This document shows positions 1 to 64,000 of a DNA stretch of 64,000 nucleotides, in pieces (within the stretch, counting starts at the first letter, position 1; each line of letters begins with the position of its first letter). Origin of the DNA: a virus. The stretch spans positions 1 through 64,000 of IMG/VR virus record IMGVR_UViG_3300008266_000014, one strand, 5' to 3'. The position numbers and the translations under genes were made by a program. Below the pieces are notes generated by a model. It saw only the letters and a list, made by a program, of their open reading frames with translations. It was not told the DNA's origin and did not search any database.

Positions 1-95
1 TTTTGATATGGTATTCAATATCAAGGGGTGATTTATTTGGGATTGCTCTGGTATCTGTGGGATTCTTATTCTTCATGGCTTTGCTAGAAGATTGA
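1..95 (+). CDS. C-terminal end of a membrane protein (partial)
   Basis: One frame is open from the left edge to a TGA at 93-95. It encodes about 30 residues with a hydrophobic stretch (GIALVSVGFLFFMALL) and a short acidic end (ED). This looks like the last transmembrane helix of a small phage membrane protein whose start lies outside the window. It runs directly into the next gene, so they are probably co-transcribed. No family can be assigned from this fragment, and chance readthrough of a short frame cannot be excluded. Confidence 0.4.
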   Translation, partial: LIWYSISRGDLFGIALVSVGFLFFMALLED

Positions 96-119
96 TTGTA
101 TACTTTGGGGGTGTTAGGA

Positions 120-701
120 ATGGTATCTGATTTTATTGGGGTATATCCAAACTTGTTAAGTGATGAGGCTTGTGATACGACGATAGATTTGTTTGAGTTG
201 TTTGATAAGACGGGGCTTGCGAAGACAAGGCAGGAACTAGGTGATTATAACAGGCTTTCGAAAGATGACAAGAGCGTCTTTTTATCGTCAGCATATCAAA
301 AAGATACCTTTAATATCGAGAGTTATGTAGTGGGTAGTTATGTTGTGAATTCAGTATGGAGAGGCTATGAACAGTATAGCTCTGAGTATGGGATTTTATC
401 TGATCTGGGTGAGCATAGAATATATTCGTGCAAACTTCAGAGAACATATGTTGGTGGCGGATACCATATTTGGCATTGCGAACAGTCGGAAAGAAGTAAC
501 TCAAACAGGATTCTTGCCTATACTGTATACCTGAATGATGTTGATGATGGAGGTGAAACTGAGTTCCTCTATCTCCACAAACGAATTCCAGCTAAAAAAG
601 GAACTGTATGTATATTTCCAGCATCGTTCACCCATACACATCGAGGCAATCCCCCTCTCTCAAATACCAAATATATTGCAACAGGGTGGATTGAATTTTG
701 A
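120..701 (+). CDS. 2OG-Fe(II) oxygenase, prolyl-hydroxylase-like
   Basis: A protein of about 193 residues with the double-stranded beta-helix signature of 2-oxoglutarate/Fe(II) dioxygenases. Visible elements are an H-x-E metal pair (H119, E121) after GGGYHIW, a strand with LNDVDDGGETEF, the second metal-binding histidine in FTHTHRG (H172 or H174), and a basic residue near 184 that could hold 2-oxoglutarate. The frame also opens with TTG at 96, but ATG 120 follows a purine-rich stretch and is the better start. It is one of four oxygenases in the window. Such enzymes are common in T4-like marine phages, and substrates are mostly unknown (protein prolyl or aspartyl, or nucleobase). Family is secure; substrate is not. 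Confidence 0.8.
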   Translation: MVSDFIGVYPNLLSDEACDTTIDLFELFDKTGLAKTRQELGDYNRLSKDDKSVFLSSAYQKDTFNIESYVVGSYVVNSVWRGYEQYSSEYGILSDLGEHRIYSCKLQRTYVGGGYHIWHCEQSERSNSNRILAYTVYLNDVDDGGETEFLYLHKRIPAKKGTVCIFPASFTHTHRGNPPLSNTKYIATGWIEF

Positions 702-874
702 GATACTGGGTATATGACGAAGACAACGTGTTGATTCGTAAGTTTCACATGAAGGAAGATGCAATCAAGTTTCTTCAAGAAGGCTGGAGACTCGAGGTAA
801 TCAAAATACCAAAGGTCAAAAGAAAAGATGTTCTTGAAGAGATGATGAAAAATCTAGGTGAATCCCCGATATAG
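698..874 (+). CDS. Small conserved T4-like phage protein, 58 aa
   Basis: An uninterrupted frame of 58 codons begins at a TTG overlapping the stop of the upstream oxygenase (TTGA). The product starts RYWVYDEDNVLIRKFHMKE and continues with a basic linker and an acidic-to-amphipathic helix ending ESPI. The overlapping start, the sensible composition and a recalled resemblance to short cyanophage proteins beginning MRYWVFDED support a real gene. It has no recognisable catalytic motif. The TTG start is the weak point. Confidence 0.6.
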   Translation: MRYWVYDEDNVLIRKFHMKEDAIKFLQEGWRLEVIKIPKVKRKDVLEEMMKNLGESPI

Positions 875-884
875 GAGAAAGACA

Positions 885-1151
885 TTGTATACTGTATATG
901 AAATGACGTTCAATAAAACTGGTGAAGTGTATGTAGGCTGTACCTCATCCCCCCTCAATATCAGAATGTCACATCACAAGTACGATCAGTACCGCCGTGA
1001 TAACAAACTTCATAAGCACATTCGAAAGCATGGATTTGATGTTACTATGAAGGCTGTCAAAAAATTTAACGATCGCCGTGATGCTCTGAATTTTGAAGCG
1101 AAGCAGATCAAAAAGTCTGGGACGTTAAATATGAATCATGCTACCAAGTAG
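885..1151 (+). CDS. GIY-YIG domain protein, possible homing-type nuclease
   Basis: About 89 residues, essentially one GIY-YIG domain. The first motif reads YTVYEM and the second VYVGCTS, followed by the conserved arginine in LNIRMSHHK, a histidine/lysine-rich helix, a glutamate in NFEAKQI and a terminal asparagine-rich LNMNHA. The frame is open from a GTG at 858, but AGGAGAA at 873-879 points to the TTG at 885. GIY-YIG nucleases in T4-like phages are homing endonucleases or stand-alone nickases. This one lacks a separate DNA-binding region, so target recognition is unclear. It lies within the small accessory gene cluster with no intron in view. Confidence 0.7.
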   Translation: MYTVYEMTFNKTGEVYVGCTSSPLNIRMSHHKYDQYRRDNKLHKHIRKHGFDVTMKAVKKFNDRRDALNFEAKQIKKSGTLNMNHATK

Positions 1152-1160
1152 ATATACTTA

Positions 1161-1355
1161 ATGATGGAAAAAGATCAATTGAAAAGGTTGATCGAAGAAG
1201 AGCGTGCCAGAGTTCTTGACGTGTACAGGGGAATTCAAAATGGCACGCTCTCTTTTGACGACTTCTGGTATGGGTTCCTTGATGATGCAAGAAATCAGGC
1301 TTTTGGTGAAGGATACCTGCACGCCAAGGACGAGATGTCAGAGGATTACAAATGA
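1161..1355 (+). CDS. Hypothetical protein, 64 aa
   Basis: A 64-residue product rich in charged helical residues (MEKDQLKRLIEEERARV at the start, YLHAKDEMSEDYK at the end) with an aromatic DDFWYGFLDDA centre. It is probably a small soluble all-alpha protein. Its last codons overlap the next gene by ATGA, which supports translation coupling. ATG 1164 is an equally possible start. No family is recognised. Confidence 0.55.
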   Translation: MMEKDQLKRLIEEERARVLDVYRGIQNGTLSFDDFWYGFLDDARNQAFGEGYLHAKDEMSEDYK

Positions 1356-1513
1356 TCAATAAAATCAGACAGTGTTGTAATAATAATTGCAATCAGGGAA
1401 GATATTGCGAAATACGAGCACTCGAGAAACATCAGAGTAAAAACAAATTTCCGCTCGATCAACTCCTCCTTGCTGTTCTGATTATTTTTGTGATGTACCT
1501 ATTCTTATGGTAA
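1352..1513 (+). CDS. Cys-rich small membrane protein, 53 aa
   Basis: Read from ATG 1352, which overlaps the preceding stop. The 53-residue product has four cysteines near the N-terminus (positions 8, 9, 13, 19), a basic middle (EKHQSKNK) and a C-terminal hydrophobic helix (LLLAVLIIFVMYLFLW) that ends the protein. The layout suggests a tail-anchored inner-membrane protein with a cytoplasmic cysteine knuckle that might bind metal. It overlaps the next gene by 7 bases. No known family. Confidence 0.55.
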   Translation: MINKIRQCCNNNCNQGRYCEIRALEKHQSKNKFPLDQLLLAVLIIFVMYLFLW

Positions 1514-1911
1514 GATATAACAAAAAAGGAATTCATAGTAACAGCTACCAAGGAGACTATAAACGTGTTCTTTGTGTTTGCTCTGCCGGCATACTGCGCT
1601 CTGCAACTGCTGCACACATTCTTTGCCAACATCCATATCACTTCAATACTAGAAATGTTGGGACAGCTTCCTATGCGCTCATTCCTCTGACCGAAGATGT
1701 GATCCAATGGGCAGATGAAATAGTCTGCATGGAAGCAGAACATGAAGTAAAGGTCCGCGATATGATGATCGAAGCAATGTACAATAAACCAATTGTGACA
1801 CTCGATATCGAGGATATCTACGAATACCGTGACCCAAAACTAATTAAACTAATCCAGACGAAATATAATCAGCACATCGCAAGCCAGCTTCCGTACGACG
1901 ATAACTTCTAG
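1507..1911 (+). CDS. Low-molecular-weight protein-tyrosine-phosphatase-like protein
   Basis: 134 residues. A P-loop of the C-X5-R type is seen as VCSAGILRS (C25 nucleophile, R31), preceded by a hydrophobic strand (RVLCV). The family's general-acid loop is recognisable as LDIEDIYEYRDP around residues 99-110 (D100 or D103). These match the LMW-PTP / arsenate-reductase-like fold, although the domain is somewhat shorter than the usual ~150 residues. Small phosphatase-like proteins of this kind occur in T4-like cyanophages. The target may be host phosphoproteins or a small phosphoester. ATG 1507 overlaps the upstream small membrane gene, suggesting coupled translation. Confidence 0.75.
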   Translation: MVRYNKKGIHSNSYQGDYKRVLCVCSAGILRSATAAHILCQHPYHFNTRNVGTASYALIPLTEDVIQWADEIVCMEAEHEVKVRDMMIEAMYNKPIVTLDIEDIYEYRDPKLIKLIQTKYNQHIASQLPYDDNF

Positions 1912-1921
1912 GAGAAAATAG

Positions 1922-2152
1922 ATGGGAAGATATAGATCATACACTTCCGAAATTGAAGTAACCCTCGACGATTGGAATGACGAAGAATTACTCACCGAGA
2001 TCCAAAACCGTGGTATCTCAGTAGCAGCAGTTGATAACCCAGAAGAATCAAACGACCTTCTAAACGAGATCTGGCGCCTGAGAAGGAATGGTGAGGAATA
2101 CGATCACCTGATGGACAAATTACTATACAACACCCTTGGAGTAGTGGTATGA
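1922..2152 (+). CDS. Hypothetical protein, 76 aa
   Basis: Begins at ATG 1922 after TAGGAGAAAATAG, a good ribosome binding site. The 76-residue product is acidic, with EIEVTLDDWNDEELLTEI at the front and a helical EEYDHLMDKLLYNTL at the end. The N-terminal LDDWNDEEL pattern recalls short phage proteins that mediate protein contacts, but no family can be named. It follows the phosphatase gene by 10 bases. Confidence 0.55.
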   Translation: MGRYRSYTSEIEVTLDDWNDEELLTEIQNRGISVAAVDNPEESNDLLNEIWRLRRNGEEYDHLMDKLLYNTLGVVV

Positions 2153-2190
2153 TTATTGAACTACTATATTCTGGCTTATAGAACTATTCC

Positions 2191-2877
2191 GTGAAAAGAG
2201 AACTCCTCTTCCCCACTTGTGTTTTTCGCACATCGATTAACGCTCTTACCTACGATAAAGAGCAACTTGTTGCAGATATGATGTTTAACTACAACAAGAC
2301 CCCTCAATACAATAAATGGGATGATGAGTCAATCACCCATCATATCTACGCAAGCAGCGATACAGACTTTCATGCCATGGGTATGAAAGCCGTTAAAGCC
2401 GATAAGTATGGGCTGATTAAAATTTATGACAGTGTGGTGGAACAGTTCTTTAGAGAGCTAAATCACCTTGGCAATATTGAATACTTTTGGGATGTTCAGA
2501 ACATTTCAATCAACACTCAATATATGCGCGAACACCACCACTATGATATTGATTTTGACAGAAAACAAAACGGGTTTCCATTTTACTCTTTCGTTCATTA
2601 CATATCATTCAATCAATCTGTTCACGGGGAGACAGTATTTGTGAACCCAACAACAGCTATGTCGTACGATTTTCTTACACCCCTATCCAAACACTTCGAC
2701 AACCAAAATTGTGATGCCTCTGTTTATTTTTCTGACTGGGTTTTAAATGTAAAAGAAGATGAGATTGTCTTTTTTCCATCTTTTTTAAAACACAGAGTTG
2801 CAAGTACACTCGATCCAAACTATCCAAGAATAACATCTGCTGGTAATATCTCTGTTGTAACTAATAACTATGTTTAA
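2191..2877 (+). CDS. 2OG-Fe(II) oxygenase (2OG-FeII_Oxy_5-like)
   Basis: 228 residues. The protein opens with the LFPTCVFRT strand typical of this family. The metal triad is H117-x-D119 in REHHHYDID and H201 in FFPSFLKHRV, and R213 in YPRITSAGNIS is the likely 2-oxoglutarate salt-bridge residue. The layout matches the phage family often labelled putative 2OG-Fe(II) oxygenase (Pfam 2OG-FeII_Oxy_5). It starts at GTG 2191 with no strong Shine-Dalgarno site, and overlaps the next gene by 8 bases. The substrate is unknown. It is not closely similar to the other three oxygenases here, so it was probably acquired separately. Confidence 0.8.
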   Translation: MKRELLFPTCVFRTSINALTYDKEQLVADMMFNYNKTPQYNKWDDESITHHIYASSDTDFHAMGMKAVKADKYGLIKIYDSVVEQFFRELNHLGNIEYFWDVQNISINTQYMREHHHYDIDFDRKQNGFPFYSFVHYISFNQSVHGETVFVNPTTAMSYDFLTPLSKHFDNQNCDASVYFSDWVLNVKEDEIVFFPSFLKHRVASTLDPNYPRITSAGNISVVTNNYV

Positions 2878-3625
2878 CTTCTTTAAGAAACCCCCCAAGG
2901 TAGAGTTCTTCAACGTCAACCCAGGCGTTGCTCAGTTCATGCCTCTGATTCCAGCAAAAGATCTAAAAAGAAACTGGGTGGAGAATGCGCGCAGGGATTT
3001 TTCTGAGGTGAGAAAAAATCCCGACTGGAAAAACCACGAACTTTCACATACTGCCAGATGTCCAGGAATATTCAGCCTATTAAGACATGGTTGGGTATTG
3101 CGCACGTGGTTTGATGTAGTCGTTGAAACCAATGGGGATGGGAGAACATTTAAATGGAGAGCACCAGCCAACCCTTCGAAAGATGTGCCCTTTGATTGGC
3201 ATGGTGAACAGCAACTTTTCGATTACTTCTCTCAGTGGCCAAGTAACACACTTACAAGTGTGCTCAAGTTCATGACAGGGTGGAGATGTAATGTTCCACA
3301 CGGATACTATTTGATGGAAATCCCTATACCCTACAACGAAGAAACAAGATTCACTACACTTCCAGGATTTTTTTATAGGGAGTCTGGTATAGCTCATATG
3401 AACACCCAGATTCTTTGGCATGTAATGAATGGTAACACACTTATAAAAGCTGGCACTCCCATCAGCCAACTCATTCTCCTACCAAAGGAAACTCATGATT
3501 TTGTGTGTAGGGATGAAAAGAAAGAGGATAGAATGGTGATCGACACACTTTACAAATCCTCAAAGTTTGTGTACAATTATGGTGAACTGAAAAAGCTTTT
3601 TGGAGGTAGAAATGAGTCTTTATGA
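2870..3625 (+). CDS. Conserved phage protein, paralogue of the 6613-7272 product
   Basis: 251 residues of unknown function. Ordered blocks are a variable N-terminus with basic FFKKPPK, then TARCPGIFSLLRHGWV, VVETNGDG, a tryptophan-rich middle, and IPIPYNEETRFTTLPGFF, ILWHVMNG and LIKAGTPISQLILLPK. The same blocks recur in the same order in the protein at 6613-7272 (HTSRCPGIIG, IHTNGDG, MPIPLSDRNEFT, LFWHSLND, VIKKGTPLQQYIM). They suggest a compact beta-rich enzyme or binding domain. The RCPG...HGW pattern weakly recalls DUF6065 proteins, but I cannot confirm that. It overlaps genes on both sides. Confidence 0.65.
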   Translation: MFNFFKKPPKVEFFNVNPGVAQFMPLIPAKDLKRNWVENARRDFSEVRKNPDWKNHELSHTARCPGIFSLLRHGWVLRTWFDVVVETNGDGRTFKWRAPANPSKDVPFDWHGEQQLFDYFSQWPSNTLTSVLKFMTGWRCNVPHGYYLMEIPIPYNEETRFTTLPGFFYRESGIAHMNTQILWHVMNGNTLIKAGTPISQLILLPKETHDFVCRDEKKEDRMVIDTLYKSSKFVYNYGELKKLFGGRNESL

Positions 3626-4064
3626 ATATGCAGAACGTGAGCTGGATTTAATAGGTTTAACCGATGATGGTAATATGAATGGGATGATGCGAAAGCATAT
3701 CCTCCATATGGTTAATGAATTTTCAAAAGAAGGTCATACTGGCTTTTCTGCTAACTATGCTCTATCGCTTCTAAAAAAACTGCTTGCATTTGAACCGCTG
3801 GCTCCACTCACAGGTGAAGACTGGGAGTGGTCTGATGTATCTGATCAGGCTGAGAAACCACTATGGCAAAACGCTCGCTGCAGTAGAGTCTTCAAAGACG
3901 AGAATGGTGCTTATGATATTGAAGGTAAAGTATTCTGGAACTGGGTAGTTGAAGAGAACGGCGAGAAGTTCAAATCATTTTATACATCAAAAGACAGTCG
4001 AGTCTATATCAGCTTTCCCTATGTTCCTGAGACTGTTTACGAAGAAGTAGACAACCATGAGTAA
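3612..4064 (+). CDS. Conserved phage hypothetical protein, 150 aa
   Basis: The frame is open from TTG 3600, but GGAGGT at 3602-3607 directs translation to ATG 3612 (MSLYEYAERELDLIG). The C-terminal half carries the motif QNARCSRVFKDENGAYDIEGK followed by SFYTSKDSRVYISFPYVP. That pattern (RCS.VFK ... SxDSRV.I.FPY) is recalled from many phage proteins of unknown function. The N-terminal half is helical. It overlaps the upstream gene by 14 bases and the nucleotidase gene by 8, so it belongs to the same translation-coupled string. A role in nucleotide metabolism is possible from context only. Confidence 0.65.
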   Translation: MSLYEYAERELDLIGLTDDGNMNGMMRKHILHMVNEFSKEGHTGFSANYALSLLKKLLAFEPLAPLTGEDWEWSDVSDQAEKPLWQNARCSRVFKDENGAYDIEGKVFWNWVVEENGEKFKSFYTSKDSRVYISFPYVPETVYEEVDNHE

Positions 4065-4587
4065 AAGATCCATCTATATCGACATGGACGGAGTCGTTGC
4101 AGATTTCGATAAGTACATCTCTGCATTTCTTGGCCGCCAAATTGGATGGGATGTCCTGGACATTACCGAAGAAGAATGGGCTCGTATTGCGGAAATCGAT
4201 AATTTATACTATCAACTTGATCTAATTGATGAGTCAACTCGCATGGTTGCACTCTGCAAGTCGTTTTCTACTCGGTTTGACATCAGTTTCTTGACTGCGA
4301 TCCCACGTCAGACAACAATGCCATCCGCAAAAGACGATAAAACACGCTGGCTATACAAATATTTCCCTGGAATTCCAATTAATTTTGGCCCTTTTTCGCG
4401 CGATAAACAGAAGTGGTGCAGAGAATTCGACATTTTAATTGACGATAAGCCCGAAAACATCGAGCAATGGGCAGCAAAAGGCGGTTGCGCCATCCTCCAT
4501 AAAGGAACATCTCGTCAAGATTACGACAAAACCATTACAAATATATTAATGGCAGTTGAAAACCCACAATCAAGAATGTATTTATAG
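4057..4587 (+). CDS. 5'(3')-deoxyribonucleotidase, HAD superfamily
   Basis: 176 residues with all landmarks of NT5C-type HAD phosphatases. The nucleophile motif is IYIDMDGVVADFD (D9 and D11), motif II is FLTAIP (T80), a lysine follows in RDKQKW, and the distal acidic motif is DILIDDKPENI (D129/D130). The family removes phosphate from deoxyribonucleoside monophosphates. Phages use such enzymes to tune dNTP pools or to salvage host nucleotides. Length and motif spacing are normal, so it is likely active. It is the last gene of the first cluster; 124 noncoding bases follow. Confidence 0.85.
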   Translation: MSKRSIYIDMDGVVADFDKYISAFLGRQIGWDVLDITEEEWARIAEIDNLYYQLDLIDESTRMVALCKSFSTRFDISFLTAIPRQTTMPSAKDDKTRWLYKYFPGIPINFGPFSRDKQKWCREFDILIDDKPENIEQWAAKGGCAILHKGTSRQDYDKTITNILMAVENPQSRMYL

Positions 4588-4711
4588 TTGTTAAACATGT
4601 AATTCTTGCAAAAAACGCGGGAAATTAAGCCAAAAAAATAGTTGACCCCTAATTATTTTTGCATGACCATGCACTTGTAGTTTTCATTTGAACTCTTTTT
4701 GGAGATACATT

Positions 4712-5671
4712 ATGGCACACATGGTCGAAACAATGGCTTACGCGGGTGAAACTCCTTGGCACGGTCTTGGCAAACCAGTTCCAGCAGATCTTTCACCCTG
4801 GCAAATGCTTGATGCAGCTGGGCTAGATTGGAAAGTAGAAAAGATTCCTTCTTTTGCCAACATTAAAGGTAAACAAGTATACACCGGTAAAGATGCTCTT
4901 GTTCGTTCTACCGATGGTCGTATTCTGGATGTGGTGTCGCAGGACTGGAATCCTCTTCAAAATGAAGAAGCATTTGAGTTCTTCAATGATTTTGTTCACT
5001 CTGGTGATATGGAGATGCACACCGCTGGTTCGTTGAAAAATGGTCAGATTGTGTGGGCTCTTGCAAAAGTGAAAGAATCGTTCGAAGTGTTCAATGGAGA
5101 TCAGGTTGATTCATATCTATTGTTTACTCTACCTCACAAGTTTGGTCAGTCTATTGACGTTCGCTTTACCCCGATACGTGTGGTCTGCAACAACACTCTT
5201 ACACTATCACTTAGCACTAAATCAGATAATATGGTGAAGGTATCACATCGCCGCCAGTTTGATGGTGATGAAGTAAAACAGATGTTGGGTATTGCATCTG
5301 ATAAGTTGGCCAAGTACAAAGAGATGGCAAAATTCTTGGGCTCCAAGAAATACAAACAAGAATCCATTATTGAGTATTTTGATCGCATCTTTCCTGTTAA
5401 TGCTTACGGTCGTTCTAAGAACGAGGAAACCAAGGTCAAGAAACAACATTCAGATAATGCTGTTCTTGCAATGCAGGCTCTTGAAGAACAGCCTGGAGCA
5501 AACTTTGCGAAGGGGTCTTGGTGGCAAGCATTTAACGCAGTCACATTCTTGACTGACCATATCGTTGGTAAGACTCAGGAAAATCGTTTGACGTCTGCTT
5601 GGTATGGTCCTAACAAGGCATTGAAGGTAAAGGCGCTTGAGACTGCTGTTGAAATGGCGGAGGCAGCATGA
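4712..5671 (+). CDS. DUF932 phage/plasmid-like protein
   Basis: 319 residues from ATG 4712, chosen because GGAGATA sits 5-11 bases upstream; an earlier TTG at 4688 is less likely. The N-terminus (AYAGETPWHGLGKPV), DVVSQDWNPLQNEEAFEFF, the central FTPIRVVCNNTL and the late GSWWQAFNAVTFLTDHIVG are typical of the DUF932 / phage-plasmid-like family. That family is widespread on phages and plasmids and its biochemistry is undefined. The 124-base gap upstream holds a TTGACC (4642-4647) without a convincing -10 box, so the promoter is unclear. The stop overlaps the start of the lipoprotein gene (ATGA), indicating an operon. Confidence 0.85.
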   Translation: MAHMVETMAYAGETPWHGLGKPVPADLSPWQMLDAAGLDWKVEKIPSFANIKGKQVYTGKDALVRSTDGRILDVVSQDWNPLQNEEAFEFFNDFVHSGDMEMHTAGSLKNGQIVWALAKVKESFEVFNGDQVDSYLLFTLPHKFGQSIDVRFTPIRVVCNNTLTLSLSTKSDNMVKVSHRRQFDGDEVKQMLGIASDKLAKYKEMAKFLGSKKYKQESIIEYFDRIFPVNAYGRSKNEETKVKKQHSDNAVLAMQALEEQPGANFAKGSWWQAFNAVTFLTDHIVGKTQENRLTSAWYGPNKALKVKALETAVEMAEAA

Positions 5672-5790
5672 AGAAACTAGCATCGGTTCTGCTGGTGCTA
5701 GCTCTTACTGGATGTGGTACCGTTGGTGGTGCCATGTCCGGGATGGGTAAGGACCTATCGAAAGCAGGTGATTGGATCAGTAATAAATAA
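5668..5790 (+). CDS. Entericidin-like small lipoprotein, 40 aa
   Basis: ATG 5668 overlaps the DUF932 stop. The 40-residue product has a lipoprotein signal peptide (MKKLASVLLVLALTGC) with lipobox L-T-G-C, so Cys16 would be acylated. The remaining 24 residues are glycine-rich and end in an amphipathic stretch (GKDLSKAGDWISNK). The pattern GC-T--G--G-DLS--G--I resembles the entericidin family, small bacterial lipoproteins with toxin or antidote roles in cell lysis. A role in the host envelope during infection is inferred. Plain small lipoprotein is the safe reading; entericidin kinship rests on short similarity. Confidence 0.65.
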   Translation: MKKLASVLLVLALTGCGTVGGAMSGMGKDLSKAGDWISNK

Positions 5791-5871
5791 TGGTTTTCCC
5801 CAGTTAATTTTTAGCATTAACTTACTAGATAGTTAGTAGCCAATACTGGCTCAACTCATAAGGAGAAAAAT

Positions 5872-5946
5872 ATGAAGTGGACTGTTCCTACTGCAAATGA
5901 TATGCGTTTTGGTTTTGAAATCACAATGTATATCGCGAATCGTTAA
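5872..5946 (+). CDS. pqqA: PqqA, precursor peptide of pyrroloquinoline quinone
   Basis: A 24-codon gene starting at ATG 5872, with AGGAG at 5861-5865 six bases upstream. The peptide begins MKWTVP and ends FEITMYIANR. PqqA is the ribosomal peptide whose glutamate and tyrosine are cross-linked by PqqE/PqqD and trimmed to make PQQ. The diagnostic E-x3-Y pair is present as E16 and Y20, the same positions recalled for Methylobacterium PqqA. The surrounding pattern (KW start, R-x-G-x-E-[IV]-T-x-Y-x-x-N-R end) matches gammaproteobacterial-type PqqA. No pqqB, C, D, E or F is in the window, so maturation would rely on the host. The gene is bracketed by noncoding sequence and followed by a terminator, so it is likely made as a short abundant transcript. 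Confidence 0.93.
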   Translation: MKWTVPTANDMRFGFEITMYIANR

Positions 5947-5972
5947 TCAACCATCAACTAACACTTGATTGT

Positions 5973-5999
5973 TGAGCCCCTACTGGGGCTCATTTTTTT
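5973..5999 (+). terminator. Rho-independent terminator after pqqA
   Basis: An 8-bp stem (TGAGCCCC / GGGGCTCA) with a TACT loop is followed by seven T residues. A second, weaker hairpin just upstream (5947-5951 + 5953-5957 with 5965-5969 + 5971-5975) shares bases 5973-5975 with the terminator stem. The two compete slightly, which could allow partial readthrough into the rubrerythrin gene. Confidence 0.9.
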
Positions 6000-6011
6000 A
6001 CTGGAGACAAA

Positions 6012-6446
6012 ATGAACTTAAAAGGCACAAAGACTGAGTTGAATCTCAAAGAGGCATTTGCAGGTGAATCACAAGCGAATCGCCGTTATCTATACTTCGC
6101 AAACATGGCTGACATTGAAGGGTCTCCTGAAGTAGCTGCTGTGTTCCGCCACACTGCTGAAGGTGAAACAGGTCACGCACATGGCCACATGGAATACCTT
6201 TTGAACGGTGCTGCTGGTGATCCTGCTACAGGTATGCAAGTTAAGAACGTAGCTGAAGCTCTTGAATCAGCTATTGAAGGTGAGACACACGAATACACCG
6301 ATATGTATCCTGGTATGGCAAAGACTGCTCGTGATGAAGGGTTTGATGAAATTGCTGACTGGTTTGAAACTCTTGCTAAGGCAGAACGTAGCCATGCTGG
6401 TAAGTTTAAGAAAACACTTGATGCTTATAACGCGGGCGTACAATGA
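6012..6446 (+). CDS. Rubrerythrin (diiron, without rubredoxin domain)
   Basis: 144 residues forming a ferritin-like four-helix bundle. All diiron ligands expected for rubrerythrin are present with normal spacing: E19, E52 and H55 (GETGH), E91 and E94 (GETHE), E125 and H128 (AERSH). The rubredoxin Cys4 domain that follows in classical rubrerythrin is absent, so electrons must come from a separate protein. The family reduces hydrogen peroxide. In a phage this would protect the infected cell from oxidative stress. ATG 6012 is preceded by CTGGAGACAAA. It is the first gene after the pqqA terminator and overlaps the next gene by ATGA. The high match to the family suggests acquisition from a bacterium. 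Confidence 0.9.
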
Positions 6447-6580
6447 GTCTCTCGCCAGAATCAAAAAACTCTGGCAGCAAGACTTGGTTAGACCACTTTG
6501 AGCGTTGGTTTGATATTGCTCTAAGGTTTGGTTGGGTCTTGTTCATCTACGTTGTCGTAACAGGTAATTACATTAGATAG
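6443..6580 (+). CDS. Small single-pass membrane protein, 45 aa
   Basis: ATG 6443 overlaps the rubrerythrin stop. The product has a polar N-terminus ([15 protein letters not shown]), an amphipathic DHFERWFDIALRFG, and a hydrophobic segment WVLFIYVVVT ending in GNYIR. It is probably a small inner-membrane protein translated with rubrerythrin. No family is recognised. Confidence 0.55.
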   Translation: MSLSPESKNSGSKTWLDHFERWFDIALRFGWVLFIYVVVTGNYIR

Positions 6581-6612
6581 TAAACTTTCATTAGTTTTGA
6601 CCCAGCTATATC

Positions 6613-7272
6613 ATGTTAGAGTTTTACACATTTATACCTGATCTGGTAAGTAGTATGCCCATTGAGAAATCAAACATAAGTGATTTTGTTTGGTACAATA
6701 AAATGGTTGCTGATCTCAAGCAGTGCAGGCGTGTATCGGCCCACACATCCAGGTGTCCAGGTATTATTGGTATTGGTAATATGGGGTGGATTCAAAGATC
6801 CTATCAGGACTTTGTAATCCACACTAATGGCGATGGTGTTAGTTTTGATTTTGAGTGTGAAATAGATCAAAAAAAATTAATGTACGGGGATCTAATGAAC
6901 GACTACATCAGCCTGCATCCAGCCTCACAGCTATTTGATTTTGGTAACTTTAAAAAAAACACACTCAAAACTATCGTAAAAATTCAGTCTCCCTGGGTAG
7001 TTAAAATACCCAAGGGATACTCTGTAATAGCCATGCCTATTCCACTTAGCGATAGAAACGAATTTACATCTGCTTGTGGAATCTTAAAACATACTAATTT
7101 TCTGAATGTCCAGTTATTTTGGCACAGTCTTAACGATAGTGTTGTAATAAAAAAAGGGACTCCCTTGCAGCAGTATATTATGGTTATGGATGAGTCACTT
7201 CCTTACAGCGTAAACCAGATTGAAAGTTCACTGGTAGATAATATTATCGATGATATTAGGGCACAGAAATAA
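6613..7272 (+). CDS. Conserved phage protein, paralogue of the 2870-3625 product
   Basis: 219 residues sharing ordered blocks with the product of 2870-3625: SAHTSRCPGIIGIGNMGW, FVIHTNGDG, a stretch ending WVVKIPKGYSVIAMPIPL, NEFTSACGIL, NVQLFWHSLND and IKKGTPLQQYIMV. The N-terminal basic extension of the paralogue is missing, so the shared part is the core domain. The conserved histidines, the cysteine of RCPG and the NGDG turn could be functional, but no enzyme class can be named. The start follows a 32-base gap; ATG 6613 is the first in frame. Retaining two diverged copies suggests distinct roles. Confidence 0.65.
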   Translation: MLEFYTFIPDLVSSMPIEKSNISDFVWYNKMVADLKQCRRVSAHTSRCPGIIGIGNMGWIQRSYQDFVIHTNGDGVSFDFECEIDQKKLMYGDLMNDYISLHPASQLFDFGNFKKNTLKTIVKIQSPWVVKIPKGYSVIAMPIPLSDRNEFTSACGILKHTNFLNVQLFWHSLNDSVVIKKGTPLQQYIMVMDESLPYSVNQIESSLVDNIIDDIRAQK

Positions 7273-7445
7273 TGGAATCTCATAAGCGAACGTTGATAAG
7301 ATCGGTATCTTGGCGTATTGTTGCAACTTTGGTTACAGCTGCATGGACTGGTATTCAGGGAGCTGTAATCATAAATATTTTTATGACAGTAGCTCACTAC
7401 ATACATGAAAGACTCTGGCTTAAAATCAAGTGGGGACGTGAATGA
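7272..7445 (+). CDS. DUF2061 small membrane protein
   Basis: 57 residues from ATG 7272, overlapping the previous stop (TAATG). The sequence opens MESHKRTLIRSVSWRIVATL, continues with a glycine-containing hydrophobic helix (VTAAWTGI...AVIINIFMTV) and ends HYIHERLWLKIKWGRE. The RS-SWR--AT--T and Y--HE--W pattern is typical of DUF2061, a two-helix inner-membrane family of unknown function. Its overlap with the next gene (ATGA) places it in the same operon. DUF2061 genes occur in bacteria and marine phages. Confidence 0.75.
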   Translation: MESHKRTLIRSVSWRIVATLVTAAWTGIQGAVIINIFMTVAHYIHERLWLKIKWGRE

Positions 7446-7636
7446 TTATTTGTGTTTGTAGAAACATAAAACAATCAGATTACAAATCTAAGAACGAATT
7501 AATCAGTCGGCTGACTGAGGATGATGTTAGTTGTGGGCAGTGTTTAAACTACTGCAAACAACTCAAAGAACACACTATTCATCTAGAAGTGGCAAAGGCG
7601 ACGAATAGACTAAGATACCGCTGGTCGGTAACGTAG
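7442..7636 (+). CDS. Bfd-like [2Fe-2S] protein
   Basis: 64 residues. The N-terminal C-x-C (C4, C6 in IICVCRNI) and a second pair C-x2-C (C31, C34 in SCGQCLNYC) match the four cluster ligands of bacterioferritin-associated ferredoxin / BFD domains. The spacer between pairs is a little shorter than in E. coli Bfd, and a fifth cysteine (C38) is nearby. Such proteins carry electrons, for example to ferritin-like diiron proteins. With rubrerythrin three genes upstream and lacking its own rubredoxin domain, it may be its redox partner; that is inference. The last codons overlap the structured RNA element at 7570-7658. Confidence 0.75.
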   Translation: MIICVCRNIKQSDYKSKNELISRLTEDDVSCGQCLNYCKQLKEHTIHLEVAKATNRLRYRWSVT

Positions 7637-7658
7637 GGGCGGATCCTACATAGTGTGT
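7570..7658 (+). other. Structured RNA element before ssrA (unassigned)
   Basis: A 9-bp perfect helix (ACACACTAT 7570-7578 with ATAGTGTGT 7650-7658) closes a region holding two perfect 5-bp hairpins: TACCG 7616-7620 with CGGTA 7626-7630 (5-base loop), and GTAGG 7633-7637 with CCTAC 7645-7649 (7-base loop, directly stacked on the closing helix). The arrangement is tRNA-like in outline but lacks a T-loop consensus and an anticodon loop. It overlaps the end of the Bfd-like gene and sits just before the tmRNA acceptor piece, so it could be a processing signal or a regulatory RNA. Confidence 0.45.
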
Positions 7659-7659
7659 A

Positions 7660-7981
7660 ACATATTGTTGTAATTCCTTCAAAGTGAAGGCATTCTGGAC
7701 GTGGGTTCGACTCCCACCTAGTCCACCAGAAGTGTTGTTTAGGGTGATATGTAAGAGTTTAACAAGACTCTGAGGATTGGAATTCCTGACCTGTGAACAG
7801 CAGGACACTTCTGATGGGCTAGACATGGTTTCGACAGGGTGAGATAGCAGAGACGGCAACACGGTAGGCGATGACCGTAAATCAAGCAAAAAAAGTAACC
7901 GCAAATGATAGCGAGTACGCTCTAGCAGCTTAAGCTCTAGATGAGGTTTCGCCAGCTGTCCTTATCATCCAATCAGCTGGC
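7660..7981 (+). ncRNA. ssrA: Two-piece (circularly permuted) tmRNA
   Basis: The acceptor piece comes first, ending at 7728. It has a T arm (GTGGG 7701-7705 / CCCAC 7713-7717, loop TTCGACT) and a 3' acceptor strand CTAGTCC followed by ACCA. The coding piece starts at 7816 with GGGCTAG, which pairs with all seven acceptor bases (one G-U), then GACATGGTTTCGACAGG, the usual tmRNA 5' signature. The resume codon is GCA 7901, preceded by AGTAACC. The encoded tag is ANDSEYALAA (TAA at 7931-7933), so the full tag is A-ANDSEYALAA after the charged alanine. An 8-bp hairpin (7951-7958 with 7974-7981) closes the coding piece. tmRNA rescues stalled ribosomes and tags nascent proteins for proteolysis. The 5' end of the acceptor piece is approximate. 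Confidence 0.92.
7729..7815 (+). other. Intervening segment of the permuted tmRNA precursor
   Basis: The 87 bases between the CCA end and the coding-piece 5' end are expected to be removed during maturation. An 8-bp helix (AGAAGTGT 7728-7735 with ACACTTCT 7805-7812) extends the acceptor stem, and smaller internal hairpins lie within, for example CCTG/CAGG around 7790-7804. This layout is normal for permuted ssrA genes and shows that the two pieces are made as one precursor. Confidence 0.75.
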
Positions 7982-7997
7982 ATCACTCCAATCTTAT

Positions 7998-8669
7998 ATG
8001 TTTGAACAACGTCTATATCAAATTGTCAGAAATTCTGTTTCTGAAGATATGTGCTCTCTAATCGATCGCCAGGCTGAGATGGTGAGAAAATTTACTTATT
8101 TCAACGAGGGTATCGATCAATCGGACACAAACTATTTCTCTGACAATCTATGTAAAAATAGTTTTCCTTTGTATGGGTGGAGTTGTACAGATGCGTTATT
8201 GCAGATGTTACAGCCTAAGATAGAAGAAATTACTAAAAAGAAGCTTCTTCCAACATATAGCTATATGAGAATATATTATCCTGGCTCGGACATGAGGAGA
8301 CATATAGATAGACCGAGTTGTGAATACTCTGCGTCTCTATGCATATCAAATGATCCGGATCCCTGGGAACTGTGGGTTGAAAATCTAGAAGGTAGAAACT
8401 TACCTATATTACTATACCCAGGCGACATGCTGGTGTATAGTGGTGTAAAACTCCCACATTGGAGAACTCCTTATCAAGGCAACAGACAAACACAAGTTTT
8501 TTTTCATTATGTTGATGAGGAAGGCAAATATAAAGATTTCAAATATGATTGCAGGCAGGATCTAGGTATTGGATCTGCAGAAGATGCCAATTTGAAGTTA
8601 ATCGAACTATTTGATACACACGGAGACGAGCTTAGGAAAGACGCTAAGAGATTAGGTCTCACCGTATAA
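7998..8669 (+). CDS. 2OG-Fe(II) oxygenase
   Basis: About 223 residues from ATG 7998. An in-frame ATG at 7941 lies inside the tmRNA coding piece and is rejected. The metal triad is H102-x-D104 (RRHIDRPSCEYSAS) and H154 (VKLPHWRTPY), with R163 (GNRQTQVFFHYV) as the probable 2-oxoglutarate anchor. YPGDMLVYSG before the distal histidine is typical of the fold. The C-terminus continues with a helical extension of about 50 residues (KLIELFDTHGDELRKDAKRLG). The position directly after ssrA is shared with no obvious functional link. It is the third of four oxygenases in the window; the substrate is unknown. Confidence 0.78.
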   Translation: MFEQRLYQIVRNSVSEDMCSLIDRQAEMVRKFTYFNEGIDQSDTNYFSDNLCKNSFPLYGWSCTDALLQMLQPKIEEITKKKLLPTYSYMRIYYPGSDMRRHIDRPSCEYSASLCISNDPDPWELWVENLEGRNLPILLYPGDMLVYSGVKLPHWRTPYQGNRQTQVFFHYVDEEGKYKDFKYDCRQDLGIGSAEDANLKLIELFDTHGDELRKDAKRLGLTV

Positions 8670-8673
8670 TTAT

Positions 8674-8681
8674 TATAAATA
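8674..8681 (+). promoter_or_regulatory. T4-type late promoter box
   Basis: TATAAATA, an exact match to the T4 late-promoter -10 element recognised by the gp55 sigma factor. It lies about 145 bases before the endolysin start, leaving a long 5' untranslated region in which no gene is evident. Confidence 0.6.
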
Positions 8682-8826
8682 CCATTATCTACAATAGGGT
8701 CAACGGCCCAAAGCATTATGAGCAGTTCTTGATAAGGATGTCATTGTGATATTTAAAAATCTGGTAACTGAAAGTAGTATATCCTCGTATTCTAAATTTC
8801 CCGTAACAACAAAAGAGGAAGTAAAC

Positions 8827-9354
8827 ATGAAAAAGATAGTGTTAATAGCACTTCTTGGTTTATGTTCGCTTGTACTTGCTGATGACACGCAGTATGAAAC
8901 CGACACGTCATTGTTGTACACATCTAGCACATTCAGTCAAGTATCAGAACGACAAGTAGAGTGTTTAGCGAAGAACATGTATTTTGAAGCCAAGAATGAA
9001 CCCGAAGCAGGAATCAGAGCAGTTGGTTTTGTTACTCTCAATAGAGTATCTGATCCACACTTTCCGAAAACAATCTGTGAGGTAGTGTACCAAAAAGAAA
9101 GAAGTATGTGCCAATTCTCATGGGTATGTTCTCGTGGCAAGAATCCCAAGATTGATGATCCAAGTAGGTATCGGTGGATTAGACAACTTGCATCTGATAT
9201 AATATACAACTACTCCGATGAAGATGCTAAAGACCCCAGCAAAGGATCTTTATTCTTTCACGCAACATACATCAATCCCAACTGGAAGTTGAAAAAGACC
9301 GTTCGCATAGGTCAGCACGTCTTCTATAAGAGACCAACAAGGAAAACTCAATGA
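8827..9354 (+). CDS. Secreted SleB-family cell wall hydrolase (endolysin)
   Basis: 175 residues from ATG 8827, selected because GAGGAAGT precedes it and the product then begins with a signal peptide (MKKIVLIALLGLCSLVLA). An upstream GTG at 8746 would bury the signal. The mature part is a Hydrolase_2/SleB domain: ECLAKNMYFEAKNEP (E54 the likely catalytic glutamate), VGFVTLNRV, CEVVYQKERSMCQFSW and FFHATYINPNW. The family cleaves glycan strands of peptidoglycan as a lytic transglycosylase or muramidase. The Sec signal implies delivery to the periplasm without a classical holin. This is the probable main lysis enzyme. It overlaps gp33 by 4 bases. Confidence 0.85.
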   Translation: MKKIVLIALLGLCSLVLADDTQYETDTSLLYTSSTFSQVSERQVECLAKNMYFEAKNEPEAGIRAVGFVTLNRVSDPHFPKTICEVVYQKERSMCQFSWVCSRGKNPKIDDPSRYRWIRQLASDIIYNYSDEDAKDPSKGSLFFHATYINPNWKLKKTVRIGQHVFYKRPTRKTQ

Positions 9355-9587
9355 TTCAGGATCTTAACTTTGTTAGTATTGTTGAGTTCTCAAAAGAAAT
9401 AGAAAAACTTGTCAGTGAAAAGAAGATGGAGTACATTGATGCTGTTGTTTATTTCTGTGATAAAAATAGCATCGATATAGAAACAGCTGCTTCGCTAATT
9501 AAAAATAACTCCAAGCTCAAGGCGTCTATCCAAGAAGAGGCTGAGCAACTTAACTATTTGCCTAAGACACAAAAGCTACCACTATGA
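9351..9587 (+). CDS. gp33: Late promoter transcription accessory protein (gp33-like)
   Basis: 78 residues. EFSKEIEKLVSEKKMEYIDAVV, the acidic helix NSIDIETAASLI and the C-terminal AEQLNYLPKTQKLPL match the short gp33 proteins of marine T4-like phages as I recall them, shorter than T4 gp33 (112). gp33 bridges RNA polymerase to the sliding clamp so that late genes are transcribed from replicating DNA. The gene order gp33-gp59-gp32 is the same as in T4, which strengthens the call more than the sequence alone. It overlaps gp59 by 4 bases. Confidence 0.75.
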   Translation: MIQDLNFVSIVEFSKEIEKLVSEKKMEYIDAVVYFCDKNSIDIETAASLIKNNSKLKASIQEEAEQLNYLPKTQKLPL

Positions 9588-10174
9588 CTGATTATGAAGC
9601 GTATAAACTGTACTGTGCGCTCAAAAGACATTTTCAGTTAGATTCATACGACTATTTTAAGTATCTTGGAAAGATAAAAGTATCGTATGGTGCTTTTGAG
9701 AAAAGAAACGACAAGTACTTCTTTTCGAAGCTAGCAAAACATAAAGATCCTATTGGCTTCCTTGTTGCAAATCTCTATCAAAACGGAGATCTCTGGATAG
9801 GAGATCTTGTTAATGAGAATGCAACGGAAAAGAACTATAGAGATTGGTTGAAGAAGATTCAATCCCTGAGTTACTTTTTTAAGAATGATCTAGAACAGAT
9901 AGACAATCTTAAAGAAGAATACAAGGTCAAGAATCGTCAGCACCCTCAGTTGTTCAGGCGTTATCTCAGCAAACAAATAACGGCTGAAACCCTAATCATC
10001 ATTGACAAGTTAAATAAGAGTTGTCTTTTTAGGTACTGGGATCAGAATCTTGACGATCCAGTCTGGAAATCAGAGGGTGTAAAATTATCTAAATTATCGC
10101 CATTTATTTCGGTTGATCTAGATAAATACAGAAGTATAATAGAAGAGTCTCAGGCTCATTCTGTTGTGCAGTAG
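9584..10174 (+). CDS. gp59: Helicase loader (gp59)
   Basis: 196 residues, close to T4 gp59 (217). The N-terminus YEAYKLYCALKRHF, DSYDYFKYLGKI, the KYFFSKLAKHKDP block, FLVANLYQNGDLWIGD, and the C-terminal PQLFRRYLSKQITAETLII are characteristic. gp59 binds forked DNA and gp32-coated strands and loads the gp41 helicase, coupling recombination to replication. It sits between gp33 and gp32 exactly as in T4. There is a 58-base gap before gp32 in which a 14-codon open frame (10178-10222) is seen but not called. Confidence 0.88.
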   Translation: MTDYEAYKLYCALKRHFQLDSYDYFKYLGKIKVSYGAFEKRNDKYFFSKLAKHKDPIGFLVANLYQNGDLWIGDLVNENATEKNYRDWLKKIQSLSYFFKNDLEQIDNLKEEYKVKNRQHPQLFRRYLSKQITAETLIIIDKLNKSCLFRYWDQNLDDPVWKSEGVKLSKLSPFISVDLDKYRSIIEESQAHSVVQ

Positions 10175-10232
10175 ATCATGAGTCTGTGGATACGAAACAT
10201 ATACAAACATATATTTAAATAAGGAAAATACG

Positions 10233-11159
10233 ATGTCATTTTCAAATCTCAAAAAGTCTTCCAAGTCGTCCCTCGAAAAGCTCACTCAGCAAGTTCAGAA
10301 GCTATCAAATCCAGAAGGTAACACTCGCGAACAAGACACTCGTTTCTGGCAACCAGAAGTTGATAAGTCTGGTAATGGATATGCTGTGATTCGCTTCCTA
10401 CCTGCACCTGATGGTGAAGATGTGCCTTTTGTTCGTATCTTCGATCACGGATTCAAAGGTCCTGGTGGTCAGTGGTATATCGAGAAATCACTAACTACAA
10501 TTGGTAAGGCTGATCCTGTCTCGGAGTACAATACCCAACTATGGGCAACTGGTACAAAAGAAAATCAAGATCAGGTTCGCAAGCAAAAGCGTAAGCTGAA
10601 TTTCATCTCGAACATCTACGTTGTAAGCGACAAATCTCATCCAGAAAACGAAGGCAAGGTATTCTTGTTCAAGTACGGCAAGAAGATCTTTGACAAGTTG
10701 AACGCAGCAATGAATCCAGAGTTCGAGGACGAGGATCCAATTAATCCATTTGATCTTTGGGCGGGTGCAAACTTCAAACTGAAGATTCGTAATGTTGAGG
10801 GGTATCGCAACTACGATAAATCAGAGTTTGAAGAGCAATCACCTTTACTCGATGATGACTCGGAGCTCGAGTCTATCTGGAAGCAGGAACACTCTCTACA
10901 GGAGTTCCTCGATGAGAAACACTTCAAACCTTATGATGATTTGAAGCAAAAGCTCTATCGAGTGCTTGCCCTTGATGGTAGTGGTTCAACAAAACCAGTT
11001 CAAAATGCATCTCAGCGTACTATCGTTGATGAAGAGGATTTTGAACAGTTGGCCAAACCAGCAAAGAGTGCTAAGCCAGCTTCTAAACCCAAGCAAGATG
11101 CTCCTTGGGATGAGGATGAAGATCTCGAAGCGTTTAAGTCGTTAATCAACGACGACTAA
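10233..11159 (+). CDS. gp32: Single-stranded DNA-binding protein (gp32)
   Basis: 308 residues (T4 gp32: 301). The basic N-terminal cooperativity region (SSLEKLTQQVQKL), the core strands VIRFLPAPDGE and RIFDHGFKGPGGQWYIEK, and the conserved ENEGKVFLFKYGKKIFDK and WAGANFKLKIRNVEGY blocks identify it. The C-terminus is a typical acidic tail (DEDEDLEAF...INDD) for contacts with replication proteins. The zinc-binding cysteines of T4 gp32 are replaced: the T4 Cys-Pro-Val-Cys region reads ADPVSEYN here. As I recall, cyanophage gp32 proteins also lack them. AAGGAAA precedes ATG 10233. Confidence 0.95.
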   Translation: MSFSNLKKSSKSSLEKLTQQVQKLSNPEGNTREQDTRFWQPEVDKSGNGYAVIRFLPAPDGEDVPFVRIFDHGFKGPGGQWYIEKSLTTIGKADPVSEYNTQLWATGTKENQDQVRKQKRKLNFISNIYVVSDKSHPENEGKVFLFKYGKKIFDKLNAAMNPEFEDEDPINPFDLWAGANFKLKIRNVEGYRNYDKSEFEEQSPLLDDDSELESIWKQEHSLQEFLDEKHFKPYDDLKQKLYRVLALDGSGSTKPVQNASQRTIVDEEDFEQLAKPAKSAKPASKPKQDAPWDEDEDLEAFKSLINDD

Positions 11160-11166
11160 AAAGAAA

Positions 11167-11187
11167 GGGGCCAGATGGCCCCTTTTT
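11167..11187. terminator. Bidirectional terminator between gp32 and tape measure
   Basis: A perfect 6-bp GC stem (GGGGCC / GGCCCC) with an AGAT loop followed by TTTTT, and AAAGAAA on the other side. It lies between two genes that converge from opposite strands (gp32 ends at 11159, the minus-strand gene ends at 11189), so it can terminate both. Confidence 0.9.
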
Positions 11188-11188
11188 A

Positions 11189-13687
11189 TTATGCTAATCC
11201 AGCTAATGTCTTATGTTCAAATTTGTTTCTTGCCATTACTGGATAAACATCCTTTGACGCACCAGCTGACGAGGAACTTGTATTGTTGTTTGTGATGTTG
11301 TTTATAACAGTGGAATGTGGAGCGTTCATACCATCACCAGCTTCAAGTTTTTGAAGGTCGATAACATCTCTTGTTATTCTGAGGGTATCTACTAATGTGT
11401 TTTTCAGAGCTTCTGGATCACTTTCTGAGTACTTCCCCTTCATTTGCTCTCTTATGGATTTGGATCTTTCGTCCATATAATCTCCTACTTTATTCCTCAC
11501 ACTTTCAATAACATCTACACCTCTGGACGTGATAAGTGGTGTTTCGAGGATTCCATCATCCTTGGTGAGCTCTGGTAAAAGCTCTTTTATTCTGTCTAAC
11601 GCTTTCTTTCTTTGAATCTCTGTCTTAGGAATAATTTTACCTTCTTCACTAATAAGTCTTGCTGATTCAGTACCGCTTTCTTTTTTCATAGCAACAAGGT
11701 ATTCTCTCAGTTCTTTTTCGGCTTTGGGTGTTCGGAATGCTTCCCATTGCCCTTTCATAATCTTCGTGAATTCATCCACATCAATCGTACCGTCCATATA
11801 CTGTTGGTATGCCCTTCCAATCAGACTCACGAACAGTTTATCCTGTAGTGCTTTATCAAATATAGCATCGTCTTTCACTCCCATCGTGCTCAGAAGAGCA
11901 GCAAGGGTTGTCTCTGTAAACTGATATCTTCCAATCGCGCCTGTTCCAACTACCTTTCCAGTCTTGTCACTCTTACCAATACCAGCTTCTCTCGTCATCC
12001 TTACCTGCTCAGCCTGGAGCTTTTTAATTTCTCCAACAGTCATTTCAGTAATTGGTTTCCCAGAATCAACAAAAGGCTTACCAGTTTTAGGATTCAAAAA
12101 CATCTGGTTGTAACCAGCAGGACCGCTTTCGTATCTTTGTATAAATCCTGCAAGTCCAGATATACTTTCTCCAGAAGTTCTTGTCGTCTGGGATCCAGTT
12201 ACCGTGCTTGTATCAGTTCCAGGAGCAATCTGAACTTCGTTGTCGCGCATCAGCCTAGTTTTTAGATCATTGACCATCTTTTCGTATGTGTCACGTCTCT
12301 CGACATACACGTCTGGAAAATCTATAGTTTCTTTTGAGATAGTACCTACCATCATTCTAACAAATGCAACCTGATCTCCTTTACCGGTTCCTTTTGCTCT
12401 ATACACCCATCTCTTACTAACAACCAGTACTGAGCCTGGTCTGAGATCCTTGTTATCAAGTCTTTCATTACCAGCATCACGTAGAGCGTATGCAAGGGCT
12501 ACCATGTTAGGATCACTATCGCTTGACATGAACTCCCTTCTCTTTGGGTTATCCTTGGAGTTCAACATACCAACTCCACGATCATCCTCCCAAGATTCGA
12601 AAGATATATTACCGCCAGATGGTTCAAGAGCAAGTAATGCCACCCCAGCAACATTTAAACCTTTACCTGCAACAGTCAACGCTTGAGATCCTATCGCTCT
12701 CATTCCTGCAGTTACTCTTTGCCCAGTCGTCATCGCTGGAGATGTTCTTAGTATAGGTCTTCCACTGGCATCAACAATTGCTTTCCCAGCTTCACCAACA
12801 AAAACATTCTCTGCAAGAGATACCCCAGCCTTTTCTGCGAACTCTGCAGCACCCCTTGCCCCCATTGATTCACCTAAGGTTCTACCAGTTGCCATAGCAC
12901 CAACTCCTCCACCACCGGCTGCAAGTAGTTGAGAAAGCTGCCTAGTCATCACTCCTTTAAAGATCGTGGTTGTGACAACACCAGCAACGATAGATCCAAG
13001 TATAGCTAGAATTTGAGGAGAAAGATATGCACCCAGTGCAGCTGCAATAGCTGTTTTAGGATTCTCTTTTGCAAAATCAAACAGGTCTTGAGCATAAGAA
13101 GAAACTACTTTCATAGACTCGCTTATAATGTCAAAGAATACACTAAGTTTTTTTCCAATCTTATCTAACATTGGAAATCTTAGATCTAGATCGTCATATG
13201 CTTTTTTGATCTGTTGAACTGTCTTTATTATACCAGCTACGAGGCCATCAAAAGTATTCTCAACAAAGGAGAAGAGTTTACTGAACAACTTTCCAAATGA
13301 GCTGGAGAGCTTAGATTTTGTATCACCCGACATGCTGTCCCAAAGGAAGATCTTAGCGAACACTCCTCCAATAGCTAGTGGTAGAGATTTAATTAATCCA
13401 TCGACAATAGCAGCAGAGAGGTTAGTTACACCGGAAGCTGCTGCTCCCACGGCAGCGCCTCCTGTTTTACTTACAGCATTAACAAGACTGGTAACGGTTG
13501 ATGTTAATTTATTTCCCAAGCTGTTTATACTAGAAACAAGTTTCTCGTTACTTCTTAACACGCTTCTTTGATAATTGAGCATCGAAGTCTGATATCTTTG
13601 ATCAGCGGACTGCTGCCTAATTTGCTGAAGACGTAATGCTCGCATCTCCTTAAGCTGCTGTACAAAACTATCTGTATTAGTTGCCAT
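11189..13687 (-). CDS. Tape measure-like tail protein with lambda-type muramidase domain
   Basis: 832 residues. The N-terminal ~60 residues are a charged coiled coil (QQLKEMRALRLQQIRQQ). Long hydrophobic and alanine/glycine-rich helices follow at about 70-110 and 205-260, as in tape measure proteins, which become ejected into the cell envelope. Residues about 511-660 form a lysozyme-like domain: GLAGFIQRYESG with candidate catalytic E520, TEMTVGEIKKLQ, and GTGAIGRYQFTETTL (583-595), matching the lambda R-type muramidase pattern. The gene follows the chaperone/frameshift gene directly, the classical position of a tape measure. It probably sets tail length and opens peptidoglycan at injection. 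In T4 the latter task belongs to gp5. Confidence 0.7.
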   Translation of the reverse strand: MATNTDSFVQQLKEMRALRLQQIRQQSADQRYQTSMLNYQRSVLRSNEKLVSSINSLGNKLTSTVTSLVNAVSKTGGAAVGAAASGVTNLSAAIVDGLIKSLPLAIGGVFAKIFLWDSMSGDTKSKLSSSFGKLFSKLFSFVENTFDGLVAGIIKTVQQIKKAYDDLDLRFPMLDKIGKKLSVFFDIISESMKVVSSYAQDLFDFAKENPKTAIAAALGAYLSPQILAILGSIVAGVVTTTIFKGVMTRQLSQLLAAGGGGVGAMATGRTLGESMGARGAAEFAEKAGVSLAENVFVGEAGKAIVDASGRPILRTSPAMTTGQRVTAGMRAIGSQALTVAGKGLNVAGVALLALEPSGGNISFESWEDDRGVGMLNSKDNPKRREFMSSDSDPNMVALAYALRDAGNERLDNKDLRPGSVLVVSKRWVYRAKGTGKGDQVAFVRMMVGTISKETIDFPDVYVERRDTYEKMVNDLKTRLMRDNEVQIAPGTDTSTVTGSQTTRTSGESISGLAGFIQRYESGPAGYNQMFLNPKTGKPFVDSGKPITEMTVGEIKKLQAEQVRMTREAGIGKSDKTGKVVGTGAIGRYQFTETTLAALLSTMGVKDDAIFDKALQDKLFVSLIGRAYQQYMDGTIDVDEFTKIMKGQWEAFRTPKAEKELREYLVAMKKESGTESARLISEEGKIIPKTEIQRKKALDRIKELLPELTKDDGILETPLITSRGVDVIESVRNKVGDYMDERSKSIREQMKGKYSESDPEALKNTLVDTLRITRDVIDLQKLEAGDGMNAPHSTVINNITNNNTSSSSAGASKDVYPVMARNKFEHKTLAGLA

Positions 13688-14557
13688 TCTTTGCTATTTC
13701 CTCTTGGTTTTTAACGTGCTGTTTTAACAGTTCTAGATATATGTCTTTTTCAAAAGGTATGAGATTTTCTACTTCAGCTATTGAATAGTGGTGATGCTGA
13801 GCCAACACAAAAACTACCTTATAATAGTTTTCTAAATTATTGTGACTCAGCCCAACATAAAAAAATCTTCAATAGATTTAAACTCAATTTCTCTCTCTGT
13901 TCCCTTTTCATTGGTGTAACTTATTTTGTGGTACAGTTTTGGCATCGTATCAAAAAACTTTTCGAAACTTTTAAGCACATTGGTTGGTAGACTTTCAATA
14001 AAGACATCTACTTCTTCTGGTTTAGAGTCCTTGAAATAATGGATATGATCTTCTTCAAAATAATGGTCCATGCACCCTCTGATCATGAAAAACAAGATGT
14101 CTGCAACATCATCTTGGGAAACAACATCGGTCATCAGTCTTGCACTGGGGTATCTCATAACAATCCCAGATGTGTCAGATAATTGGATAACTCGATTGTG
14201 TTCATCGTTTTCCTTGACTTTGATATCATCAACTAGAATACTAAAGTCATAGGTTTTTTCATCTTCTGGATCAACGTATGTTATTTCTATTGCTTCACCG
14301 ATTGATTTTGCTCTAAGCTGTAAAAACAAGTATTCTAGGTCAAAAGAAGCCAACTCTTTTGGGTTCAGCACTTCCTCTACGTCGCAGTTGACAATAACTT
14401 GCTGGACTACGTTAATAATATCTTGCTGCTCTCCACTTTGTTTTGCCATGAGCAATAGTTTTTCTTCTTTAACAAGAAATGGTCTGAAAGTTACCTTTTG
14501 TTTTGTTGATGGAATAGTCAACTCAAAGGTTGGATGCATTAATTTTGGTAAAGCCAT
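13677..14557 (-). CDS. Candidate -1 frameshift product of the tail chaperone gene
   Basis: The chaperone frame ends GAT TTT TTT ATG TTG GGC TGA. The heptamer T-TTT-TTT (13865-13859) allows a -1 slip, after which an open frame of 60 more codons runs to a TAA at 13677, overlapping the tape measure start by 11 bases. The extension has no ATG at its beginning and reads like a folded helical domain (VLAQHHHYSIAEVENLIPF ... LELLKQHVKNQEE). The fusion would be 293 residues. Long-tailed phages commonly make such a pair (lambda G and GT) just before the tape measure gene. The frameshift is inferred from sequence only. Confidence 0.65.
13847..14557 (-). CDS. Tail assembly chaperone / baseplate hub assembly protein (T4 gp26/gp51-like)
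   Basis: 236 residues read on the minus strand: MALPKLMHPTFELTIPST, then KVTFRPFLVKEEKLLLMAK, a helical core, DVADILFFMIRGCMDHYF, and a C-terminal FKSIEDFFMLG. The N-terminal region resembles the T4 base plate protein family (gp26/gp51), in which KVTFRPF-VKEEK-LL is a hallmark as I recall it. In T4 these help assemble the hub and central tail. Its location immediately before the tape measure gene fits a chaperone of that protein. It would be the short form of the frameshift pair. The start ATG has CTCCTGA on the plus strand (AGGAG on the sense strand) a few bases upstream. Confidence 0.75.
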   Translation of the reverse strand: MALPKLMHPTFELTIPSTKQKVTFRPFLVKEEKLLLMAKQSGEQQDIINVVQQVIVNCDVEEVLNPKELASFDLEYLFLQLRAKSIGEAIEITYVDPEDEKTYDFSILVDDIKVKENDEHNRVIQLSDTSGIVMRYPSARLMTDVVSQDDVADILFFMIRGCMDHYFEEDHIHYFKDSKPEEVDVFIESLPTNVLKSFEKFFDTMPKLYHKISYTNEKGTEREIEFKSIEDFFMLG

Positions 14558-14577
14558 AATAATCTCCTGATATAATT

Positions 14578-15357
14578 TTAAAATATTCCACCAAACAGAC
14601 CGCTAGACGAACTATCTGCAGCTGCTTGTTCAGCCAAACCTAGTCTGTAATTATGATATGCAAATGTTACAGTAAATGTTGAGTATGCGTCTGTGGAACT
14701 TGATGATAAACCAACCTCACTCATTGCAATTGGATATGCTTTAAGAAGTGCAATCCTTCTAATTGGCTCCAACTGAAATTCTGGAGCGGCCCTGCTTCCA
14801 AACAAAGAACCAACAAAAGGAACTCCTAGTCCAGAAGAAATTGCAGAAAGAGCTAACTGTCCTAAACCAGATCCTCCGAACTTGCCAGGCGAACCTCTAT
14901 AGGTGGTTATGTTAATTTCTGACACATATGTGTCTTGATATGAAAGGACAAAAGCAGGGTTAGCTACTTCTTCACCATCAATCTCGCTTGGCGTACCAGC
15001 TGCAGGAATTCTGTTATCTGCAGGATTTATTGACCTGATCCAGTTGTAAAAAAGAGTATAAAGTCTAGCTGATGCGTCGTTAATATACGTTATACTGACT
15101 GTATTATTGAATTCAACACCTACAGGCATTAACTGATTGGGTCCAAACCCATATCTTTTTACGGGATTGGTTGAAATACGAATATCAGGCATCGATACAT
15201 TCTGAGCAAAAAGACGCAACGGATTATAGAGAGAACTCATATATTCCTGAAGATCAGGATGCATGCTTCTAGGCATGTAAATGTACGTTGTAAAAAGATT
15301 AGGTCTTTCTACATCATACTTTTGTATTTCTGATTTGAACTTGTTAATGTCTAGCAT
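14578..15357 (-). CDS. Tail tube-like baseplate protein (gp54/gp19-like)
   Basis: 259 residues. The protein starts MLDINKFKSEIQKYDVERPN and has FAQNVSMPDIRI, YGFGPNQLMPVGVEFN and a C-terminal LLKAYPIAMSEVGLSSSS followed by FTVTFAYHNYRL. This order (VERPNLF near the start, the middle beta-hairpin, and the P--VSE--L...FTVTF-Y--Y ending) parallels the gp19 tail tube at 58370 (ARPSLFQ ... CFPTAVSEIGLDW ... FSITWSYDYW). The extra length suits gp54, the tube initiator on the baseplate. I am sure of the tube-like fold and less sure of the gp54 name. It ends 20 bases from the chaperone start. Confidence 0.65.
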   Translation of the reverse strand: MLDINKFKSEIQKYDVERPNLFTTYIYMPRSMHPDLQEYMSSLYNPLRLFAQNVSMPDIRISTNPVKRYGFGPNQLMPVGVEFNNTVSITYINDASARLYTLFYNWIRSINPADNRIPAAGTPSEIDGEEVANPAFVLSYQDTYVSEINITTYRGSPGKFGGSGLGQLALSAISSGLGVPFVGSLFGSRAAPEFQLEPIRRIALLKAYPIAMSEVGLSSSSTDAYSTFTVTFAYHNYRLGLAEQAAADSSSSGLFGGIF

Positions 15358-15899
15358 TATTTCTTCTTGTAAACAAAATCCTCTAGTGGAAGCACTAGCG
15401 CTTTAGTCCATTCTTGGGGTGATACCAATAGAAATCTGGATCTTACGTGGCTATTTAGATACCGCTTCACACAGGGTTCATAAAGTTTTGATTTTGCAAC
15501 AGATTTTAACAATCTATAGCTTAAATTCAATCTCATACTATCGGTGAATGTTTTATTGTTCGCAAGACCCATTAGACTATCAAGAAGCCTTGCCCTTTGA
15601 ACATAAGGGATATAATGGAAGTTTAATCCGTAGAACCCACCTTCCGCATAATCAAAAGGAAATATAAGAGGAAACCTATCATAAAGAGGAAGAACATCTT
15701 TCCACTTGGGATCGTAGTGAAAAAGATACATTTTCCCGATTACGATCTTTTTCGTAAGTCTTTCAGGTTCACCTTTTTGAATTAAAGCTCTCGTGTCAAG
15801 TTTGTCTAATTCTTGAAACGTATTAACAAACCAATCGGAAGCATCTTTAATGTTTCCCTTGGTCATTGCCTGCCTTAGTGTTTGGCTATATGTTGCCAT
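15357..15899 (-). CDS. Conserved T4-like structural-region protein, 180 aa
   Basis: 180 residues between the gp4 and tube-like genes, overlapping each by a single base at the start/stop junctions. The N-terminus is helical and the centre has a characteristic KMYLFHYDPKWKDVLPLYDRF, PLIFPF and GFYGLNFHYIPY. The C-terminus is basic (VKRYLNSHVRSRFL) and ends PLEDFVYKKK. I recall the central motif from marine T4-like phages, where the protein lies in the same neighbourhood, but no function is established. A minor baseplate, head-completion or DNA-end role is possible from position only. Confidence 0.65.
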   Translation of the reverse strand: MATYSQTLRQAMTKGNIKDASDWFVNTFQELDKLDTRALIQKGEPERLTKKIVIGKMYLFHYDPKWKDVLPLYDRFPLIFPFDYAEGGFYGLNFHYIPYVQRARLLDSLMGLANNKTFTDSMRLNLSYRLLKSVAKSKLYEPCVKRYLNSHVRSRFLLVSPQEWTKALVLPLEDFVYKKK

Positions 15900-16336
15900 T
15901 ACTTGATTCCTAGCTCGTTTTCAGTCATGATCTGAAACTTCCATTTCCTATCTTCGCAAAATTTCCTGGCATAATGCCACTTAGAACTATTTATTCCCCA
16001 GGTCTTGACTTCTTGAAGATAAGTCTTCGTCATTCTTTTCTGTGGTTTTGGCGCCTCAGTCTGTTTTTTGGGTTTGATCTCTACAACAATTACTTCTACA
16101 AGCCCCTGCCTGTTTCTTTTTTTAATCCAGAAATCAGGGAAGTATCTGTGCATTCTATTGTCAATGGGTGATAAATATGGAATGGAAAATTCTTCACTTG
16201 CCCACTCAATCACATCTGGGTGGGTGTCAAGATACCCCATGAACCTACACTCCCAGAGAGAGCGATAAATAATATTACAAGGATTACCTCTGTATTTTGA
16301 GGGGTTTCTAGGTTTAAATATACCTTTGTAACTCAT
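15899..16336 (-). CDS. gp4: Head completion nuclease-like protein (gp4)
   Basis: 145 residues, very close to T4 gp4 in layout: SYKGIFKPRNPSKYRGNP at the start, IIYRSLWECRFM, EWASEEFSIPY, RYFPDFWI, VVEIKPKKQTEAP and IMTENELGI at the end. The glutamate in SLWE, the aspartate of FPDF and EIKPK form a PD-(D/E)xK-type active site. gp4 is needed to finish packaged heads before tail joining. It starts only 9 bases from the divergent gp48 gene, so promoters for each direction must lie within the opposite coding sequence. Confidence 0.92.
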   Translation of the reverse strand: MSYKGIFKPRNPSKYRGNPCNIIYRSLWECRFMGYLDTHPDVIEWASEEFSIPYLSPIDNRMHRYFPDFWIKKRNRQGLVEVIVVEIKPKKQTEAPKPQKRMTKTYLQEVKTWGINSSKWHYARKFCEDRKWKFQIMTENELGIK

Positions 16337-16345
16337 AGGAAAAAA

Positions 16346-17329
16346 ATGATAGTATCTAAAGAGTTGGGGACAAGTGCTGTTCCTCCAAAAACAGATGGAG
16401 CAAATTCCTCCCTACCTGATAAAAAAGTAGAACAAAAAAGAACAAGTCTGCTAACATCCATTTCCCCTCTTGTATTTCCGTCAGATTTGAGAGATGAGTT
16501 TTACATTGAGTTCAACGCGTTTTCCTGCAATCAAGACAGGCCCCAAGAAGCTAAACGAACTTTTAGTTTTGAAAAGTCGATATATCTCCCGTTCCCTGCA
16601 ACGCTGACTGATCAGTATGGTGCTTCATATAGTAGAGAAGATCTTTTTTTTGGTGGTGAGTTTATGAAAAATTCACTTGATTCTCTCATGACTACAAATG
16701 GTACGAAGAGTGTATCTAACCTATTCGGTAACGGTGTTGCTGATCGTGCAGGAAACATTGCTGCGGATGTTGCTAACAGAATTGGGCAGTCACCAACACA
16801 AGCAGCTGCAGCAGCTGGGACATATTTATTAACTGGGGTAGGTGGTCCGATAGGTGCTGCAGCCAAGGCTGCCTTTAACGTCACAACAAATCCTTATCCA
16901 GTAATGATATATCAAGGAACTGGGTTCAAGAGCTTTGGATTTTCATGGACGTTCTATCCAGAGTCTAAACAAGAAACAGATGTAATTAAAAAAATTATTG
17001 GGTATTTCAGAAGAGAGATGCTTCCAGAGAGAGTTGAAAACATGCCCTCAATATTAAAATACCCAGCTATTTTTGAAGTTTCTGTTCAGCCAGAACTTAA
17101 ACAATTTAAGAGGTGTGTTATTACTAATATTGATGTGAATTATACAGCAGCAGGAGGACCAGCATTTGTAAAGGAATTCCCAGTAAAGAGTTCAGACTTC
17201 ATTGAAGCTGCAGCTATCTCTCTTACTATACAAATGCAAGAGATAGAAATATGGCTAGCAAATGATTTTTATCCTGATGAAGGCAATGATTTTGATTTTA
17301 TAAAAACAAAACGTCGTAGAAGAGCATAA
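16346..17329 (+). CDS. gp48: Baseplate tail tube cap (gp48)
   Basis: 327 residues (T4 gp48: 364). After a variable N-terminus come SIYLPFPATLTDQYGASY, an alanine/glycine-rich membrane-like stretch (QAAAAAGTYLLTGVGG) and the conserved NPYPVMIYQGTGFKSFGFSWTF followed by EIWLANDF near the end. The FKSFGFSW--YP block is typical of gp48-type tube caps that sit on the hub and nucleate tube growth. AGGAAAAAA precedes ATG 16346. The next gene (gp53) starts after 2 bases, beginning the plus-strand baseplate operon. Confidence 0.82.
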   Translation: MIVSKELGTSAVPPKTDGANSSLPDKKVEQKRTSLLTSISPLVFPSDLRDEFYIEFNAFSCNQDRPQEAKRTFSFEKSIYLPFPATLTDQYGASYSREDLFFGGEFMKNSLDSLMTTNGTKSVSNLFGNGVADRAGNIAADVANRIGQSPTQAAAAAGTYLLTGVGGPIGAAAKAAFNVTTNPYPVMIYQGTGFKSFGFSWTFYPESKQETDVIKKIIGYFRREMLPERVENMPSILKYPAIFEVSVQPELKQFKRCVITNIDVNYTAAGGPAFVKEFPVKSSDFIEAAAISLTIQMQEIEIWLANDFYPDEGNDFDFIKTKRRRRA

Positions 17330-17331
17330 CA

Positions 17332-18195
17332 ATGGCAGATAATTATTTTCTACACCACCCAACGATAACATATAGTAATACTACAGTAAGAAATATAATT
17401 TCTAGAGTGGTATTTTCAAAAGAAAATGATACGAATTATTACACTTATCATCCATACACGATAGTAGAGGGTGATAGAGCAGACACGTTGGCGTACTTGT
17501 ACTATGATGATCCTGGGTATGATTGGGTAATATATTTTAGTAACCTTGTTGTTGATCCATATTTTGAATGGCCTTTAGATTCGAGATCTTTTAAACGATT
17601 TGTAGAAACAAAATACGGCTCTTTGACCAATGCTCGATCAAAAATAAAGTTTTACAGAAATAATTATCTAAATGACACGTCAACAATAACAACTTCTGCA
17701 TACAACGCTCTTTCTGAAAAACAAAAACGTTTTTGGGTTCCCGTAGTAGGTAGTAACGGCCAGATCGTAAACTACGAGAGAAAGAGAGAAGAAATTAATT
17801 TTAATACCAATAAAACTTTATCCCTTTCTGTATCTGTTGTTGGTAACACACAGTTCATCACAGACGAGCAAGTTAAACAGACAAGTGGTGGCGTTGTAGT
17901 GGCACTTGGGAGTGTCAAGTTAGCTAACTCTTCCGTTGTTATACTCGATGATATTCAAGGAAGTTTTTCCAATACTTACAACTTAGTAGGAGTTACGAGC
18001 GGTGCTAACTCTACTGTTTCTTCAGTTGTGACGATTTCTACCAGTATTGATCCAACAATTCAAAATTATTTCACACCAGTTACTTTCTATGAGTATGAAG
18101 AAGAACTTAATGAACAAAGAAAGAACATAAGATTGTTGGACTCTTCATATGTCACTGATCTTGAAGAGAAATTTAAGGAACTGCTGCGATCATGA
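17332..18195 (+). CDS. gp53: Baseplate wedge protein (gp53)
   Basis: 287 residues, longer than T4 gp53 (196). The N-terminal half carries the gp53 signature: DTNYYTYHPYTIVEGDRADTLA and YYDDPGYDWVIYFSNLVVDPYFEWP, then SFKRFVETKYGS. In T4 this domain has a LysM-like shape and locks wedges into the baseplate ring. A beta-rich insertion (about 160-245) and a charged C-terminal helix (LDSSYVTDLEEKFKELLRS) follow. It overlaps the next gene by 4 bases. Confidence 0.88.
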   Translation: MADNYFLHHPTITYSNTTVRNIISRVVFSKENDTNYYTYHPYTIVEGDRADTLAYLYYDDPGYDWVIYFSNLVVDPYFEWPLDSRSFKRFVETKYGSLTNARSKIKFYRNNYLNDTSTITTSAYNALSEKQKRFWVPVVGSNGQIVNYERKREEINFNTNKTLSLSVSVVGNTQFITDEQVKQTSGGVVVALGSVKLANSSVVILDDIQGSFSNTYNLVGVTSGANSTVSSVVTISTSIDPTIQNYFTPVTFYEYEEELNEQRKNIRLLDSSYVTDLEEKFKELLRS

Positions 18196-19490
18196 TTCTT
18201 CGCCCAGGACAGTGTGACATTAAAGAGATATCTTTATCTAATAATGATGGAGATGTTAATTTTGATAGATCAAGAGGTTTACTGAATTATATTCAGACTG
18301 TAGACATATTTGAATCAATTTACACCCCATACATCACTGCTGATGTTACACTAACGGATGGTACTAGCCTTAAAGAAAGCTTAAACCTATCTGGTGGTGA
18401 AAATTTTAATATCAAGTTTGTTGGTTATGGGAATGACGACCCTCTCACGTATAATTTAAAACTAGGAGAAGTTAACGGAGTAATGACAGCTCAAAATCTT
18501 CGCAGCAAGATATACTCAATGAGAATGTACAGTGGTGAATATTTACTCAATTCAGCAAAAACTGTTGCCAAGAGCTACAGCACATCAACAAAAAATATTG
18601 TAACTGATATTATTTCTAATGTTCTTGCAAGTAAAAAAAGCATTACCGTGGATGACACAAAGGATTTACCAGTTATTATCATACCTTATCTCAATCCTTT
18701 CACTGCACTGTCTTTTATTCGTCAGAGATCAGTAAGTCAAAGTGATATTTCCAGCCCAATTCTTTTTTTTGAAAATCAAAAAGGATACTTTTTTGTTTCT
18801 ATAAACACAATATTTAATAACAACGGTGCAGGCTCAAATGAGTTGCAGACATTTTTTCAGCGAGAAGGAATATCATCAAACATAAAGGGATCACAAGGTT
18901 CTATAAGTGATTCAAATTCACATAAGTTATTTGCAAATTACACTGTTCAAACCCCAGTAGACGTAACTAATCTTCTTGACGAGGGAGGTATCAACTCTGT
19001 TGTAGCTGATTACGACATCAACACAAAAACATACAGAAGAAGATTATTCACAAACAGTCCAAGCAATGCTTCTTTTGTTGATTTTACTAATAGAAAGAAT
19101 AGTCTTATAACTAACAAACTTTTTAATGATTATTCTCAATACGTTTCAAAAGGATTTCTCATTCCCTTTGCAAAGTATAAGGATGTGAATGATCCAACAA
19201 CAAATTTTTTGTATGATTCTCTAGCAGAAAAATACAGCTATACAAACATACTAACCCAACAAAAGACTTATATTGATATTCCTGGAAACACAAAAATTAT
19301 GGCTGGGAGTATTATCAATCTTGAAGTGCCAAGACATGACTCCATGTTCGACAACAAGGAAAAAAATGAAGTTGAAAGCGGCAAATATCTTGTATCATCA
19401 GTAAGACATTCAATAAGTGTTTTGGTGGATTCAAAGTATGATACACATCTTGAACTTATTAGATATGGCAGAGGGGTTCTCACTAAATGA
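18192..19490 (+). CDS. gp27: Baseplate hub protein (gp27-like)
   Basis: 432 residues (T4 gp27: 391). The N-terminus includes YIQTVDIFESIYTPYITADVT and LSGGENFNIKFVGYG, then a tube-like fold with MRMYSGEYLLNSAKTV, and PYLNPFTALSFIRQRSVS. These features match the gp27 hub ring that links the tail tube to the gp5 needle. It is followed directly by gp5, as expected for hub partners. The name is inferred from pattern and context; sequence conservation in this family is low. Confidence 0.8.
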   Translation: MILRPGQCDIKEISLSNNDGDVNFDRSRGLLNYIQTVDIFESIYTPYITADVTLTDGTSLKESLNLSGGENFNIKFVGYGNDDPLTYNLKLGEVNGVMTAQNLRSKIYSMRMYSGEYLLNSAKTVAKSYSTSTKNIVTDIISNVLASKKSITVDDTKDLPVIIIPYLNPFTALSFIRQRSVSQSDISSPILFFENQKGYFFVSINTIFNNNGAGSNELQTFFQREGISSNIKGSQGSISDSNSHKLFANYTVQTPVDVTNLLDEGGINSVVADYDINTKTYRRRLFTNSPSNASFVDFTNRKNSLITNKLFNDYSQYVSKGFLIPFAKYKDVNDPTTNFLYDSLAEKYSYTNILTQQKTYIDIPGNTKIMAGSIINLEVPRHDSMFDNKEKNEVESGKYLVSSVRHSISVLVDSKYDTHLELIRYGRGVLTK

Positions 19491-20389
19491 CAACAGCATA
19501 CTTAGGAGAAGAAGGGTTTAGATGGTTCATTGGAAAAGTAGAGGATAGAAACGATCCTAAAAAAATAGGAAGGGTACGAGTCAGAATATATAATGTTCAC
19601 CCATTTAAAGAGGATGGTACTTCTGATACTGTAAATGTGCCCACTGCTCATCTTCCATGGGCTACACCAATATCATCAATAATGAGTGCAGGAATTATAA
19701 GTGATACGACAAATGATGGGGTCGGTATCAGTGCCGTTGGATTAATGGTTGGATCCACTGTGTTTGGTTTTTTTGCTGATGGTAACGATTGCCAGATGCC
19801 TATTGTGTTGGGATCTTTGGCTGGCTTATCTGGTGGCGATGAGCTAAGTGAACTTCCAAAATCTTCTATAGAAGAGAATTCTGTTGGAGCTCAGAAAAAT
19901 AAGACTAGAGTTAGTCCATACTTACCATTCCCAGGAGAGCCACCTTCTCCGTACCAAGCTAAATATCCCTATAATAAAGTAATGAGGACGGAATCAGGTC
20001 ATTTAATCGAAGTTGATGATACTCCCAACAAGGAAAGAATCCACATCCATCATAAAACTGGTACATACCTAGAAATGGATGATAGCGGTCAGGTAGTCAT
20101 AAAATCAGTAGATCAAAAATTTGACATTACAACAAAAGATAACAATGTTTATGTTGGTGGGAATGTGAATATGTTTGTGAGTGGAAATATTAATACCAAA
20201 GTCGGCGGTTCATATTCTCTTGATGTTACTGGTAACATTAATATCAACGGACGTGTTATTAATCTTAATAGGGGCGTGAATGGTGCTGCTCGTTTAAATG
20301 ATACTACGTTGGATAGCGACAGCGAGACGAACGGACCAGATTCAGGAAAAATTACATCTTCTTCCACCACAGTATTAATTGGGGATTAA
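19487..20389 (+). CDS. gp5: Baseplate central spike protein (gp5-like, no lysozyme domain)
   Basis: 300 residues against 575 in T4. The N-terminal OB-fold is clear: FRWFIGKVEDRNDPKKIGRVRVRIYNVHP, then VPTAHLPWATPIS and IVLGSLAGLSGG. The C-terminal part (residues about 160-280) is a needle-like beta-helix with short repeats such as NNVYVGGNVNMFVSG, NINTKVGG and VTGNINING. The lysozyme domain that T4 gp5 carries between these parts is absent. A muramidase domain occurs instead in the tape measure-like protein. It therefore likely acts as a membrane-piercing spike only. A small needle tip protein was not found. Confidence 0.85.
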   Translation: MTTAYLGEEGFRWFIGKVEDRNDPKKIGRVRVRIYNVHPFKEDGTSDTVNVPTAHLPWATPISSIMSAGIISDTTNDGVGISAVGLMVGSTVFGFFADGNDCQMPIVLGSLAGLSGGDELSELPKSSIEENSVGAQKNKTRVSPYLPFPGEPPSPYQAKYPYNKVMRTESGHLIEVDDTPNKERIHIHHKTGTYLEMDDSGQVVIKSVDQKFDITTKDNNVYVGGNVNMFVSGNINTKVGGSYSLDVTGNININGRVINLNRGVNGAARLNDTTLDSDSETNGPDSGKITSSSTTVLIGD

Positions 20390-20815
20390 ATGGCTGTTAC
20401 ATACGCAGATAAATTTACAACAACACCTCTATACAACGAGAGGTTTAGTGATTTTTATAGCAATCTAGGCAAGAATTTTGGTACCGGGGATGTTGCTCGG
20501 ATTACCAATGAAGAATCAATTTTTAGTTCACTTAGAAACATTGTACTAACCAGGAAAGGGGAAAGGCCATTCTTTCCAGAATTTGGTTGTAATATAACTT
20601 CCCTGCTTTTTGAAAATTACAACCAATTCACACAACGGGCTGTGGAGACGGAAGTTCGAACTGCGATAGAAAACTTTGAACCTAGGGTATCACTAATTCG
20701 TCTCTTAGTAAATGGACAGCCAGATGAAAACACCGTAGATGTGTCGCTTTATTTCACCATAATAAATAGACCAGAAACTTTTTCACTAAGCTTCCTTCTT
20801 TCAAGAATAAGGTAA
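20390..20815 (+). CDS. gp25: Baseplate wedge protein (gp25)
   Basis: 141 residues (T4 gp25: 132), a GPW/gp25 family protein. Diagnostic segments are NEESIFSSLRNIVLTRKGER, PFFPEFGCNITSLLFEN and ENFEPRVSLIRL, including the conserved ExPR-type loop. gp25 forms the inner core of each wedge and starts sheath assembly. It begins immediately after gp5 (adjacent bases) and ends one base before gp6. Confidence 0.93.
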   Translation: MAVTYADKFTTTPLYNERFSDFYSNLGKNFGTGDVARITNEESIFSSLRNIVLTRKGERPFFPEFGCNITSLLFENYNQFTQRAVETEVRTAIENFEPRVSLIRLLVNGQPDENTVDVSLYFTIINRPETFSLSFLLSRIR

Positions 20816-20816
20816 A

Positions 20817-22607
20817 ATGGCAAATTCTTCAATTAATCTAGTTGACTTAGATTTTAATGCTTTAAAGGCATCATTCAAAGATTATCTTGCTTCTCAGTCA
20901 AGATTCAAAGATTATAACTTTGAAGGGTCGAACATCAGCGTTCTTCTTGATGTACTTGCCTACAATACGTACCTCAATAGCTTTTATCTCAACATGGTTG
21001 CTAGTGAAATGTTTCTTGATAGTGCCCAACTAAGAGATAGTGTTGTCTCACATGCCAAGGAGTTGAATTATCTGCCTCGTTCATTCGTATCATCTGTTGC
21101 AAACGTCAATATATCTATTACACCTTCTACTGCTCAATCGTCTGTCACCATCCCTGCAAAAACATCTTTTACATCAAGGCTTGGTTCAAACACGTATACG
21201 TTCACCACAAAAGAATCCGTCGTGATTAACACAAGCAACAGTGGAGTTTTTTATGCAAACAGTGTATTGCTGTACGAGGGTGGGTATGTTACTGACAGCT
21301 TTGTAAGGAACACATCTGCTGATAACCAAAGATATATTTTAACAAACCCCAATGTTGATACTTCTAGTTTAGAAGTAACTGTTACTGAAGATGGGGGAAG
21401 TAGTGTGTACACATATACCCAGGCATTCTCTTTACTTGATATCATATCCACATCACAAGTTTTCTTTGTTCAGGCTTGTGAAAATGAGCAATATGAGATA
21501 ATTTTTGGTAATGACTTTTCTGGGAGATCTCCAAGAAACGGAGCTGTGATTGATGTAACATATAGGGTGTCTAGTGGAGAGCTACCAAATGGTACCGATA
21601 ATTTCATTAACAATTCAAGTATTGATGGACATTCGAATGTTTCAATAACAGTTAATCAGGATGCGTTTGGTGGGGCTGTTTCTGAATCAGTAAGCTCAAT
21701 TAAATTCAATGCACCTAGAAGCTTTGCAACCCAGGAAAGAGCTATCACAGAAAACGACTATAGATCATTATTGTTGCGAAGGTTTCCAGAAATTCAGGCT
21801 ATATCGGTATTTGGAGGTGAGAAAGAAGATCCTCCTCAGTACGGTAAAGTTTTCCTAGCCATAGACATAAAAGATTCTGACGGTATACCAGATACAAATA
21901 AATTTAATTACGTGGATTACCTTTCAGATAAAGTCCCGTTAGGAATAACACCAGTAATTGTATCCCCTGGTTTCGTATATTTGTCTGTAGAATCAACGGT
22001 AAAATACGACTATAACAGCACTACATTATCAAGTGGAGAGATTAAAACCACAGTGCTTAATGCAATCAATCAATTCAACGAGACGTATCTAAATGACTTC
22101 AACAAGACTTTTAGATTCAGTAATTTTGTTTCGGCAATAGATAGTAGTAATCTGTCAATCATCAACAACGACACTTTTGTTAGCCCATATTTTTTACTGT
22201 CTCCTACAATTAATACCGCAAGTAGTTTTTCAGGTTCGTTCAACACTGCTATTACAGTAGCAGTTCCCACTACTAAAACTCACTCAGATATTGATCCTGT
22301 GAAAGGAATATACTCGTCTCCTTTTGTTGTAAATGGACTGAGTTGCATTCTAGAGGATGATGGGGAAGGTAATATTCGTCTTGTGAAGGTTACCGATGAT
22401 ACTCACTTAGAAATATCCAAAGTAGGAACAATTGATTATTTAACAGGTACCTTTGCTATTTCCGATCTCAATGTTTCTAGTTATTCAGGTAACGGTATTA
22501 AACTCTTTGCGGATCCAGTTTCTCAAGATTTTAGTGTAACTCTCAAAGATATTTTAAAGATTAATATGTCTGACGTAATCGTCAACGTTGTTCAAGATAG
22601 AAGATGA
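20817..22607 (+). CDS. gp6: Baseplate wedge protein (gp6)
   Basis: 596 residues (T4 gp6: 660). Recognisable features: DFNALKASFKDYLASQSRFKD, the conserved NFEGSNISVLLDVLAYNTYLN and EMFLDSAQLRDSVVSHAKELNYLPRS, and ERAITENDYRSLLLRRFPEIQA in the second half. These belong to the gp6/gpJ wedge family, which forms the contractile baseplate ring. It overlaps gp7 by 4 bases. The family and order 25-6-7-8 leave little doubt. Confidence 0.92.
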   Translation: MANSSINLVDLDFNALKASFKDYLASQSRFKDYNFEGSNISVLLDVLAYNTYLNSFYLNMVASEMFLDSAQLRDSVVSHAKELNYLPRSFVSSVANVNISITPSTAQSSVTIPAKTSFTSRLGSNTYTFTTKESVVINTSNSGVFYANSVLLYEGGYVTDSFVRNTSADNQRYILTNPNVDTSSLEVTVTEDGGSSVYTYTQAFSLLDIISTSQVFFVQACENEQYEIIFGNDFSGRSPRNGAVIDVTYRVSSGELPNGTDNFINNSSIDGHSNVSITVNQDAFGGAVSESVSSIKFNAPRSFATQERAITENDYRSLLLRRFPEIQAISVFGGEKEDPPQYGKVFLAIDIKDSDGIPDTNKFNYVDYLSDKVPLGITPVIVSPGFVYLSVESTVKYDYNSTTLSSGEIKTTVLNAINQFNETYLNDFNKTFRFSNFVSAIDSSNLSIINNDTFVSPYFLLSPTINTASSFSGSFNTAITVAVPTTKTHSDIDPVKGIYSSPFVVNGLSCILEDDGEGNIRLVKVTDDTHLEISKVGTIDYLTGTFAISDLNVSSYSGNGIKLFADPVSQDFSVTLKDILKINMSDVIVNVVQDRR

Positions 22608-25600
22608 AAGAGATAGAAGATAGCATAAGTGTTCTTGTACAGAACCATTTTCCAGAGTTTTACAAGGAAGAGGGTGATACGTTCGTGGCTTTTGTCAAAG
22701 CATATTACGAGTGGGCCCAGCAAACCAACAACCACGTATATTTTGCAAGAAATCTTTTAGAATATAGAGATATTGATAAAACTATTGATGATTTCCTTGT
22801 CCACTTTAAGGAAAAATATCTGGTAGAAGCTCCCGTATCATATGATACAACAAGACAAAATATTAAAAATTCTTTAGACTTTTATCGATCAAAAGGAACC
22901 AAAAGAGGCACTGAACTCTTTTTTAAAGAAGTTTTAAACTCATCGGAAGTAGATGTTTATTTTCCTGGAAAGGATGTTCTATACGCTTCTGATGGAGAGT
23001 GGTTTGTTCCTGTATATCTAGAGGTATCACTATCGGATAAAACTAAGACATTTGTTGGAAAGCAAATAACTGGATCATTCTCTGGTGCTACAGCTTTTGT
23101 TGAAAGCGTAGGGCGAAAAGCTGTTGGTGGTAAGTTTTTTGATGTGGTTTTTATTTCTAACGTGAGAGGTAGCTTTCAGTATGAAGAAGTTATAACATCA
23201 GATGGAGTTCTTGAAAACTGTCCAAAAGTCATCGGTTCTTTAACCAACATTACGATAAACGATTCTGGTAGAAATTTTAATGTTGGTGATGTTGTAAACA
23301 TAGTTTCTTCACAGACAGGGAAACAGGGAAAGGCTAGAATTGATTCAATTGAATCTTCCACTGGAAAGGTATCATTTGATCTTCTTGACGGGGGAACTGG
23401 TTACAGAATAACGACTATTCCTCTCATTTCCGAAAAAACAATAAAAATAAACAGTGTTAGTTCTACGAATACGTATGTTACTTTCTTCACACCTGATGAG
23501 ACAATATACCAGCCACTTGCTAACCTAGTATTTAATACGTCTAATGCTTATTTTGATGTAGGTAATTTAATCACCTTTTCCAACTCTACTGCAAATGTAG
23601 CAACAGGGAGATTGGTGGGGACTACTCAGGTAGAAATATCTGGTGTTGCAACAAGCAATTCGACTTCAAATCTTGTTATTGGAACTGGTACTTCCTTTTC
23701 CTCTGAACTTGATGCCAATGACTATATTAGATTCAGCTCGTGTACATCTGTATTTCAAATAAACTCTATATCTAATGATACCCATCTGTATTTAACTACT
23801 AATGGTACTAATGTGGTTTCTAATACACTCACTATGGCAAATGGTGTCATGCTGTTAGTACCTGTTTCTGGTAATTTTACCCTAGCTGATAGAATTGCAA
23901 ATACAACAGCACTGGTGTCTTCCTACTCCAATGTAACAGCATCTGGAAAGTTTGTTGGTGGCAATACGACGTTTATTGGTCTTTATAATGTTAGTAATAC
24001 TTTCACAGCTAATGGGTATAACTACATCTATGGAGCATCATCTAATGTTTATGCCAACGTCGAGATAGTGGGTACTGGATCTGGTGCTACCTTTAGTATT
24101 GGTAGTTTATCTGATACTGAAACAGTGTATTTAAATTTGGATATAATTAGTGAAAATAACGCTATTGTTACAACTCAGCTCACTGGAACAGTTACGTCCA
24201 ACTCAACTAGCCCAGATGTTGTAGGGACAACAACTCTATTCTCAACAGAGCTTTATGATGGTGCTTATGTGAAGTTTTCTGGAAATACTCTAGTGTTCCA
24301 GGTAAACGCAATTACAAATAATACGTTTCTTTCTCTTAAAACCAACGGACCAGATGCAACATCAAACACCATCTCTATAACCAATGGGACGTATCTCTCC
24401 ATCCCACTTAACTGTTTGAAGTATGGATTTCCAAAATCTCTTAACTCAAATTCCACTACAATCATCAACAATGCTTTAACAAAGAATAGTTATACTTTGG
24501 GAACTATTGCTTCTTTAGCACAAATCAACCCTGGTAATAATTACAGCATTTCTCCAGTAGTAAGAATTAGGGATGATGAAATAGTTGGATTTGATAGAAG
24601 AAATTTAAATCTTGTTATTTCTGGGACGAGTGGAGTGTTTGTTGTTGGGGAGGAGCTGACACAGGACTTTTCAGATCCAGGTTTTACTTTGGAGATAAGT
24701 GGATCCAATACTGCAATATCTGTTACCGAAACCATTACTCAGCAGATAAACAACACATCTAATGCATACGGAGAAGTATCTTCTTCTAATCTATCAGTGA
24801 TTGTTGTTTCGACCAGCTCGAACTTTGTTAATTCTGCTTTGGGATCCAACCTGACAGGAACAATAACCTCAAACACAACAAGTCCTAGAGTTAATGGTTC
24901 TTCAACACTATTCTCGAGTGAAGTCACCGCTGGGGATTATATTAAATTTTCTGGAAATTCATTAATTTTCCAAGTTAACAATGTAGTTAGCGACACGGAG
25001 CTGTACCTAACAACAAATAGCTCATTATTAACTGCTGGAAACACATACGCTCTTGCTACAAATGTGGCAATAGGAATGACATCCAATACTAAATTTTTTG
25101 TAAATACAGCAATATCAAACAATATCCTTTCTATTTCCAGAGGTACAGTACTTTCAGTATCCAATACGTCACTGAATGTAAAAAGGAAGACATTTAATCA
25201 GTCATTCACACCAGGGGTTCTAATAACTGGAAGCACGTCTGGGGCATCTGCTAATGTTACATCAGTAACACAGATAGAAAATTCTGCAGTTATGGGTAAT
25301 AATGCAGTAGTGAATAGTTACGCTGGAATTGTAGAGGGATCAATATCTGGCATTAATGTGATCGACTCTGGTTTTTCATATGAAAACGGTGAGTCAGTAA
25401 ATATCGTTGGATCAAACACTTTATATATCGCTACTGGGTATGCTAATCTGATAAACCAAGGTGTCGGTGAAGGGTTCTTCAAATCCACAAAAGGATTTTT
25501 GAATAGTGATAAATACCTTCACGATGGGCATTTCTATCAGTTCTATTCATATCAGGTTAAGTCTCCACTCCCATTAAATGAATATTCTGAGACGCTCAAG

Positions 25601-25702
25601 AAATTCATGCACGTAGCAGGAATGATTTTATTTGGTAACGTATTCAAAACCAGTGTTGCCAATGTTACGATATCTTCTTTAGGTGTGACAATAGAAACAT
25701 GA
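22604..25702 (+). CDS. gp7: Baseplate wedge protein (gp7-like) with inserted beta modules
   Basis: 1032 residues, about the T4 gp7 length. The N-terminal ~150 residues are the conserved part (SVLVQNHFPEFYKEEGDTFV, YEWAQQTNNHVYFARNLLEY, DFYRSKGTKRGTELFFKEV). The middle is threonine/serine/asparagine-rich and holds three copies of a ~60-residue module ('GT-TSN-TSP-V-G-STLF-SE---GDYI-FSGN', near 23633, 24178 and 24856) that also appears in fibre and DUF4815 proteins. The C-terminus (FKSTKGFLNSDKYLHDGHFYQF, SYQVKSPLPLNEYSETLKKFMH) is again conserved. gp7 anchors peripheral baseplate parts. The inserted modules suggest exposure to the outside. It overlaps both neighbours by 4 bases. Confidence 0.82.
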   Translation: MKEIEDSISVLVQNHFPEFYKEEGDTFVAFVKAYYEWAQQTNNHVYFARNLLEYRDIDKTIDDFLVHFKEKYLVEAPVSYDTTRQNIKNSLDFYRSKGTKRGTELFFKEVLNSSEVDVYFPGKDVLYASDGEWFVPVYLEVSLSDKTKTFVGKQITGSFSGATAFVESVGRKAVGGKFFDVVFISNVRGSFQYEEVITSDGVLENCPKVIGSLTNITINDSGRNFNVGDVVNIVSSQTGKQGKARIDSIESSTGKVSFDLLDGGTGYRITTIPLISEKTIKINSVSSTNTYVTFFTPDETIYQPLANLVFNTSNAYFDVGNLITFSNSTANVATGRLVGTTQVEISGVATSNSTSNLVIGTGTSFSSELDANDYIRFSSCTSVFQINSISNDTHLYLTTNGTNVVSNTLTMANGVMLLVPVSGNFTLADRIANTTALVSSYSNVTASGKFVGGNTTFIGLYNVSNTFTANGYNYIYGASSNVYANVEIVGTGSGATFSIGSLSDTETVYLNLDIISENNAIVTTQLTGTVTSNSTSPDVVGTTTLFSTELYDGAYVKFSGNTLVFQVNAITNNTFLSLKTNGPDATSNTISITNGTYLSIPLNCLKYGFPKSLNSNSTTIINNALTKNSYTLGTIASLAQINPGNNYSISPVVRIRDDEIVGFDRRNLNLVISGTSGVFVVGEELTQDFSDPGFTLEISGSNTAISVTETITQQINNTSNAYGEVSSSNLSVIVVSTSSNFVNSALGSNLTGTITSNTTSPRVNGSSTLFSSEVTAGDYIKFSGNSLIFQVNNVVSDTELYLTTNSSLLTAGNTYALATNVAIGMTSNTKFFVNTAISNNILSISRGTVLSVSNTSLNVKRKTFNQSFTPGVLITGSTSGASANVTSVTQIENSAVMGNNAVVNSYAGIVEGSISGINVIDSGFSYENGESVNIVGSNTLYIATGYANLINQGVGEGFFKSTKGFLNSDKYLHDGHFYQFYSYQVKSPLPLNEYSETLKKFMHVAGMILFGNVFKTSVANVTISSLGVTIET

Positions 25703-27990
25703 GTAAACTTATCACAAACAATCTAAGACTTTTTAATGTTGATCAGTTTATAGAGTCTTTTACTGAACCCGGGTTCAACATCTACTATTTTTTTGTAGGC
25801 AATCCCCTTCCTTTTGCTATTGACAATTCTCCACCTACTCTATATGACAATGCTCAGACAGTGTTGGTAGATTCATACGAAAATATGATTTACGGTAAGA
25901 GAGTGTCATCCAATGATGTTGTGATGATGGCACGTCGTATTGACTGGCAAACCAACACCGTATACCAAAAATATACACACGATAGCAATACTCTCTATTC
26001 GCAGGATTATTTTGTTGTTGTGGATGAAGGGTCTTCATATAATGTTTTTAAGTGCTTGGATAATAGTGGGGAGACTCCTTCTACAGATCCTCCTTCATTA
26101 CTAGAGACAGCAGCTGACGATGATTTCTACTTCACTACTGATGGTTACCAGTGGAAGTATATGTATTCTATAACACCTACACAATTCTCCAAATTTTCTA
26201 CAAGTGAGTATATTCCAGTTTATGTAAACTCAAATGTTGTTGGTAATGCTGTTAGTGGGTCAATTGATAACATAGAAGTTGTTGCTGGAGGTAACAATTA
26301 CTCATCTTATGCAAATGGATCTTTTCAGGAAGTAAGAGTAGGGGGTAATCCATTAATTTTTGCAATTGATCCGTCAAATGCGTCCTCCAATACTAACTTC
26401 TATATTGGGAGTGCTATCAAGGTAGTTTCTGGAGCGGGTAGTGGTCAACAAAGAACTATTACTGGATATACTGTTTCAGGATCAACGAGACGAGTAATAA
26501 TTGATACTCCATTTAGCACAGCACCAACAACGTCATCAACATACGAAATCACTCCCTTGGTATCTATATCAGGAGATGGGACTGGTGCAATAGCAAGAGC
26601 GATTGTTAATTCAGTTAGTAACACAATATACAAAATTGAAGTTGTGGATAGGGGATACGGCTACACTTACGCGTCCGCAGTGATTACAGGAAATACAGGT
26701 GTTATCAATGTGTCCACAGGAACTGCTATAACTGCAAACAGTGCAACAGCAAAAATTATCATCAGTCCTCGTGGAGGACATGGGTCAAATGCAGCTATGG
26801 AGTTAGGATCCAGGCATGTAGGTATCAGTGTTACTTTTGATAGCTCTCTTTCTGGTAATAAGGTTGTTGATGATAATGATTTCCGAAGCATAGGAATACT
26901 ACGAGATCCACTTTTTTCGAACGCTGTTCTAGATGTTAGTAGTACTACAGGAACATTTACTGTTGGTGAATATGTTTACCAAACCCAAGGATCTCCAATA
27001 GCTGGTATTGTTATAACCAAACCTGGATCTGGGTACACTTCTAATGCAACAGTAACTATTTCTGGATCAAGTATTGCAGCTGCAGTTGCCAATGCTCAGT
27101 CAAATTCAACTGGCCGTATATCGCAAATAAATATATCAAACAACGGGCAAGGATACATTTCACCAACTGCAACAATTTCCGCACCATCTGCAATAACATT
27201 CAATGCAAACACACAAGTTTCAAATACAGACGATTTTATCGTAGTTTCTAACAATGTGTTTCAAAATAATGATATTGTGACATACTTGGTTGCTGCTGGT
27301 AACACTGCACTTACTAATTTATCAAATGGCTCTGCGTATTATGTTGTGAGTGCAAATGCTACTGGAGTCAAACTTTCTTCCACACTAAACGGAAGTGCTA
27401 TTAACTTGACCGCTGGTGCAAGTGAAGCAGGCCACAGTCTGAAGGGTGAAACAGCCACAGTTTCAGTGGTCGTTGATTCTGGTAAAATCACTACTGCAAC
27501 AGGTGTTGTGACAAGTGCAAATGATTCCGTAGTTAAGTTATCTAATGTGTTTGGTTTTTTTGTAACAGGTAACTCATCAGTTAACTTACTGCAGGGAAAT
27601 ACAAGTGGGTTTCAAGCGGCATGCGATACGGTAACACAACCAACTACATACTTTGATCAAACCTATAAAGTTGTTGGCTCACTACAGAGTGCAAATAACT
27701 TTGTTGAGGATGAGCTAGTTTTTCAGAGTGAGAATGCGAACGCCTACTTTTATTCATCAAACAACACAGTTGTAAGATTGATAAAAAAACGAGGAACAAT
27801 AAACCAGAGCGACATAGATACGAGTTATTATATTGAAGGCGATACCTCATCAGCACAGTTTCTTGTTTCTGGAGTTGTGGAATCTGATGTTGTCAAGGGT
27901 TCTGGGCAGGTAATGTACCTTGAAAATTTCACACCTGTTACAAAAACAAACGGACAGACAGAAACAATTAAATTACTTTTAGAGTTTTAA
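25699..27990 (+). CDS. gp8: Baseplate wedge protein (gp8-like), enlarged
   Basis: 763 residues, over twice T4 gp8 (334). The first 190 residues contain the gp8 core: FNIYYFFVGNPLPF, VDSYENMIYGKRVSSNDVV, MARRIDWQTNTVYQKYTHD, FKCLDNSGETPSTDPPS and TTDGYQWKYMYSITPTQFSKF. The rest is repetitive, beta-rich and serine/threonine-heavy, with several G-GY-S-A-V-I-type turns (RGYGYTYASAVI, GSGYTSNATVTI, GQGYISPTATI) indicating tandem small domains. In T4, gp8 forms a dimer in the outer wedge. The additional C-terminal domains probably decorate the baseplate. The next gene starts 10 bases later. Confidence 0.8.
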   Translation: MSKLITNNLRLFNVDQFIESFTEPGFNIYYFFVGNPLPFAIDNSPPTLYDNAQTVLVDSYENMIYGKRVSSNDVVMMARRIDWQTNTVYQKYTHDSNTLYSQDYFVVVDEGSSYNVFKCLDNSGETPSTDPPSLLETAADDDFYFTTDGYQWKYMYSITPTQFSKFSTSEYIPVYVNSNVVGNAVSGSIDNIEVVAGGNNYSSYANGSFQEVRVGGNPLIFAIDPSNASSNTNFYIGSAIKVVSGAGSGQQRTITGYTVSGSTRRVIIDTPFSTAPTTSSTYEITPLVSISGDGTGAIARAIVNSVSNTIYKIEVVDRGYGYTYASAVITGNTGVINVSTGTAITANSATAKIIISPRGGHGSNAAMELGSRHVGISVTFDSSLSGNKVVDDNDFRSIGILRDPLFSNAVLDVSSTTGTFTVGEYVYQTQGSPIAGIVITKPGSGYTSNATVTISGSSIAAAVANAQSNSTGRISQINISNNGQGYISPTATISAPSAITFNANTQVSNTDDFIVVSNNVFQNNDIVTYLVAAGNTALTNLSNGSAYYVVSANATGVKLSSTLNGSAINLTAGASEAGHSLKGETATVSVVVDSGKITTATGVVTSANDSVVKLSNVFGFFVTGNSSVNLLQGNTSGFQAACDTVTQPTTYFDQTYKVVGSLQSANNFVEDELVFQSENANAYFYSSNNTVVRLIKKRGTINQSDIDTSYYIEGDTSSAQFLVSGVVESDVVKGSGQVMYLENFTPVTKTNGQTETIKLLLEF

Positions 27991-28000
27991 AGAGGAATAA

Positions 28001-31000
28001 ATGTCACTTGAAACTAATTTCAACATATCACCCTATTTTGATGATTATGACGAGACGAAGAATTTTCAAAGAATTCTTTTCAGACCAGCTGTGCCTGTAC
28101 AGGCTAGAGAGCTAACACAGCTTCAGACAATACTTCAGAAGCAGGTTGAGAGATTTGGTGATAATATCTACAAGCAAGGGACAATTATCAAAGGATGTAC
28201 TTTCACCTATGATTATAATTACGAATATATAAAAATTAAAGATTTGCAGGTGAACGGCTTAGCTGCAAATCCATCTAGTTATGCTAACCTATATGCAATA
28301 GAAACCACTTCCAATCTTTACTCTATCGTAGTTAATAGCGCCCAAGGATTAGAATCTCAAGATCCAGATACAAATATATTATATGTGAAGTATATTAATA
28401 CTGGTACAGGAGAAAAAAAGAAATTTGCTAATAATGAGACTGTCACCCTCTACAATCAAGATTTTAGATTAGTATCTGTTTCCATCAATAGTGGTGGTAC
28501 TCTTTACAGCAACACTGACTACATTACTTTCAGCGGTGGTGGTGGGTCTGGGGCGTCAGCAAACATCGTCACATATTCAAACGGAACGATTAGATCCATT
28601 ATATTTTCCTCAACTGGAACAGGTTACGTTACTACTCCCTCAGCCAACATTGTAAACTCTACTGGTGGTTCGACAATAACAGGATCCGGAGCAAGTTTAT
28701 CAGTAATCAACTATGTTGCACAGGTAGTAGTTGCTAATAGTTCTTTCACTGCTAACAGCACAACTCCAGTAGGTGTTGGTACAGCTGTAACTGTTAGTGA
28801 TGGAATTATTTACCAGAAAGGCCATTTCCTAAGAGTAGAGCAACAAACAGTTATTGTTGATAAGTTTTCTAAAACACCTAACAATGTTGTGTTGGGCTTT
28901 TACACACAAGAATCCATTGTTAATAATAGCGTTGATACTTCTTTATTGGATAATGCTCAGGGATACTCGAACTATACAGCTCCGGGAGCAAATCGATTAA
29001 AACTTACTCCTATTCTTCAAGTGGTATCTGCAGCCAATGCTGCTTCAAATACCGAGTTCTTTAAACTTGTAGAATTTGAAAATGGGAGAGTTATTAAGAG
29101 AAAAACCGAGACAGAGTTTAACTCTATTGATAAAAAACTCTCGCAGAGAACCGCAGAGGAAAGTGGTGACTATGTTGTTAATCAGTTTCAGATCAGCACA
29201 TCAGATATTTCGAGCAATACAACCCATCTTAATGTAGTCGTTGGTCCAGGTGTTGGTTATGTTGATGGAACTAGAATCGAAATTAATGATTCCGTTACTC
29301 TTAAAGCGCGTCAAGGTGTAGATACAAACACTGCGTCATCGCAATCAATTGCAACAAACTATGGTAACTACGTTCTTGTAAAGGAAATGCTAGGTACATT
29401 TGATTTTACAACAGGGGCTACAGTAAATCTAAAAAATGCTTTGAACACTGATGTGTCCGATAATTTTGGAGGTGCTCCTAGCTCTGCCGGATCAACAATC
29501 GGCACAGCTAAAATTAGATCCTTGGAATATGAATCTGGCACTATAGGTGCACCTTCAGCCGTTTACAGACTGTATCTTTTTGATATTACAATGTCAAAGG
29601 GGTATACTTTTAAAGACACACGTTCAGTACAAGCTACGGGTGTTGTGGCAGATGTAGTTCTAGAAGATGGAAATGCAGTATTGAAGGATACTGATTTTGA
29701 CACTTTGGTATTTACGTCTGGATTTACTTCAGTCAACTCAATTGCTAATGTTGATTTAATTTATAGAACTGTTACAACAAACACTTTCAACACCAGTGGT
29801 AATACAACTATTGAAGTTACAGGTACGTACGATACATTCCCATACACTGCCGGTGGCACACTCAATTCAGTACAAGAACGAGAGTTTATAGTAATTCCTA
29901 CCGCAAATGCGATCAGTTCATCAAATCTAACCGGAACTGTGTCTTCATCTGGAAATGTGATTACCGGTTCAACAACTAATTTTATAAACCAGCTTGACGT
30001 GGGAGACTATATTAAATTCCAGGGCAACACAGGGATTTATAGAGTTTCTACTATCGCTAGCGCCACTTCAATGACTATTGAAGGAACCGGTGATCCTACA
30101 GTTTCTGCTAACAGTTTCGTACTTGCTTATCCTGCAAATGTACCTATAAGATTGGATAGAACTGGTGCAAATGTTCAGATTGGTGCTTTGGGAACAACTG
30201 CAGCAATCAATATTGGTAATACAATTACCGGATCTACCGGAGTCAAAGTTGTACACAATGTAAAGGTATCACCTGGTTCTAATATTATTCATAAAGCAAA
30301 GAGTGTAGTTAAGAGAGTATTTGTAAAACTATCCACTGATAAATTAACTGAAACTACAAAAGGACCATGGTGTCTTGGTATACCGGACGTATTCCAGCTT
30401 AACGCTGTTTATGTAGGAACAAGTAATACGTACTCAAATACCACAACAAATTATGTCTCAAGTTTTCAGCTTGAGACTGGCCAGACAGATAACTTATACG
30501 GTTTATCTTATCTAAGATATAAACCTGGAAGTACTCTTTCTCTGACTTCCTCCAGTTGTCTTTTAGTGGAAGTAGATTTATTCACACATGGATCGGGGTA
30601 CTACATCTCGTCTAGATCATATCCAGTCGATGATACTACAACCCCACTTCCTTCTAATAAAATTAGAACTGAGTCTATCCCTAATTTTACATCACCTAAG
30701 ACTGGTAAAGTAGAGAGTTTAAGAAATGTAGTTGATTTTCGTCCAATTGCTGCTAACACTGCTAACGCGGCTGCAACAACAGTAGCTTCTGCAACTATAG
30801 ATCCATCGTCCACAGAAACAATTACTGGCACTCTATATTTCCCAACACCCAATGAAGTGTTTGAGGCTGATGTTCAATACTACATGAGTAGAGCGGATAG
30901 AGTTATTCTTGATAGAAATGGTAACGTAACTATTAAGGAAGGTGTCTCAAGTACAACTCCAGTGCCACCGCAGGTACCAGATAAATCAATGTTGTTGGGT

Positions 31001-34000
31001 ACTATTTTAGTGCCTCCTTATCCTTCTCTTTCTCCAAAAAAGGCAGCAGAAGTGAAACGTCAAGACTACGCTACGTATGTCAAGATGGACCAGGTTAAGC
31101 GCTACACTATGAAGGATATTAAACAGATTGAAGAAAGACTAAAGAATCTTGAATACTATTCACTTCTCAATACACTAGAGAAGAATGCAAAAGATCTTGT
31201 TATCCCAAGTGAATCCAATAATGCTATTAACAGATTCAAGAACGGCTTCTTCGTTGATCCGTTGAATTCGTACGATGTAGCTAATGTTGATGATCCAGAA
31301 TTTAACATTTTAATTGATGATAAACAGTCTTACGCCCGTCCTCCAATAGATCAGAACACTATTGATTTAAAAATTAAATCTGCAAACTCGGTTAATGCGA
31401 CTGTGAAGGGTGACGTTGCTCTACTGTCGTACACAGAGGATGTTGCTTTCAATCAACCTCTTGCAACAAGGTACAGAAACCTTGCCCAGCTTGCATGGGG
31501 TTTTGAGGGAGCAATAAGAATCTTCCCAGAGTATGACAATTACTATGATTCAACTAGAAAAGCAGTTAAATTTACTTTTGATCTTTCCACACCACTGAAC
31601 GGTCTTATCAAAACCATTAATGATACAGTTGTGTTCAAAGCGGATTCGAAAAAAGTTACTGTTAAACAGTCAGACTGGGTTAATGTTGGTCCTACGTGGT
31701 GGCAGAATGGTCAAAACCAGCAGCAGGTTGCAACACAGACAACTACAACACAAACAACCACTGGAACAATTCAAGCTGGGTCTTCAGTACAGAGTAACCA
31801 AGAAATTGGTGACTTCCTCTCTGATTTTGATTTCAATCCTTTTATTCGTGGCCAAGAAATTTATTTTGTGGTTACTGGATTGAGACCTGGTGCTAGACAC
31901 TACGCATTTTTTGATAAGCAGTCTGTGGAGTCAAGACCAGGAGAAATTGTAAATATTTCTAGTATTACAAGTTCGGCGTCTCTAGAAAATGATAATAATT
32001 TTAGATTTACTGGGGTCAAGAACGCTAATCTCGTTGCAAATAGCACTGGAGGTCTCGCAGGTGTATTATATGTTCCTGCTGGCACCTTTAATGTGGGCCA
32101 GAGAGAAATTTTAATTACCGATGTCAATGACGTCGATAGTCTTGATACATCTATATCAAAAGCTACGTGCTCTTTCAACGCTTACAATTTCACCAAGCAG
32201 ATATCAAATCTGACTATGGTGACAAAGCAGCCGTCTACATACTCACCCGTCACCACAGTTAATACCATTGTAAACACAGTCCCTATTTCAAGAGTTAGAA
32301 GATGGGACCCACTTGCCCAGACATTTAATATCAACTTCAATGATGGTAGTGATGGGTGTTTCTTGACTAAGTTTGATTTATTCTTTAAACAAAAAAGTTC
32401 CACTCTTGGTTTAACAATACAAGTGAGGGAAACTGACAACGGATATCCATCGCCTACGGTGTTGACGCAAAAACAAATTGCAGCTTCTTCTGTGAATGTT
32501 AGTGATGATGGAACGTCTGCAACAACGATTGTTTTAGACACCCCAGTCTTTATAAGAAATAATAAAGATTATTGTATTACAGTAATGCCGGATCAAAATT
32601 CGCCAGATTATTTAATATGGACAGCTGTACCTGGACAGCCAGACGTAGCTACAAACAACGTTGACAATGGTGATTTTGGGATAGGAGTTCTGTTCCTCTC
32701 TTCTAACGATAAGGTTTGGACCCCGATTCAGAACGAAGATGTAAAAATTAAAGCATATTATGCTAAATTTACACCTACGTCTGGAACAGTCTTGCTTGAG
32801 AATGATAACTACGAGTTCCTTTCTATATCAAATACTGAGGGTTCTTTTGTTGGTGGAGAGCGAGTTGCACAGAAAGCAAATTCATACGTCACAGCAGCTA
32901 CCTTCACCGGAAATACCACCAGTGGTGTAGCAAATACGTCAGCAAGTCTAACCTCTACTGTCAGTGCTGGTGATTATTTACTGATTGTTTATGGAGACAG
33001 TGTCACATCTGCAAAGACTGGAACTGTTTCAGTGTCGTCTGGAAACACAACGGTCACAGGATCAGGCACGAGCTTCAATACCGAATATACTGTTGGTGAT
33101 TATTTACTAATCAGCAGTAATGTGAGAGAAGTTGTTGCTATAGCGAATTCAACCCAGATGACTATTGATGCTCCGCTAACAGCAGTCGCAGCTTCTGTTG
33201 CTCATTATGGAGTTACTGATACACTACAAATTAATAAAGTTCTTTCAGTCAATGCTACTTCTGTATCACTGAGAGACAACTTAATTAAAACAATCGACAA
33301 TGCAACAGTATATGCTGGTGTACAGAAAGTTGTTACAGGTATTGTTGACAAGGTAGGAACTGATAACACAATTGTTATTAAAAATTCTACCGCTGCTAAT
33401 AGCTCGTTTGTGTTTGCTTCTACGAAGTCCTTGGTTGGTGGCATTTCGCAAGCAAGAAGCACCATCAGTAGTGTGGATGATTTTACTGTTAATTATGTCG
33501 AACCACATATTTCTACAGTTGTTCCTAATCCTACAGGTGTGTCATTGACACAATCTATTGCTGGAACCTCAGCAGCAACTGCGAATCAATCAGTATCGTT
33601 TGGTGTTTCTAACAAAACTCTCTATGAAGCTGAAATTAGATCAAGAAGTAATGAAATTATTTTAGATTCAGGAAACAAATCTTTCAATCTATTTGTTTCT
33701 TTGACAAGACCATCAAATGTAAATAAAATAAGCCCTATCATCGATTTGAATCCTGCAAGTGTGGTTGTGTTGCAGAATAAAGTGAACAATTCAAGCAGTA
33801 ATGAAAATACGAAGTATGGATCTGCAACTGTTAAATATATTTCCAAGCAGGTAGTTCTTGCTGATGGGCTCGATGCTGAAGATTTGAAGGTTTATCTCAC
33901 AGCCTACAAGCCAGTGAGTACAGATGTGCTGGTCTATGGTAAATTCCTCAATAGTTCTGATACGGAATCGTTTAACGATAAAGATTGGACGCTTTTGGAT

Positions 34001-34507
34001 CAAACTACGGAAACAAACTTGTACAGTGACCTTGCTGACGCCCAAGATTACTTGGAGTATGAGTATTCGGTACCAAGAAGTCCTTTATCAACCTCAGTTG
34101 CTGGAAAAGTAACTACAAACTCTAATACAACATTGACTGGTGTAGATACTACATTCACGTCAGCTCTTTCAAGTGGTGATGTGATTAAGATTGTTAGTCC
34201 ATCTTCTCCTTCTGCGTTTGAGATAAATGTTGTGCAGTCGGTTTCTAATAATACAACTGTTGTGTTGTCAAACAGTAACGGACCTTACTCCAACACCAGT
34301 TCAAGTGGGTTTGATTTAGAGAAAGTAACATATCCAAAAACTGCATTTAAGTACTCAAATGATAATAACATAATTAGATATTACGATTCTAACCAATCTG
34401 GATACTCAACATATAAGATTTTTGCAATAAAAATTGTACTTCTTTCAGGGTCTACAGAAGTTGTTCCGGTTGTTAAGGATATTAGAGCTTTGGCGGTATC
34501 GGTATGA
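28001..34507 (+). CDS. Giant DUF4815 baseplate/fibre protein
   Basis: 2168 residues, the largest gene in the window. The N-terminal ~90 residues (NISPYFDDYDETKNFQRILF, VPVQARELTQLQTILQKQVERFGD) mark DUF4815, the module found in marine T4-like phages in the place of gp10. The middle has collagen-free beta domains, a conserved KMDQVKRYTMKDIKQIEERLKN coiled coil around residues 1028-1050, and a threonine/glutamine-rich linker (QQVATQTTTTQTTTGT). Three of the ~60-residue 'GT-V-GS-T-F' modules are near 29926, 33016 and 34102. It likely attaches fibres to the baseplate. AGAGGAATAA precedes ATG 28001. Confidence 0.8.
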   Translation: MSLETNFNISPYFDDYDETKNFQRILFRPAVPVQARELTQLQTILQKQVERFGDNIYKQGTIIKGCTFTYDYNYEYIKIKDLQVNGLAANPSSYANLYAIETTSNLYSIVVNSAQGLESQDPDTNILYVKYINTGTGEKKKFANNETVTLYNQDFRLVSVSINSGGTLYSNTDYITFSGGGGSGASANIVTYSNGTIRSIIFSSTGTGYVTTPSANIVNSTGGSTITGSGASLSVINYVAQVVVANSSFTANSTTPVGVGTAVTVSDGIIYQKGHFLRVEQQTVIVDKFSKTPNNVVLGFYTQESIVNNSVDTSLLDNAQGYSNYTAPGANRLKLTPILQVVSAANAASNTEFFKLVEFENGRVIKRKTETEFNSIDKKLSQRTAEESGDYVVNQFQISTSDISSNTTHLNVVVGPGVGYVDGTRIEINDSVTLKARQGVDTNTASSQSIATNYGNYVLVKEMLGTFDFTTGATVNLKNALNTDVSDNFGGAPSSAGSTIGTAKIRSLEYESGTIGAPSAVYRLYLFDITMSKGYTFKDTRSVQATGVVADVVLEDGNAVLKDTDFDTLVFTSGFTSVNSIANVDLIYRTVTTNTFNTSGNTTIEVTGTYDTFPYTAGGTLNSVQEREFIVIPTANAISSSNLTGTVSSSGNVITGSTTNFINQLDVGDYIKFQGNTGIYRVSTIASATSMTIEGTGDPTVSANSFVLAYPANVPIRLDRTGANVQIGALGTTAAINIGNTITGSTGVKVVHNVKVSPGSNIIHKAKSVVKRVFVKLSTDKLTETTKGPWCLGIPDVFQLNAVYVGTSNTYSNTTTNYVSSFQLETGQTDNLYGLSYLRYKPGSTLSLTSSSCLLVEVDLFTHGSGYYISSRSYPVDDTTTPLPSNKIRTESIPNFTSPKTGKVESLRNVVDFRPIAANTANAAATTVASATIDPSSTETITGTLYFPTPNEVFEADVQYYMSRADRVILDRNGNVTIKEGVSSTTPVPPQVPDKSMLLGTILVPPYPSLSPKKAAEVKRQDYATYVKMDQVKRYTMKDIKQIEERLKNLEYYSLLNTLEKNAKDLVIPSESNNAINRFKNGFFVDPLNSYDVANVDDPEFNILIDDKQSYARPPIDQNTIDLKIKSANSVNATVKGDVALLSYTEDVAFNQPLATRYRNLAQLAWGFEGAIRIFPEYDNYYDSTRKAVKFTFDLSTPLNGLIKTINDTVVFKADSKKVTVKQSDWVNVGPTWWQNGQNQQQVATQTTTTQTTTGTIQAGSSVQSNQEIGDFLSDFDFNPFIRGQEIYFVVTGLRPGARHYAFFDKQSVESRPGEIVNISSITSSASLENDNNFRFTGVKNANLVANSTGGLAGVLYVPAGTFNVGQREILITDVNDVDSLDTSISKATCSFNAYNFTKQISNLTMVTKQPSTYSPVTTVNTIVNTVPISRVRRWDPLAQTFNINFNDGSDGCFLTKFDLFFKQKSSTLGLTIQVRETDNGYPSPTVLTQKQIAASSVNVSDDGTSATTIVLDTPVFIRNNKDYCITVMPDQNSPDYLIWTAVPGQPDVATNNVDNGDFGIGVLFLSSNDKVWTPIQNEDVKIKAYYAKFTPTSGTVLLENDNYEFLSISNTEGSFVGGERVAQKANSYVTAATFTGNTTSGVANTSASLTSTVSAGDYLLIVYGDSVTSAKTGTVSVSSGNTTVTGSGTSFNTEYTVGDYLLISSNVREVVAIANSTQMTIDAPLTAVAASVAHYGVTDTLQINKVLSVNATSVSLRDNLIKTIDNATVYAGVQKVVTGIVDKVGTDNTIVIKNSTAANSSFVFASTKSLVGGISQARSTISSVDDFTVNYVEPHISTVVPNPTGVSLTQSIAGTSAATANQSVSFGVSNKTLYEAEIRSRSNEIILDSGNKSFNLFVSLTRPSNVNKISPIIDLNPASVVVLQNKVNNSSSNENTKYGSATVKYISKQVVLADGLDAEDLKVYLTAYKPVSTDVLVYGKFLNSSDTESFNDKDWTLLDQTTETNLYSDLADAQDYLEYEYSVPRSPLSTSVAGKVTTNSNTTLTGVDTTFTSALSSGDVIKIVSPSSPSAFEINVVQSVSNNTTVVLSNSNGPYSNTSSSGFDLEKVTYPKTAFKYSNDNNIIRYYDSNQSGYSTYKIFAIKIVLLSGSTEVVPVVKDIRALAVSV

Positions 34508-34734
34508 GTATAGTAAAAACCGATGTTTCTGATTTTGATAGGGATGTTGGTAATGGTGCGTTAATAAATAATAATGTTAACGCATTCACCCTCTATAAGC
34601 AAAGAAGACAGCAGCAGCAAGATGCAAATAGTCTTCAAACCCAGGTTGATAACTTGAAAACAGATATCAATGAAATCAAGAGTTTATTAATGGTCCTAAT
34701 TCAAAGAGATAGCAATGGCACTTTCAACAGCTAA
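34504..34734 (+). CDS. Small coiled-coil fibre-region protein, 76 aa
   Basis: 76 residues starting with ATG overlapping the previous stop. The N-terminal part is asparagine-rich (GNGALINNNVNAFTLYK); the C-terminal half is a glutamine-rich coiled coil (RRQQQQDANSLQTQVDNLKTDINEIKSLLMVLI). The design suggests a trimerisation or connector piece between the large DUF4815 protein and the next fibre. It overlaps the next gene by 20 bases. No named family. Confidence 0.65.
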   Translation: MSIVKTDVSDFDRDVGNGALINNNVNAFTLYKQRRQQQQDANSLQTQVDNLKTDINEIKSLLMVLIQRDSNGTFNS

Positions 34735-35836
34735 TGTAAACACAAGCACGGATTCTTTCCAAAACTGGATTGATAAAACTAACATTCTTCTTGATGCTTA
34801 TTCCACGACTATTGTAACCACCGCTGCAAATACCGGGGGTGGTACCACAGTCGGTAATGCTGTCATAAACGGCACTTTCCGAGCAAATACTTTAGTAGCT
34901 GGGGAAAATCTTAGAGGTGGTAACGTCACTACCAGTGGAGTCCTTTCAATATCCAGTAACGTATCGATAGGCAACTCTACTGTTAATACTGTTTTTAGCA
35001 CTACTACTATTGATACAGACCTGGCTCTAACAGTTGGGGGAGCAGCGACTCTCTCAGGTACTCTTTTGGTTAGTGGGGTGGCTACTCTTGCAGGAAATAC
35101 AATTCTTTCCGGAACATCCCACACAATTGCTGGTAATTCTAGTTTTGATTCTGGTGTTCTGTTTGTTGATGGTACAAATAATAGAGTTGGAGTAAATGAT
35201 AATACTCCTTCCGTTGCCCTTGACGTAACAGGGGACATTAACGTAACAGCTACTGCAAATGTTCAAGGAAATGCTAACGTAGGTGGAACATTTGGTGTCA
35301 CAGGAATTACTACACTAGCTGCTAACGTGAATATCGGCGGGGTTGCTACAGTATCCAACAACTTCAGTGTCACTGGAGATTCGAGACATAGTGGCGACAG
35401 ATTCGTTGTTACTACTTCAGGAGTGAGCGTTAATAGTGTAGCAACATTCACTGCAAACGCAACATTCCAGCAGCAAGTAGTTTCTCAGTCTAACACCCTT
35501 ACAATTAATGTTGCTACATTCATTACATCGTCAAATGGAGATCTAGGTTCAAATACAACATCCCCACTCTTGGTAATGAGTGTACCCAAGGCTACTTACA
35601 AAGGCGGCGAATTAATCGTAAGTATTACTAAATCCACAAAGTCCCAAATATCCAAACTTCTTTTTGTTCATGATAGTAGTGATGTTGAAATGACTGCGTA
35701 TGGAACAATAATGACTCCAGCACTAGACCCTGATCTTGGTACAATTACTGCGGGTATAAATAATGCCAATGTAGAAATAAAAATACAACAATCAACAGGA
35801 AATACGGCCGTTAAAATGATGGCAACCTTATTCTAA
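34715..35836 (+). CDS. Tail fibre-like protein, 373 aa
   Basis: The N-terminus (TDSFQNWIDKTNILLDAYS) is a recurrent attachment motif of marine T4-like fibres. The body is a repetitive beta structure rich in Thr, Ser, Gly, Asn and Val, with one copy of the 'FDSGVLFVDG-NNRVGVN' module (about residues 145-165). The C-terminal ~90 residues (GGELIVSITKSTKSQISKLLFVHDSS ... GTIMTPALD) look like a compact knob domain. It lacks the S74 chaperone seen in the next fibre. It probably forms trimers at the baseplate. Start ATG 34715 lies inside the preceding gene. Confidence 0.75.
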   Translation: MALSTANVNTSTDSFQNWIDKTNILLDAYSTTIVTTAANTGGGTTVGNAVINGTFRANTLVAGENLRGGNVTTSGVLSISSNVSIGNSTVNTVFSTTTIDTDLALTVGGAATLSGTLLVSGVATLAGNTILSGTSHTIAGNSSFDSGVLFVDGTNNRVGVNDNTPSVALDVTGDINVTATANVQGNANVGGTFGVTGITTLAANVNIGGVATVSNNFSVTGDSRHSGDRFVVTTSGVSVNSVATFTANATFQQQVVSQSNTLTINVATFITSSNGDLGSNTTSPLLVMSVPKATYKGGELIVSITKSTKSQISKLLFVHDSSDVEMTAYGTIMTPALDPDLGTITAGINNANVEIKIQQSTGNTAVKMMATLF

Positions 35837-37375
35837 ACAGGTTATAAATGGCAAATACAAGATTCAAAACCCACCACGGTTTAAACTCCACAGCTAATAG
35901 TTATGTCCAGGGTGATTTGGAGGTTACAGGAAATGTGCAAATTGGAGGTGTATTAGCTTATAGCGGTGTTGCTGTTGGTAACTTTATTCCAGATTCTGAC
36001 CAGCGTGATTTAGGAAATACGACAAATAGATGGGATCTTTTTGGTTTTACAGCTAATATTGCCAGTACATTAAGAGCTAATGGAGCAGCATCTCTCGGAA
36101 ATACGTTAACAGTCACTGGTGCTGCTACATTTTCCAACACTATCACTATTGAAAATAATGCAAATTTAACGAGCACGTTATCAGTTAACGGAGCAGCCTC
36201 TTTTTCAAATAGTATTACGGTTGTTGGGGATGTTATATCTAATAACACATTAACGGCTAATGGTAATACGTCTTTTACCAACACCCTCTTTGTTCTCACT
36301 ACTAACAGCACCTCAAATGTATTAACGATTGGTGCTGTCAATACCTCGGTAGATTCGGGTGTTCTTTTCGTTGATTCAGTGAATAACAGAGTCGGTGTTA
36401 ATAATACTGCTCCTGGAGTCGCTTTGCGTGTCACTGGTGCAGTTGACATTTCTTCTACTGCAAATATTCAAGGTAGTGCCAATGTAAGTGGTACTTTTGG
36501 TGTTGGTGGCAATACAACACTCAGTGGGACTCTCCAGACAGTTGCTGGTAATGTAAACTTTGATTCTGGTGTTCTATTTGTTGATTCTGTAAATAATAGA
36601 GTTGGTGTAAATAACACGACACCAGATGCGTCCTTCGTAGTTACAGGTACAGCAAATATTAGTGGCAATACTGTTATTACTGGTACATCACACTCAATAA
36701 CTGGTAATGTTAATATTGACTCTGGAGCGCTCTATGTTGATGGAGTAAGCAACAGAGTAGGTATCAATAATACAACACCAGATGCAGCGCTAACGCTGAC
36801 AGGTTCTGCAAATATATCTGGACTGATCACAGGATCTTCTGGTGCATCTTTAACGGGTACTGTTAATGTTTCTAGTGGCATTAACATTGGTTCAACTTTA
36901 AGTGTAAACACGTCTTCACTTCTAGTTAATACTTTTGTTACTGTATCGGGACTGCTGTCGTCTAATACAACAAGCCCGCAAGTAAATGGATTCAGCACAT
37001 TGTTTCTTTCAGAAGTATCTCCAGGAGATCAAATTCTTTTTTCAGGAAATACATCTTTATTCACTGTACAGTCCATAACAAATAATACAATATTAACACT
37101 AACAACTAATGCACCAACATCAAGTTCAAATACTGCTCAGCGTTTGGCAACAACAAGAATATCTGTTTCCGAAGTAACAACGAATGGTACCCTCTCTGCT
37201 CAGAGATCGGCTAATCTGTTTGGCAATGTTGCATTGACAAATCAACTTCTTTCTCTAACATCTAATAGTACTTCTAATGTTGTTACCTTTGGATCAGGGA
37301 ATGTGAATTTTGATACCGGTACTTTATTTGTTGATGCGGTAAACAATCGTGTTGGTATAGGTAACACTGCACCAA
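35143..37375 (+). repeat. Fibre repeat: DSGVLFVD-NNRVGVN-P module
   Basis: A repeat unit of roughly 65 bases encoding [FI]DSG-L-VD---NRVG--N--P occurs at about 35143-35210, 36351-36415, 36559-36625, 36714-36780 and 37308-37375, with a worn copy near 37755. Protein conservation is higher than DNA identity, so these are old duplications within and between two fibre genes. They would form successive beta segments in a trimeric shaft. Confidence 0.75.
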
Positions 37376-38622
37376 ATGTAACTTTACAAGTATCCGGTAC
37401 TGTTAACACATCAACACTAACAACAACCACAATAACATCTGGTAATTCTACCAGCAATGTCGTAGCAAACAGTGTAGGTGTAACGGCACCAAATATTAAC
37501 TCCGCTACTCTATTTGTTGGCAACACAACAAGCAATGTGTTTGCAAATAGTACAGGTATTTACACACCTCTTGTTAATGCAACGTCACTTAATGTGAGTT
37601 CTTTCACATCTGGAACCATTGCTGTTGGTAATTCAACTGTTAATGCTTCTATTAACAGCACCTCAATTGTAGTTGGTAACTCAACTTTCAATACGTTTAT
37701 CGGATCTACATATCTTGATATAGATGGATATGTAAACATTGCTGGTGATTTTGCTGTGGATACCAATGTATTAAAGGTAGATGTAACAACAAACCGTGTC
37801 GCTGTGAACAAATCAGTACCAGCAGCAGCTTTAGATGTTGTGGGTGAAGCGCTTATTTCTACAAGTGTTAACTCTGCCTTGTATACCATTGGTAGTACAT
37901 TCATTGCAAATACTACTGGGGTGTATCATACTGGTACTGTAAATGCAACTTCATTTACAACAACTAATTTTATTGCTAATACTAGCCAGATTGGTTTCAC
38001 TAACCTAATTGCAAACTCTATTGGCATTTACCATACGGGCACTGTTAATGCAGCATCGCATACGATTGGATCAAGCTTAATTGCTAACTCTGCTGGTGTG
38101 TATCATACGGGTACAGTCAACGCTGCTTCTCATACTGTTGGTGGTAATTTTACTGCTAACTCCACTGGAGTATATGCTGGAGTAATTTCTGGAACTACAA
38201 CAACCATTACTTCATTGGGTGTTGGAACAGCGCCAACAGGAACGACAGGTGAAATTGTTGCAACAAATGATGTTACAGCTTACTACTCTGATAAACGTCT
38301 CAAAAACATTTTAGGTAATATTGAAAATCCACTGGAAAAGATTAGCAGGATTAATGGTGTGTATTACAAGCAGAACGAGCTTGCTGAGCAGATGGGATAT
38401 AGAAACTACGATACACAAGTTGGTCTAATTGCTCAAGAAGTGCAGAGTATTTTACCGGAAGTAATTAAAATAGCTCCTTTCGATATGGGTCCAGAAAAAG
38501 AAAGTAAGTCGGGTGAGAATTATCTCACTATCCAGTATGAAAAATTAGTGCCATTGCTCGTAGAAGCAATTAAAGAACTTAAACAACAATTAGACGAGTT
38601 AAAAAATGGCAACAAAGGCTAA
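35848..38622 (+). CDS. Tail fibre with S74 intramolecular chaperone, 924 aa
   Basis: After a short N-terminal region (ANTRFKTHHGLNSTANSYVQGDLEVTG) the shaft is built of at least four 'DSG-LFVD--NNRVG--NT-P' modules and one ~60-residue 'SSNTTSPQVNGFSTLF' module (near 36940). The last ~125 residues are a peptidase S74 / endosialidase chaperone: TAYYSDKRLKNILGN holds the Ser-Lys catalytic pair, followed by INGVYYKQNE, QVGLIAQEVQSILPEVI and NYLTIQYEKLVPLLVEAI. The domain helps the trimer fold and then cuts itself off. It ends in a coiled coil that overlaps the next gene by 17 bases. Confidence 0.85.
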   Translation: MANTRFKTHHGLNSTANSYVQGDLEVTGNVQIGGVLAYSGVAVGNFIPDSDQRDLGNTTNRWDLFGFTANIASTLRANGAASLGNTLTVTGAATFSNTITIENNANLTSTLSVNGAASFSNSITVVGDVISNNTLTANGNTSFTNTLFVLTTNSTSNVLTIGAVNTSVDSGVLFVDSVNNRVGVNNTAPGVALRVTGAVDISSTANIQGSANVSGTFGVGGNTTLSGTLQTVAGNVNFDSGVLFVDSVNNRVGVNNTTPDASFVVTGTANISGNTVITGTSHSITGNVNIDSGALYVDGVSNRVGINNTTPDAALTLTGSANISGLITGSSGASLTGTVNVSSGINIGSTLSVNTSSLLVNTFVTVSGLLSSNTTSPQVNGFSTLFLSEVSPGDQILFSGNTSLFTVQSITNNTILTLTTNAPTSSSNTAQRLATTRISVSEVTTNGTLSAQRSANLFGNVALTNQLLSLTSNSTSNVVTFGSGNVNFDTGTLFVDAVNNRVGIGNTAPNVTLQVSGTVNTSTLTTTTITSGNSTSNVVANSVGVTAPNINSATLFVGNTTSNVFANSTGIYTPLVNATSLNVSSFTSGTIAVGNSTVNASINSTSIVVGNSTFNTFIGSTYLDIDGYVNIAGDFAVDTNVLKVDVTTNRVAVNKSVPAAALDVVGEALISTSVNSALYTIGSTFIANTTGVYHTGTVNATSFTTTNFIANTSQIGFTNLIANSIGIYHTGTVNAASHTIGSSLIANSAGVYHTGTVNAASHTVGGNFTANSTGVYAGVISGTTTTITSLGVGTAPTGTTGEIVATNDVTAYYSDKRLKNILGNIENPLEKISRINGVYYKQNELAEQMGYRNYDTQVGLIAQEVQSILPEVIKIAPFDMGPEKESKSGENYLTIQYEKLVPLLVEAIKELKQQLDELKNGNKG

Positions 38623-38935
38623 TATTGTTATTGATCAGGGTACTACGTTTTCTACGAGTATTTCTCTTACTGATGAAAATGGAGATGCTATAGATCTTAC
38701 TGGATATACTGGTAGATCGCAGATGAGAAAACACTATACATCTTCCAACTCTCAGAGTTTTACAGTTGTCTTGAATACATCTGAAGGAACAGTTGCTCTA
38801 TCATTAACACCAGTTCAAACTGCCAACCTTACCCCAGGTAGGTATGTTTACGATGTGGAGATAGTTAGTGCTGCAAATGTGGTATCAAGAATTGTAGAGG
38901 GAATAGTAACAGTCACTCCAGAAGTCACAAGATAA
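38606..38935 (+). CDS. Small fibre-region beta protein, 109 aa
   Basis: 109 residues starting at ATG 38606 inside the end of the S74 fibre gene. The sequence (MATKANIVIDQGTTFSTSISL, DLTGYTGRSQMRKHYTSS, TPGRYVYDVEIVSAANVV) resembles immunoglobulin-like or BppU-N-type phage domains that form the base of receptor-binding complexes. It is immediately followed by another small structural gene. The function is inferred from location; a virion accessory protein is likely. Confidence 0.65.
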   Translation: MATKANIVIDQGTTFSTSISLTDENGDAIDLTGYTGRSQMRKHYTSSNSQSFTVVLNTSEGTVALSLTPVQTANLTPGRYVYDVEIVSAANVVSRIVEGIVTVTPEVTR

Positions 38936-39199
38936 ATGAGTGTTAATAACGCAAGAGTGAGGCTAGTAACAGGCTCAAACATAACCGCAAGAGTAGGAAC
39001 TAGCAACGGTCAGATCCAGGCATCTGCGCCAGTTACTCTTACCACCAGACCAAACAGACTTGATTTGCTCGACGATGTTGAGGAGGGGGTTTCACCCGCA
39101 AATGGCGCTGTCCTCATGTACAGAGCTTCGGATGATAAATATGTTGTAGATCAGATTTCTTTTAGTAATTTAGGTAATCTTGATGGTGGCACATTCTAA
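38936..39199 (+). CDS. Small fibre-region protein ending LDGGTF, 87 aa
   Basis: 87 residues starting one base after the previous stop. It contains a beta-rich N-terminus (ARVRLVTGSNITARVGTSNGQ), LDLLDDVEEG, then YRASDDKYVVDQI and the ending NLDGGTF. The same ending, LDGGTF, closes the larger fibre at 39225-41399, and YR-SDDKYV-D resembles segments that come before such endings. This suggests a shared C-terminal interaction tag. No family is assigned. Confidence 0.65.
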   Translation: MSVNNARVRLVTGSNITARVGTSNGQIQASAPVTLTTRPNRLDLLDDVEEGVSPANGAVLMYRASDDKYVVDQISFSNLGNLDGGTF

Positions 39200-39224
39200 A
39201 AAAGAACAAAAATAAGGTAGGGAA

Positions 39225-41399
39225 ATGGCAAACTTAATCCAGATTAAGAGATCAACGGATACAGCAACACCACCAACGTTGGCTAATGGTGAATTGGCTT
39301 ATACGTCTAACGGTAACATACTCTTCATCGGCGACGAGGGTAGTATTCTTGCAATTGCTGGTGAAAGGGTTCCAGGTACCCTGACAGCTAATCAGGCACT
39401 TGTTGCAAACTCAACCAGCGGCATCGACAAGGTTATTGTAGCTAACCTTGTTCCTACTTCTGTCTATGCTAATGGATCATCTGGCGCCAATGGAACAGTT
39501 TTAACATCAAATGGGTCTGCAGTTTATTGGGGACCTGGAACCGTTTCCGGATCAAACACTCAAGTACAGTTCAACGACTCTGGTTTTGCTAACGGATCTG
39601 CAAACTTCACGTTTGATAAAGTAAACGGAGATCTATCTGTCTCCAATAATGTTTTACTAAAGTATGTTGCTGGTACAAATGGCTCTAGAAACATAACAAC
39701 CAACTACAATACAGAAAATGGTACTGTAGGAATCCAAGCTAATTTGTTTGTTGGAGTTGCAGGTGGTGGTAGTGTTTTAATTGGACAAACGTCTAACAAC
39801 CAACTGGTTAACCTCTCCAACACCACCATGGAGGTGAGAGGTGGTTGGGAAGCAAACAACGGTGCGTTGAGTCTTTTTGGTGGTAGCTTCACTGATAGTA
39901 ATTATGCAAAAATATTCTTGCAGGGTAATACCAGCACCGCAACAATTGAAGCTAACACCACTGTAGTTAAAACAATTGGTGGAACAACTCTTTCCACAAC
40001 AAATAGTACAGCTCTAACAATTTCTTCAGGGCTGGTATTTAGCGGTAATGGTGCATCAGTCACTTCTGTAAATGCAGCCACGGTTGGTGGTAATTCTGCT
40101 TCGGATTTGAGAACATATACTGAGGATAAAGCAGCGAACGCTTACTCCAATGCAATGTCCGACACACTGTCGAGAAGTGGTAGCTACACAGGTAATAATA
40201 CGTTTGGTGGAACAAACACCGTATTCAATTCTAATGTAAGTATTGCAGGAACAATTAATAGAGACCCTGTTATTACTCTTGCTGGTGATTTAACTGGCTC
40301 TGTAACTCTTACAAACTTAGCAAACGGTACGCTGACTGCAACAATTGCAGCAAATTCTATAGCACTTGGTGTCGATACAACTGGTGATTATGTTGCAAAT
40401 GTAACAGCAGGCAACGGTCTTTCTGGAACAGCATCAGGTGAAGGATCAACACCAACACTAGCTGTTGTAGCTAACAACGGTCTTGCAAGCAACTCTACAG
40501 GAGTGTTTGTTGTAGCAAATAACGGACTTGCATCAAACTCTACAGGGGTATTTGTTGTTGCTGGTACAGGTGTCACCTCCAATGCAACTGGTGTTCATAT
40601 TGGACAGGCTGTTGGAACAACTGATAGTGTAACATTCCAAGACTTAACTACCAATGGTAATACAGTTCTTGGTAGTGGTTCAATGGACGTTGTTTCATTT
40701 AATGCATCTGTTAATACTAACATACTACCTGCTGCCAACGCCACATACAATTTTGGTAATAATACACTAAGGTGGTATCAGGTTTTTGCTCAGAATGTTC
40801 ATTCAGAATATGGATATTTTGACAAAGATGTTACTATCTCAGGTAACTTGACTGTTTCAGGTAATGTTACTACCATCAATGTATCAACCTTGTCTGTTAC
40901 CGACTCACTAATTCAGCTTGCGTCAAATAATACTTTATCTGATTCGTTAGATATTGGTTTCTTTGGTAGCTATCAAACGGGTGGTGGAGATCATGAACAT
41001 ACTGGTCTTTTCAGAGACGCATCTGACGACAAATACAAACTGTTCAAAGGGTTGACCGTATCGCCAACAACAACAGTTGATACCTCTAACAACACATATC
41101 AGGTAGCAACTCTTGTTTCTTATCTTGAGTCCGGTGCGCTATCAACAAATTCGACCAGCATTACGCTAACAGCTAATGCAACAGTCAACGTATCTATAAC
41201 AGCTAACTCGCTTACTCTCAGTTCACCTCTTGCTGGAACTAGTGGTGGTACAGGGTTAAGTTCGGTTACTGCAGAGGATATTCTTGTTGCTAACTCAACC
41301 AATGGATTCCGCACACTGGCATTAGGTACCGATGGGTATGTGCTTCAATCAAATGGAAGTGCTGTTGTTTATGCTACTCTTGATGGGGGAACATTTTAG
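39225..41399 (+). CDS. Tail fibre-like protein, 724 aa
   Basis: The N-terminus LIQIKRSTDTATPPTLANGELAYTSNG is a common marine phage fibre start. The body is beta-rich. Internal features are NTQVQFNDSGFANGSANFTFDK, two tandem NNGLASNSTGVFVVA units (about 40475-40560), NILPAANATYNFGNNTLRWYQVF, and SLIQLASNNTLSDSLDIGFFG, which is repeated in the 1181-residue fibre (SIIIMASNNSVDTLDIGFAG). The gene ends ATLDGGTF. No S74 domain is present. It probably forms part of the same fibre complex. GTAGGGAA precedes ATG 39225. Confidence 0.78.
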   Translation: MANLIQIKRSTDTATPPTLANGELAYTSNGNILFIGDEGSILAIAGERVPGTLTANQALVANSTSGIDKVIVANLVPTSVYANGSSGANGTVLTSNGSAVYWGPGTVSGSNTQVQFNDSGFANGSANFTFDKVNGDLSVSNNVLLKYVAGTNGSRNITTNYNTENGTVGIQANLFVGVAGGGSVLIGQTSNNQLVNLSNTTMEVRGGWEANNGALSLFGGSFTDSNYAKIFLQGNTSTATIEANTTVVKTIGGTTLSTTNSTALTISSGLVFSGNGASVTSVNAATVGGNSASDLRTYTEDKAANAYSNAMSDTLSRSGSYTGNNTFGGTNTVFNSNVSIAGTINRDPVITLAGDLTGSVTLTNLANGTLTATIAANSIALGVDTTGDYVANVTAGNGLSGTASGEGSTPTLAVVANNGLASNSTGVFVVANNGLASNSTGVFVVAGTGVTSNATGVHIGQAVGTTDSVTFQDLTTNGNTVLGSGSMDVVSFNASVNTNILPAANATYNFGNNTLRWYQVFAQNVHSEYGYFDKDVTISGNLTVSGNVTTINVSTLSVTDSLIQLASNNTLSDSLDIGFFGSYQTGGGDHEHTGLFRDASDDKYKLFKGLTVSPTTTVDTSNNTYQVATLVSYLESGALSTNSTSITLTANATVNVSITANSLTLSSPLAGTSGGTGLSSVTAEDILVANSTNGFRTLALGTDGYVLQSNGSAVVYATLDGGTF

Positions 41400-41593
41400 T
41401 GGAAGCTGAATTTGTTAATGTTTATATTCAGAAACAAAAAGCATGGATTGAAGATCTTACAGCAAAGCAAATAATTCTAGAAACAAGACTTCAGCTAGCC
41501 GAAACACAGTGTGCAAAGCTAGCTGAAGAGTTATCCAAGCTAAATAGCAAGATAGAAAAAACAAAAAAGAAATCAGAACATTCTGATTTTTAG
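41399..41593 (+). CDS. Small coiled-coil protein, 64 aa
   Basis: GTG 41399 overlaps the stop of the previous fibre (TAGTG). The 64-residue product is almost entirely a coiled coil (QKAWIEDLTAKQIILETRLQ ... CAKLAEELSKLNSKIEK) ending with lysines and SEHSDF. Its size and placement resemble the coiled-coil gene at 34504, again next to a fibre gene, so it may be a fibre connector or trimer cap. Confidence 0.6.
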   Translation: MEAEFVNVYIQKQKAWIEDLTAKQIILETRLQLAETQCAKLAEELSKLNSKIEKTKKKSEHSDF

Positions 41594-41621
41594 TGCTCTA
41601 TATAGAGTCTGAAAGGCCCAC

Positions 41622-41936
41622 ATGGCTAATAAATTACAGATCAAACGTACGGCTGTTTCAGGACGTACTCCTAATACTACCAACTCTGGTAACACTCACT
41701 TCATAGATACTGGTGAGTTAGCATTGAATCTGGCCGATGGGAAACTCTTCTCGTCAAATGGATCGGCATATTTTGAAGTTGGTGCAAATATTTCAAGTCT
41801 TTCAGTCACCTCTATTGTTGCAAACGGCTCCACAGGAACAGCTGATCAGGTGTTGGCATCCAATGGTACTGGTGTCTATTGGGCCTCCTCTTCTGCCGAA
41901 TCGGCAGCTATTGTTTATGCAATCGCTTTAGGATAA
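41622..41936 (+). CDS. Short fibre-like protein, 104 aa
   Basis: 104 residues: ANKLQIKRTAVSGRTPNTTN followed by FIDTGELALNLADGKLFSSNGSAYFEVG, which matches the N-terminal start of the 724-residue fibre (LIQIKRS---...-NGELAYTSNG). It ends TADQVLASNGTGVYWASS and a short hydrophobic tail. It looks like the N-terminal module of a fibre without a shaft, either a stand-alone baseplate plug or a truncated copy. AAAGGCCCAC precedes the ATG. Confidence 0.65.
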   Translation: MANKLQIKRTAVSGRTPNTTNSGNTHFIDTGELALNLADGKLFSSNGSAYFEVGANISSLSVTSIVANGSTGTADQVLASNGTGVYWASSSAESAAIVYAIALG

Positions 41937-41939
41937 AAA

Positions 41940-42305
41940 ATGGCAAGTACTTTTAAAAGATATTTTTATCAGAGTGTAGGAACTGCTAATACAACAGTTT
42001 ATAACCCTACAACAACTGGAATTCAATCTACTATTATCGGATTTTCTTTATGTAATAAAACAAACAACACTATCGAAGCTAGTGCAACATTTTCTCAGGG
42101 TGCTAATTCTGCTAGTGCCGGTGCCAACACAGTTTACTTAATTAAAAGTGCTGTTATTCCTGCTGGTTCATCTCTTGTTGTTGTTGGTGGTGATCAGAAG
42201 CTAGTACTTGTTGCAAATAGTACATCAAGTGATGTCCTTGAAGTATCAAGTAATACTTCTTCTTCTGTTGACGTTATGTTATCTGTTCTTGAGGTAACCC
42301 CATAA
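41940..42305 (+). CDS. Small virion protein, 121 aa
   Basis: 121 residues with a compact beta composition: FKRYFYQSVGTANTTVYNP, IIGFSLCNKTNNTIEASATF, and VIPAGSSLVVVGGDQKLVLVAN. The layout resembles a small jelly-roll or decoration protein of marine phages, but I cannot place it in a family. It starts 4 bases after the previous stop and overlaps the next start by a base. Confidence 0.6.
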   Translation: MASTFKRYFYQSVGTANTTVYNPTTTGIQSTIIGFSLCNKTNNTIEASATFSQGANSASAGANTVYLIKSAVIPAGSSLVVVGGDQKLVLVANSTSSDVLEVSSNTSSSVDVMLSVLEVTP

Positions 42306-42820
42306 TGTCTTACATAGGAACCCCAGCTCAAAACTTTGAAGAGACCTACGAGACCAGAACTGATTTCTTTTCCGGTAATGGTAGCAATACACAATTCACT
42401 CTAACCTATCCTGTAACCAAAACAATTGATATTGAGGTACTTGTTAATAATGTACAACAAAATCCTCACTCTGGATCATACTCTGTAAATGGTACAACTC
42501 TGACATTTACATCTGCACCAAGTGCAGCGTCAAATAATGTATACGTTGTTTATAGGAGCTTCTTCAGAACAAGTCCAATATTAAACACCAGTGCAGTAAT
42601 TTCCGATTATATTGCCCCACTAGCTGTTACGACATCCAAAATAGCAGCACAGGCAGTCACAACAGAAAAAGTTGCTAATACTATCACGCTTGGAAATGTA
42701 ACACTTACAGGCCCAGCAACATCAGCTAATAATATTTCAATTAACACAAGAGCAACGTCTGCAAATCATGCAACACAAAAACAATATGTTGATGCATTGA
42801 CGATTATCTTTGGAGCATAA
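42305..42820 (+). CDS. Fibre attachment-like protein, 171 aa
   Basis: 171 residues. The first ~100 form a known phage domain: TDFFSGNGSNTQFTLTYPVT, IDIEVLVNNVQQNPHSGSYSVNG and TLTFTSAPSAASNNVYVVYRSFF. This F-GNGS-T-F-L pattern is found in fibre N-termini that bind tail structures (T7 gp17-like). The C-terminal part (VTTSKIAAQAVTTEKVANTITLG) is a short repeat-like shaft. It likely connects fibre parts. A similar but distinct start is seen in the 1181-residue fibre. Confidence 0.7.
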   Translation: MSYIGTPAQNFEETYETRTDFFSGNGSNTQFTLTYPVTKTIDIEVLVNNVQQNPHSGSYSVNGTTLTFTSAPSAASNNVYVVYRSFFRTSPILNTSAVISDYIAPLAVTTSKIAAQAVTTEKVANTITLGNVTLTGPATSANNISINTRATSANHATQKQYVDALTIIFGA

Positions 42821-42822
42821 TA

Positions 42823-45681
42823 ATGGCACGTAAATTTGTATCTAACTATTCATTCACTCCTGGTACTAGCACGGTTAAGGTTCAGGGGTTTGTTCCAAAA
42901 AATAAGTTTTTGATGATAACTCACATTCCTTCAGGGGCTGTTATTCATCAGTTTGCATCTCCAGAAAACGGGATTTCATCTCATAGCTTCAATGATTCAT
43001 CTACAGATCTTGACTCGACTTCTGGTGTAACAACAATTGTTCTTGAAAATCCTTGCACTGGTATGAGTAGTAGTGATGAATTACAGATTGTTATTGAAGA
43101 AGATTTTATTAAAACAAGACCTTTTGATTTTGGCACTGATGCAATTGAAAGAGCAAGAGTATCAAATCCTCAGAGCTTGATTGATGCTGACTTTGAGTAT
43201 GGACTACAAGGTACTAAATGGCAAACATACCAGTCGATTAATAATATTCCTGGTATCTACGAGTTTCCAGGACAGGATATTCCAATTTCTAATGTGACAA
43301 CGAATAATACATCGCCATATTCAACAATCACTGTTACATCTACATCTGCCCACGGATTAGCGAATGGAAATGCGATAACCATTGTTGGACTAGAAAATGA
43401 TCCACCTACATCTGCAAGAGCAGAGGGCTCATTCTTAATTACAACATCAAATACAACGGTGTTCACATATCTTGCAAAAGGGTATGTTGGACCTGCAAAC
43501 AACACTTCTTTGTTTACTCAAGCAACTCTTGTGAGAAAAGCAGGCTTTTATACTGGTGCAGGCATTCCTTTTGATGCAATGACTTCCGATGGGGCCAGCC
43601 CTTCAGTTATTACTGCAAACACTGCTACTCCTCATGGACTGGTTCCAGGACATACAATCTCTATTACAACCACAACTACAGGCAATAACCACACTCTTAT
43701 TAGAGGTAACTTTTTTGTAGAGCAGATTCCAACAGCCAACTCAATTAAATTTACTGCTTTGACTGGTGGTATTGTTGGTGCTGGGTTGTCAAACACAAAT
43801 GTAACAATCTACTCGAGAACTGATGCGTTTAACATCCACAGACCATTTGATGGTGGTGTGCTGATTGGTCCAGATAGTTCTGCTCATGGAGCTCAAGTTC
43901 TTAGACAATCTAAAAAATATTTTAGATATCAGTCCGGTAAAGGCTTACTTTGGACATCTGGTACCCTATATCAGCCAAATTATGACGTAGAAGTAGTCAA
44001 TGCATCGAGTACTTCAATTGGTGCATCCATTACAATCAAGACAGAGCAAAACCACGGTCTTCAGTCTGGTGCGACAGTAAAATTAACAGGAACAGAAACC
44101 TCGGGATATGCAAATACCTACACAGTAGGTACTATTGTATCAGACCAAGAATTTACTGTAACAGCTGTTACTGCCTTAGGAGCCACTACCTGTGTTCTGA
44201 GTTCACAGCCAAGAATTGTTGTTACTGGATGGCATGGGTCATCTATTAGAGCTGGTATTTTTGATGATCAAAATGGTTTGTTCTGGGAGAGTGATGGACA
44301 AAAAGTATATGTTGTAAAACGAAGTTCGACATTTCAGCTAGCTGGAACACTAACCATATCAAATAATAGTACATCTATTACTGGATCTTCTACCAGATTT
44401 GCAGAGCAAATTAGAGCTGGAGATAGGATTGTTGTTAGAGGTCAGTCAAGACTAGTAACGCAGGTTTCAAACAATACGCTAATGTATGTTTCTCCTCCTG
44501 TTCGTATATCAGGAGCGACATCTGTTGCTGGTGTCAAAGGAACACTTACTATTGACAATAAAACTCCTCAGGAAGATTTTAATCGCGATAGAATTGATGG
44601 TACCGGTGATTCGGGATACAACTTTAACTTTAATAAAATGCAAATGACTGGTGTTCAGTATTCCTGGTACGGTGCTGGGTTTGCTGATTTTATCATCAGA
44701 GGATTAAATGGTGATTTTGTATATGCTCATAGAATCAAGAACAACAACGTAAATGATGAAGCATATATGCGTTCTGGTAACCTACCAGCAAGATATGAAA
44801 TTATCAACGATGGTGCTAAATCATATCTTACAGAAGCAGCTAATGCAACCCAAACTTTTCTGAAACTTGCCAACACATACGCCTTTCCATCATCTGGAAC
44901 ACTGTATGTTGACAACGAGATGATCTCTTATACAGCAAAGACAACTAATAATACTGGTCAGTTTATTACTAGCTGTACAAGAGCAGCAAACCTTACTCAG
45001 TATGCTGGTGGATCAAGTAGAACATTCTCCGCTGGTGTAGCAGCAACACATGCAAATAATGTAGGGGTTCAGATTTTTAGTGTTACTTGTTCACCAACAC
45101 TTTCTCACTGGGGATCTTCTGTAATTATGGATGGTGGGTTTGATTCTGACAGAGGATATTTCTTTAATTATGCAAGAACTAACTATTCTGTTGGTAGTGG
45201 TGCAACCGGTACAGCATTCATAATCAGACTTGCTCCAACGGTGAGTAATAGCTTGCCAGGTGATATGGGAATTAGAGAATTAATTAACAGATCCCAGATT
45301 GTTTTGGAAAAGATTGAAATTATTTCTACACAGAATGTATTGGTAACTGGTATTCTGAATCCTGCTAATACATCATCTATTACGTGGAGTAACTTAAATA
45401 CGTCTGCTCTTGGTTCACAGCCCTCATTTACTCAATTCTCACAAACATTTACTGGGGTTGCTGCTCCTGGAGAGCAAATTCTTTCCACGATTGTTTCTTC
45501 AGCTGGCGGTTTAACTACGGTTGATCTTACTTCTCTGAAAGAGCTTGGTAATGCTGTAAACGGTGGAAACCAACAATTCCCTGATGGTCCAGACGTACTA
45601 GCTATCAATGTGAGAAACTTGAGCGGTCTTACAGCGGCAAACGTACAGATCAATCTATTCTGGTCGGAGACACAGGCATAA
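42823..45681 (+). CDS. Large structural protein, probable fibre/baseplate component, 952 aa
   Basis: 952 residues in a uniform beta-rich style. Recognisable pieces include FVSNYSFTPGTSTVKVQGFV at the start, DFIKTRPFDFGTDAIERARVSNP, QTYQSINNIPGIYEFPGQD, FDGGVLIGPDSSAHGAQVLRQSKKYFRYQSGKG, and SWYGAGFADFIIRGLNGDF. One copy of the ~60-residue module lies near 44338 (TISNNSTSITGSSTRFAEQI...GDRI). I recall similar proteins in cyanomyoviruses next to fibre genes, where they are virion structural proteins of unknown role. No chaperone domain is visible. It overlaps the next gene by a base. Confidence 0.7.
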   Translation: MARKFVSNYSFTPGTSTVKVQGFVPKNKFLMITHIPSGAVIHQFASPENGISSHSFNDSSTDLDSTSGVTTIVLENPCTGMSSSDELQIVIEEDFIKTRPFDFGTDAIERARVSNPQSLIDADFEYGLQGTKWQTYQSINNIPGIYEFPGQDIPISNVTTNNTSPYSTITVTSTSAHGLANGNAITIVGLENDPPTSARAEGSFLITTSNTTVFTYLAKGYVGPANNTSLFTQATLVRKAGFYTGAGIPFDAMTSDGASPSVITANTATPHGLVPGHTISITTTTTGNNHTLIRGNFFVEQIPTANSIKFTALTGGIVGAGLSNTNVTIYSRTDAFNIHRPFDGGVLIGPDSSAHGAQVLRQSKKYFRYQSGKGLLWTSGTLYQPNYDVEVVNASSTSIGASITIKTEQNHGLQSGATVKLTGTETSGYANTYTVGTIVSDQEFTVTAVTALGATTCVLSSQPRIVVTGWHGSSIRAGIFDDQNGLFWESDGQKVYVVKRSSTFQLAGTLTISNNSTSITGSSTRFAEQIRAGDRIVVRGQSRLVTQVSNNTLMYVSPPVRISGATSVAGVKGTLTIDNKTPQEDFNRDRIDGTGDSGYNFNFNKMQMTGVQYSWYGAGFADFIIRGLNGDFVYAHRIKNNNVNDEAYMRSGNLPARYEIINDGAKSYLTEAANATQTFLKLANTYAFPSSGTLYVDNEMISYTAKTTNNTGQFITSCTRAANLTQYAGGSSRTFSAGVAATHANNVGVQIFSVTCSPTLSHWGSSVIMDGGFDSDRGYFFNYARTNYSVGSGATGTAFIIRLAPTVSNSLPGDMGIRELINRSQIVLEKIEIISTQNVLVTGILNPANTSSITWSNLNTSALGSQPSFTQFSQTFTGVAAPGEQILSTIVSSAGGLTTVDLTSLKELGNAVNGGNQQFPDGPDVLAINVRNLSGLTAANVQINLFWSETQA

Positions 45682-48600
45682 TGGCATACATTGGAATAGA
45701 ACCTGGAAGTAGGTCGGTAAGAACAGTAACAAAGCATACTGCTACTGCTAATCAAAGTGTTTTTAATGTTAGTGGTGGATATGTCAAAGGGTTTGTTGAT
45801 GTTTTCAAGCAAGGTTTGAAACTTACAGAAGGCACAGACTATACTGCTAACGACAATCTAACAATCACACTGACAGCCAATGCTTCGTTAAATGACAAGG
45901 TAGATGTGGTTGCTTTCAGTCCATTAGCTATTTACAGCGTTGTATCAAAAGCAGGTGATGCAATGACTGGAAGCCTTACAGTTCCGGATATATCTTCTAC
46001 TGCTAATGTGATAGGGGCCAATGGATATTTTACACATTTGAAGGTAGATAGTAACACCGTTGTTAACAGCTCACTTTTTGTCACCGGCAACACTATTCAG
46101 ACAGGTGATTATAATCTTACCGGTAACATTAATCTTACAGGTAGTTTAACCATCACTGGTGCTGCAACATCTGTATCTACACAATCTTTGAATGTTCAAG
46201 ATTCCATTATTATTATGGCGTCCAACAACAGTGTTGATACCCTTGATATTGGTTTTGCGGGTAGATACAATAACGGTTCTGCGAACGTCTATACCGGTAT
46301 GGTGAGAAATGCTACCGATAAAGAATTCTATGTGTTTGAAGAATACGACACCGTACCAGGTAATGATATTGATATCAATGATGCGTCATTTAAACTTGCT
46401 AATCTTCATGCGAACTTTAACGGTAATCTAATATCAAATAGTGTCACAGTTGTTGCTCTCAATGCTACCAACGGTAACTTCACCTCTTCAATCACACTGA
46501 CTGGTGATGCATCTGGTTACAGACAAGATACAACTACAATATACGGAGGTGATGCGGGAGTTGGGTTTGGAAGACTAGAATATCACAATAACCAGTGGAT
46601 TCTTAACGCCGGATCTGATAGCTCTAATGTAGTGGCTTTCCAGCGAGGAAACCTAATCAAGTCGCACATTGATAACAATGGTGCCTATAATGGTCCTCTT
46701 GTTATTTCTGGTACTGTAACAGCGAACGGAGGAGTGGGTACTTCTGGACAGGTTTTAACTTCAAACAGTACTGGAGTCTACTGGTCCACTGTAACAGCTG
46801 GAGCAACTCCTGGTGGAACAAATACAACTATTCAGTTTAATGATAGTACTAATCTTGGTGGTAGTGTTGGGTTCACATTTGATAAAACAACAAATAATGT
46901 AGTAATTGCTAACACATTAACTGTTGGAACAGCGACAGTAAACTCCACGTTCTTCTCACAAACAGCTAACAATACTAACAATCTTGGCGGGGTAGCTGCT
47001 GCAAATTATGTACAAAATACTGACTCTAGAACTCTTTCTGGCAATCTAGTAATTTCAGGTACTTATTTTAATCCTGATTCTAATACAGTTCTTCTTGGAA
47101 ACAGTACTCAACGTTGGGTATTGTCTGCTAATACGGGATCCTTTTCTGGAGCAGTGTCAGGTATTACCACACTAGCAGCTGGAAACACAACTATTACTGG
47201 TTTTGCGAATGCTTCTGTTAGTGTCAACTCTGCTTTATTAACTGTTGGCACTAGTTTCATTGCTAACACTACAGGTGCTTACCACACTGGTACTATAAAC
47301 GCTGCAAGTTATACAACATCTGGTATTATTGCAAACACATCCGGCGTATATCCAACATCCAACACAGTTGGTACTGCCTTGGGTAGTACAACCAACAGAT
47401 GGAATATTACTGCTAACGCTGGCTTTTTCACCGGCCAAGTTGAAATTGATCATACATGGAATACAGCAACAGGTGCAGGTGCACTGTACCTTGATGCTTT
47501 AACAGGTAATAGAATTGATTGGAATACTACCGGCATTGCAGCTCCTGCAGTAACAACAAGAAGCGTTGGTACAAAACTGGTTCTTTATCCTGGAGTATCG
47601 GCCACATCTGTTGACTATGGTATTGGTGTTGAATCAAATCATTTATGGTTGAGTGCTGCTGATGCAGGTAGTGGTATTAAGCTGTACGCAAACACTACTC
47701 AACTTGCTGTTGCAAATATATCAGGCATAACAGTCAATTCGGGTGGCATCTTTCCAACTTCGAATACATCTGCAACTTCACTAGGATCATCAACTCAAAG
47801 ATGGGTGCTGAATGCTAATACTGGTTCCTTTGCTGGTGCTGTTTCAGGCATTACTACCTTGGCAGCAGGCAACACAACTATTACAGGATTTGTAAATGCC
47901 ACGTCAACAATTCAAGGTGGTTCAAGTTTAACCATTGCTGGTGCTGCATCAGGTATTACCACACTAGCGGCCGGCAACACCACTATTACAGGGTTTGCAA
48001 ATGCTTCTGTGAGTGTTAACTCAGCACTACTAACAGTTGGTACCAATTTTATTGCTAATACCACAGGAGCATATCATACCGGTACAGTAAATGCTGCATC
48101 GCTTACAATTGGTACCACCTTTATTGCTAATACAACCCAGGTTACTTTAACTGGTATTCCACTTTCTGCAAACGGGTCTGTAGGAACAGCGGGACACACT
48201 CTACACTCAAACGGAACCACGGGATCTCCGTACTGGGCAGCAGATGATCAGGGAGTTACATCAGTTGCATCCGGTGATGGTCTTACAGGTGGTCCAATAA
48301 CATCCACTGGTACATTATCTGTTAGTGCTCAGAGTGGTTTACTTGCTAACTCAACTGGTCTTTACGTCAATGCAACGTCAATTGCACTAGGCACTGTTCC
48401 AACAGCAAGACTGGGATCTGGTACTGCAAACTCAACTACATATCTTGCTGGTGACCAGAGCTGGAAAACAATTACTGGAGGATCTGGCACTGTAACATCT
48501 ATTGCAAACGGTGCTGGGTTAACAGGTGGAACAATTACCACTTCTGGTACTTTAGCAGTAAGTACAACCCAAGATCAAAGATTAACTTTTAACGCTGGTC

Positions 48601-49226
48601 AGTCTAGCGGATCACTGCTCAATGCTACCGGTAGCTTGGGTGGTATAGAACTGAACTGTGTCAGTGGTGCAAATGCAGCTTTTCTGGCATTTCATCGTCC
48701 AGGTTTATATGCTGCTTATTTTGGACTAGACACTGACAACCAATTTGCAGTGGGTGGTTGGTCAGCAGGGGCGGCTCTTGCAAACATGAAAGTTGGGTCG
48801 TTTGGTGTCGGCACTACAGCATCTGGTACCGCTGGCGAAATACGAGCAACAAACAATATTACTGCATACTTCTCTGATAAACGACTCAAAAAAGATATAG
48901 AACTGATACCAGACGCCTTGGATAAAATTAAATCCATATCTGGTGTTTATTATAAATCCAATGATGTTGCAAAGAAGTATGGTTATACTGATGAGTCTCA
49001 ACAGGTTGGTGTGTTAGCTCAGGAAATAGAGAAAGTACTTCCACATGCTGTAAAGATGGCTCCTTTTGATAGTAAATATGATTCTGAAGGAAATATGTAT
49101 TCTGAATCTGGAGAGAACTATCTCACTGTTCAATATGAGAAATTAATCCCTGTATTAATTCAGGCAATCAAAGAACAGCAGCAGCTTATAGAGAATTTGG
49201 AAGAAAAAGTCAGGAATTTGAGTTAG
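45681..49226 (+). CDS. Tail fibre with S74 intramolecular chaperone, 1181 aa
   Basis: The N-terminus (IEPGSRSVRTVTKHTATANQ ... GYVKGFVDVFKQGLKLTEGTDYT) is a baseplate attachment domain. The shaft holds repeats such as GITTLAAGNTTITGF (three or more copies) and LLTVGT-FIANTTGAYHTGT-NAAS. The C-terminal ~125 residues are an S74 chaperone: TAYFSDKRLKKDIELIPD, ISGVYYKSNDVAKKYGYTD, QVGVLAQEIEKVLPHAV and NYLTVQYEKLIPVLIQAI. It closely parallels the chaperone of the 924-residue fibre. A coiled coil (KEQQQLIENLEEKVRNLS) closes the protein. This may be the main host-range fibre. Confidence 0.85.
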   Translation: MAYIGIEPGSRSVRTVTKHTATANQSVFNVSGGYVKGFVDVFKQGLKLTEGTDYTANDNLTITLTANASLNDKVDVVAFSPLAIYSVVSKAGDAMTGSLTVPDISSTANVIGANGYFTHLKVDSNTVVNSSLFVTGNTIQTGDYNLTGNINLTGSLTITGAATSVSTQSLNVQDSIIIMASNNSVDTLDIGFAGRYNNGSANVYTGMVRNATDKEFYVFEEYDTVPGNDIDINDASFKLANLHANFNGNLISNSVTVVALNATNGNFTSSITLTGDASGYRQDTTTIYGGDAGVGFGRLEYHNNQWILNAGSDSSNVVAFQRGNLIKSHIDNNGAYNGPLVISGTVTANGGVGTSGQVLTSNSTGVYWSTVTAGATPGGTNTTIQFNDSTNLGGSVGFTFDKTTNNVVIANTLTVGTATVNSTFFSQTANNTNNLGGVAAANYVQNTDSRTLSGNLVISGTYFNPDSNTVLLGNSTQRWVLSANTGSFSGAVSGITTLAAGNTTITGFANASVSVNSALLTVGTSFIANTTGAYHTGTINAASYTTSGIIANTSGVYPTSNTVGTALGSTTNRWNITANAGFFTGQVEIDHTWNTATGAGALYLDALTGNRIDWNTTGIAAPAVTTRSVGTKLVLYPGVSATSVDYGIGVESNHLWLSAADAGSGIKLYANTTQLAVANISGITVNSGGIFPTSNTSATSLGSSTQRWVLNANTGSFAGAVSGITTLAAGNTTITGFVNATSTIQGGSSLTIAGAASGITTLAAGNTTITGFANASVSVNSALLTVGTNFIANTTGAYHTGTVNAASLTIGTTFIANTTQVTLTGIPLSANGSVGTAGHTLHSNGTTGSPYWAADDQGVTSVASGDGLTGGPITSTGTLSVSAQSGLLANSTGLYVNATSIALGTVPTARLGSGTANSTTYLAGDQSWKTITGGSGTVTSIANGAGLTGGTITTSGTLAVSTTQDQRLTFNAGQSSGSLLNATGSLGGIELNCVSGANAAFLAFHRPGLYAAYFGLDTDNQFAVGGWSAGAALANMKVGSFGVGTTASGTAGEIRATNNITAYFSDKRLKKDIELIPDALDKIKSISGVYYKSNDVAKKYGYTDESQQVGVLAQEIEKVLPHAVKMAPFDSKYDSEGNMYSESGENYLTVQYEKLIPVLIQAIKEQQQLIENLEEKVRNLS

Positions 49227-49236
49227 TATTTTTATT

Positions 49237-49244
49237 CATAAATA
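49237..49244 (+). promoter_or_regulatory. Late-promoter-like box before adhesin
   Basis: CATAAATA, 7 of 8 matches to the T4 late-promoter element, about 80 bases ahead of the glycine-rich adhesin gene in the 97-base gap after the S74 fibre. A second AATAAATA follows at about 49259-49266. Confidence 0.45.
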
Positions 49245-49323
49245 CCATAAACCGTAGAATAAATAAAAGATGTACAACACGCAAATTTTTTTAATTACTT
49301 TAAAGATTTAATGGAGTAGGAAG

Positions 49324-50226
49324 ATGCCTTTAAATCCCAGTGGTCAGATAAGCATTGGTGGGTCTACAGTCGGACAATCTATTAACTTGGAATTAGGTAG
49401 AGCCGCAACTGCAACATCAAGTTTAAATGAATCAGCATTACGCACGCTAGCAGGTGTACCTAGTGGTGCAATATCTTTGTCTAATTTTTATGGTAAATCT
49501 AACCAGTTTTCTTTCAGTATTGCTGCAAGCACGAATAATCTTGATCTAAGAACTGCTGCAGTTAATGCAGGTTGGAATCAGTCGACTAAAGTTGTTGCCA
49601 CAATTAATGGCGGGGTAACTATTAGTTCTACCTCTACTGGATCTGCTGCAATGACTATTTCTGGATCTTTCCCAGGTGGTGTTGAGCTAATAAACAACGG
49701 TACAATTATTGGTCGCGGCGGTAATGGTGGAAGAGGTGGTGGATTTGCTCCAAGTCCGCCTACAGGTGGTACTGCCGCGGGTACAGGTCTTTCTGTTTCG
49801 ACTGCTGTATCAATAACTAATAATGGAACTGTTGCTGGCGGTGGCGGTGGCGGCGGTGGTGGTGGTAATAGAGTTGGACCACGTGGTATAGCGTTTGGTG
49901 GCGGTGGTGGCGGTGGTGGTAGAGGAGGTTCGACAGGCGGTCCAGCAGCTATACAATCATCTTACTACGGACAAGCTGGTCAGCCAGGAACTACTGCTGC
50001 AGCGGGAAATGGTGGAGCGGGTGCGGGTCCTAACCCGGCAAGCTTACCTGGAGTTGCTGGGGGTCCAGGTGGCGCTGGTGGATCTGCAGGAACCAAGGGA
50101 ACCAATGGAAACACAGCTACCCCACTTGGATTTGGTGGTGCAGGTGGTGCCGCGGGCTCAGCAACGTCAGGCGGGGGTAACATCACATGGTTAGTAAATG
50201 GAACAAGACTTGGTCCATTGAATTAA
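49324..50226 (+). CDS. Glycine-rich receptor-binding adhesin
   Basis: 300 residues. The first ~60 (GQISIGGSTVGQSINLELGR, ESALRTLAGVPSGAISLSNF, YGKS) form a widespread phage structural N-terminus. From residue ~120 on the protein is strikingly glycine-rich with runs of 8-10 glycines, NNGTIIGRGGNGGRGGG and GGAGGSAGTKG, alternating with short variable segments (FAPSPPT, NRVGPRGIAF, PAAIQSSYYGQAGQPG). This is the layout of polyglycine-sandwich adhesins such as S16 gp38, where glycine strands hold variable recognition loops. It follows the fibre genes and precedes an assembly chaperone, as expected for a tip adhesin. GGAGTAGGAAG precedes the ATG. Confidence 0.75.
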   Translation: MPLNPSGQISIGGSTVGQSINLELGRAATATSSLNESALRTLAGVPSGAISLSNFYGKSNQFSFSIAASTNNLDLRTAAVNAGWNQSTKVVATINGGVTISSTSTGSAAMTISGSFPGGVELINNGTIIGRGGNGGRGGGFAPSPPTGGTAAGTGLSVSTAVSITNNGTVAGGGGGGGGGGNRVGPRGIAFGGGGGGGGRGGSTGGPAAIQSSYYGQAGQPGTTAAAGNGGAGAGPNPASLPGVAGGPGGAGGSAGTKGTNGNTATPLGFGGAGGAAGSATSGGGNITWLVNGTRLGPLN

Positions 50227-50236
50227 GGAAACATAA

Positions 50237-50704
50237 ATGGATATTAAACACGAAATATTAGATTTTGAACCTTCTATTGGTGGAATATTGGTCAGGTATT
50301 ATACTGACAATTTCCCTTCTGGGTTTACATACAATATAGACCTTCCAGTTGTTGATGGGAAGTACCCAACCGAAGAAGAAATCCAAGAAATAATTAAGCA
50401 TTATGAGCCTAGAGGGCAGATAGAAAGAGCTCTTGCAATAGAGTCTACTTCTGTCCCAGCAAGCCTATTAAACCTAGTCAAACACACTGGACAAAATCCA
50501 GAAACAAAAGCTGTGAATGTAAGATTAGAAAGAGACGAGTTACTTAAGGATTCAGATTTCTCTCAGCTGCCTGATGTTCCATTTTCAGAAATTGAAAAAC
50601 AAGCATGGGCTTCATATCGCCAGCAATTGAGAGATATAACAGAGCAGGAAGGATTTCCAGAAAACGTAATATTTCCTAAGCGGCCTGATGAAGAACCAAG
50701 ATAA
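50237..50704 (+). CDS. Tail fibre assembly chaperone-like protein
   Basis: 155 residues. The C-terminal end has the hallmark of fibre assembly chaperones: RDELLKDSDFSQLPDVPF, then WASYRQQLRDITEQEGFPENVIFPKRP. The N-terminal half is mixed alpha/beta (GGILVRYYTDNFPSGFTYNI). These proteins help fibre tips trimerise. Its position directly after the adhesin gene supports the reading. It starts 10 bases after the adhesin stop with AAGGAAACATA as the ribosome binding site. Confidence 0.8.
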   Translation: MDIKHEILDFEPSIGGILVRYYTDNFPSGFTYNIDLPVVDGKYPTEEEIQEIIKHYEPRGQIERALAIESTSVPASLLNLVKHTGQNPETKAVNVRLERDELLKDSDFSQLPDVPFSEIEKQAWASYRQQLRDITEQEGFPENVIFPKRPDEEPR

Positions 50705-50715
50705 TTTAATATATT

Positions 50716-51255
50716 ATGGCGGCGGAGATCTGTTTACAGCAAATAATTCCTAAAGATCAACACTTAACTTTTTTAGAAGTGGGTGTACTAAGAGCAACAA
50801 ATCTTGTTGCTCTTGCAGAAGTTTACCCACATATCATCTTCACCGGTGTTGATTCATATGATGTATACTATGATTATTTACATGGGTATTATGTAACAAA
50901 AGAAACTAGTACCCTCAATAAATATCTCGCAGAACAGAATATATCAAAATCACGCCACAGAGATAGAATTAATCTTATTATCAAAGATTCATCAGACTAT
51001 AATAAAAGTGTTGATGATACTTCGTTAGATATTGTTTTTTTGGACAAAAGTTTAACTGAAAAAGAGATGATTCAAGATGTATTGGATTGGTTTCCCAAGG
51101 TAAAGTATGGTGGAATTCTTTGCGGACATGACGCATACACAAGAGGAGTAATGGAGGGAGCTTTCAAGGGTCTGAGGTATTTTCTAAGAGACGACCAACT
51201 TAATGATGTAAAAATTATTGATGAGGAAGTGTGGTATGTTGTCAAGACTGAGTAG
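50716..51255 (+). CDS. Class I SAM-dependent methyltransferase-like protein
   Basis: 179 residues with a Rossmann methyltransferase outline. Motif I is LTFLEVGVLRATNL, the acidic ribose-binding residue is the aspartate of FTGVDSYD, LDIVFLDK is motif IV, and YGGILCGHD is the next strand. It resembles Methyltransf_24-type proteins. The usual glycine-rich E-x-G-x-x-G loop is partly altered (EVGVLRA), so activity is not certain. Within the fibre region it might modify virion or host glycans or a small molecule. The substrate is unknown. Confidence 0.7.
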   Translation: MAAEICLQQIIPKDQHLTFLEVGVLRATNLVALAEVYPHIIFTGVDSYDVYYDYLHGYYVTKETSTLNKYLAEQNISKSRHRDRINLIIKDSSDYNKSVDDTSLDIVFLDKSLTEKEMIQDVLDWFPKVKYGGILCGHDAYTRGVMEGAFKGLRYFLRDDQLNDVKIIDEEVWYVVKTE

Positions 51256-51283
51256 ATTGATTTGAATTTTTTAAGGATTGATT

Positions 51284-51886
51284 ATGTTATATGAAGTTCC
51301 ACCAAGATACAATCATGAACAAAATTATGGTGCTTACTGGGAAGGATTTCTTACAGAAGAAGACATTAATCTTATTCTTGCCCAACCAGAATGGCTTGAT
51401 CTGAGTCTAGGGGAAGTAGCTGATGAGAAATTGAACTCTGAGTTGCAGGTTCGCCGGTCAAAAATTAACTGGCTGAATAAAAAACCCGAACTAGATGACG
51501 TGTGGGAAAAGATTGTTGGTGCTGTTGCTGATGTTAACAGTAGATTTTTTCATTTTGATTTGAGAGGTCTTTATGAGCCAGCTCAGCTCACTGTATATTC
51601 CGGTCAAACCCAGGATACATATGAGTGGCACGTAGATTGCGTTCCTAACACGTCCATAAAAAGACCTCCTCGAAAGCTATCATTATCGTTACTGCTTTCC
51701 GATCCGGCTGATTATGAAGGTGGCGACTTGATGATTAAATCTATTTCTGATGAACCCATGGTATTAGAACAAAGAAGAGGCAGAGCTTGGTTTTTTCCTT
51801 CTTTTACCCTCCACAGAGTTAGTCCAGTAACTAAAGGTATTAGAAGATCTTTGGTTTTGTGGATTGGTGGGCCTCCTTTCAAATAA
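51284..51886 (+). CDS. 2OG-Fe(II) oxygenase, PiuC/PKHD-like
   Basis: About 200 residues from ATG 51284, with AAGGA upstream; an earlier TTG at 51278 is less likely. The metal triad is H-x-D in YEWHVDCVPN and a distal histidine in WFFPSFTLHRVSPV, with the arginine of KGIRRSLVLWIGG as the 2-oxoglutarate anchor. SLSLLLSDPADYEGGDLMI is the typical prolyl-4-hydroxylase strand pair. PiuC-like proteins are the family most common in marine T4-like phages. It closes the fibre operon, so a virion-protein hydroxylation role is conceivable. Confidence 0.82.
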   Translation: MLYEVPPRYNHEQNYGAYWEGFLTEEDINLILAQPEWLDLSLGEVADEKLNSELQVRRSKINWLNKKPELDDVWEKIVGAVADVNSRFFHFDLRGLYEPAQLTVYSGQTQDTYEWHVDCVPNTSIKRPPRKLSLSLLLSDPADYEGGDLMIKSISDEPMVLEQRRGRAWFFPSFTLHRVSPVTKGIRRSLVLWIGGPPFK

Positions 51887-51902
51887 CCGATTATTCTGTA
51901 AT

Positions 51903-51910
51903 AATAAATA
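51903..51910 (+). promoter_or_regulatory. Late-promoter-like box before gp13
   Basis: AATAAATA, 7 of 8 matches to the T4 late-promoter element, 22 bases before the gp13 start. It is well placed to drive the neck/terminase operon. Confidence 0.45.
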
Positions 51911-51931
51911 CTCCAAAAATAAGGAGTTATA

Positions 51932-52672
51932 ATGGCCGTCCCAACAACAAGATCTGAATTCAAAGAGTTTTGCCTAAGAAAACTAGGTAAACCTGTCATT
52001 GAAATTAATGTTGATGATGATCAAGTGGAGGATAGAATTGACGAGTCGTTAAAGTATTATTATGACTATCATTTTGATGGCACGGAAAAATTATATTATA
52101 AACACCAAGTAACAGCAAACACAGTTTCTGACAAGTATATTACCATGCCAGAAAATATTATTGGTGCTGTGAAAGTGTTTCCTATCAGCAATTCTCTCAT
52201 ATCCACAAACATATTTGATATCAGATATCAGATTGCGTTAAATGATCTTTACACTCTGACGTCGGTTTCTATGGTGCCATATTACATGGCATTCCAGCAC
52301 ATTCAGTTGATTGAGCAGCTGTTAGTTGGACAGCAGCCAATAAGATATAACAGACACACAAATAAACTCTTCATTGATATGAATTGGGACAAGGTAAAGG
52401 TTGGTGACTTTTTGTTAGTAGAAGCTTATGAGGTTATTGATCCTGCGACATACTCAGATGCATGGGGTGATAGATGGCTCCAGGAATACTGTACAGAAAA
52501 AATCAAGTATCAGTGGGGAACAAATCTCAGTAAGTTTAATGGGATGCAGTTACCAGGTGGTGTAACTTTCAACGGACAGGCTATTAAAGAAGAAGCAAAG
52601 GAAGCTATTGAAGCTCTTGAAAAAGAGATGATTTCTAGCTATTCGCTACCGGTCATAGACATGATTGGCTAG
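51932..52672 (+). CDS. gp13: Neck protein (gp13)
   Basis: 246 residues. The start FKEFCLRKLGKPVIEINVDDDQVEDRIDESLKYYYDYHFDG is the gp13 signature of T4-like phages. A beta core (KYITMPENIIGAVKVFPI) and the C-terminal DRWLQEYCTEKIKYQWGTNLSKF follow. gp13 forms the ring between portal and tail and is shorter here than T4 gp13 (309). AAGGAGTTATA precedes the ATG. The stop is directly followed by the gp14 ribosome binding site. Confidence 0.9.
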   Translation: MAVPTTRSEFKEFCLRKLGKPVIEINVDDDQVEDRIDESLKYYYDYHFDGTEKLYYKHQVTANTVSDKYITMPENIIGAVKVFPISNSLISTNIFDIRYQIALNDLYTLTSVSMVPYYMAFQHIQLIEQLLVGQQPIRYNRHTNKLFIDMNWDKVKVGDFLLVEAYEVIDPATYSDAWGDRWLQEYCTEKIKYQWGTNLSKFNGMQLPGGVTFNGQAIKEEAKEAIEALEKEMISSYSLPVIDMIG

Positions 52673-52682
52673 GAGATAAAAA

Positions 52683-53408
52683 ATAGCTACCTCGTTCTAT
52701 TTCAATAATTTTGGAGCAAGTCAAGAACAGCTCCTCATAGAAAATCTTGTTGTTGAATCCATTAAAATTTATGGACACGATGCCTATTATCTGCCAAGAA
52801 CAAGAGTCAATGATGATTTGATATACGGTGAAGAATCGTACTCCAAATTTGATTCTCAATACTTTGTTGAAATGTATATCAAGAATGTTGAGGGGTTTGG
52901 AGGGCAGGGTGACTTTCTTTCCAAGTTTAACCTCGAGATTCGTGATCAGGTAACTCTAACAATTGCAAGAAGAACATTCTTTGATGAGGTAGGCACATAT
53001 ACTTCATTCTCTCGCCCAAGAGAGGGTGATCTCGTGTATTTCCCACTGAACAAAAAACTCTTCGAGATCAAGTTTGTAGAACATGAAGCTATTTTTTATC
53101 AACTAGGATCTTTACAGACATTTGATCTTACCTGTGAGTTGTTTGAATACAGTAATGAAATATTGAATACTGGTATTCAGGAGATTGATGAAAAGCAAAA
53201 AGATATCACCTTCAATATGTCTGATTTTGCTATCAAACTGGAATCCGGACTTGCTCTTGCAGATGAAGAAGGATACGATTTGATTCTTGAGGCATACAGT
53301 TTAGATACGCAGGATCCAATATCCGATAACACAGATATTCAGACAGAGTCTGATGGAATTTTGGACTTCACAGAAATAGATCCATTCAGTGAAGGAGAAA
53401 ATTACTAA
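52683..53408 (+). CDS. gp14: Neck protein (gp14) with apparent ATA start
   Basis: 241 residues (T4 gp14: 256). The reading frame continues upstream of any ATG: codons from 52683 read ATA GCT ACC TCG, encoding (M)ATSFYFNNFGASQEQLL, the usual start of gp14. AGGAG at 52671-52675 lies 7 bases before this ATA, and an in-frame TAA at 52677-52679 blocks any earlier start. The next in-frame ATG is about 190 bases downstream and would remove conserved sequence (SIKIYGHDAYYLPRTRVNDD). gp14 seals the neck with gp13. ATA is a rare start codon, so it may be true usage or a base error. Confidence 0.85.
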   Translation: MATSFYFNNFGASQEQLLIENLVVESIKIYGHDAYYLPRTRVNDDLIYGEESYSKFDSQYFVEMYIKNVEGFGGQGDFLSKFNLEIRDQVTLTIARRTFFDEVGTYTSFSRPREGDLVYFPLNKKLFEIKFVEHEAIFYQLGSLQTFDLTCELFEYSNEILNTGIQEIDEKQKDITFNMSDFAIKLESGLALADEEGYDLILEAYSLDTQDPISDNTDIQTESDGILDFTEIDPFSEGENY

Positions 53409-54205
53409 TGTTTGGTCAGGTATTCTATCACGACACTATTCGTAAGTATGTAATCTTATTTGGCACTCTTTTTAATGATATCTACATTAAAAAGGGAGAT
53501 GGTACCGACATCACACAGACGATGAAGATACCAATTTCTTACGCTCCCAAGCAGAAGTTCTTGGTAAGATTAACTCAAGATCCAAATCTTAACAAACCAG
53601 TTGCCATTCAACTCCCGAGAATGGGGTTTGAAATGACTAAAATAAGTTATGCAGGTGAGCGAAAGCTTCCAACAATGAACAAAATAGCTGTTCAGGATCC
53701 TACTAATTCTAACAGACTTGCATATCAGTACTCACCAGTACCATATGATCTCGAATTCAGTCTGTACATCTTTGTAAAACAAGCGAGAGATGGAACAAGA
53801 ATACTTGAACAGATTTTGCCTTACTTTACTCCTGACTGGACTGCAACTTTAAATCTCGACAATACAATGCAGCATAAGTATGACATACCAGTGATACTAG
53901 ATTCAGTATCAAGTGAGGATTCATACGAAGGTAGTTTCACTGAGCGAAGAGCTATTATTTGGACGCTAAACTTTACTCTCAAAGGGTATATCTTTGGTCC
54001 CACAAGAAAGGCCAAACCAATTAAAACCAGCTTTATTAATCTTTACAGTATTGGTGCAGATCAGCCAATGAGTAACGCAGTAGGTAATACACAAATTTAC
54101 GACACAATAACGACTATCCCTACTGTTACAGGTAAGACTTTGAGTCAAGTAGAAGCAGATGATGACTACACAATCACCCAAACAATTGACCAATTCTACG
54201 AGTAG
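53408..54205 (+). CDS. gp15: Tail sheath terminator/stabiliser (gp15)
   Basis: 265 residues (T4 gp15: 272). FGQVFYHDTIRKYVILFGTLFNDIYI, IPISYAPKQKFLVRL and QLPRMGFEMTKISYAGERKL are the expected gp15 blocks, followed by the conserved DLEFSLYIFVKQARDGTRILEQILPYFTPDW. It forms the hexamer at the top of the tail that joins the neck. The start ATG shares a base with the gp14 stop, and the C-terminus overlaps gp16 by 47 bases. Confidence 0.92.
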   Translation: MFGQVFYHDTIRKYVILFGTLFNDIYIKKGDGTDITQTMKIPISYAPKQKFLVRLTQDPNLNKPVAIQLPRMGFEMTKISYAGERKLPTMNKIAVQDPTNSNRLAYQYSPVPYDLEFSLYIFVKQARDGTRILEQILPYFTPDWTATLNLDNTMQHKYDIPVILDSVSSEDSYEGSFTERRAIIWTLNFTLKGYIFGPTRKAKPIKTSFINLYSIGADQPMSNAVGNTQIYDTITTIPTVTGKTLSQVEADDDYTITQTIDQFYE

Positions 54206-54575
54206 TGATCCGATAGCGGATGCACTAGAGCTGACTCCTATTCAGGAAATCCTTCCTAAGGAAGTATCTACTACTGAAGCAGTCGACTCGGATTATGAAT
54301 TTGCAAGATCCAATCTCATTAATGTCATAGGCAAGGGAAGTGAAGCACTTGATGATATGCTGGGTGTTGCTCAGATGTCACAGCAACCAAGAGCGTACGA
54401 GGTGATAGCAACTCTAATAAAGACACTTTCTGATTCTAACAAAGATCTTCTTGAGTTATCAAAGAAAGCAAAGGAACTCAAGAAGGATGAGGATCAGGGT
54501 CCGAAGACAATCAATAACAATCTTTTTGTGGGGTCAACTGCAGAACTGCAGAAGCTTTTGAAAAATAATGAGTAA
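54159..54575 (+). CDS. gp16: Small terminase subunit (gp16)
   Basis: 138 residues (T4 gp16: 164). The central part SDYEFARSNLINVIGKGSEALDDML and AQMSQQPRAYEVIATLIKTLSDSNKDLLELSKK is the small-terminase helical core, with a lysine-rich C-terminus for gp17 contact and NNLFVGSTAELQKLLKN at the end. The N-terminal 45 residues are a variable acidic region. The gene starts within gp15 and overlaps gp17 by 8 bases. gp16 recognises DNA and stimulates packaging. Confidence 0.9.
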   Translation: MMTTQSPKQLTNSTSSDPIADALELTPIQEILPKEVSTTEAVDSDYEFARSNLINVIGKGSEALDDMLGVAQMSQQPRAYEVIATLIKTLSDSNKDLLELSKKAKELKKDEDQGPKTINNNLFVGSTAELQKLLKNNE

Positions 54576-56250
54576 AAATGATAGTTATTTGGGTAATAAA
54601 AACCTAAAAAAGGTTGATGTTCCTATAGAATTCACCAAACAACAAATTCAAGAATATGTAAAGTGTGCAAGAGACTGCACATACTTTATTGAGAATTATG
54701 TTAAAATTATTAATGTTGATAGAGGTTTAATTCAGTTTAAACCTTATGAGTACCAAAAAGATATTGTAAAACTGTTTGAGAAAGAGCGTTTTGTAATATG
54801 CAAGATGCCTCGCCAGGTTGGAAAAACAACCATAGTTGTTGGGATTATTCTTCATCATGCTCTATTCAATGAGAATTATAGAATAGCAATTCTTGCTAAC
54901 AAAGAGAAGCAAGCACATGAGATTCTTGGGAGAATCCAGCTGGCCTATGAGCATCTACCAAGATGGCTTCAGCAAGGAATCAAAGAATGGAATAAAGGTA
55001 GTATTGAACTTGAAAATGGATCAATGATTCAGGCAGAAGCAACAGGATCATCTGCTATTCGTGGTACTTCTCAGAATCTAGTTTACCTTGATGAGTTTGC
55101 TTTTGTCCCAAACAATATTCAAGAAAGTTTCTTTTCTTCTGTCTACCCAACAATCTCTTCTGGTGAGACAACAAAAGTATTAATCACTTCAACACCCAAT
55201 GGTTTAAATCTATTTTACAAACTATGGGTTGATAGTGAGAATGAACGTAACTCGTATAAGAGAGTAGATGTTCACTGGTCGGATGTACCAGGTAGAGATG
55301 ATAAATGGAAAGAAGAGACTATAAGGAACACTTCTAAAGAACAGTTCCGTCAGGAGTTCGAATGTGAGTTTATTGGTTCTTCTAACACACTGATCTCCCC
55401 AGAAGTACTAAGAAGGCTTGTTTTTGAAACCCCTATACACTCAAATGATTTTCTAAAAGTATACTCAGAACCATCACAAGATAGATTGTACATGATGATT
55501 GTTGATGTGTCAAGAGGGTTGGGTGGCGACTATTCAGCCTTCATTATATGGGATATCACATCTGCACCGTATTCAGTTGCTGCGACGTATAGAAATAATA
55601 ACATATCAACGCTAGTATTTCCAGAAGTAATTTACACAAGTTGTAGAAAGTTTAACCACTGTTATGTATTGATAGAGACCAACGACTTGGGTCAACAGGT
55701 TGCAGATATACTTCATGAAGATCTTGAATATGAAAACATCATATACACTCAGAAGAATCCTAAAGGACTGACAGAAGTTTCACAGGGTTTCAGGCAGAAT
55801 TCTGTAAAGGGTGTAAGAACAACAAAGACGACGAAGAAGATTGGGTGTAACAACTTCAAAGCTCTTGTTGAAAATGATAAGGTCGTTCTTAAAGACATGG
55901 ATCTTATTTCTGAACTTTATAGATTTGTGAGTGATGGACAGAACTATTCTGCAGAAGAAGGCAATGACGATCTTGCCATGTGTGGAGTTTTGTTTGGATG
56001 GGTAATGACCCAGAATTTCATCAGGGAAATAACTAACCTTGATATTAGACAAAGAATATTAGTAGAGCAGCAGAGAGTCCTTGATGATGAGATGCTGCCG
56101 TTTGGTTTTGTGGAGGATGGGCAACCAGAACCTGAAGAGCTTCCACTAACGAAAGACATACTTCAGGAGCTCATGTTTCCTTCAGAAGATAAGCAAGAAC
56201 TTCATGAAAAATATGCTACTTTTGTTGAAAATAAACAATATTATAAATAG
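54568..56250 (+). CDS. gp17: Large terminase, packaging ATPase-nuclease (gp17)
   Basis: 560 residues (T4 gp17: 610). The ATPase has Walker A at about 82-88 (RQVGKTT) and Walker B at 171-176 (LVYLDE), with the coupling TSTPNG near 208-212. The nuclease domain contains MIVDVSRGLGGDYSAF (D313), VLIETND (E370) and EEGNDDLAM (D467/D468), the three acidic ligands of the RNase H fold. It pumps DNA through the portal and cuts concatemers. Everything expected is intact. It ends just before a late-promoter box and the sheath gene. Confidence 0.96.
   Translation: MSKNDSYLGNKNLKKVDVPIEFTKQQIQEYVKCARDCTYFIENYVKIINVDRGLIQFKPYEYQKDIVKLFEKERFVICKMPRQVGKTTIVVGIILHHALFNENYRIAILANKEKQAHEILGRIQLAYEHLPRWLQQGIKEWNKGSIELENGSMIQAEATGSSAIRGTSQNLVYLDEFAFVPNNIQESFFSSVYPTISSGETTKVLITSTPNGLNLFYKLWVDSENERNSYKRVDVHWSDVPGRDDKWKEETIRNTSKEQFRQEFECEFIGSSNTLISPEVLRRLVFETPIHSNDFLKVYSEPSQDRLYMMIVDVSRGLGGDYSAFIIWDITSAPYSVAATYRNNNISTLVFPEVIYTSCRKFNHCYVLIETNDLGQQVADILHEDLEYENIIYTQKNPKGLTEVSQGFRQNSVKGVRTTKTTKKIGCNNFKALVENDKVVLKDMDLISELYRFVSDGQNYSAEEGNDDLAMCGVLFGWVMTQNFIREITNLDIRQRILVEQQRVLDDEMLPFGFVEDGQPEPEELPLTKDILQELMFPSEDKQELHEKYATFVENKQYYK
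56242..56249 (+). promoter_or_regulatory. T4-type late promoter box before gp18
   Basis: TATAAATA, an exact match to the T4 late-promoter element, overlapping the gp17 stop and 32 bases before the sheath start. It would give strong late expression of gp18 and gp19. Confidence 0.65.
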
Positions 56251-56280
56251 AAAGAAAACTCTTGTCCTTAGGAGAACAAA

Positions 56281-58353
56281 ATGGCATTTCAAGTTAGTCC
56301 AGGCGTAAATGTATCCGAAGTTGACCTAACTACCGTTATCCCAGCTGTTTCAACATCCGTTGGAGCTGTTGCTGGTGTATTTAGATGGGGTCCTGTTGGA
56401 AAAAGAACTTTAGTGAGTTCTGAAATCGATTTAGTATCCAGATTCGGAAAACCTACCAATTATAATTCAGAAACATTCTTCACAGCTGCAAACTTCTTAT
56501 CGTATGGTAACGCTCTTTACGTCGTAAGAGCTGCTAATACAACTGACTACTCCAATGGAGTGATTTCAGCTGTTGCTAATACAGGATCCGTTACAAACGC
56601 TCAAGTATTTGTTGTAAAAAACGATGACGTATATGAGTCTGTTAATACCGCAGTAGATACTGATGTTTTGTATATCGCAAGATATCCAGGTGAACTAGGA
56701 AACTCGTTGAAAATATCGGTTTGTGATAGCATCAACGCCTACAGCAAATCCGTTGACATTCAAAATGGTAACGCCAACCTCGAGTTTGGTTTTATTGAAG
56801 CTGTTGTCGGAAGCAATACAATTACGTTTGGTGTTGCTAATAGTGCTACGGGAACTTTAGCAGAAGCAAACACTAGAATGGTTGCTGTGTTGGCAGAATT
56901 AACTGTTGGTGATGTCGTTGAGGTTGGAAATAATTCTATAGGTAAGCAGTATTTGAAAATTACCTCACTACCAGCTTCAATAGGAACCAACTCCTCTTTT
57001 GCTAATTCGACATATAGATACTTCACTGCAAATGTTGATTCAGTTTATCAGCTTTCTACAGACTATGATAGCAATACATTCTCTAGATATTGGGAATACT
57101 TCAACAATGTAGATGGAGCTCCTGGCGTGTCTACTTTCCAATCTTCTCAGGGTAATTCTGCTGCTGTGGATGAGATTCACGTTGTTGTTGCTGATGAAGA
57201 TGGAAAAATCACAGGTGTATCTGGTACGGTACTTGAAGTTTATGCAGGTCTTTCTAGATCAACCGATGCTAAAACTTCTGACGGTTCCACCAATTACTAC
57301 AAGACTGTAGTAAACGATAATAGTAAGTATGTGTGGTGGGCCAATGACAGATCAACAGCTCCTTCCAACACAGCACTAAATGTTGCTAGTGTTGACACTA
57401 AACCTATCACAATCTCTTTCCAACTAGGTCAAGATGGTGATGGTGAAGATGTGGTAGCTATTGGTACAATCTTAGCGGGATATGATTCGTTTACTTCTGC
57501 TGAAGAGGTTGATATTTCTTTAGTAATGACTGGAAAATCAAGAGGGGGAGCTAATAGTGCCCAGATTGCTAATTACCTAGTAGACAATATTGCTGAGGTA
57601 AGAAAAGACTGTGTAGTGTTTGCTTCGCCAGACAAATCAGACGTTGTTAACAACAGCGCAGCAGATGAGGCTCAGGATATCGTTGATTTTAGAAACGGAG
57701 CTCGTGCTTCTTCGTATCTTGTGATTGACTCTGGTTACAAATATCAGTACGACAAGTATAATGATATTTTCCGTTGGGTTCCTTTAAACGGAGATATTGC
57801 TGGTTTGTGTGTTAGAACAGATTCAACAAGAGATCCTTGGTTCTCTCCAGCAGGATTTAATCGCGGGCAGATTAAGAATCTCGTGAAGCTAGCGTTCAAT
57901 CCTGACAAGGCAGAAAGAGATCTTCTATACAAAAACGATGTTAATCCTGTTGTAACATTCCCTGGTCAAGGTACGGTTCTGTTTGGAGATAAAACAGCAC
58001 TAGGCAAGCCAAGTGCTTTCGATAGAATTAACGTACGTAGACTATTCATTACCCTTGAAAAAGCTATTTCCACTGCAGCAAGATCCTCGCTATTTGAATT
58101 CAATGATGAATTCACAAGAGCTCAGTTTGTTGCTCTTGTAGAACCATTCTTACGCGATGTACAAGGTCGCAGAGGTATTTTGGATTATAGGGTTGTTTGC
58201 GATGAAACAAACAATACTGGCGATGTAATTGATAGGAATGAATTTGTCGGAGATATATACGTGAAGCCAGCAAAAGCTATCAACTTTATTCAACTCAACT
58301 TTGTTGCTGTTAGAACGGGTGTTGCGTTTGAAGAAGTTGTTGGTAGATTTTAA
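56281..58353 (+). CDS. gp18: Contractile tail sheath (gp18)
   Basis: 690 residues (T4 gp18: 659). The N-terminus FQVSPGVNVSEVDLTTVIPAVSTS and GVFRWGPVGKRTLVSSE is the classic sheath start. The C-terminal domain includes INVRRLFITLEKAISTAARSSLFEFND, REFVAL-type VEPFLRDVQGRRGILDYRV and DIYVKPAKAINFIQLNFVAV, which make the inter-subunit mesh. Protruding domains occupy the middle. Hexameric rings of gp18 contract to drive injection. AGGAGAACAAA precedes the ATG. Confidence 0.96.
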   Translation: MAFQVSPGVNVSEVDLTTVIPAVSTSVGAVAGVFRWGPVGKRTLVSSEIDLVSRFGKPTNYNSETFFTAANFLSYGNALYVVRAANTTDYSNGVISAVANTGSVTNAQVFVVKNDDVYESVNTAVDTDVLYIARYPGELGNSLKISVCDSINAYSKSVDIQNGNANLEFGFIEAVVGSNTITFGVANSATGTLAEANTRMVAVLAELTVGDVVEVGNNSIGKQYLKITSLPASIGTNSSFANSTYRYFTANVDSVYQLSTDYDSNTFSRYWEYFNNVDGAPGVSTFQSSQGNSAAVDEIHVVVADEDGKITGVSGTVLEVYAGLSRSTDAKTSDGSTNYYKTVVNDNSKYVWWANDRSTAPSNTALNVASVDTKPITISFQLGQDGDGEDVVAIGTILAGYDSFTSAEEVDISLVMTGKSRGGANSAQIANYLVDNIAEVRKDCVVFASPDKSDVVNNSAADEAQDIVDFRNGARASSYLVIDSGYKYQYDKYNDIFRWVPLNGDIAGLCVRTDSTRDPWFSPAGFNRGQIKNLVKLAFNPDKAERDLLYKNDVNPVVTFPGQGTVLFGDKTALGKPSAFDRINVRRLFITLEKAISTAARSSLFEFNDEFTRAQFVALVEPFLRDVQGRRGILDYRVVCDETNNTGDVIDRNEFVGDIYVKPAKAINFIQLNFVAVRTGVAFEEVVGRF

Positions 58354-58369
58354 TCAAGGAGAAACATAA

Positions 58370-58879
58370 ATGGCTTTCAATATTAATGCATTTAAATCGG
58401 TAGTTAGTACTACCGATTTTGCAAGACCATCGTTATTTCAGGTATTCATTTCTACTCCACCAGGAGTTACTCCGCTAATTCCTTTCAGCCCATTTTTGGT
58501 TCGTTCAGCAAGCTTGCCAGCCTCTACAGTAGGACAGATTGCTATTCCATACGGTGGAAGAACAATCAAAATTGCAGGTGAAAGAACATATGGAGACTGG
58601 TCGACTACCGTTATGAATGATGAGGGATTTATCATCAGAAACGCAGTTGAACAATGGATTGATATTATCAACCAAAGAACAACTAACTTTAGAGCATTTC
58701 CTAGCGAGTACAAAGTTGATCTTACTGTATCACAATACTCTAAAAAAGGTCCTCCACTAAAGCTAATCAAACTTGTTGGATGTTTCCCAACAGCGGTTAG
58801 TGAAATTGGACTTGATTGGGGTACACCTGACGCGATTGAAGAATTTAGTATTACTTGGTCTTACGACTACTGGGAATGA
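58370..58879 (+). CDS. gp19: Tail tube protein (gp19)
   Basis: 169 residues (T4 gp19: 163). FKSVVSTTDFARPSLFQVFIS, FLVRSASLPASTVGQIAIPYGGRTIKIAGERTY, WSTTVMNDEGFIIRNAVEQW and SEIGLDWGTPDAIEEFSITWSYDYWE cover the whole tube fold. It stacks as hexamers inside the sheath. The paralogue at 14578-15357 shares the layout. The gene is 16 bases after gp18 with AAGGAGAAACATA upstream, and is followed by a GC hairpin. Confidence 0.96.
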   Translation: MAFNINAFKSVVSTTDFARPSLFQVFISTPPGVTPLIPFSPFLVRSASLPASTVGQIAIPYGGRTIKIAGERTYGDWSTTVMNDEGFIIRNAVEQWIDIINQRTTNFRAFPSEYKVDLTVSQYSKKGPPLKLIKLVGCFPTAVSEIGLDWGTPDAIEEFSITWSYDYWE

Positions 58880-58883
58880 AATG

Positions 58884-58902
58884 AGAGGGGCTCTGCCCCT
58901 CT
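58884..58902 (+). terminator. GC-rich hairpin after gp19
   Basis: An 8-bp perfect stem (AGAGGGGC / GCCCCTCT) with a TCT loop, 5 bases after the gp19 stop. The following TCTAACA is not a run of Ts, so it may be a partial terminator or an RNA end that stabilises the abundant sheath/tube message. Confidence 0.6.
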
Positions 58903-58919
58903 TCTAACAAGAGGATAAT

Positions 58920-60440
58920 ATGGCCAGTTTGTTTGGGTACGAGTTTAGAAAGCAGGTACCAGAAGAGGAACCAGTTTCTTTTGCACCACCGTCTAATGAT
59001 GACGGTGCTGTTGTTGTGGCTGCTGGTGGTGCTTATGGTACTTTTGTAGACTTAGAAGGTACTGCAAGAACAGAAGCAGAATTAGTAACAAGATATAGGG
59101 ATATGTCTCTTGTCGCTGATGTGGAGCGTGCAGTAGATGAGATTGTAAATGAATCTATTGTTACGGACGTACGACATGATACAGTTAAGATAAATCTTGA
59201 TAAATTAAACTATCCAGAAAACATTACAACTATTATAACTCAAGAGTTTGATAATATCAAAATGCTCTTGGATTTTGAAAATCAGGCATATGAAATTTTC
59301 AAAAAGTGGTATGTGGATGGAAGGTTGTACTACCATGCAATCATTGACGACGCTAATCCTCGTCTTGGTATTCGCGAACTAAGAAACATCGATCCTAGAA
59401 AGATCAGAAAAGTAAGAGAACAGAAAAAGAAAAGAGATCCTAAATCTCAAACTGTTCTCACACAAAATCAACGTGAGTATTTTATATACAATGAAAAAGG
59501 TTACAACGCGCAAGGAATTGGTAGTGGTGCAGTAGCTGCATCTACTACAGGAGTCAAAATTGCAAAGGACTCTATTGTTCACTGTGTGTCAGGTTTGATG
59601 GACAACAATGGCTCAATGGTGCTCTCTTATTTGCACAAAGCCATTAAACCTTTGAACCAGCTAAGAGTACTTGAAGATGCAACAGTAATTTACAGACTTT
59701 CAAGAGCTCCAGAAAGAAGAATATTTTATATTGACGTTGGCAATCTACCGAAGATGAAAGCCGAGCAATATCTTCGAGATATGATGATCCGTCATAAGAA
59801 TCGGCTAGTATATGACGCATCTACTGGTGAGGTGAGAGACGACAGAAAATTCATGACAATGCTGGAAGACTATTGGCTTCCTCGTCGTGAAGGTGGTAGA
59901 GGTACCGAGATTACAACTCTTCCAGGAGGAGAGAATCTAGGTAAGATTGAAGATGTGGAGTACTTCCAACAAAAACTATACCAATCTCTCAGCGTTCCAG
60001 TAACAAGACTTCAGTCTGAGCAAGTTTATTCTATTGGACGTGCAACAGAGATCACAAGAGACGAAGTTAAATTTAGTAAGTTTATTAAAAGACTCAGATC
60101 TCGCTTTTCAATGCTTTTTCTTAAGTGCCTTGAAAAACAATTAGTATTAAAAGGAGTGGTGACAACTGACGACTGGAAATTAATGTCTCAGTTTATTGAG
60201 TTTGACTTTGCAAGCGACGACTATTACGAAGAACTAAAAGAAACAGAAGTACTAACTACAAGAGTACAGGTTGCAAGCCAAATGGCTCCGTACATTGGAA
60301 AGTATTATTCGCACGACTGGGTTAGAAAACAGATCTTCAAACAGAATGATGAAGAGATGTCAGAGCAGGATTCTAGGATAAAAGATGAGTTAAAAAACAA
60401 TCTTTTATATCCTCCTCCACCAGAAGAGATTCAACAATAA
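58920..60440 (+). CDS. gp20: Portal vertex protein (gp20)
   Basis: 506 residues (T4 gp20: 524). Conserved stretches include RTEAELVTRYRDMSLVADVERAVDEIVNE, WYVDGRLYYHAIID, LRNIDPRKIRKVREQKK, LSYLHKAIKPLNQLRVLEDATVIYRLSRAPERRIFYIDVGNLPK and YWLPRREGGRGTEITTLPGG. These are diagnostic of T4-like portals, widely used as a marker for marine myoviruses. It forms the dodecameric channel at one head vertex. GAGGATAAT precedes the ATG. Confidence 0.97.
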   Translation: MASLFGYEFRKQVPEEEPVSFAPPSNDDGAVVVAAGGAYGTFVDLEGTARTEAELVTRYRDMSLVADVERAVDEIVNESIVTDVRHDTVKINLDKLNYPENITTIITQEFDNIKMLLDFENQAYEIFKKWYVDGRLYYHAIIDDANPRLGIRELRNIDPRKIRKVREQKKKRDPKSQTVLTQNQREYFIYNEKGYNAQGIGSGAVAASTTGVKIAKDSIVHCVSGLMDNNGSMVLSYLHKAIKPLNQLRVLEDATVIYRLSRAPERRIFYIDVGNLPKMKAEQYLRDMMIRHKNRLVYDASTGEVRDDRKFMTMLEDYWLPRREGGRGTEITTLPGGENLGKIEDVEYFQQKLYQSLSVPVTRLQSEQVYSIGRATEITRDEVKFSKFIKRLRSRFSMLFLKCLEKQLVLKGVVTTDDWKLMSQFIEFDFASDDYYEELKETEVLTTRVQVASQMAPYIGKYYSHDWVRKQIFKQNDEEMSEQDSRIKDELKNNLLYPPPPEEIQQ

Positions 60441-60443
60441 ATA
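60436..60443 (+). promoter_or_regulatory. Late-promoter-like box before gp67
   Basis: AATAAATA, 7 of 8 matches to the T4 late-promoter element, overlapping the gp20 stop. It would place the start of transcription inside the gp67 coding start only 10-20 bases away, so its use is doubtful. Confidence 0.3.
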
Positions 60444-60449
60444 GGAGAT

Positions 60450-60686
60450 ATGATGGAAGTCGAAACACAACAATATGAATTAAGTGATCTTGTGAAGCTT
60501 GCCTATGAGGATCAACCAGCTCAAATGCAGGATGTTTTTAATGAGCTGATGGGAAGTAGAGTTCAAAACTCTATCGGACAAAGAAAATACGAGATTGCAC
60601 AGAATTTTTTTAATTCTGCACAAGAAGTAGATGCAGATTACGAAGAACAAGAAGAAGAGGATTTAGTAGATGGCCAAAACTCTTAA
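60450..60686 (+). CDS. gp67: Prohead core protein (gp67)
   Basis: 78 residues (T4 gp67: 80). The helical front half (ELSDLVKLAYEDQPAQMQDVFNELMGSRV and RKYEIAQNFF) is followed by an acidic tail (DADYEEQEEEDLVDG), as in gp67. It forms part of the assembly core of the prohead and is degraded by the gp21 protease. Gene order portal-67-68-21-22-23 is the T4 order. It overlaps the next gene by 17 bases. Confidence 0.85.
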   Translation: MMEVETQQYELSDLVKLAYEDQPAQMQDVFNELMGSRVQNSIGQRKYEIAQNFFNSAQEVDADYEEQEEEDLVDGQNS

Positions 60687-61665
60687 ACAAATGCTGGAGG
60701 TATACGCTCCTAAGTCGAAAGACGAGAAGCGTTTTAAAGACAAGCACGTTGTCGCTAAGTACAAGCTGGATGAGCCTTCAAAGGACGATAAAGTTTTCAC
60801 TGGAAGTAATGTGAAAGAAGTTGACAGAGAAAACACTCGTCATGGGTATAAGACCGGTAATGATGAAAAAGTCTATGAGCAACACGATTACACAGATGGT
60901 AAGATTGGTACTGTAGAAGTTATCCATCCAAAAGCCATTGTCGTAAGCCATGCAGGAAAAGGCAAGTACAAAGTTCACAAGGTTGGCAAAGAGTTTAGTG
61001 ACGGTATCAAAGTTGGAGAGCATCTGACTGACTCTGAACTCGATGATGCTACAGAAATGGGTGCTAAGATCTATAACAGAAATACTCAGACCAAAACAAA
61101 AATCAAAGAAGAAGCTCTTGACGAGAAGAAACTTACTCCAGCTGAAATGAAGAAGCGTGAGCAAGTAGCAAAAGCTCTCAAGCGTGAAAATCCTAATATG
61201 CCAATGGCCAAGAAAATGGCAATCGCTACTGCTACAGCAAAACGTGTTGCTGAAGAAGATCTTCACGAGAGCGAAGACTCACATAAGGCGTTTCAGGATC
61301 ATCATAATAAAGCTGCAAAGACAATCAAAGATATCACAAAGACACTTTCAGATCACTACAATACTGTAACAAATAAGAACCAGTATAATAAAGGTGAAGC
61401 TCAGTGGCATCATGTTAGTGCAATTAAAAACATCAACAGACAACTAGAAGATTTGCAGCAGGTGGTTGCTCAGGAAGTTGATTATAGCAAACCACCAAAG
61501 CCACTTAAAGAAGGTATTCAACTTGACGACGAAGGTCTTGAACTACTGAACATTGTGTACGACAGTCTCACAGACGAGAACAAAGTAGTGCTAGAAGATA
61601 TTATCGAAAACAATCCAGACCAATTGGTTGAGTTCCTTGATCAGCTGGAGGTGGATAATGGCTAG
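60670..61665 (+). CDS. Protein in the gp68 position, 331 aa, lysine-rich
   Basis: 331 residues where T4 has gp68 (141 residues). It is lysine- and glutamate-rich. Segments include AKTLKQMLEVYAPKSKDEKRF, DGKIGTVEVIHPKAIVVSHAGKGKYKVHKVG, and the phage-structural motif LTPAEMKKREQVAKALKRE followed by PMAKKMAIATATAKRVAEEDL. The C-terminus is a negatively charged helix (EDIIENNPDQLVEFLDQLEVDNG). The KK-AIA-A-AKRVAEE motif is common in phage core and scaffold proteins that are processed. A prohead core role is likely from position; direct gp68 homology cannot be shown here. Confidence 0.65.
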   Translation: MAKTLKQMLEVYAPKSKDEKRFKDKHVVAKYKLDEPSKDDKVFTGSNVKEVDRENTRHGYKTGNDEKVYEQHDYTDGKIGTVEVIHPKAIVVSHAGKGKYKVHKVGKEFSDGIKVGEHLTDSELDDATEMGAKIYNRNTQTKTKIKEEALDEKKLTPAEMKKREQVAKALKRENPNMPMAKKMAIATATAKRVAEEDLHESEDSHKAFQDHHNKAAKTIKDITKTLSDHYNTVTNKNQYNKGEAQWHHVSAIKNINRQLEDLQQVVAQEVDYSKPPKPLKEGIQLDDEGLELLNIVYDSLTDENKVVLEDIIENNPDQLVEFLDQLEVDNG

Positions 61666-61999
61666 AGTTCTTTCTAATCAGCTAGGTGGTAAATATGTTG
61701 TGCAGTGTACTGCCAACGATACAATTCAAGTTGCCTCTGCAAACGCTACTGCAAGTGAAACAGTAACTGGTCTAACTATCAATCAAGTGTGGTTCGGATT
61801 AGATTCTGGGTACTGGAAGATCAGCAGGGGAGCAAACACTCTCGTCATTTCAGACACAACTGGATACCTGGACTTTTCAGGTGCTGGTCAAGCACTGACT
61901 CTCGATTCAGCTGCAAATGTAGTTGTTAACTGCACAACTGCCAACTGCACACTAATCATAGATTTCACCAAGCAATCCTCATTCACTAGCGAGTACTAA
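61658..61999 (+). CDS. Small head-region beta protein, 113 aa
   Basis: 113 residues from ATG 61658, with GGAGGTGG upstream; the frame also opens with GTG-like codons at 61628, which would overlap the upstream gene more. The composition is beta-rich (GGKYVVQCTANDTIQVASAN, TINQVWFGLDSGYWKISRGANTLVISD) with three cysteines. It lies between the core protein and the protease, where T4 has no equivalent. A capsid decoration or core function is possible. No family is assigned. Confidence 0.65.
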   Translation: MARVLSNQLGGKYVVQCTANDTIQVASANATASETVTGLTINQVWFGLDSGYWKISRGANTLVISDTTGYLDFSGAGQALTLDSAANVVVNCTTANCTLIIDFTKQSSFTSEY

Positions 62000-62000
62000 G

Positions 62001-62648
62001 ATGAAGTTAATTAGCGAAGTATATGAAAAGGTAAATTTCCTTATAGAAGAAAAGGAAGGTAAGAAGAACTTCTTCATCGAAGGTATCTTCATGGTTTCTG
62101 AAAAAGGCAATAAGAATAATAGAGTCTACAGAAAACATATTTTGGATAGAGAAGTTGAGAGATACAATAGAGAATATATTAAAGAAAACAGAGCATTTGG
62201 AGAATTAGGCCATCCACAAGGTCCTAACATCAATCTCGAGAGAACAGCTATTCTTATCAAGTCTTTAGTTAGCGAGGGAAATAACTTTATTGGCAAGGCC
62301 AAGGTTATGGAAACTCCTTATGGAAATATTGTAAAAAATATTATTATGGAAGGAGGAACTGTTGGTGTTTCTTCAAGAGGCATGGGTTCACTAAAGATGA
62401 ATGACAGCGGCTTAAACGAAGTTCAAGACGACTTCTATCTTGCAACAGCAGCAGATGTTGTTGCCGATCCTTCTGCTCCAGGCGCATTCGTGCGAGGAAT
62501 CATGGAAGGTGTTGAGTGGGTATGGGATAACGGAGTTCTTAAACCTCAGCAAGTAGAAGAAATGAAACAAACAATTCAGAAGGCATCAAGTAGAAACCTA
62601 GAAGAGGCCCAGCTTAAAGTCTTCAAGCAATTCATCAATTCACTGTAA
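62001..62648 (+). CDS. gp21: Prohead maturation protease (gp21)
   Basis: 215 residues (T4 gp21: 212). Motifs: FFIEGIFMVSEKGNKNNRVYRK, RAFGELGHPQGPNINLERTA with the catalytic histidine H71, and GGTVGVSSRGMGSL with the catalytic serine (S124/S125), followed by ATAADVVADPSAPGAFVRG. gp21 belongs to the herpesvirus-protease-like S78 fold and cleaves gp22, gp23 and core proteins after head assembly. It begins one base after the preceding stop. Confidence 0.95.
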   Translation: MKLISEVYEKVNFLIEEKEGKKNFFIEGIFMVSEKGNKNNRVYRKHILDREVERYNREYIKENRAFGELGHPQGPNINLERTAILIKSLVSEGNNFIGKAKVMETPYGNIVKNIIMEGGTVGVSSRGMGSLKMNDSGLNEVQDDFYLATAADVVADPSAPGAFVRGIMEGVEWVWDNGVLKPQQVEEMKQTIQKASSRNLEEAQLKVFKQFINSL

Positions 62649-62658
62649 ATCTCAATTA

Positions 62659-62666
62659 TATAAATA
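62659..62666 (+). promoter_or_regulatory. T4-type late promoter box before gp22
   Basis: TATAAATA, an exact match to the T4 late-promoter element, 27 bases before gp22 in the 44-base gap after gp21. Confidence 0.6.
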
Positions 62667-62692
62667 ATAAAGATACTTTAAGGAGTAAACAA

Positions 62693-63679
62693 ATGGCAAC
62701 AAAACAACAACTAGATGAATTACAAGTGGGTGGTGGTGCTACTGGTGTCTCAATGGTTCCAGATGCTGGCACTAAGAAAACCACTTTGCCTAATTCTAAA
62801 AGTCAAGGTGACATGGCATCTCAGAAACTTGCTGGTGATCAAGAAGAAACAGATCCAGCAAATAACACAAAGCCAACTGGTGATATGTCTGCTCAAAATG
62901 CAGCTACTATCGCAACTAAACCTAGCGCAGCAGGTGCAAGCATGAAAGAACACATCGACGCAATGTTTAATGGTGAAGATCTCTCAGAAGACTTCAGACA
63001 AAAAGCATCAACAATCTTCGAAGCAGCTGTCCAGGCTCGCATTGCTGAAGAGTTGGTCTCTATTGAAGAGCAGTACGAACAAAAACTAGAAGAAGCTGTT
63101 TCTGAAATCGCTTCTGAGCTAACTGCTAAACTAGATGACTATCTAGATTACTGTGTTGAGCAGTGGATGGCAGAAAATGAAGTTGCTATCGAAGCTTCGC
63201 TAAGATCAGAAATCACAGAAGAGTTCATGGACGGTCTAAAGAACCTCTTTGCTGAAAACTATATTGAGATCCCAGAAGACAAGCTAGATGTTCTAGAGCA
63301 ATTGACTGCTAAAGTCGAAGAGCTAGAGAACAAACTCAACAGCTCGATCTCTGAGAATATCGAACTCAACAAAACAATCGACGAATACACAAAGCAAGAA
63401 ATCTTCGACAACGTTGCTGAGGGTCTAGCTCTTACCCAGGTAGAGAAGCTACGCCAGCTAGCAGAGGGTATTGATTTTGATGGTATGCAATCGTATCAGA
63501 AGAAGTTGGTCCTCGTCAAGGAAAACTATTTCCCAAGCCAGTCTCCTAAAGCTGCTGCAGCTAAAGAAGAAGATGATGCTATCGGAAACAATGATCTAGC
63601 AGAAGACACCCAGATCACTTTCCAGGATCAGTCAGTTAAGCGCTATTTCTCGGCTATTTCGCGCACAACAAAAGTATAA
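62693..63679 (+). CDS. gp22: Prohead scaffold protein (gp22)
   Basis: 328 residues (T4 gp22: 269). The N-terminal ~90 residues are a low-complexity region (TKQQLDELQVGGGATGVSM, KSQGDMASQKLAGDQEETD). The rest is a long acidic coiled coil (IEEQYEQKLEEAVSEIASEL, KVEELENKLNSSISENIEL) and a C-terminal MQSYQKKLVLVKENYFPS. The final segment with SVKRYFSAISRTTKV matches the scaffold family's end. gp22 is the main scaffold inside the prohead, removed by gp21. AAGGAGTAAACAA precedes the ATG. Confidence 0.93.
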   Translation: MATKQQLDELQVGGGATGVSMVPDAGTKKTTLPNSKSQGDMASQKLAGDQEETDPANNTKPTGDMSAQNAATIATKPSAAGASMKEHIDAMFNGEDLSEDFRQKASTIFEAAVQARIAEELVSIEEQYEQKLEEAVSEIASELTAKLDDYLDYCVEQWMAENEVAIEASLRSEITEEFMDGLKNLFAENYIEIPEDKLDVLEQLTAKVEELENKLNSSISENIELNKTIDEYTKQEIFDNVAEGLALTQVEKLRQLAEGIDFDGMQSYQKKLVLVKENYFPSQSPKAAAAKEEDDAIGNNDLAEDTQITFQDQSVKRYFSAISRTTKV

Positions 63680-63682
63680 ATA
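63675..63682 (+). promoter_or_regulatory. T4-type late promoter box before gp23
   Basis: TATAAATA, an exact match, overlapping the gp22 stop and 38 bases before the major capsid gene. It is the expected site of the strongest late promoter. Confidence 0.65.
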
Positions 63683-63719
63683 AGAAGAATTATTATCAAC
63701 CCCGTAAGGAGAAGTAAAA

Positions 63720-64000
63720 ATGATGTTAGCTGAAGAACTACAATCCAAATGGGATCCAATTCTGTCTCATCCAGATTTGGCTCCTATCAAGGATGCACAT
63801 CGTCGTGGTGTTACCGCTGTTGTTCTAGAGAACACAGAGAAAGCACTTCGCGAAGCCAATCAGTATGTCCCACAAACACTTACTGAAGCCCCTACTAACG
63901 TAACCGGTGCTGACATTGACACTTTCGACCCAGTTTTGATTAGCTTGGTTCGTCGTGCAATGCCTAACCTAATCGCTTATGATATCTGCGGTGTCCAGCC
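63720..64000 (+). CDS. gp23: Major capsid protein (gp23), N-terminal part
   Basis: The first ~93 residues, cut by the window edge. AAGGAGAAGTAAAA precedes ATG 63720 (a second ATG follows at once). The sequence has LQSKWDPILSHPDLAPIKDAH, then VTAVVLENTEKALREANQ and GADIDTFDPVLISLVRRAMP, continuing with NLIAYDICGVQ. These are hallmark gp23 N-terminal regions of marine T4-like phages. In T4 the first 65 residues are removed by gp21 during maturation. Order after gp22 is canonical. Confidence 0.97.
   Translation, partial: MMLAEELQSKWDPILSHPDLAPIKDAHRRGVTAVVLENTEKALREANQYVPQTLTEAPTNVTGADIDTFDPVLISLVRRAMPNLIAYDICGVQ

Follow-up and report, generated by a model that had tools for sequence, protein, structure and literature searches.

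The presence of PqqA, the precursor peptide of the cofactor PQQ, in a phage has been known since 2020, when Coutinho et al. described it together with a methanol dehydrogenase in the Lake Baikal phage population VP_266 (PMC7678222), and pqqA figures among the virus-encoded genes compiled in a 2026 paper (PMC13188868). These reports answer a question raised in the initial annotation of the present locus, namely whether a phage PqqA had been described before. Within the literature searched, subscription journals and preprints being outside the search, no paper was found that deals with the breadth of phage PqqA, with its occurrence in OM43 phage isolates or with a terminator-flanked standalone form of the gene. 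The breadth, the presence in isolates and the terminator-flanked form reported below appear to be undescribed, and the wider pattern of pqqA in phages deserves a separate study.

The window analysed here corresponds to the first 64,000 nucleotides of a 155,530-bp virus record (IMG/VR IMGVR_UViG_3300008266_000014). The pqqA gene and its surroundings in this window are as follows:

5872-5946, + strand: pqqA, coding for the 24-residue PQQ precursor peptide MKWTVPTANDMRFGFEITMYIANR (translation and Pfam/NCBIfam profiles)
5917-5919 and 5929-5931, + strand: pqqA codons for E16 and Y20, respectively
5860-5865, + strand: ribosome-binding site AAGGAG, 6 nt before the pqqA ATG
5973-5999, + strand: intrinsic terminator with an 8-pair stem (6 G-C), a 4-nt loop and a T run (fold z = -3.8)
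5782-5789, + strand: AATAAATA, resembling a late promoter of the T4 type (NATAAATA) and located 90 nt 5' of pqqA
5782, 8674, 35755, 51903, 56242, 62659 and 63675, + strand: NATAAATA motifs
6012-6446, + strand: rubrerythrin, the next gene 3' of pqqA (PF02915, E = 3.9e-27)

The encoded peptide has a KW start, and its E16 and Y20 display the E-x3-Y spacing of the glutamate and tyrosine whose atoms become PQQ. It was recognised over the full length of both curated models, PF08042 from Pfam (34.2 bits for a cut-off of 21.1, E = 2.5e-8, profile positions 1-19 of 19) and the NCBIfam equivalog TIGR02107 (33.3 bits for a cut-off of 20, E = 3.1e-8, positions 1-21 of 21). With 24 residues and its own ribosome-binding site, the gene falls within the length range of the family (about 23-29 residues), and no match to the peptide was obtained among the PHROGs or the PDB chains. 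The profile scores lie well past chance and the 5872-5946 frame is a genuine PqqA, in agreement with the initial annotation, which had recognised the 24-residue peptide from E16, Y20 and the KW start. The good ribosome-binding site and the own terminator that it had also noted are both present, as listed above.

The phage nature of the contig was established from its structural genes:

54568-56250, + strand: terminase large subunit (PHROG matches), T4-like phage context
56281-58353, + strand: contractile tail sheath (PHROG 23), T4-like phage context
58920-60440, + strand: gp20-type portal protein (PHROG 213, E = 7.8e-204), T4-like phage context

Tail tube, baseplate, head protease and SSB genes of the T4-like type are found on the same contig, which is that of a T4-like phage. 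The pqqA gene was thus rightly taken as phage-borne and, as a host-type metabolic gene lying with T4-like structural genes on a bona fide phage genome, it is a candidate auxiliary metabolic gene. The portal protein is at most 56% identical to that of the nearest phage records, and no near-identical DNA to window positions 20000-40000 was found among phage records.

No pqq genes were seen adjoining pqqA in the record, and the PqqE profile, the maturation-gene profile searched record-wide, gave no match at E ≤ 1e-3 in the whole 155,530 bp. These results bear out the earlier view of a solitary pqqA with no maturation genes adjacent to it. Similarly, none of 30 PqqA phage records contained a PqqE above the curated cut-off, which was exceeded in 23 of 25 PqqA-bearing bacterial genomes. 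That no phage record searched holds a qualifying PqqE suggests that the phage contributes the consumed precursor alone and would depend on PqqB-E of the host. A search of the 155,530-bp record for a PQQ-dependent alcohol dehydrogenase (TIGR03075) gave no match either. A PQQ dehydrogenase of the methanol/ethanol family was detected in only 1 of 50 PqqA phage records, so that co-selection with an enzyme of this family is not general. The record concerned, a 72-kb viral contig (G050), encodes a full-length enzyme (locus L369, 490-2364) and, carrying both pqqA and the dehydrogenase, echoes the Lake Baikal phage case. This enzyme has a likely signal peptide and a WDYDG stretch, which we take as a hint of the lanthanide (XoxF) type.

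To follow pqqA in environmental phages, IMG/VR was scanned with two degenerate DNA patterns, the first fixing the E and Y codons and the second leaving both free. The first scan highlighted at least 120 contigs, almost all of which contain a PqqA reading frame preceded by a ribosome-binding site, and the second at least 120 viral contigs. Together, the scans yielded at least 206 viral genes, coding for at least 113 distinct peptides. Among the second-pattern matches listed, E and Y are at the right places and the stop lies exactly 22 codons from W in 184 out of 184; these loci come partly from the first pattern, in which E and Y are fixed, and the loci unique to the second pattern also all have E and Y. 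At the reacting residues, the codons used are GAA (153) and GAG (12) for the glutamate, TAT (83) and TAC (82) for the tyrosine. The E and Y of viral PqqA are strictly retained, which we count as a sign of selection. The pN/pS over all codons is 0.27, a value that is biased by search patterns fixing codon bases and for this reason was not relied on. A T4-type portal was detected in 12 of 50 IMG/VR PqqA records and not in the other 38, some of which are fragments; the largest PqqA-bearing IMG/VR contig reaches 356 kb.

The elements flanking the gene recur as well. An RBS-like motif is located 5' of 196 of the 204 viral pqqA copies among the matches listed. A terminator lies within 100 nt 3' of 79 of 185 viral pqqA genes versus 76 of 1597 other ORFs from the same loci (p ~6e-43), and it follows the gene in 72 of 120 bacterial pqqA genes: the viral gene retains the bacterial pqqA-terminator layout. 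Late-promoter-like sites are also found 29-93 nt 5' of several late genes in the window, where the NATAAATA motif was observed 20 times on the + strand for 11.3 expected, and 3 times on the - strand. Such a site precedes pqqA at 32 of 190 viral loci (17%) versus 6% of other ORF starts and is therefore not universal; as a sequence likeness, AATAAATA 5' of pqqA is no more than suggestive of a late expression. The gene neighbourhood of viral pqqA is variable across loci. Rubrerythrin is present within 3 kb of pqqA, in either order, in 10 of 206 viral loci among the matches listed, and this proximity may reflect a shared redox or peroxide theme. One relative is encoded by Pelagibacter phage Mosig (71% identity). 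On the other side of the gene, a lipoprotein-like ORF of 40 residues (window 5668-5790), just 5' of pqqA, scored exactly at the Pfam Entericidin cut-off.

In cultured phages, tblastn revealed pqqA in Melnitz (four records), Venkman, P19250A, MEP301, MEP401 and MEP402, which are phages of OM43-clade methylotrophs, and also in the podovirus contig ctXG6705, whose PqqA is identical to a host peptide at all 22 residues compared. The phages concerned differ in type: Melnitz is classified under Kyanoviridae (141 kb) and MEP402 under Zobellviridae (44 kb), and the genomes of Venkman and MEP301 are of 35-39 kb. The PqqA copies of OM43 phages resemble host PqqA across the full length, and those of Melnitz, Venkman, MEP301 and MEP402 are of the Methylophilaceae type, matching the known host family. 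In the cultured-phage annotations examined, pqqA is missing or overlapped by a 'hypothetical protein' on the wrong strand, and the isolation papers (Melnitz, MEP401, dilution-to-extinction) make no mention of PqqA. Owing to its small size the gene escapes gene callers, which has hidden its reach even in cultured model phages. Two hits were rejected: that in 'Acinetobacter phage MD-2021a' (L357, CAKLQF020000010.1) lies on a contig of bacterial appearance, where pqqBCDE, ppk and a peptidase gene adjoin pqqA in the stretch examined, and that in Vibrio phage 1.204.O is spurious, with no PqqA-like frame.

The host was approached from the peptide type and from an RNA gene of the window:

7613-7985, + strand: permuted (two-piece) betaproteobacterial tmRNA (Rfam RF01850, 137.1 bits; RF04321, 142.8 bits)

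The window PqqA, with I after FE and YIANR (FEITMYIANR), belongs to the Burkholderiales type. An I after FE is found in 43 of 46 Burkholderiales peptides (bacterial loci of known clade), and all 26 methylophilaceal peptides compared carry V after FE and YV[MC]. The best matches come from Derxia, Oxalobacteraceae and Comamonadaceae (18 of 22 residues identical), and nearest-neighbour typing assigned the peptide to Burkholderiales, with Ferrovales as a close second. In leave-one-out assays, this typing never mixed up Methylophilaceae and Burkholderiales, and as a control four phages of known host (Melnitz, Venkman, MEP301 and MEP402) were correctly called Methylophilaceae. ARAGORN places the tmRNA at 7636-8024 with a predicted tag ANDSEYALAA. 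A beta-tmRNA is present in 17 of 50 PqqA phage records, that of the window included, and its distribution by peptide (17 of 27 records with beta-type PqqA versus 0 of 22 others) is confounded by the shortness of many tmRNA-less records; such a phage-borne RNA may serve as a host marker. The tmRNA of the window fits Burkholderiales and Methylophilaceae alike and the PqqA type speaks against the latter; a DNA search with the tmRNA returned short weak matches and no host genus. The host is probably a betaproteobacterium. With a Burkholderiales-type PqqA and a beta tmRNA, a methylotroph host using methanol dehydrogenase, as proposed in the initial annotation, is not established, the peptide matching Burkholderiales best. 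Other PQQ dehydrogenases occur in Burkholderiales.

Taken together, these data make it likely that the phage gene encodes a functional PQQ precursor peptide from a betaproteobacterial host, sustaining host PQQ in infection. The gene would have been acquired from such a host, and fresh PqqA would be made during infection from the phage's own terminator-bearing gene. The phage peptide, we infer, would then be bound by host PqqD and PqqE, which would cross-link E16 to Y20, and PQQ would be completed by host proteases, PqqB and PqqC. Periplasmic PQQ dehydrogenases, whichever of them gains, would stay active and feed electrons to respiration during virion building. One PqqA is destroyed per PQQ, hence the substrate and not the enzymes would be worth carrying. 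Members of the Methylophilaceae are reported to possess 3-12 copies of pqqA, the other pqq genes being mostly single-copy (PMC4109929), a dosage that fits a substrate limit and is consistent with the earlier suggestion that precursor supply could be limiting. Two pqqA genes within a few kb were also seen on five bacterial contigs (L252, L262, L297, L304 and L321), in agreement with the extra pqqA dosage of methylotrophs. PQQ turns over slowly in many cells, so that a gain over the course of a single lytic cycle is not self-evident.

Other explanations for a phage PqqA were considered. The peptide could act as a competitive decoy, bound by host PqqD/PqqE or cross-linked without maturation, which would lower host PQQ. 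A substrate-like peptide that comes without enzymes could inhibit, but loss of E or Y, or divergence at the reacting residues, would then be expected, yet neither residue is lost in any of the 184 viral copies among the matches listed. The identity between the ctXG6705 peptide and a host peptide over the 22 residues compared, together with the conserved bacterial pqqA-terminator layout, also argues against a decoy, which we regard as very unlikely. We hold as equally unlikely a cross-linking by host PqqE for another end, be it signalling, a part played in anti-defence or superinfection, or the making of some other RiPP product. PqqA-annotated peptides have indeed been observed co-expressed with defence systems in a metagenome study (PMC11118758), but the match to the TIGR02107 equivalog is full-length, no PqqE-like radical-SAM maturase was found in the record of the window phage and OM43 phage PqqA is like host PqqA over its whole length.

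That pqqA is functionless cargo, neutral or newly captured, would be compatible with the ease with which short genes are acquired and with the variable surroundings of the viral copies; however, copies by the hundred, spread over diverse phages, retain the exact length, E/Y, RBS and terminator, and this explanation seems most improbable. Finally, the contig itself could be bacterial or chimeric and its pqqA not derived from a phage, a risk that is real in databases, as illustrated by the 'Acinetobacter phage' record with pqqBCDE. Against it, the present contig encodes a set of T4-like phage proteins (terminase, portal, tail sheath, tail tube, baseplate, SSB), PqqE is unmatched in the record, neither a pqqBCDE cluster nor other bacterial chromosomal genes were seen around 5872-5946, and complete isolate genomes carry pqqA too, so that this origin is scarcely credible.

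Returning to the supply of PQQ precursor by the phage, the recurrence of pqqA suggests that phages keep the host PQQ supply going during infection. We lean slightly towards a broader reading, in which precursor-only supply is a strategy widely used by phages: an autonomous, terminator-flanked pqqA matched to the host type would be carried by unrelated phages that infect many PQQ-making bacteria, methylotrophs and beyond, and the PQQ precursor would be a common infection bottleneck. PQQ powers methanol and other alcohol dehydrogenases, the enzymes that connect one-carbon compounds and sugars with respiration in the sea and in lakes. If phages sustain PQQ in dying cells, the oxidation of methanol and alcohols by infected cells would be altered, and the OM43 phage-host pairs allow the role of phage pqqA to be tested directly. 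The published medium for OM43 includes 1 nM PQQ, an addition that could mask such an effect.

Compared with the known systems, the window phage shares with VP_266 (PMC7678222) a PqqA carried by a T4-like phage and read as support of PQQ supply; VP_266, assigned to Methylophilaceae, encodes a methanol dehydrogenase, whereas the window phage has neither this enzyme nor the methylophilaceal PqqA type. With the OM43 phages it shares a standalone pqqA, no pqq enzymes being annotated adjacent to the gene in the four regions examined, but the Melnitz, Venkman, MEP301 and MEP402 peptides are of the Methylophilaceae type, unlike its own. Bacterial PqqA of the Burkholderiales type (PF08042/TIGR02107) presents the same length, W/P/R/FGFE-[IV]-T-x-Y core, E-x3-Y spacing, RBS and terminator; the genomes that encode it have PqqE, in contrast to the window phage, and V5 of the window peptide is absent from the bacterial peptides compared. 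A parallel in function would be with photosynthesis genes of cyanophages such as psbA, by which a phage likewise replenishes a host component consumed in the course of infection, psbA coding for a fast-turning protein subunit and PqqA being a peptide substrate of which one is consumed per cofactor.
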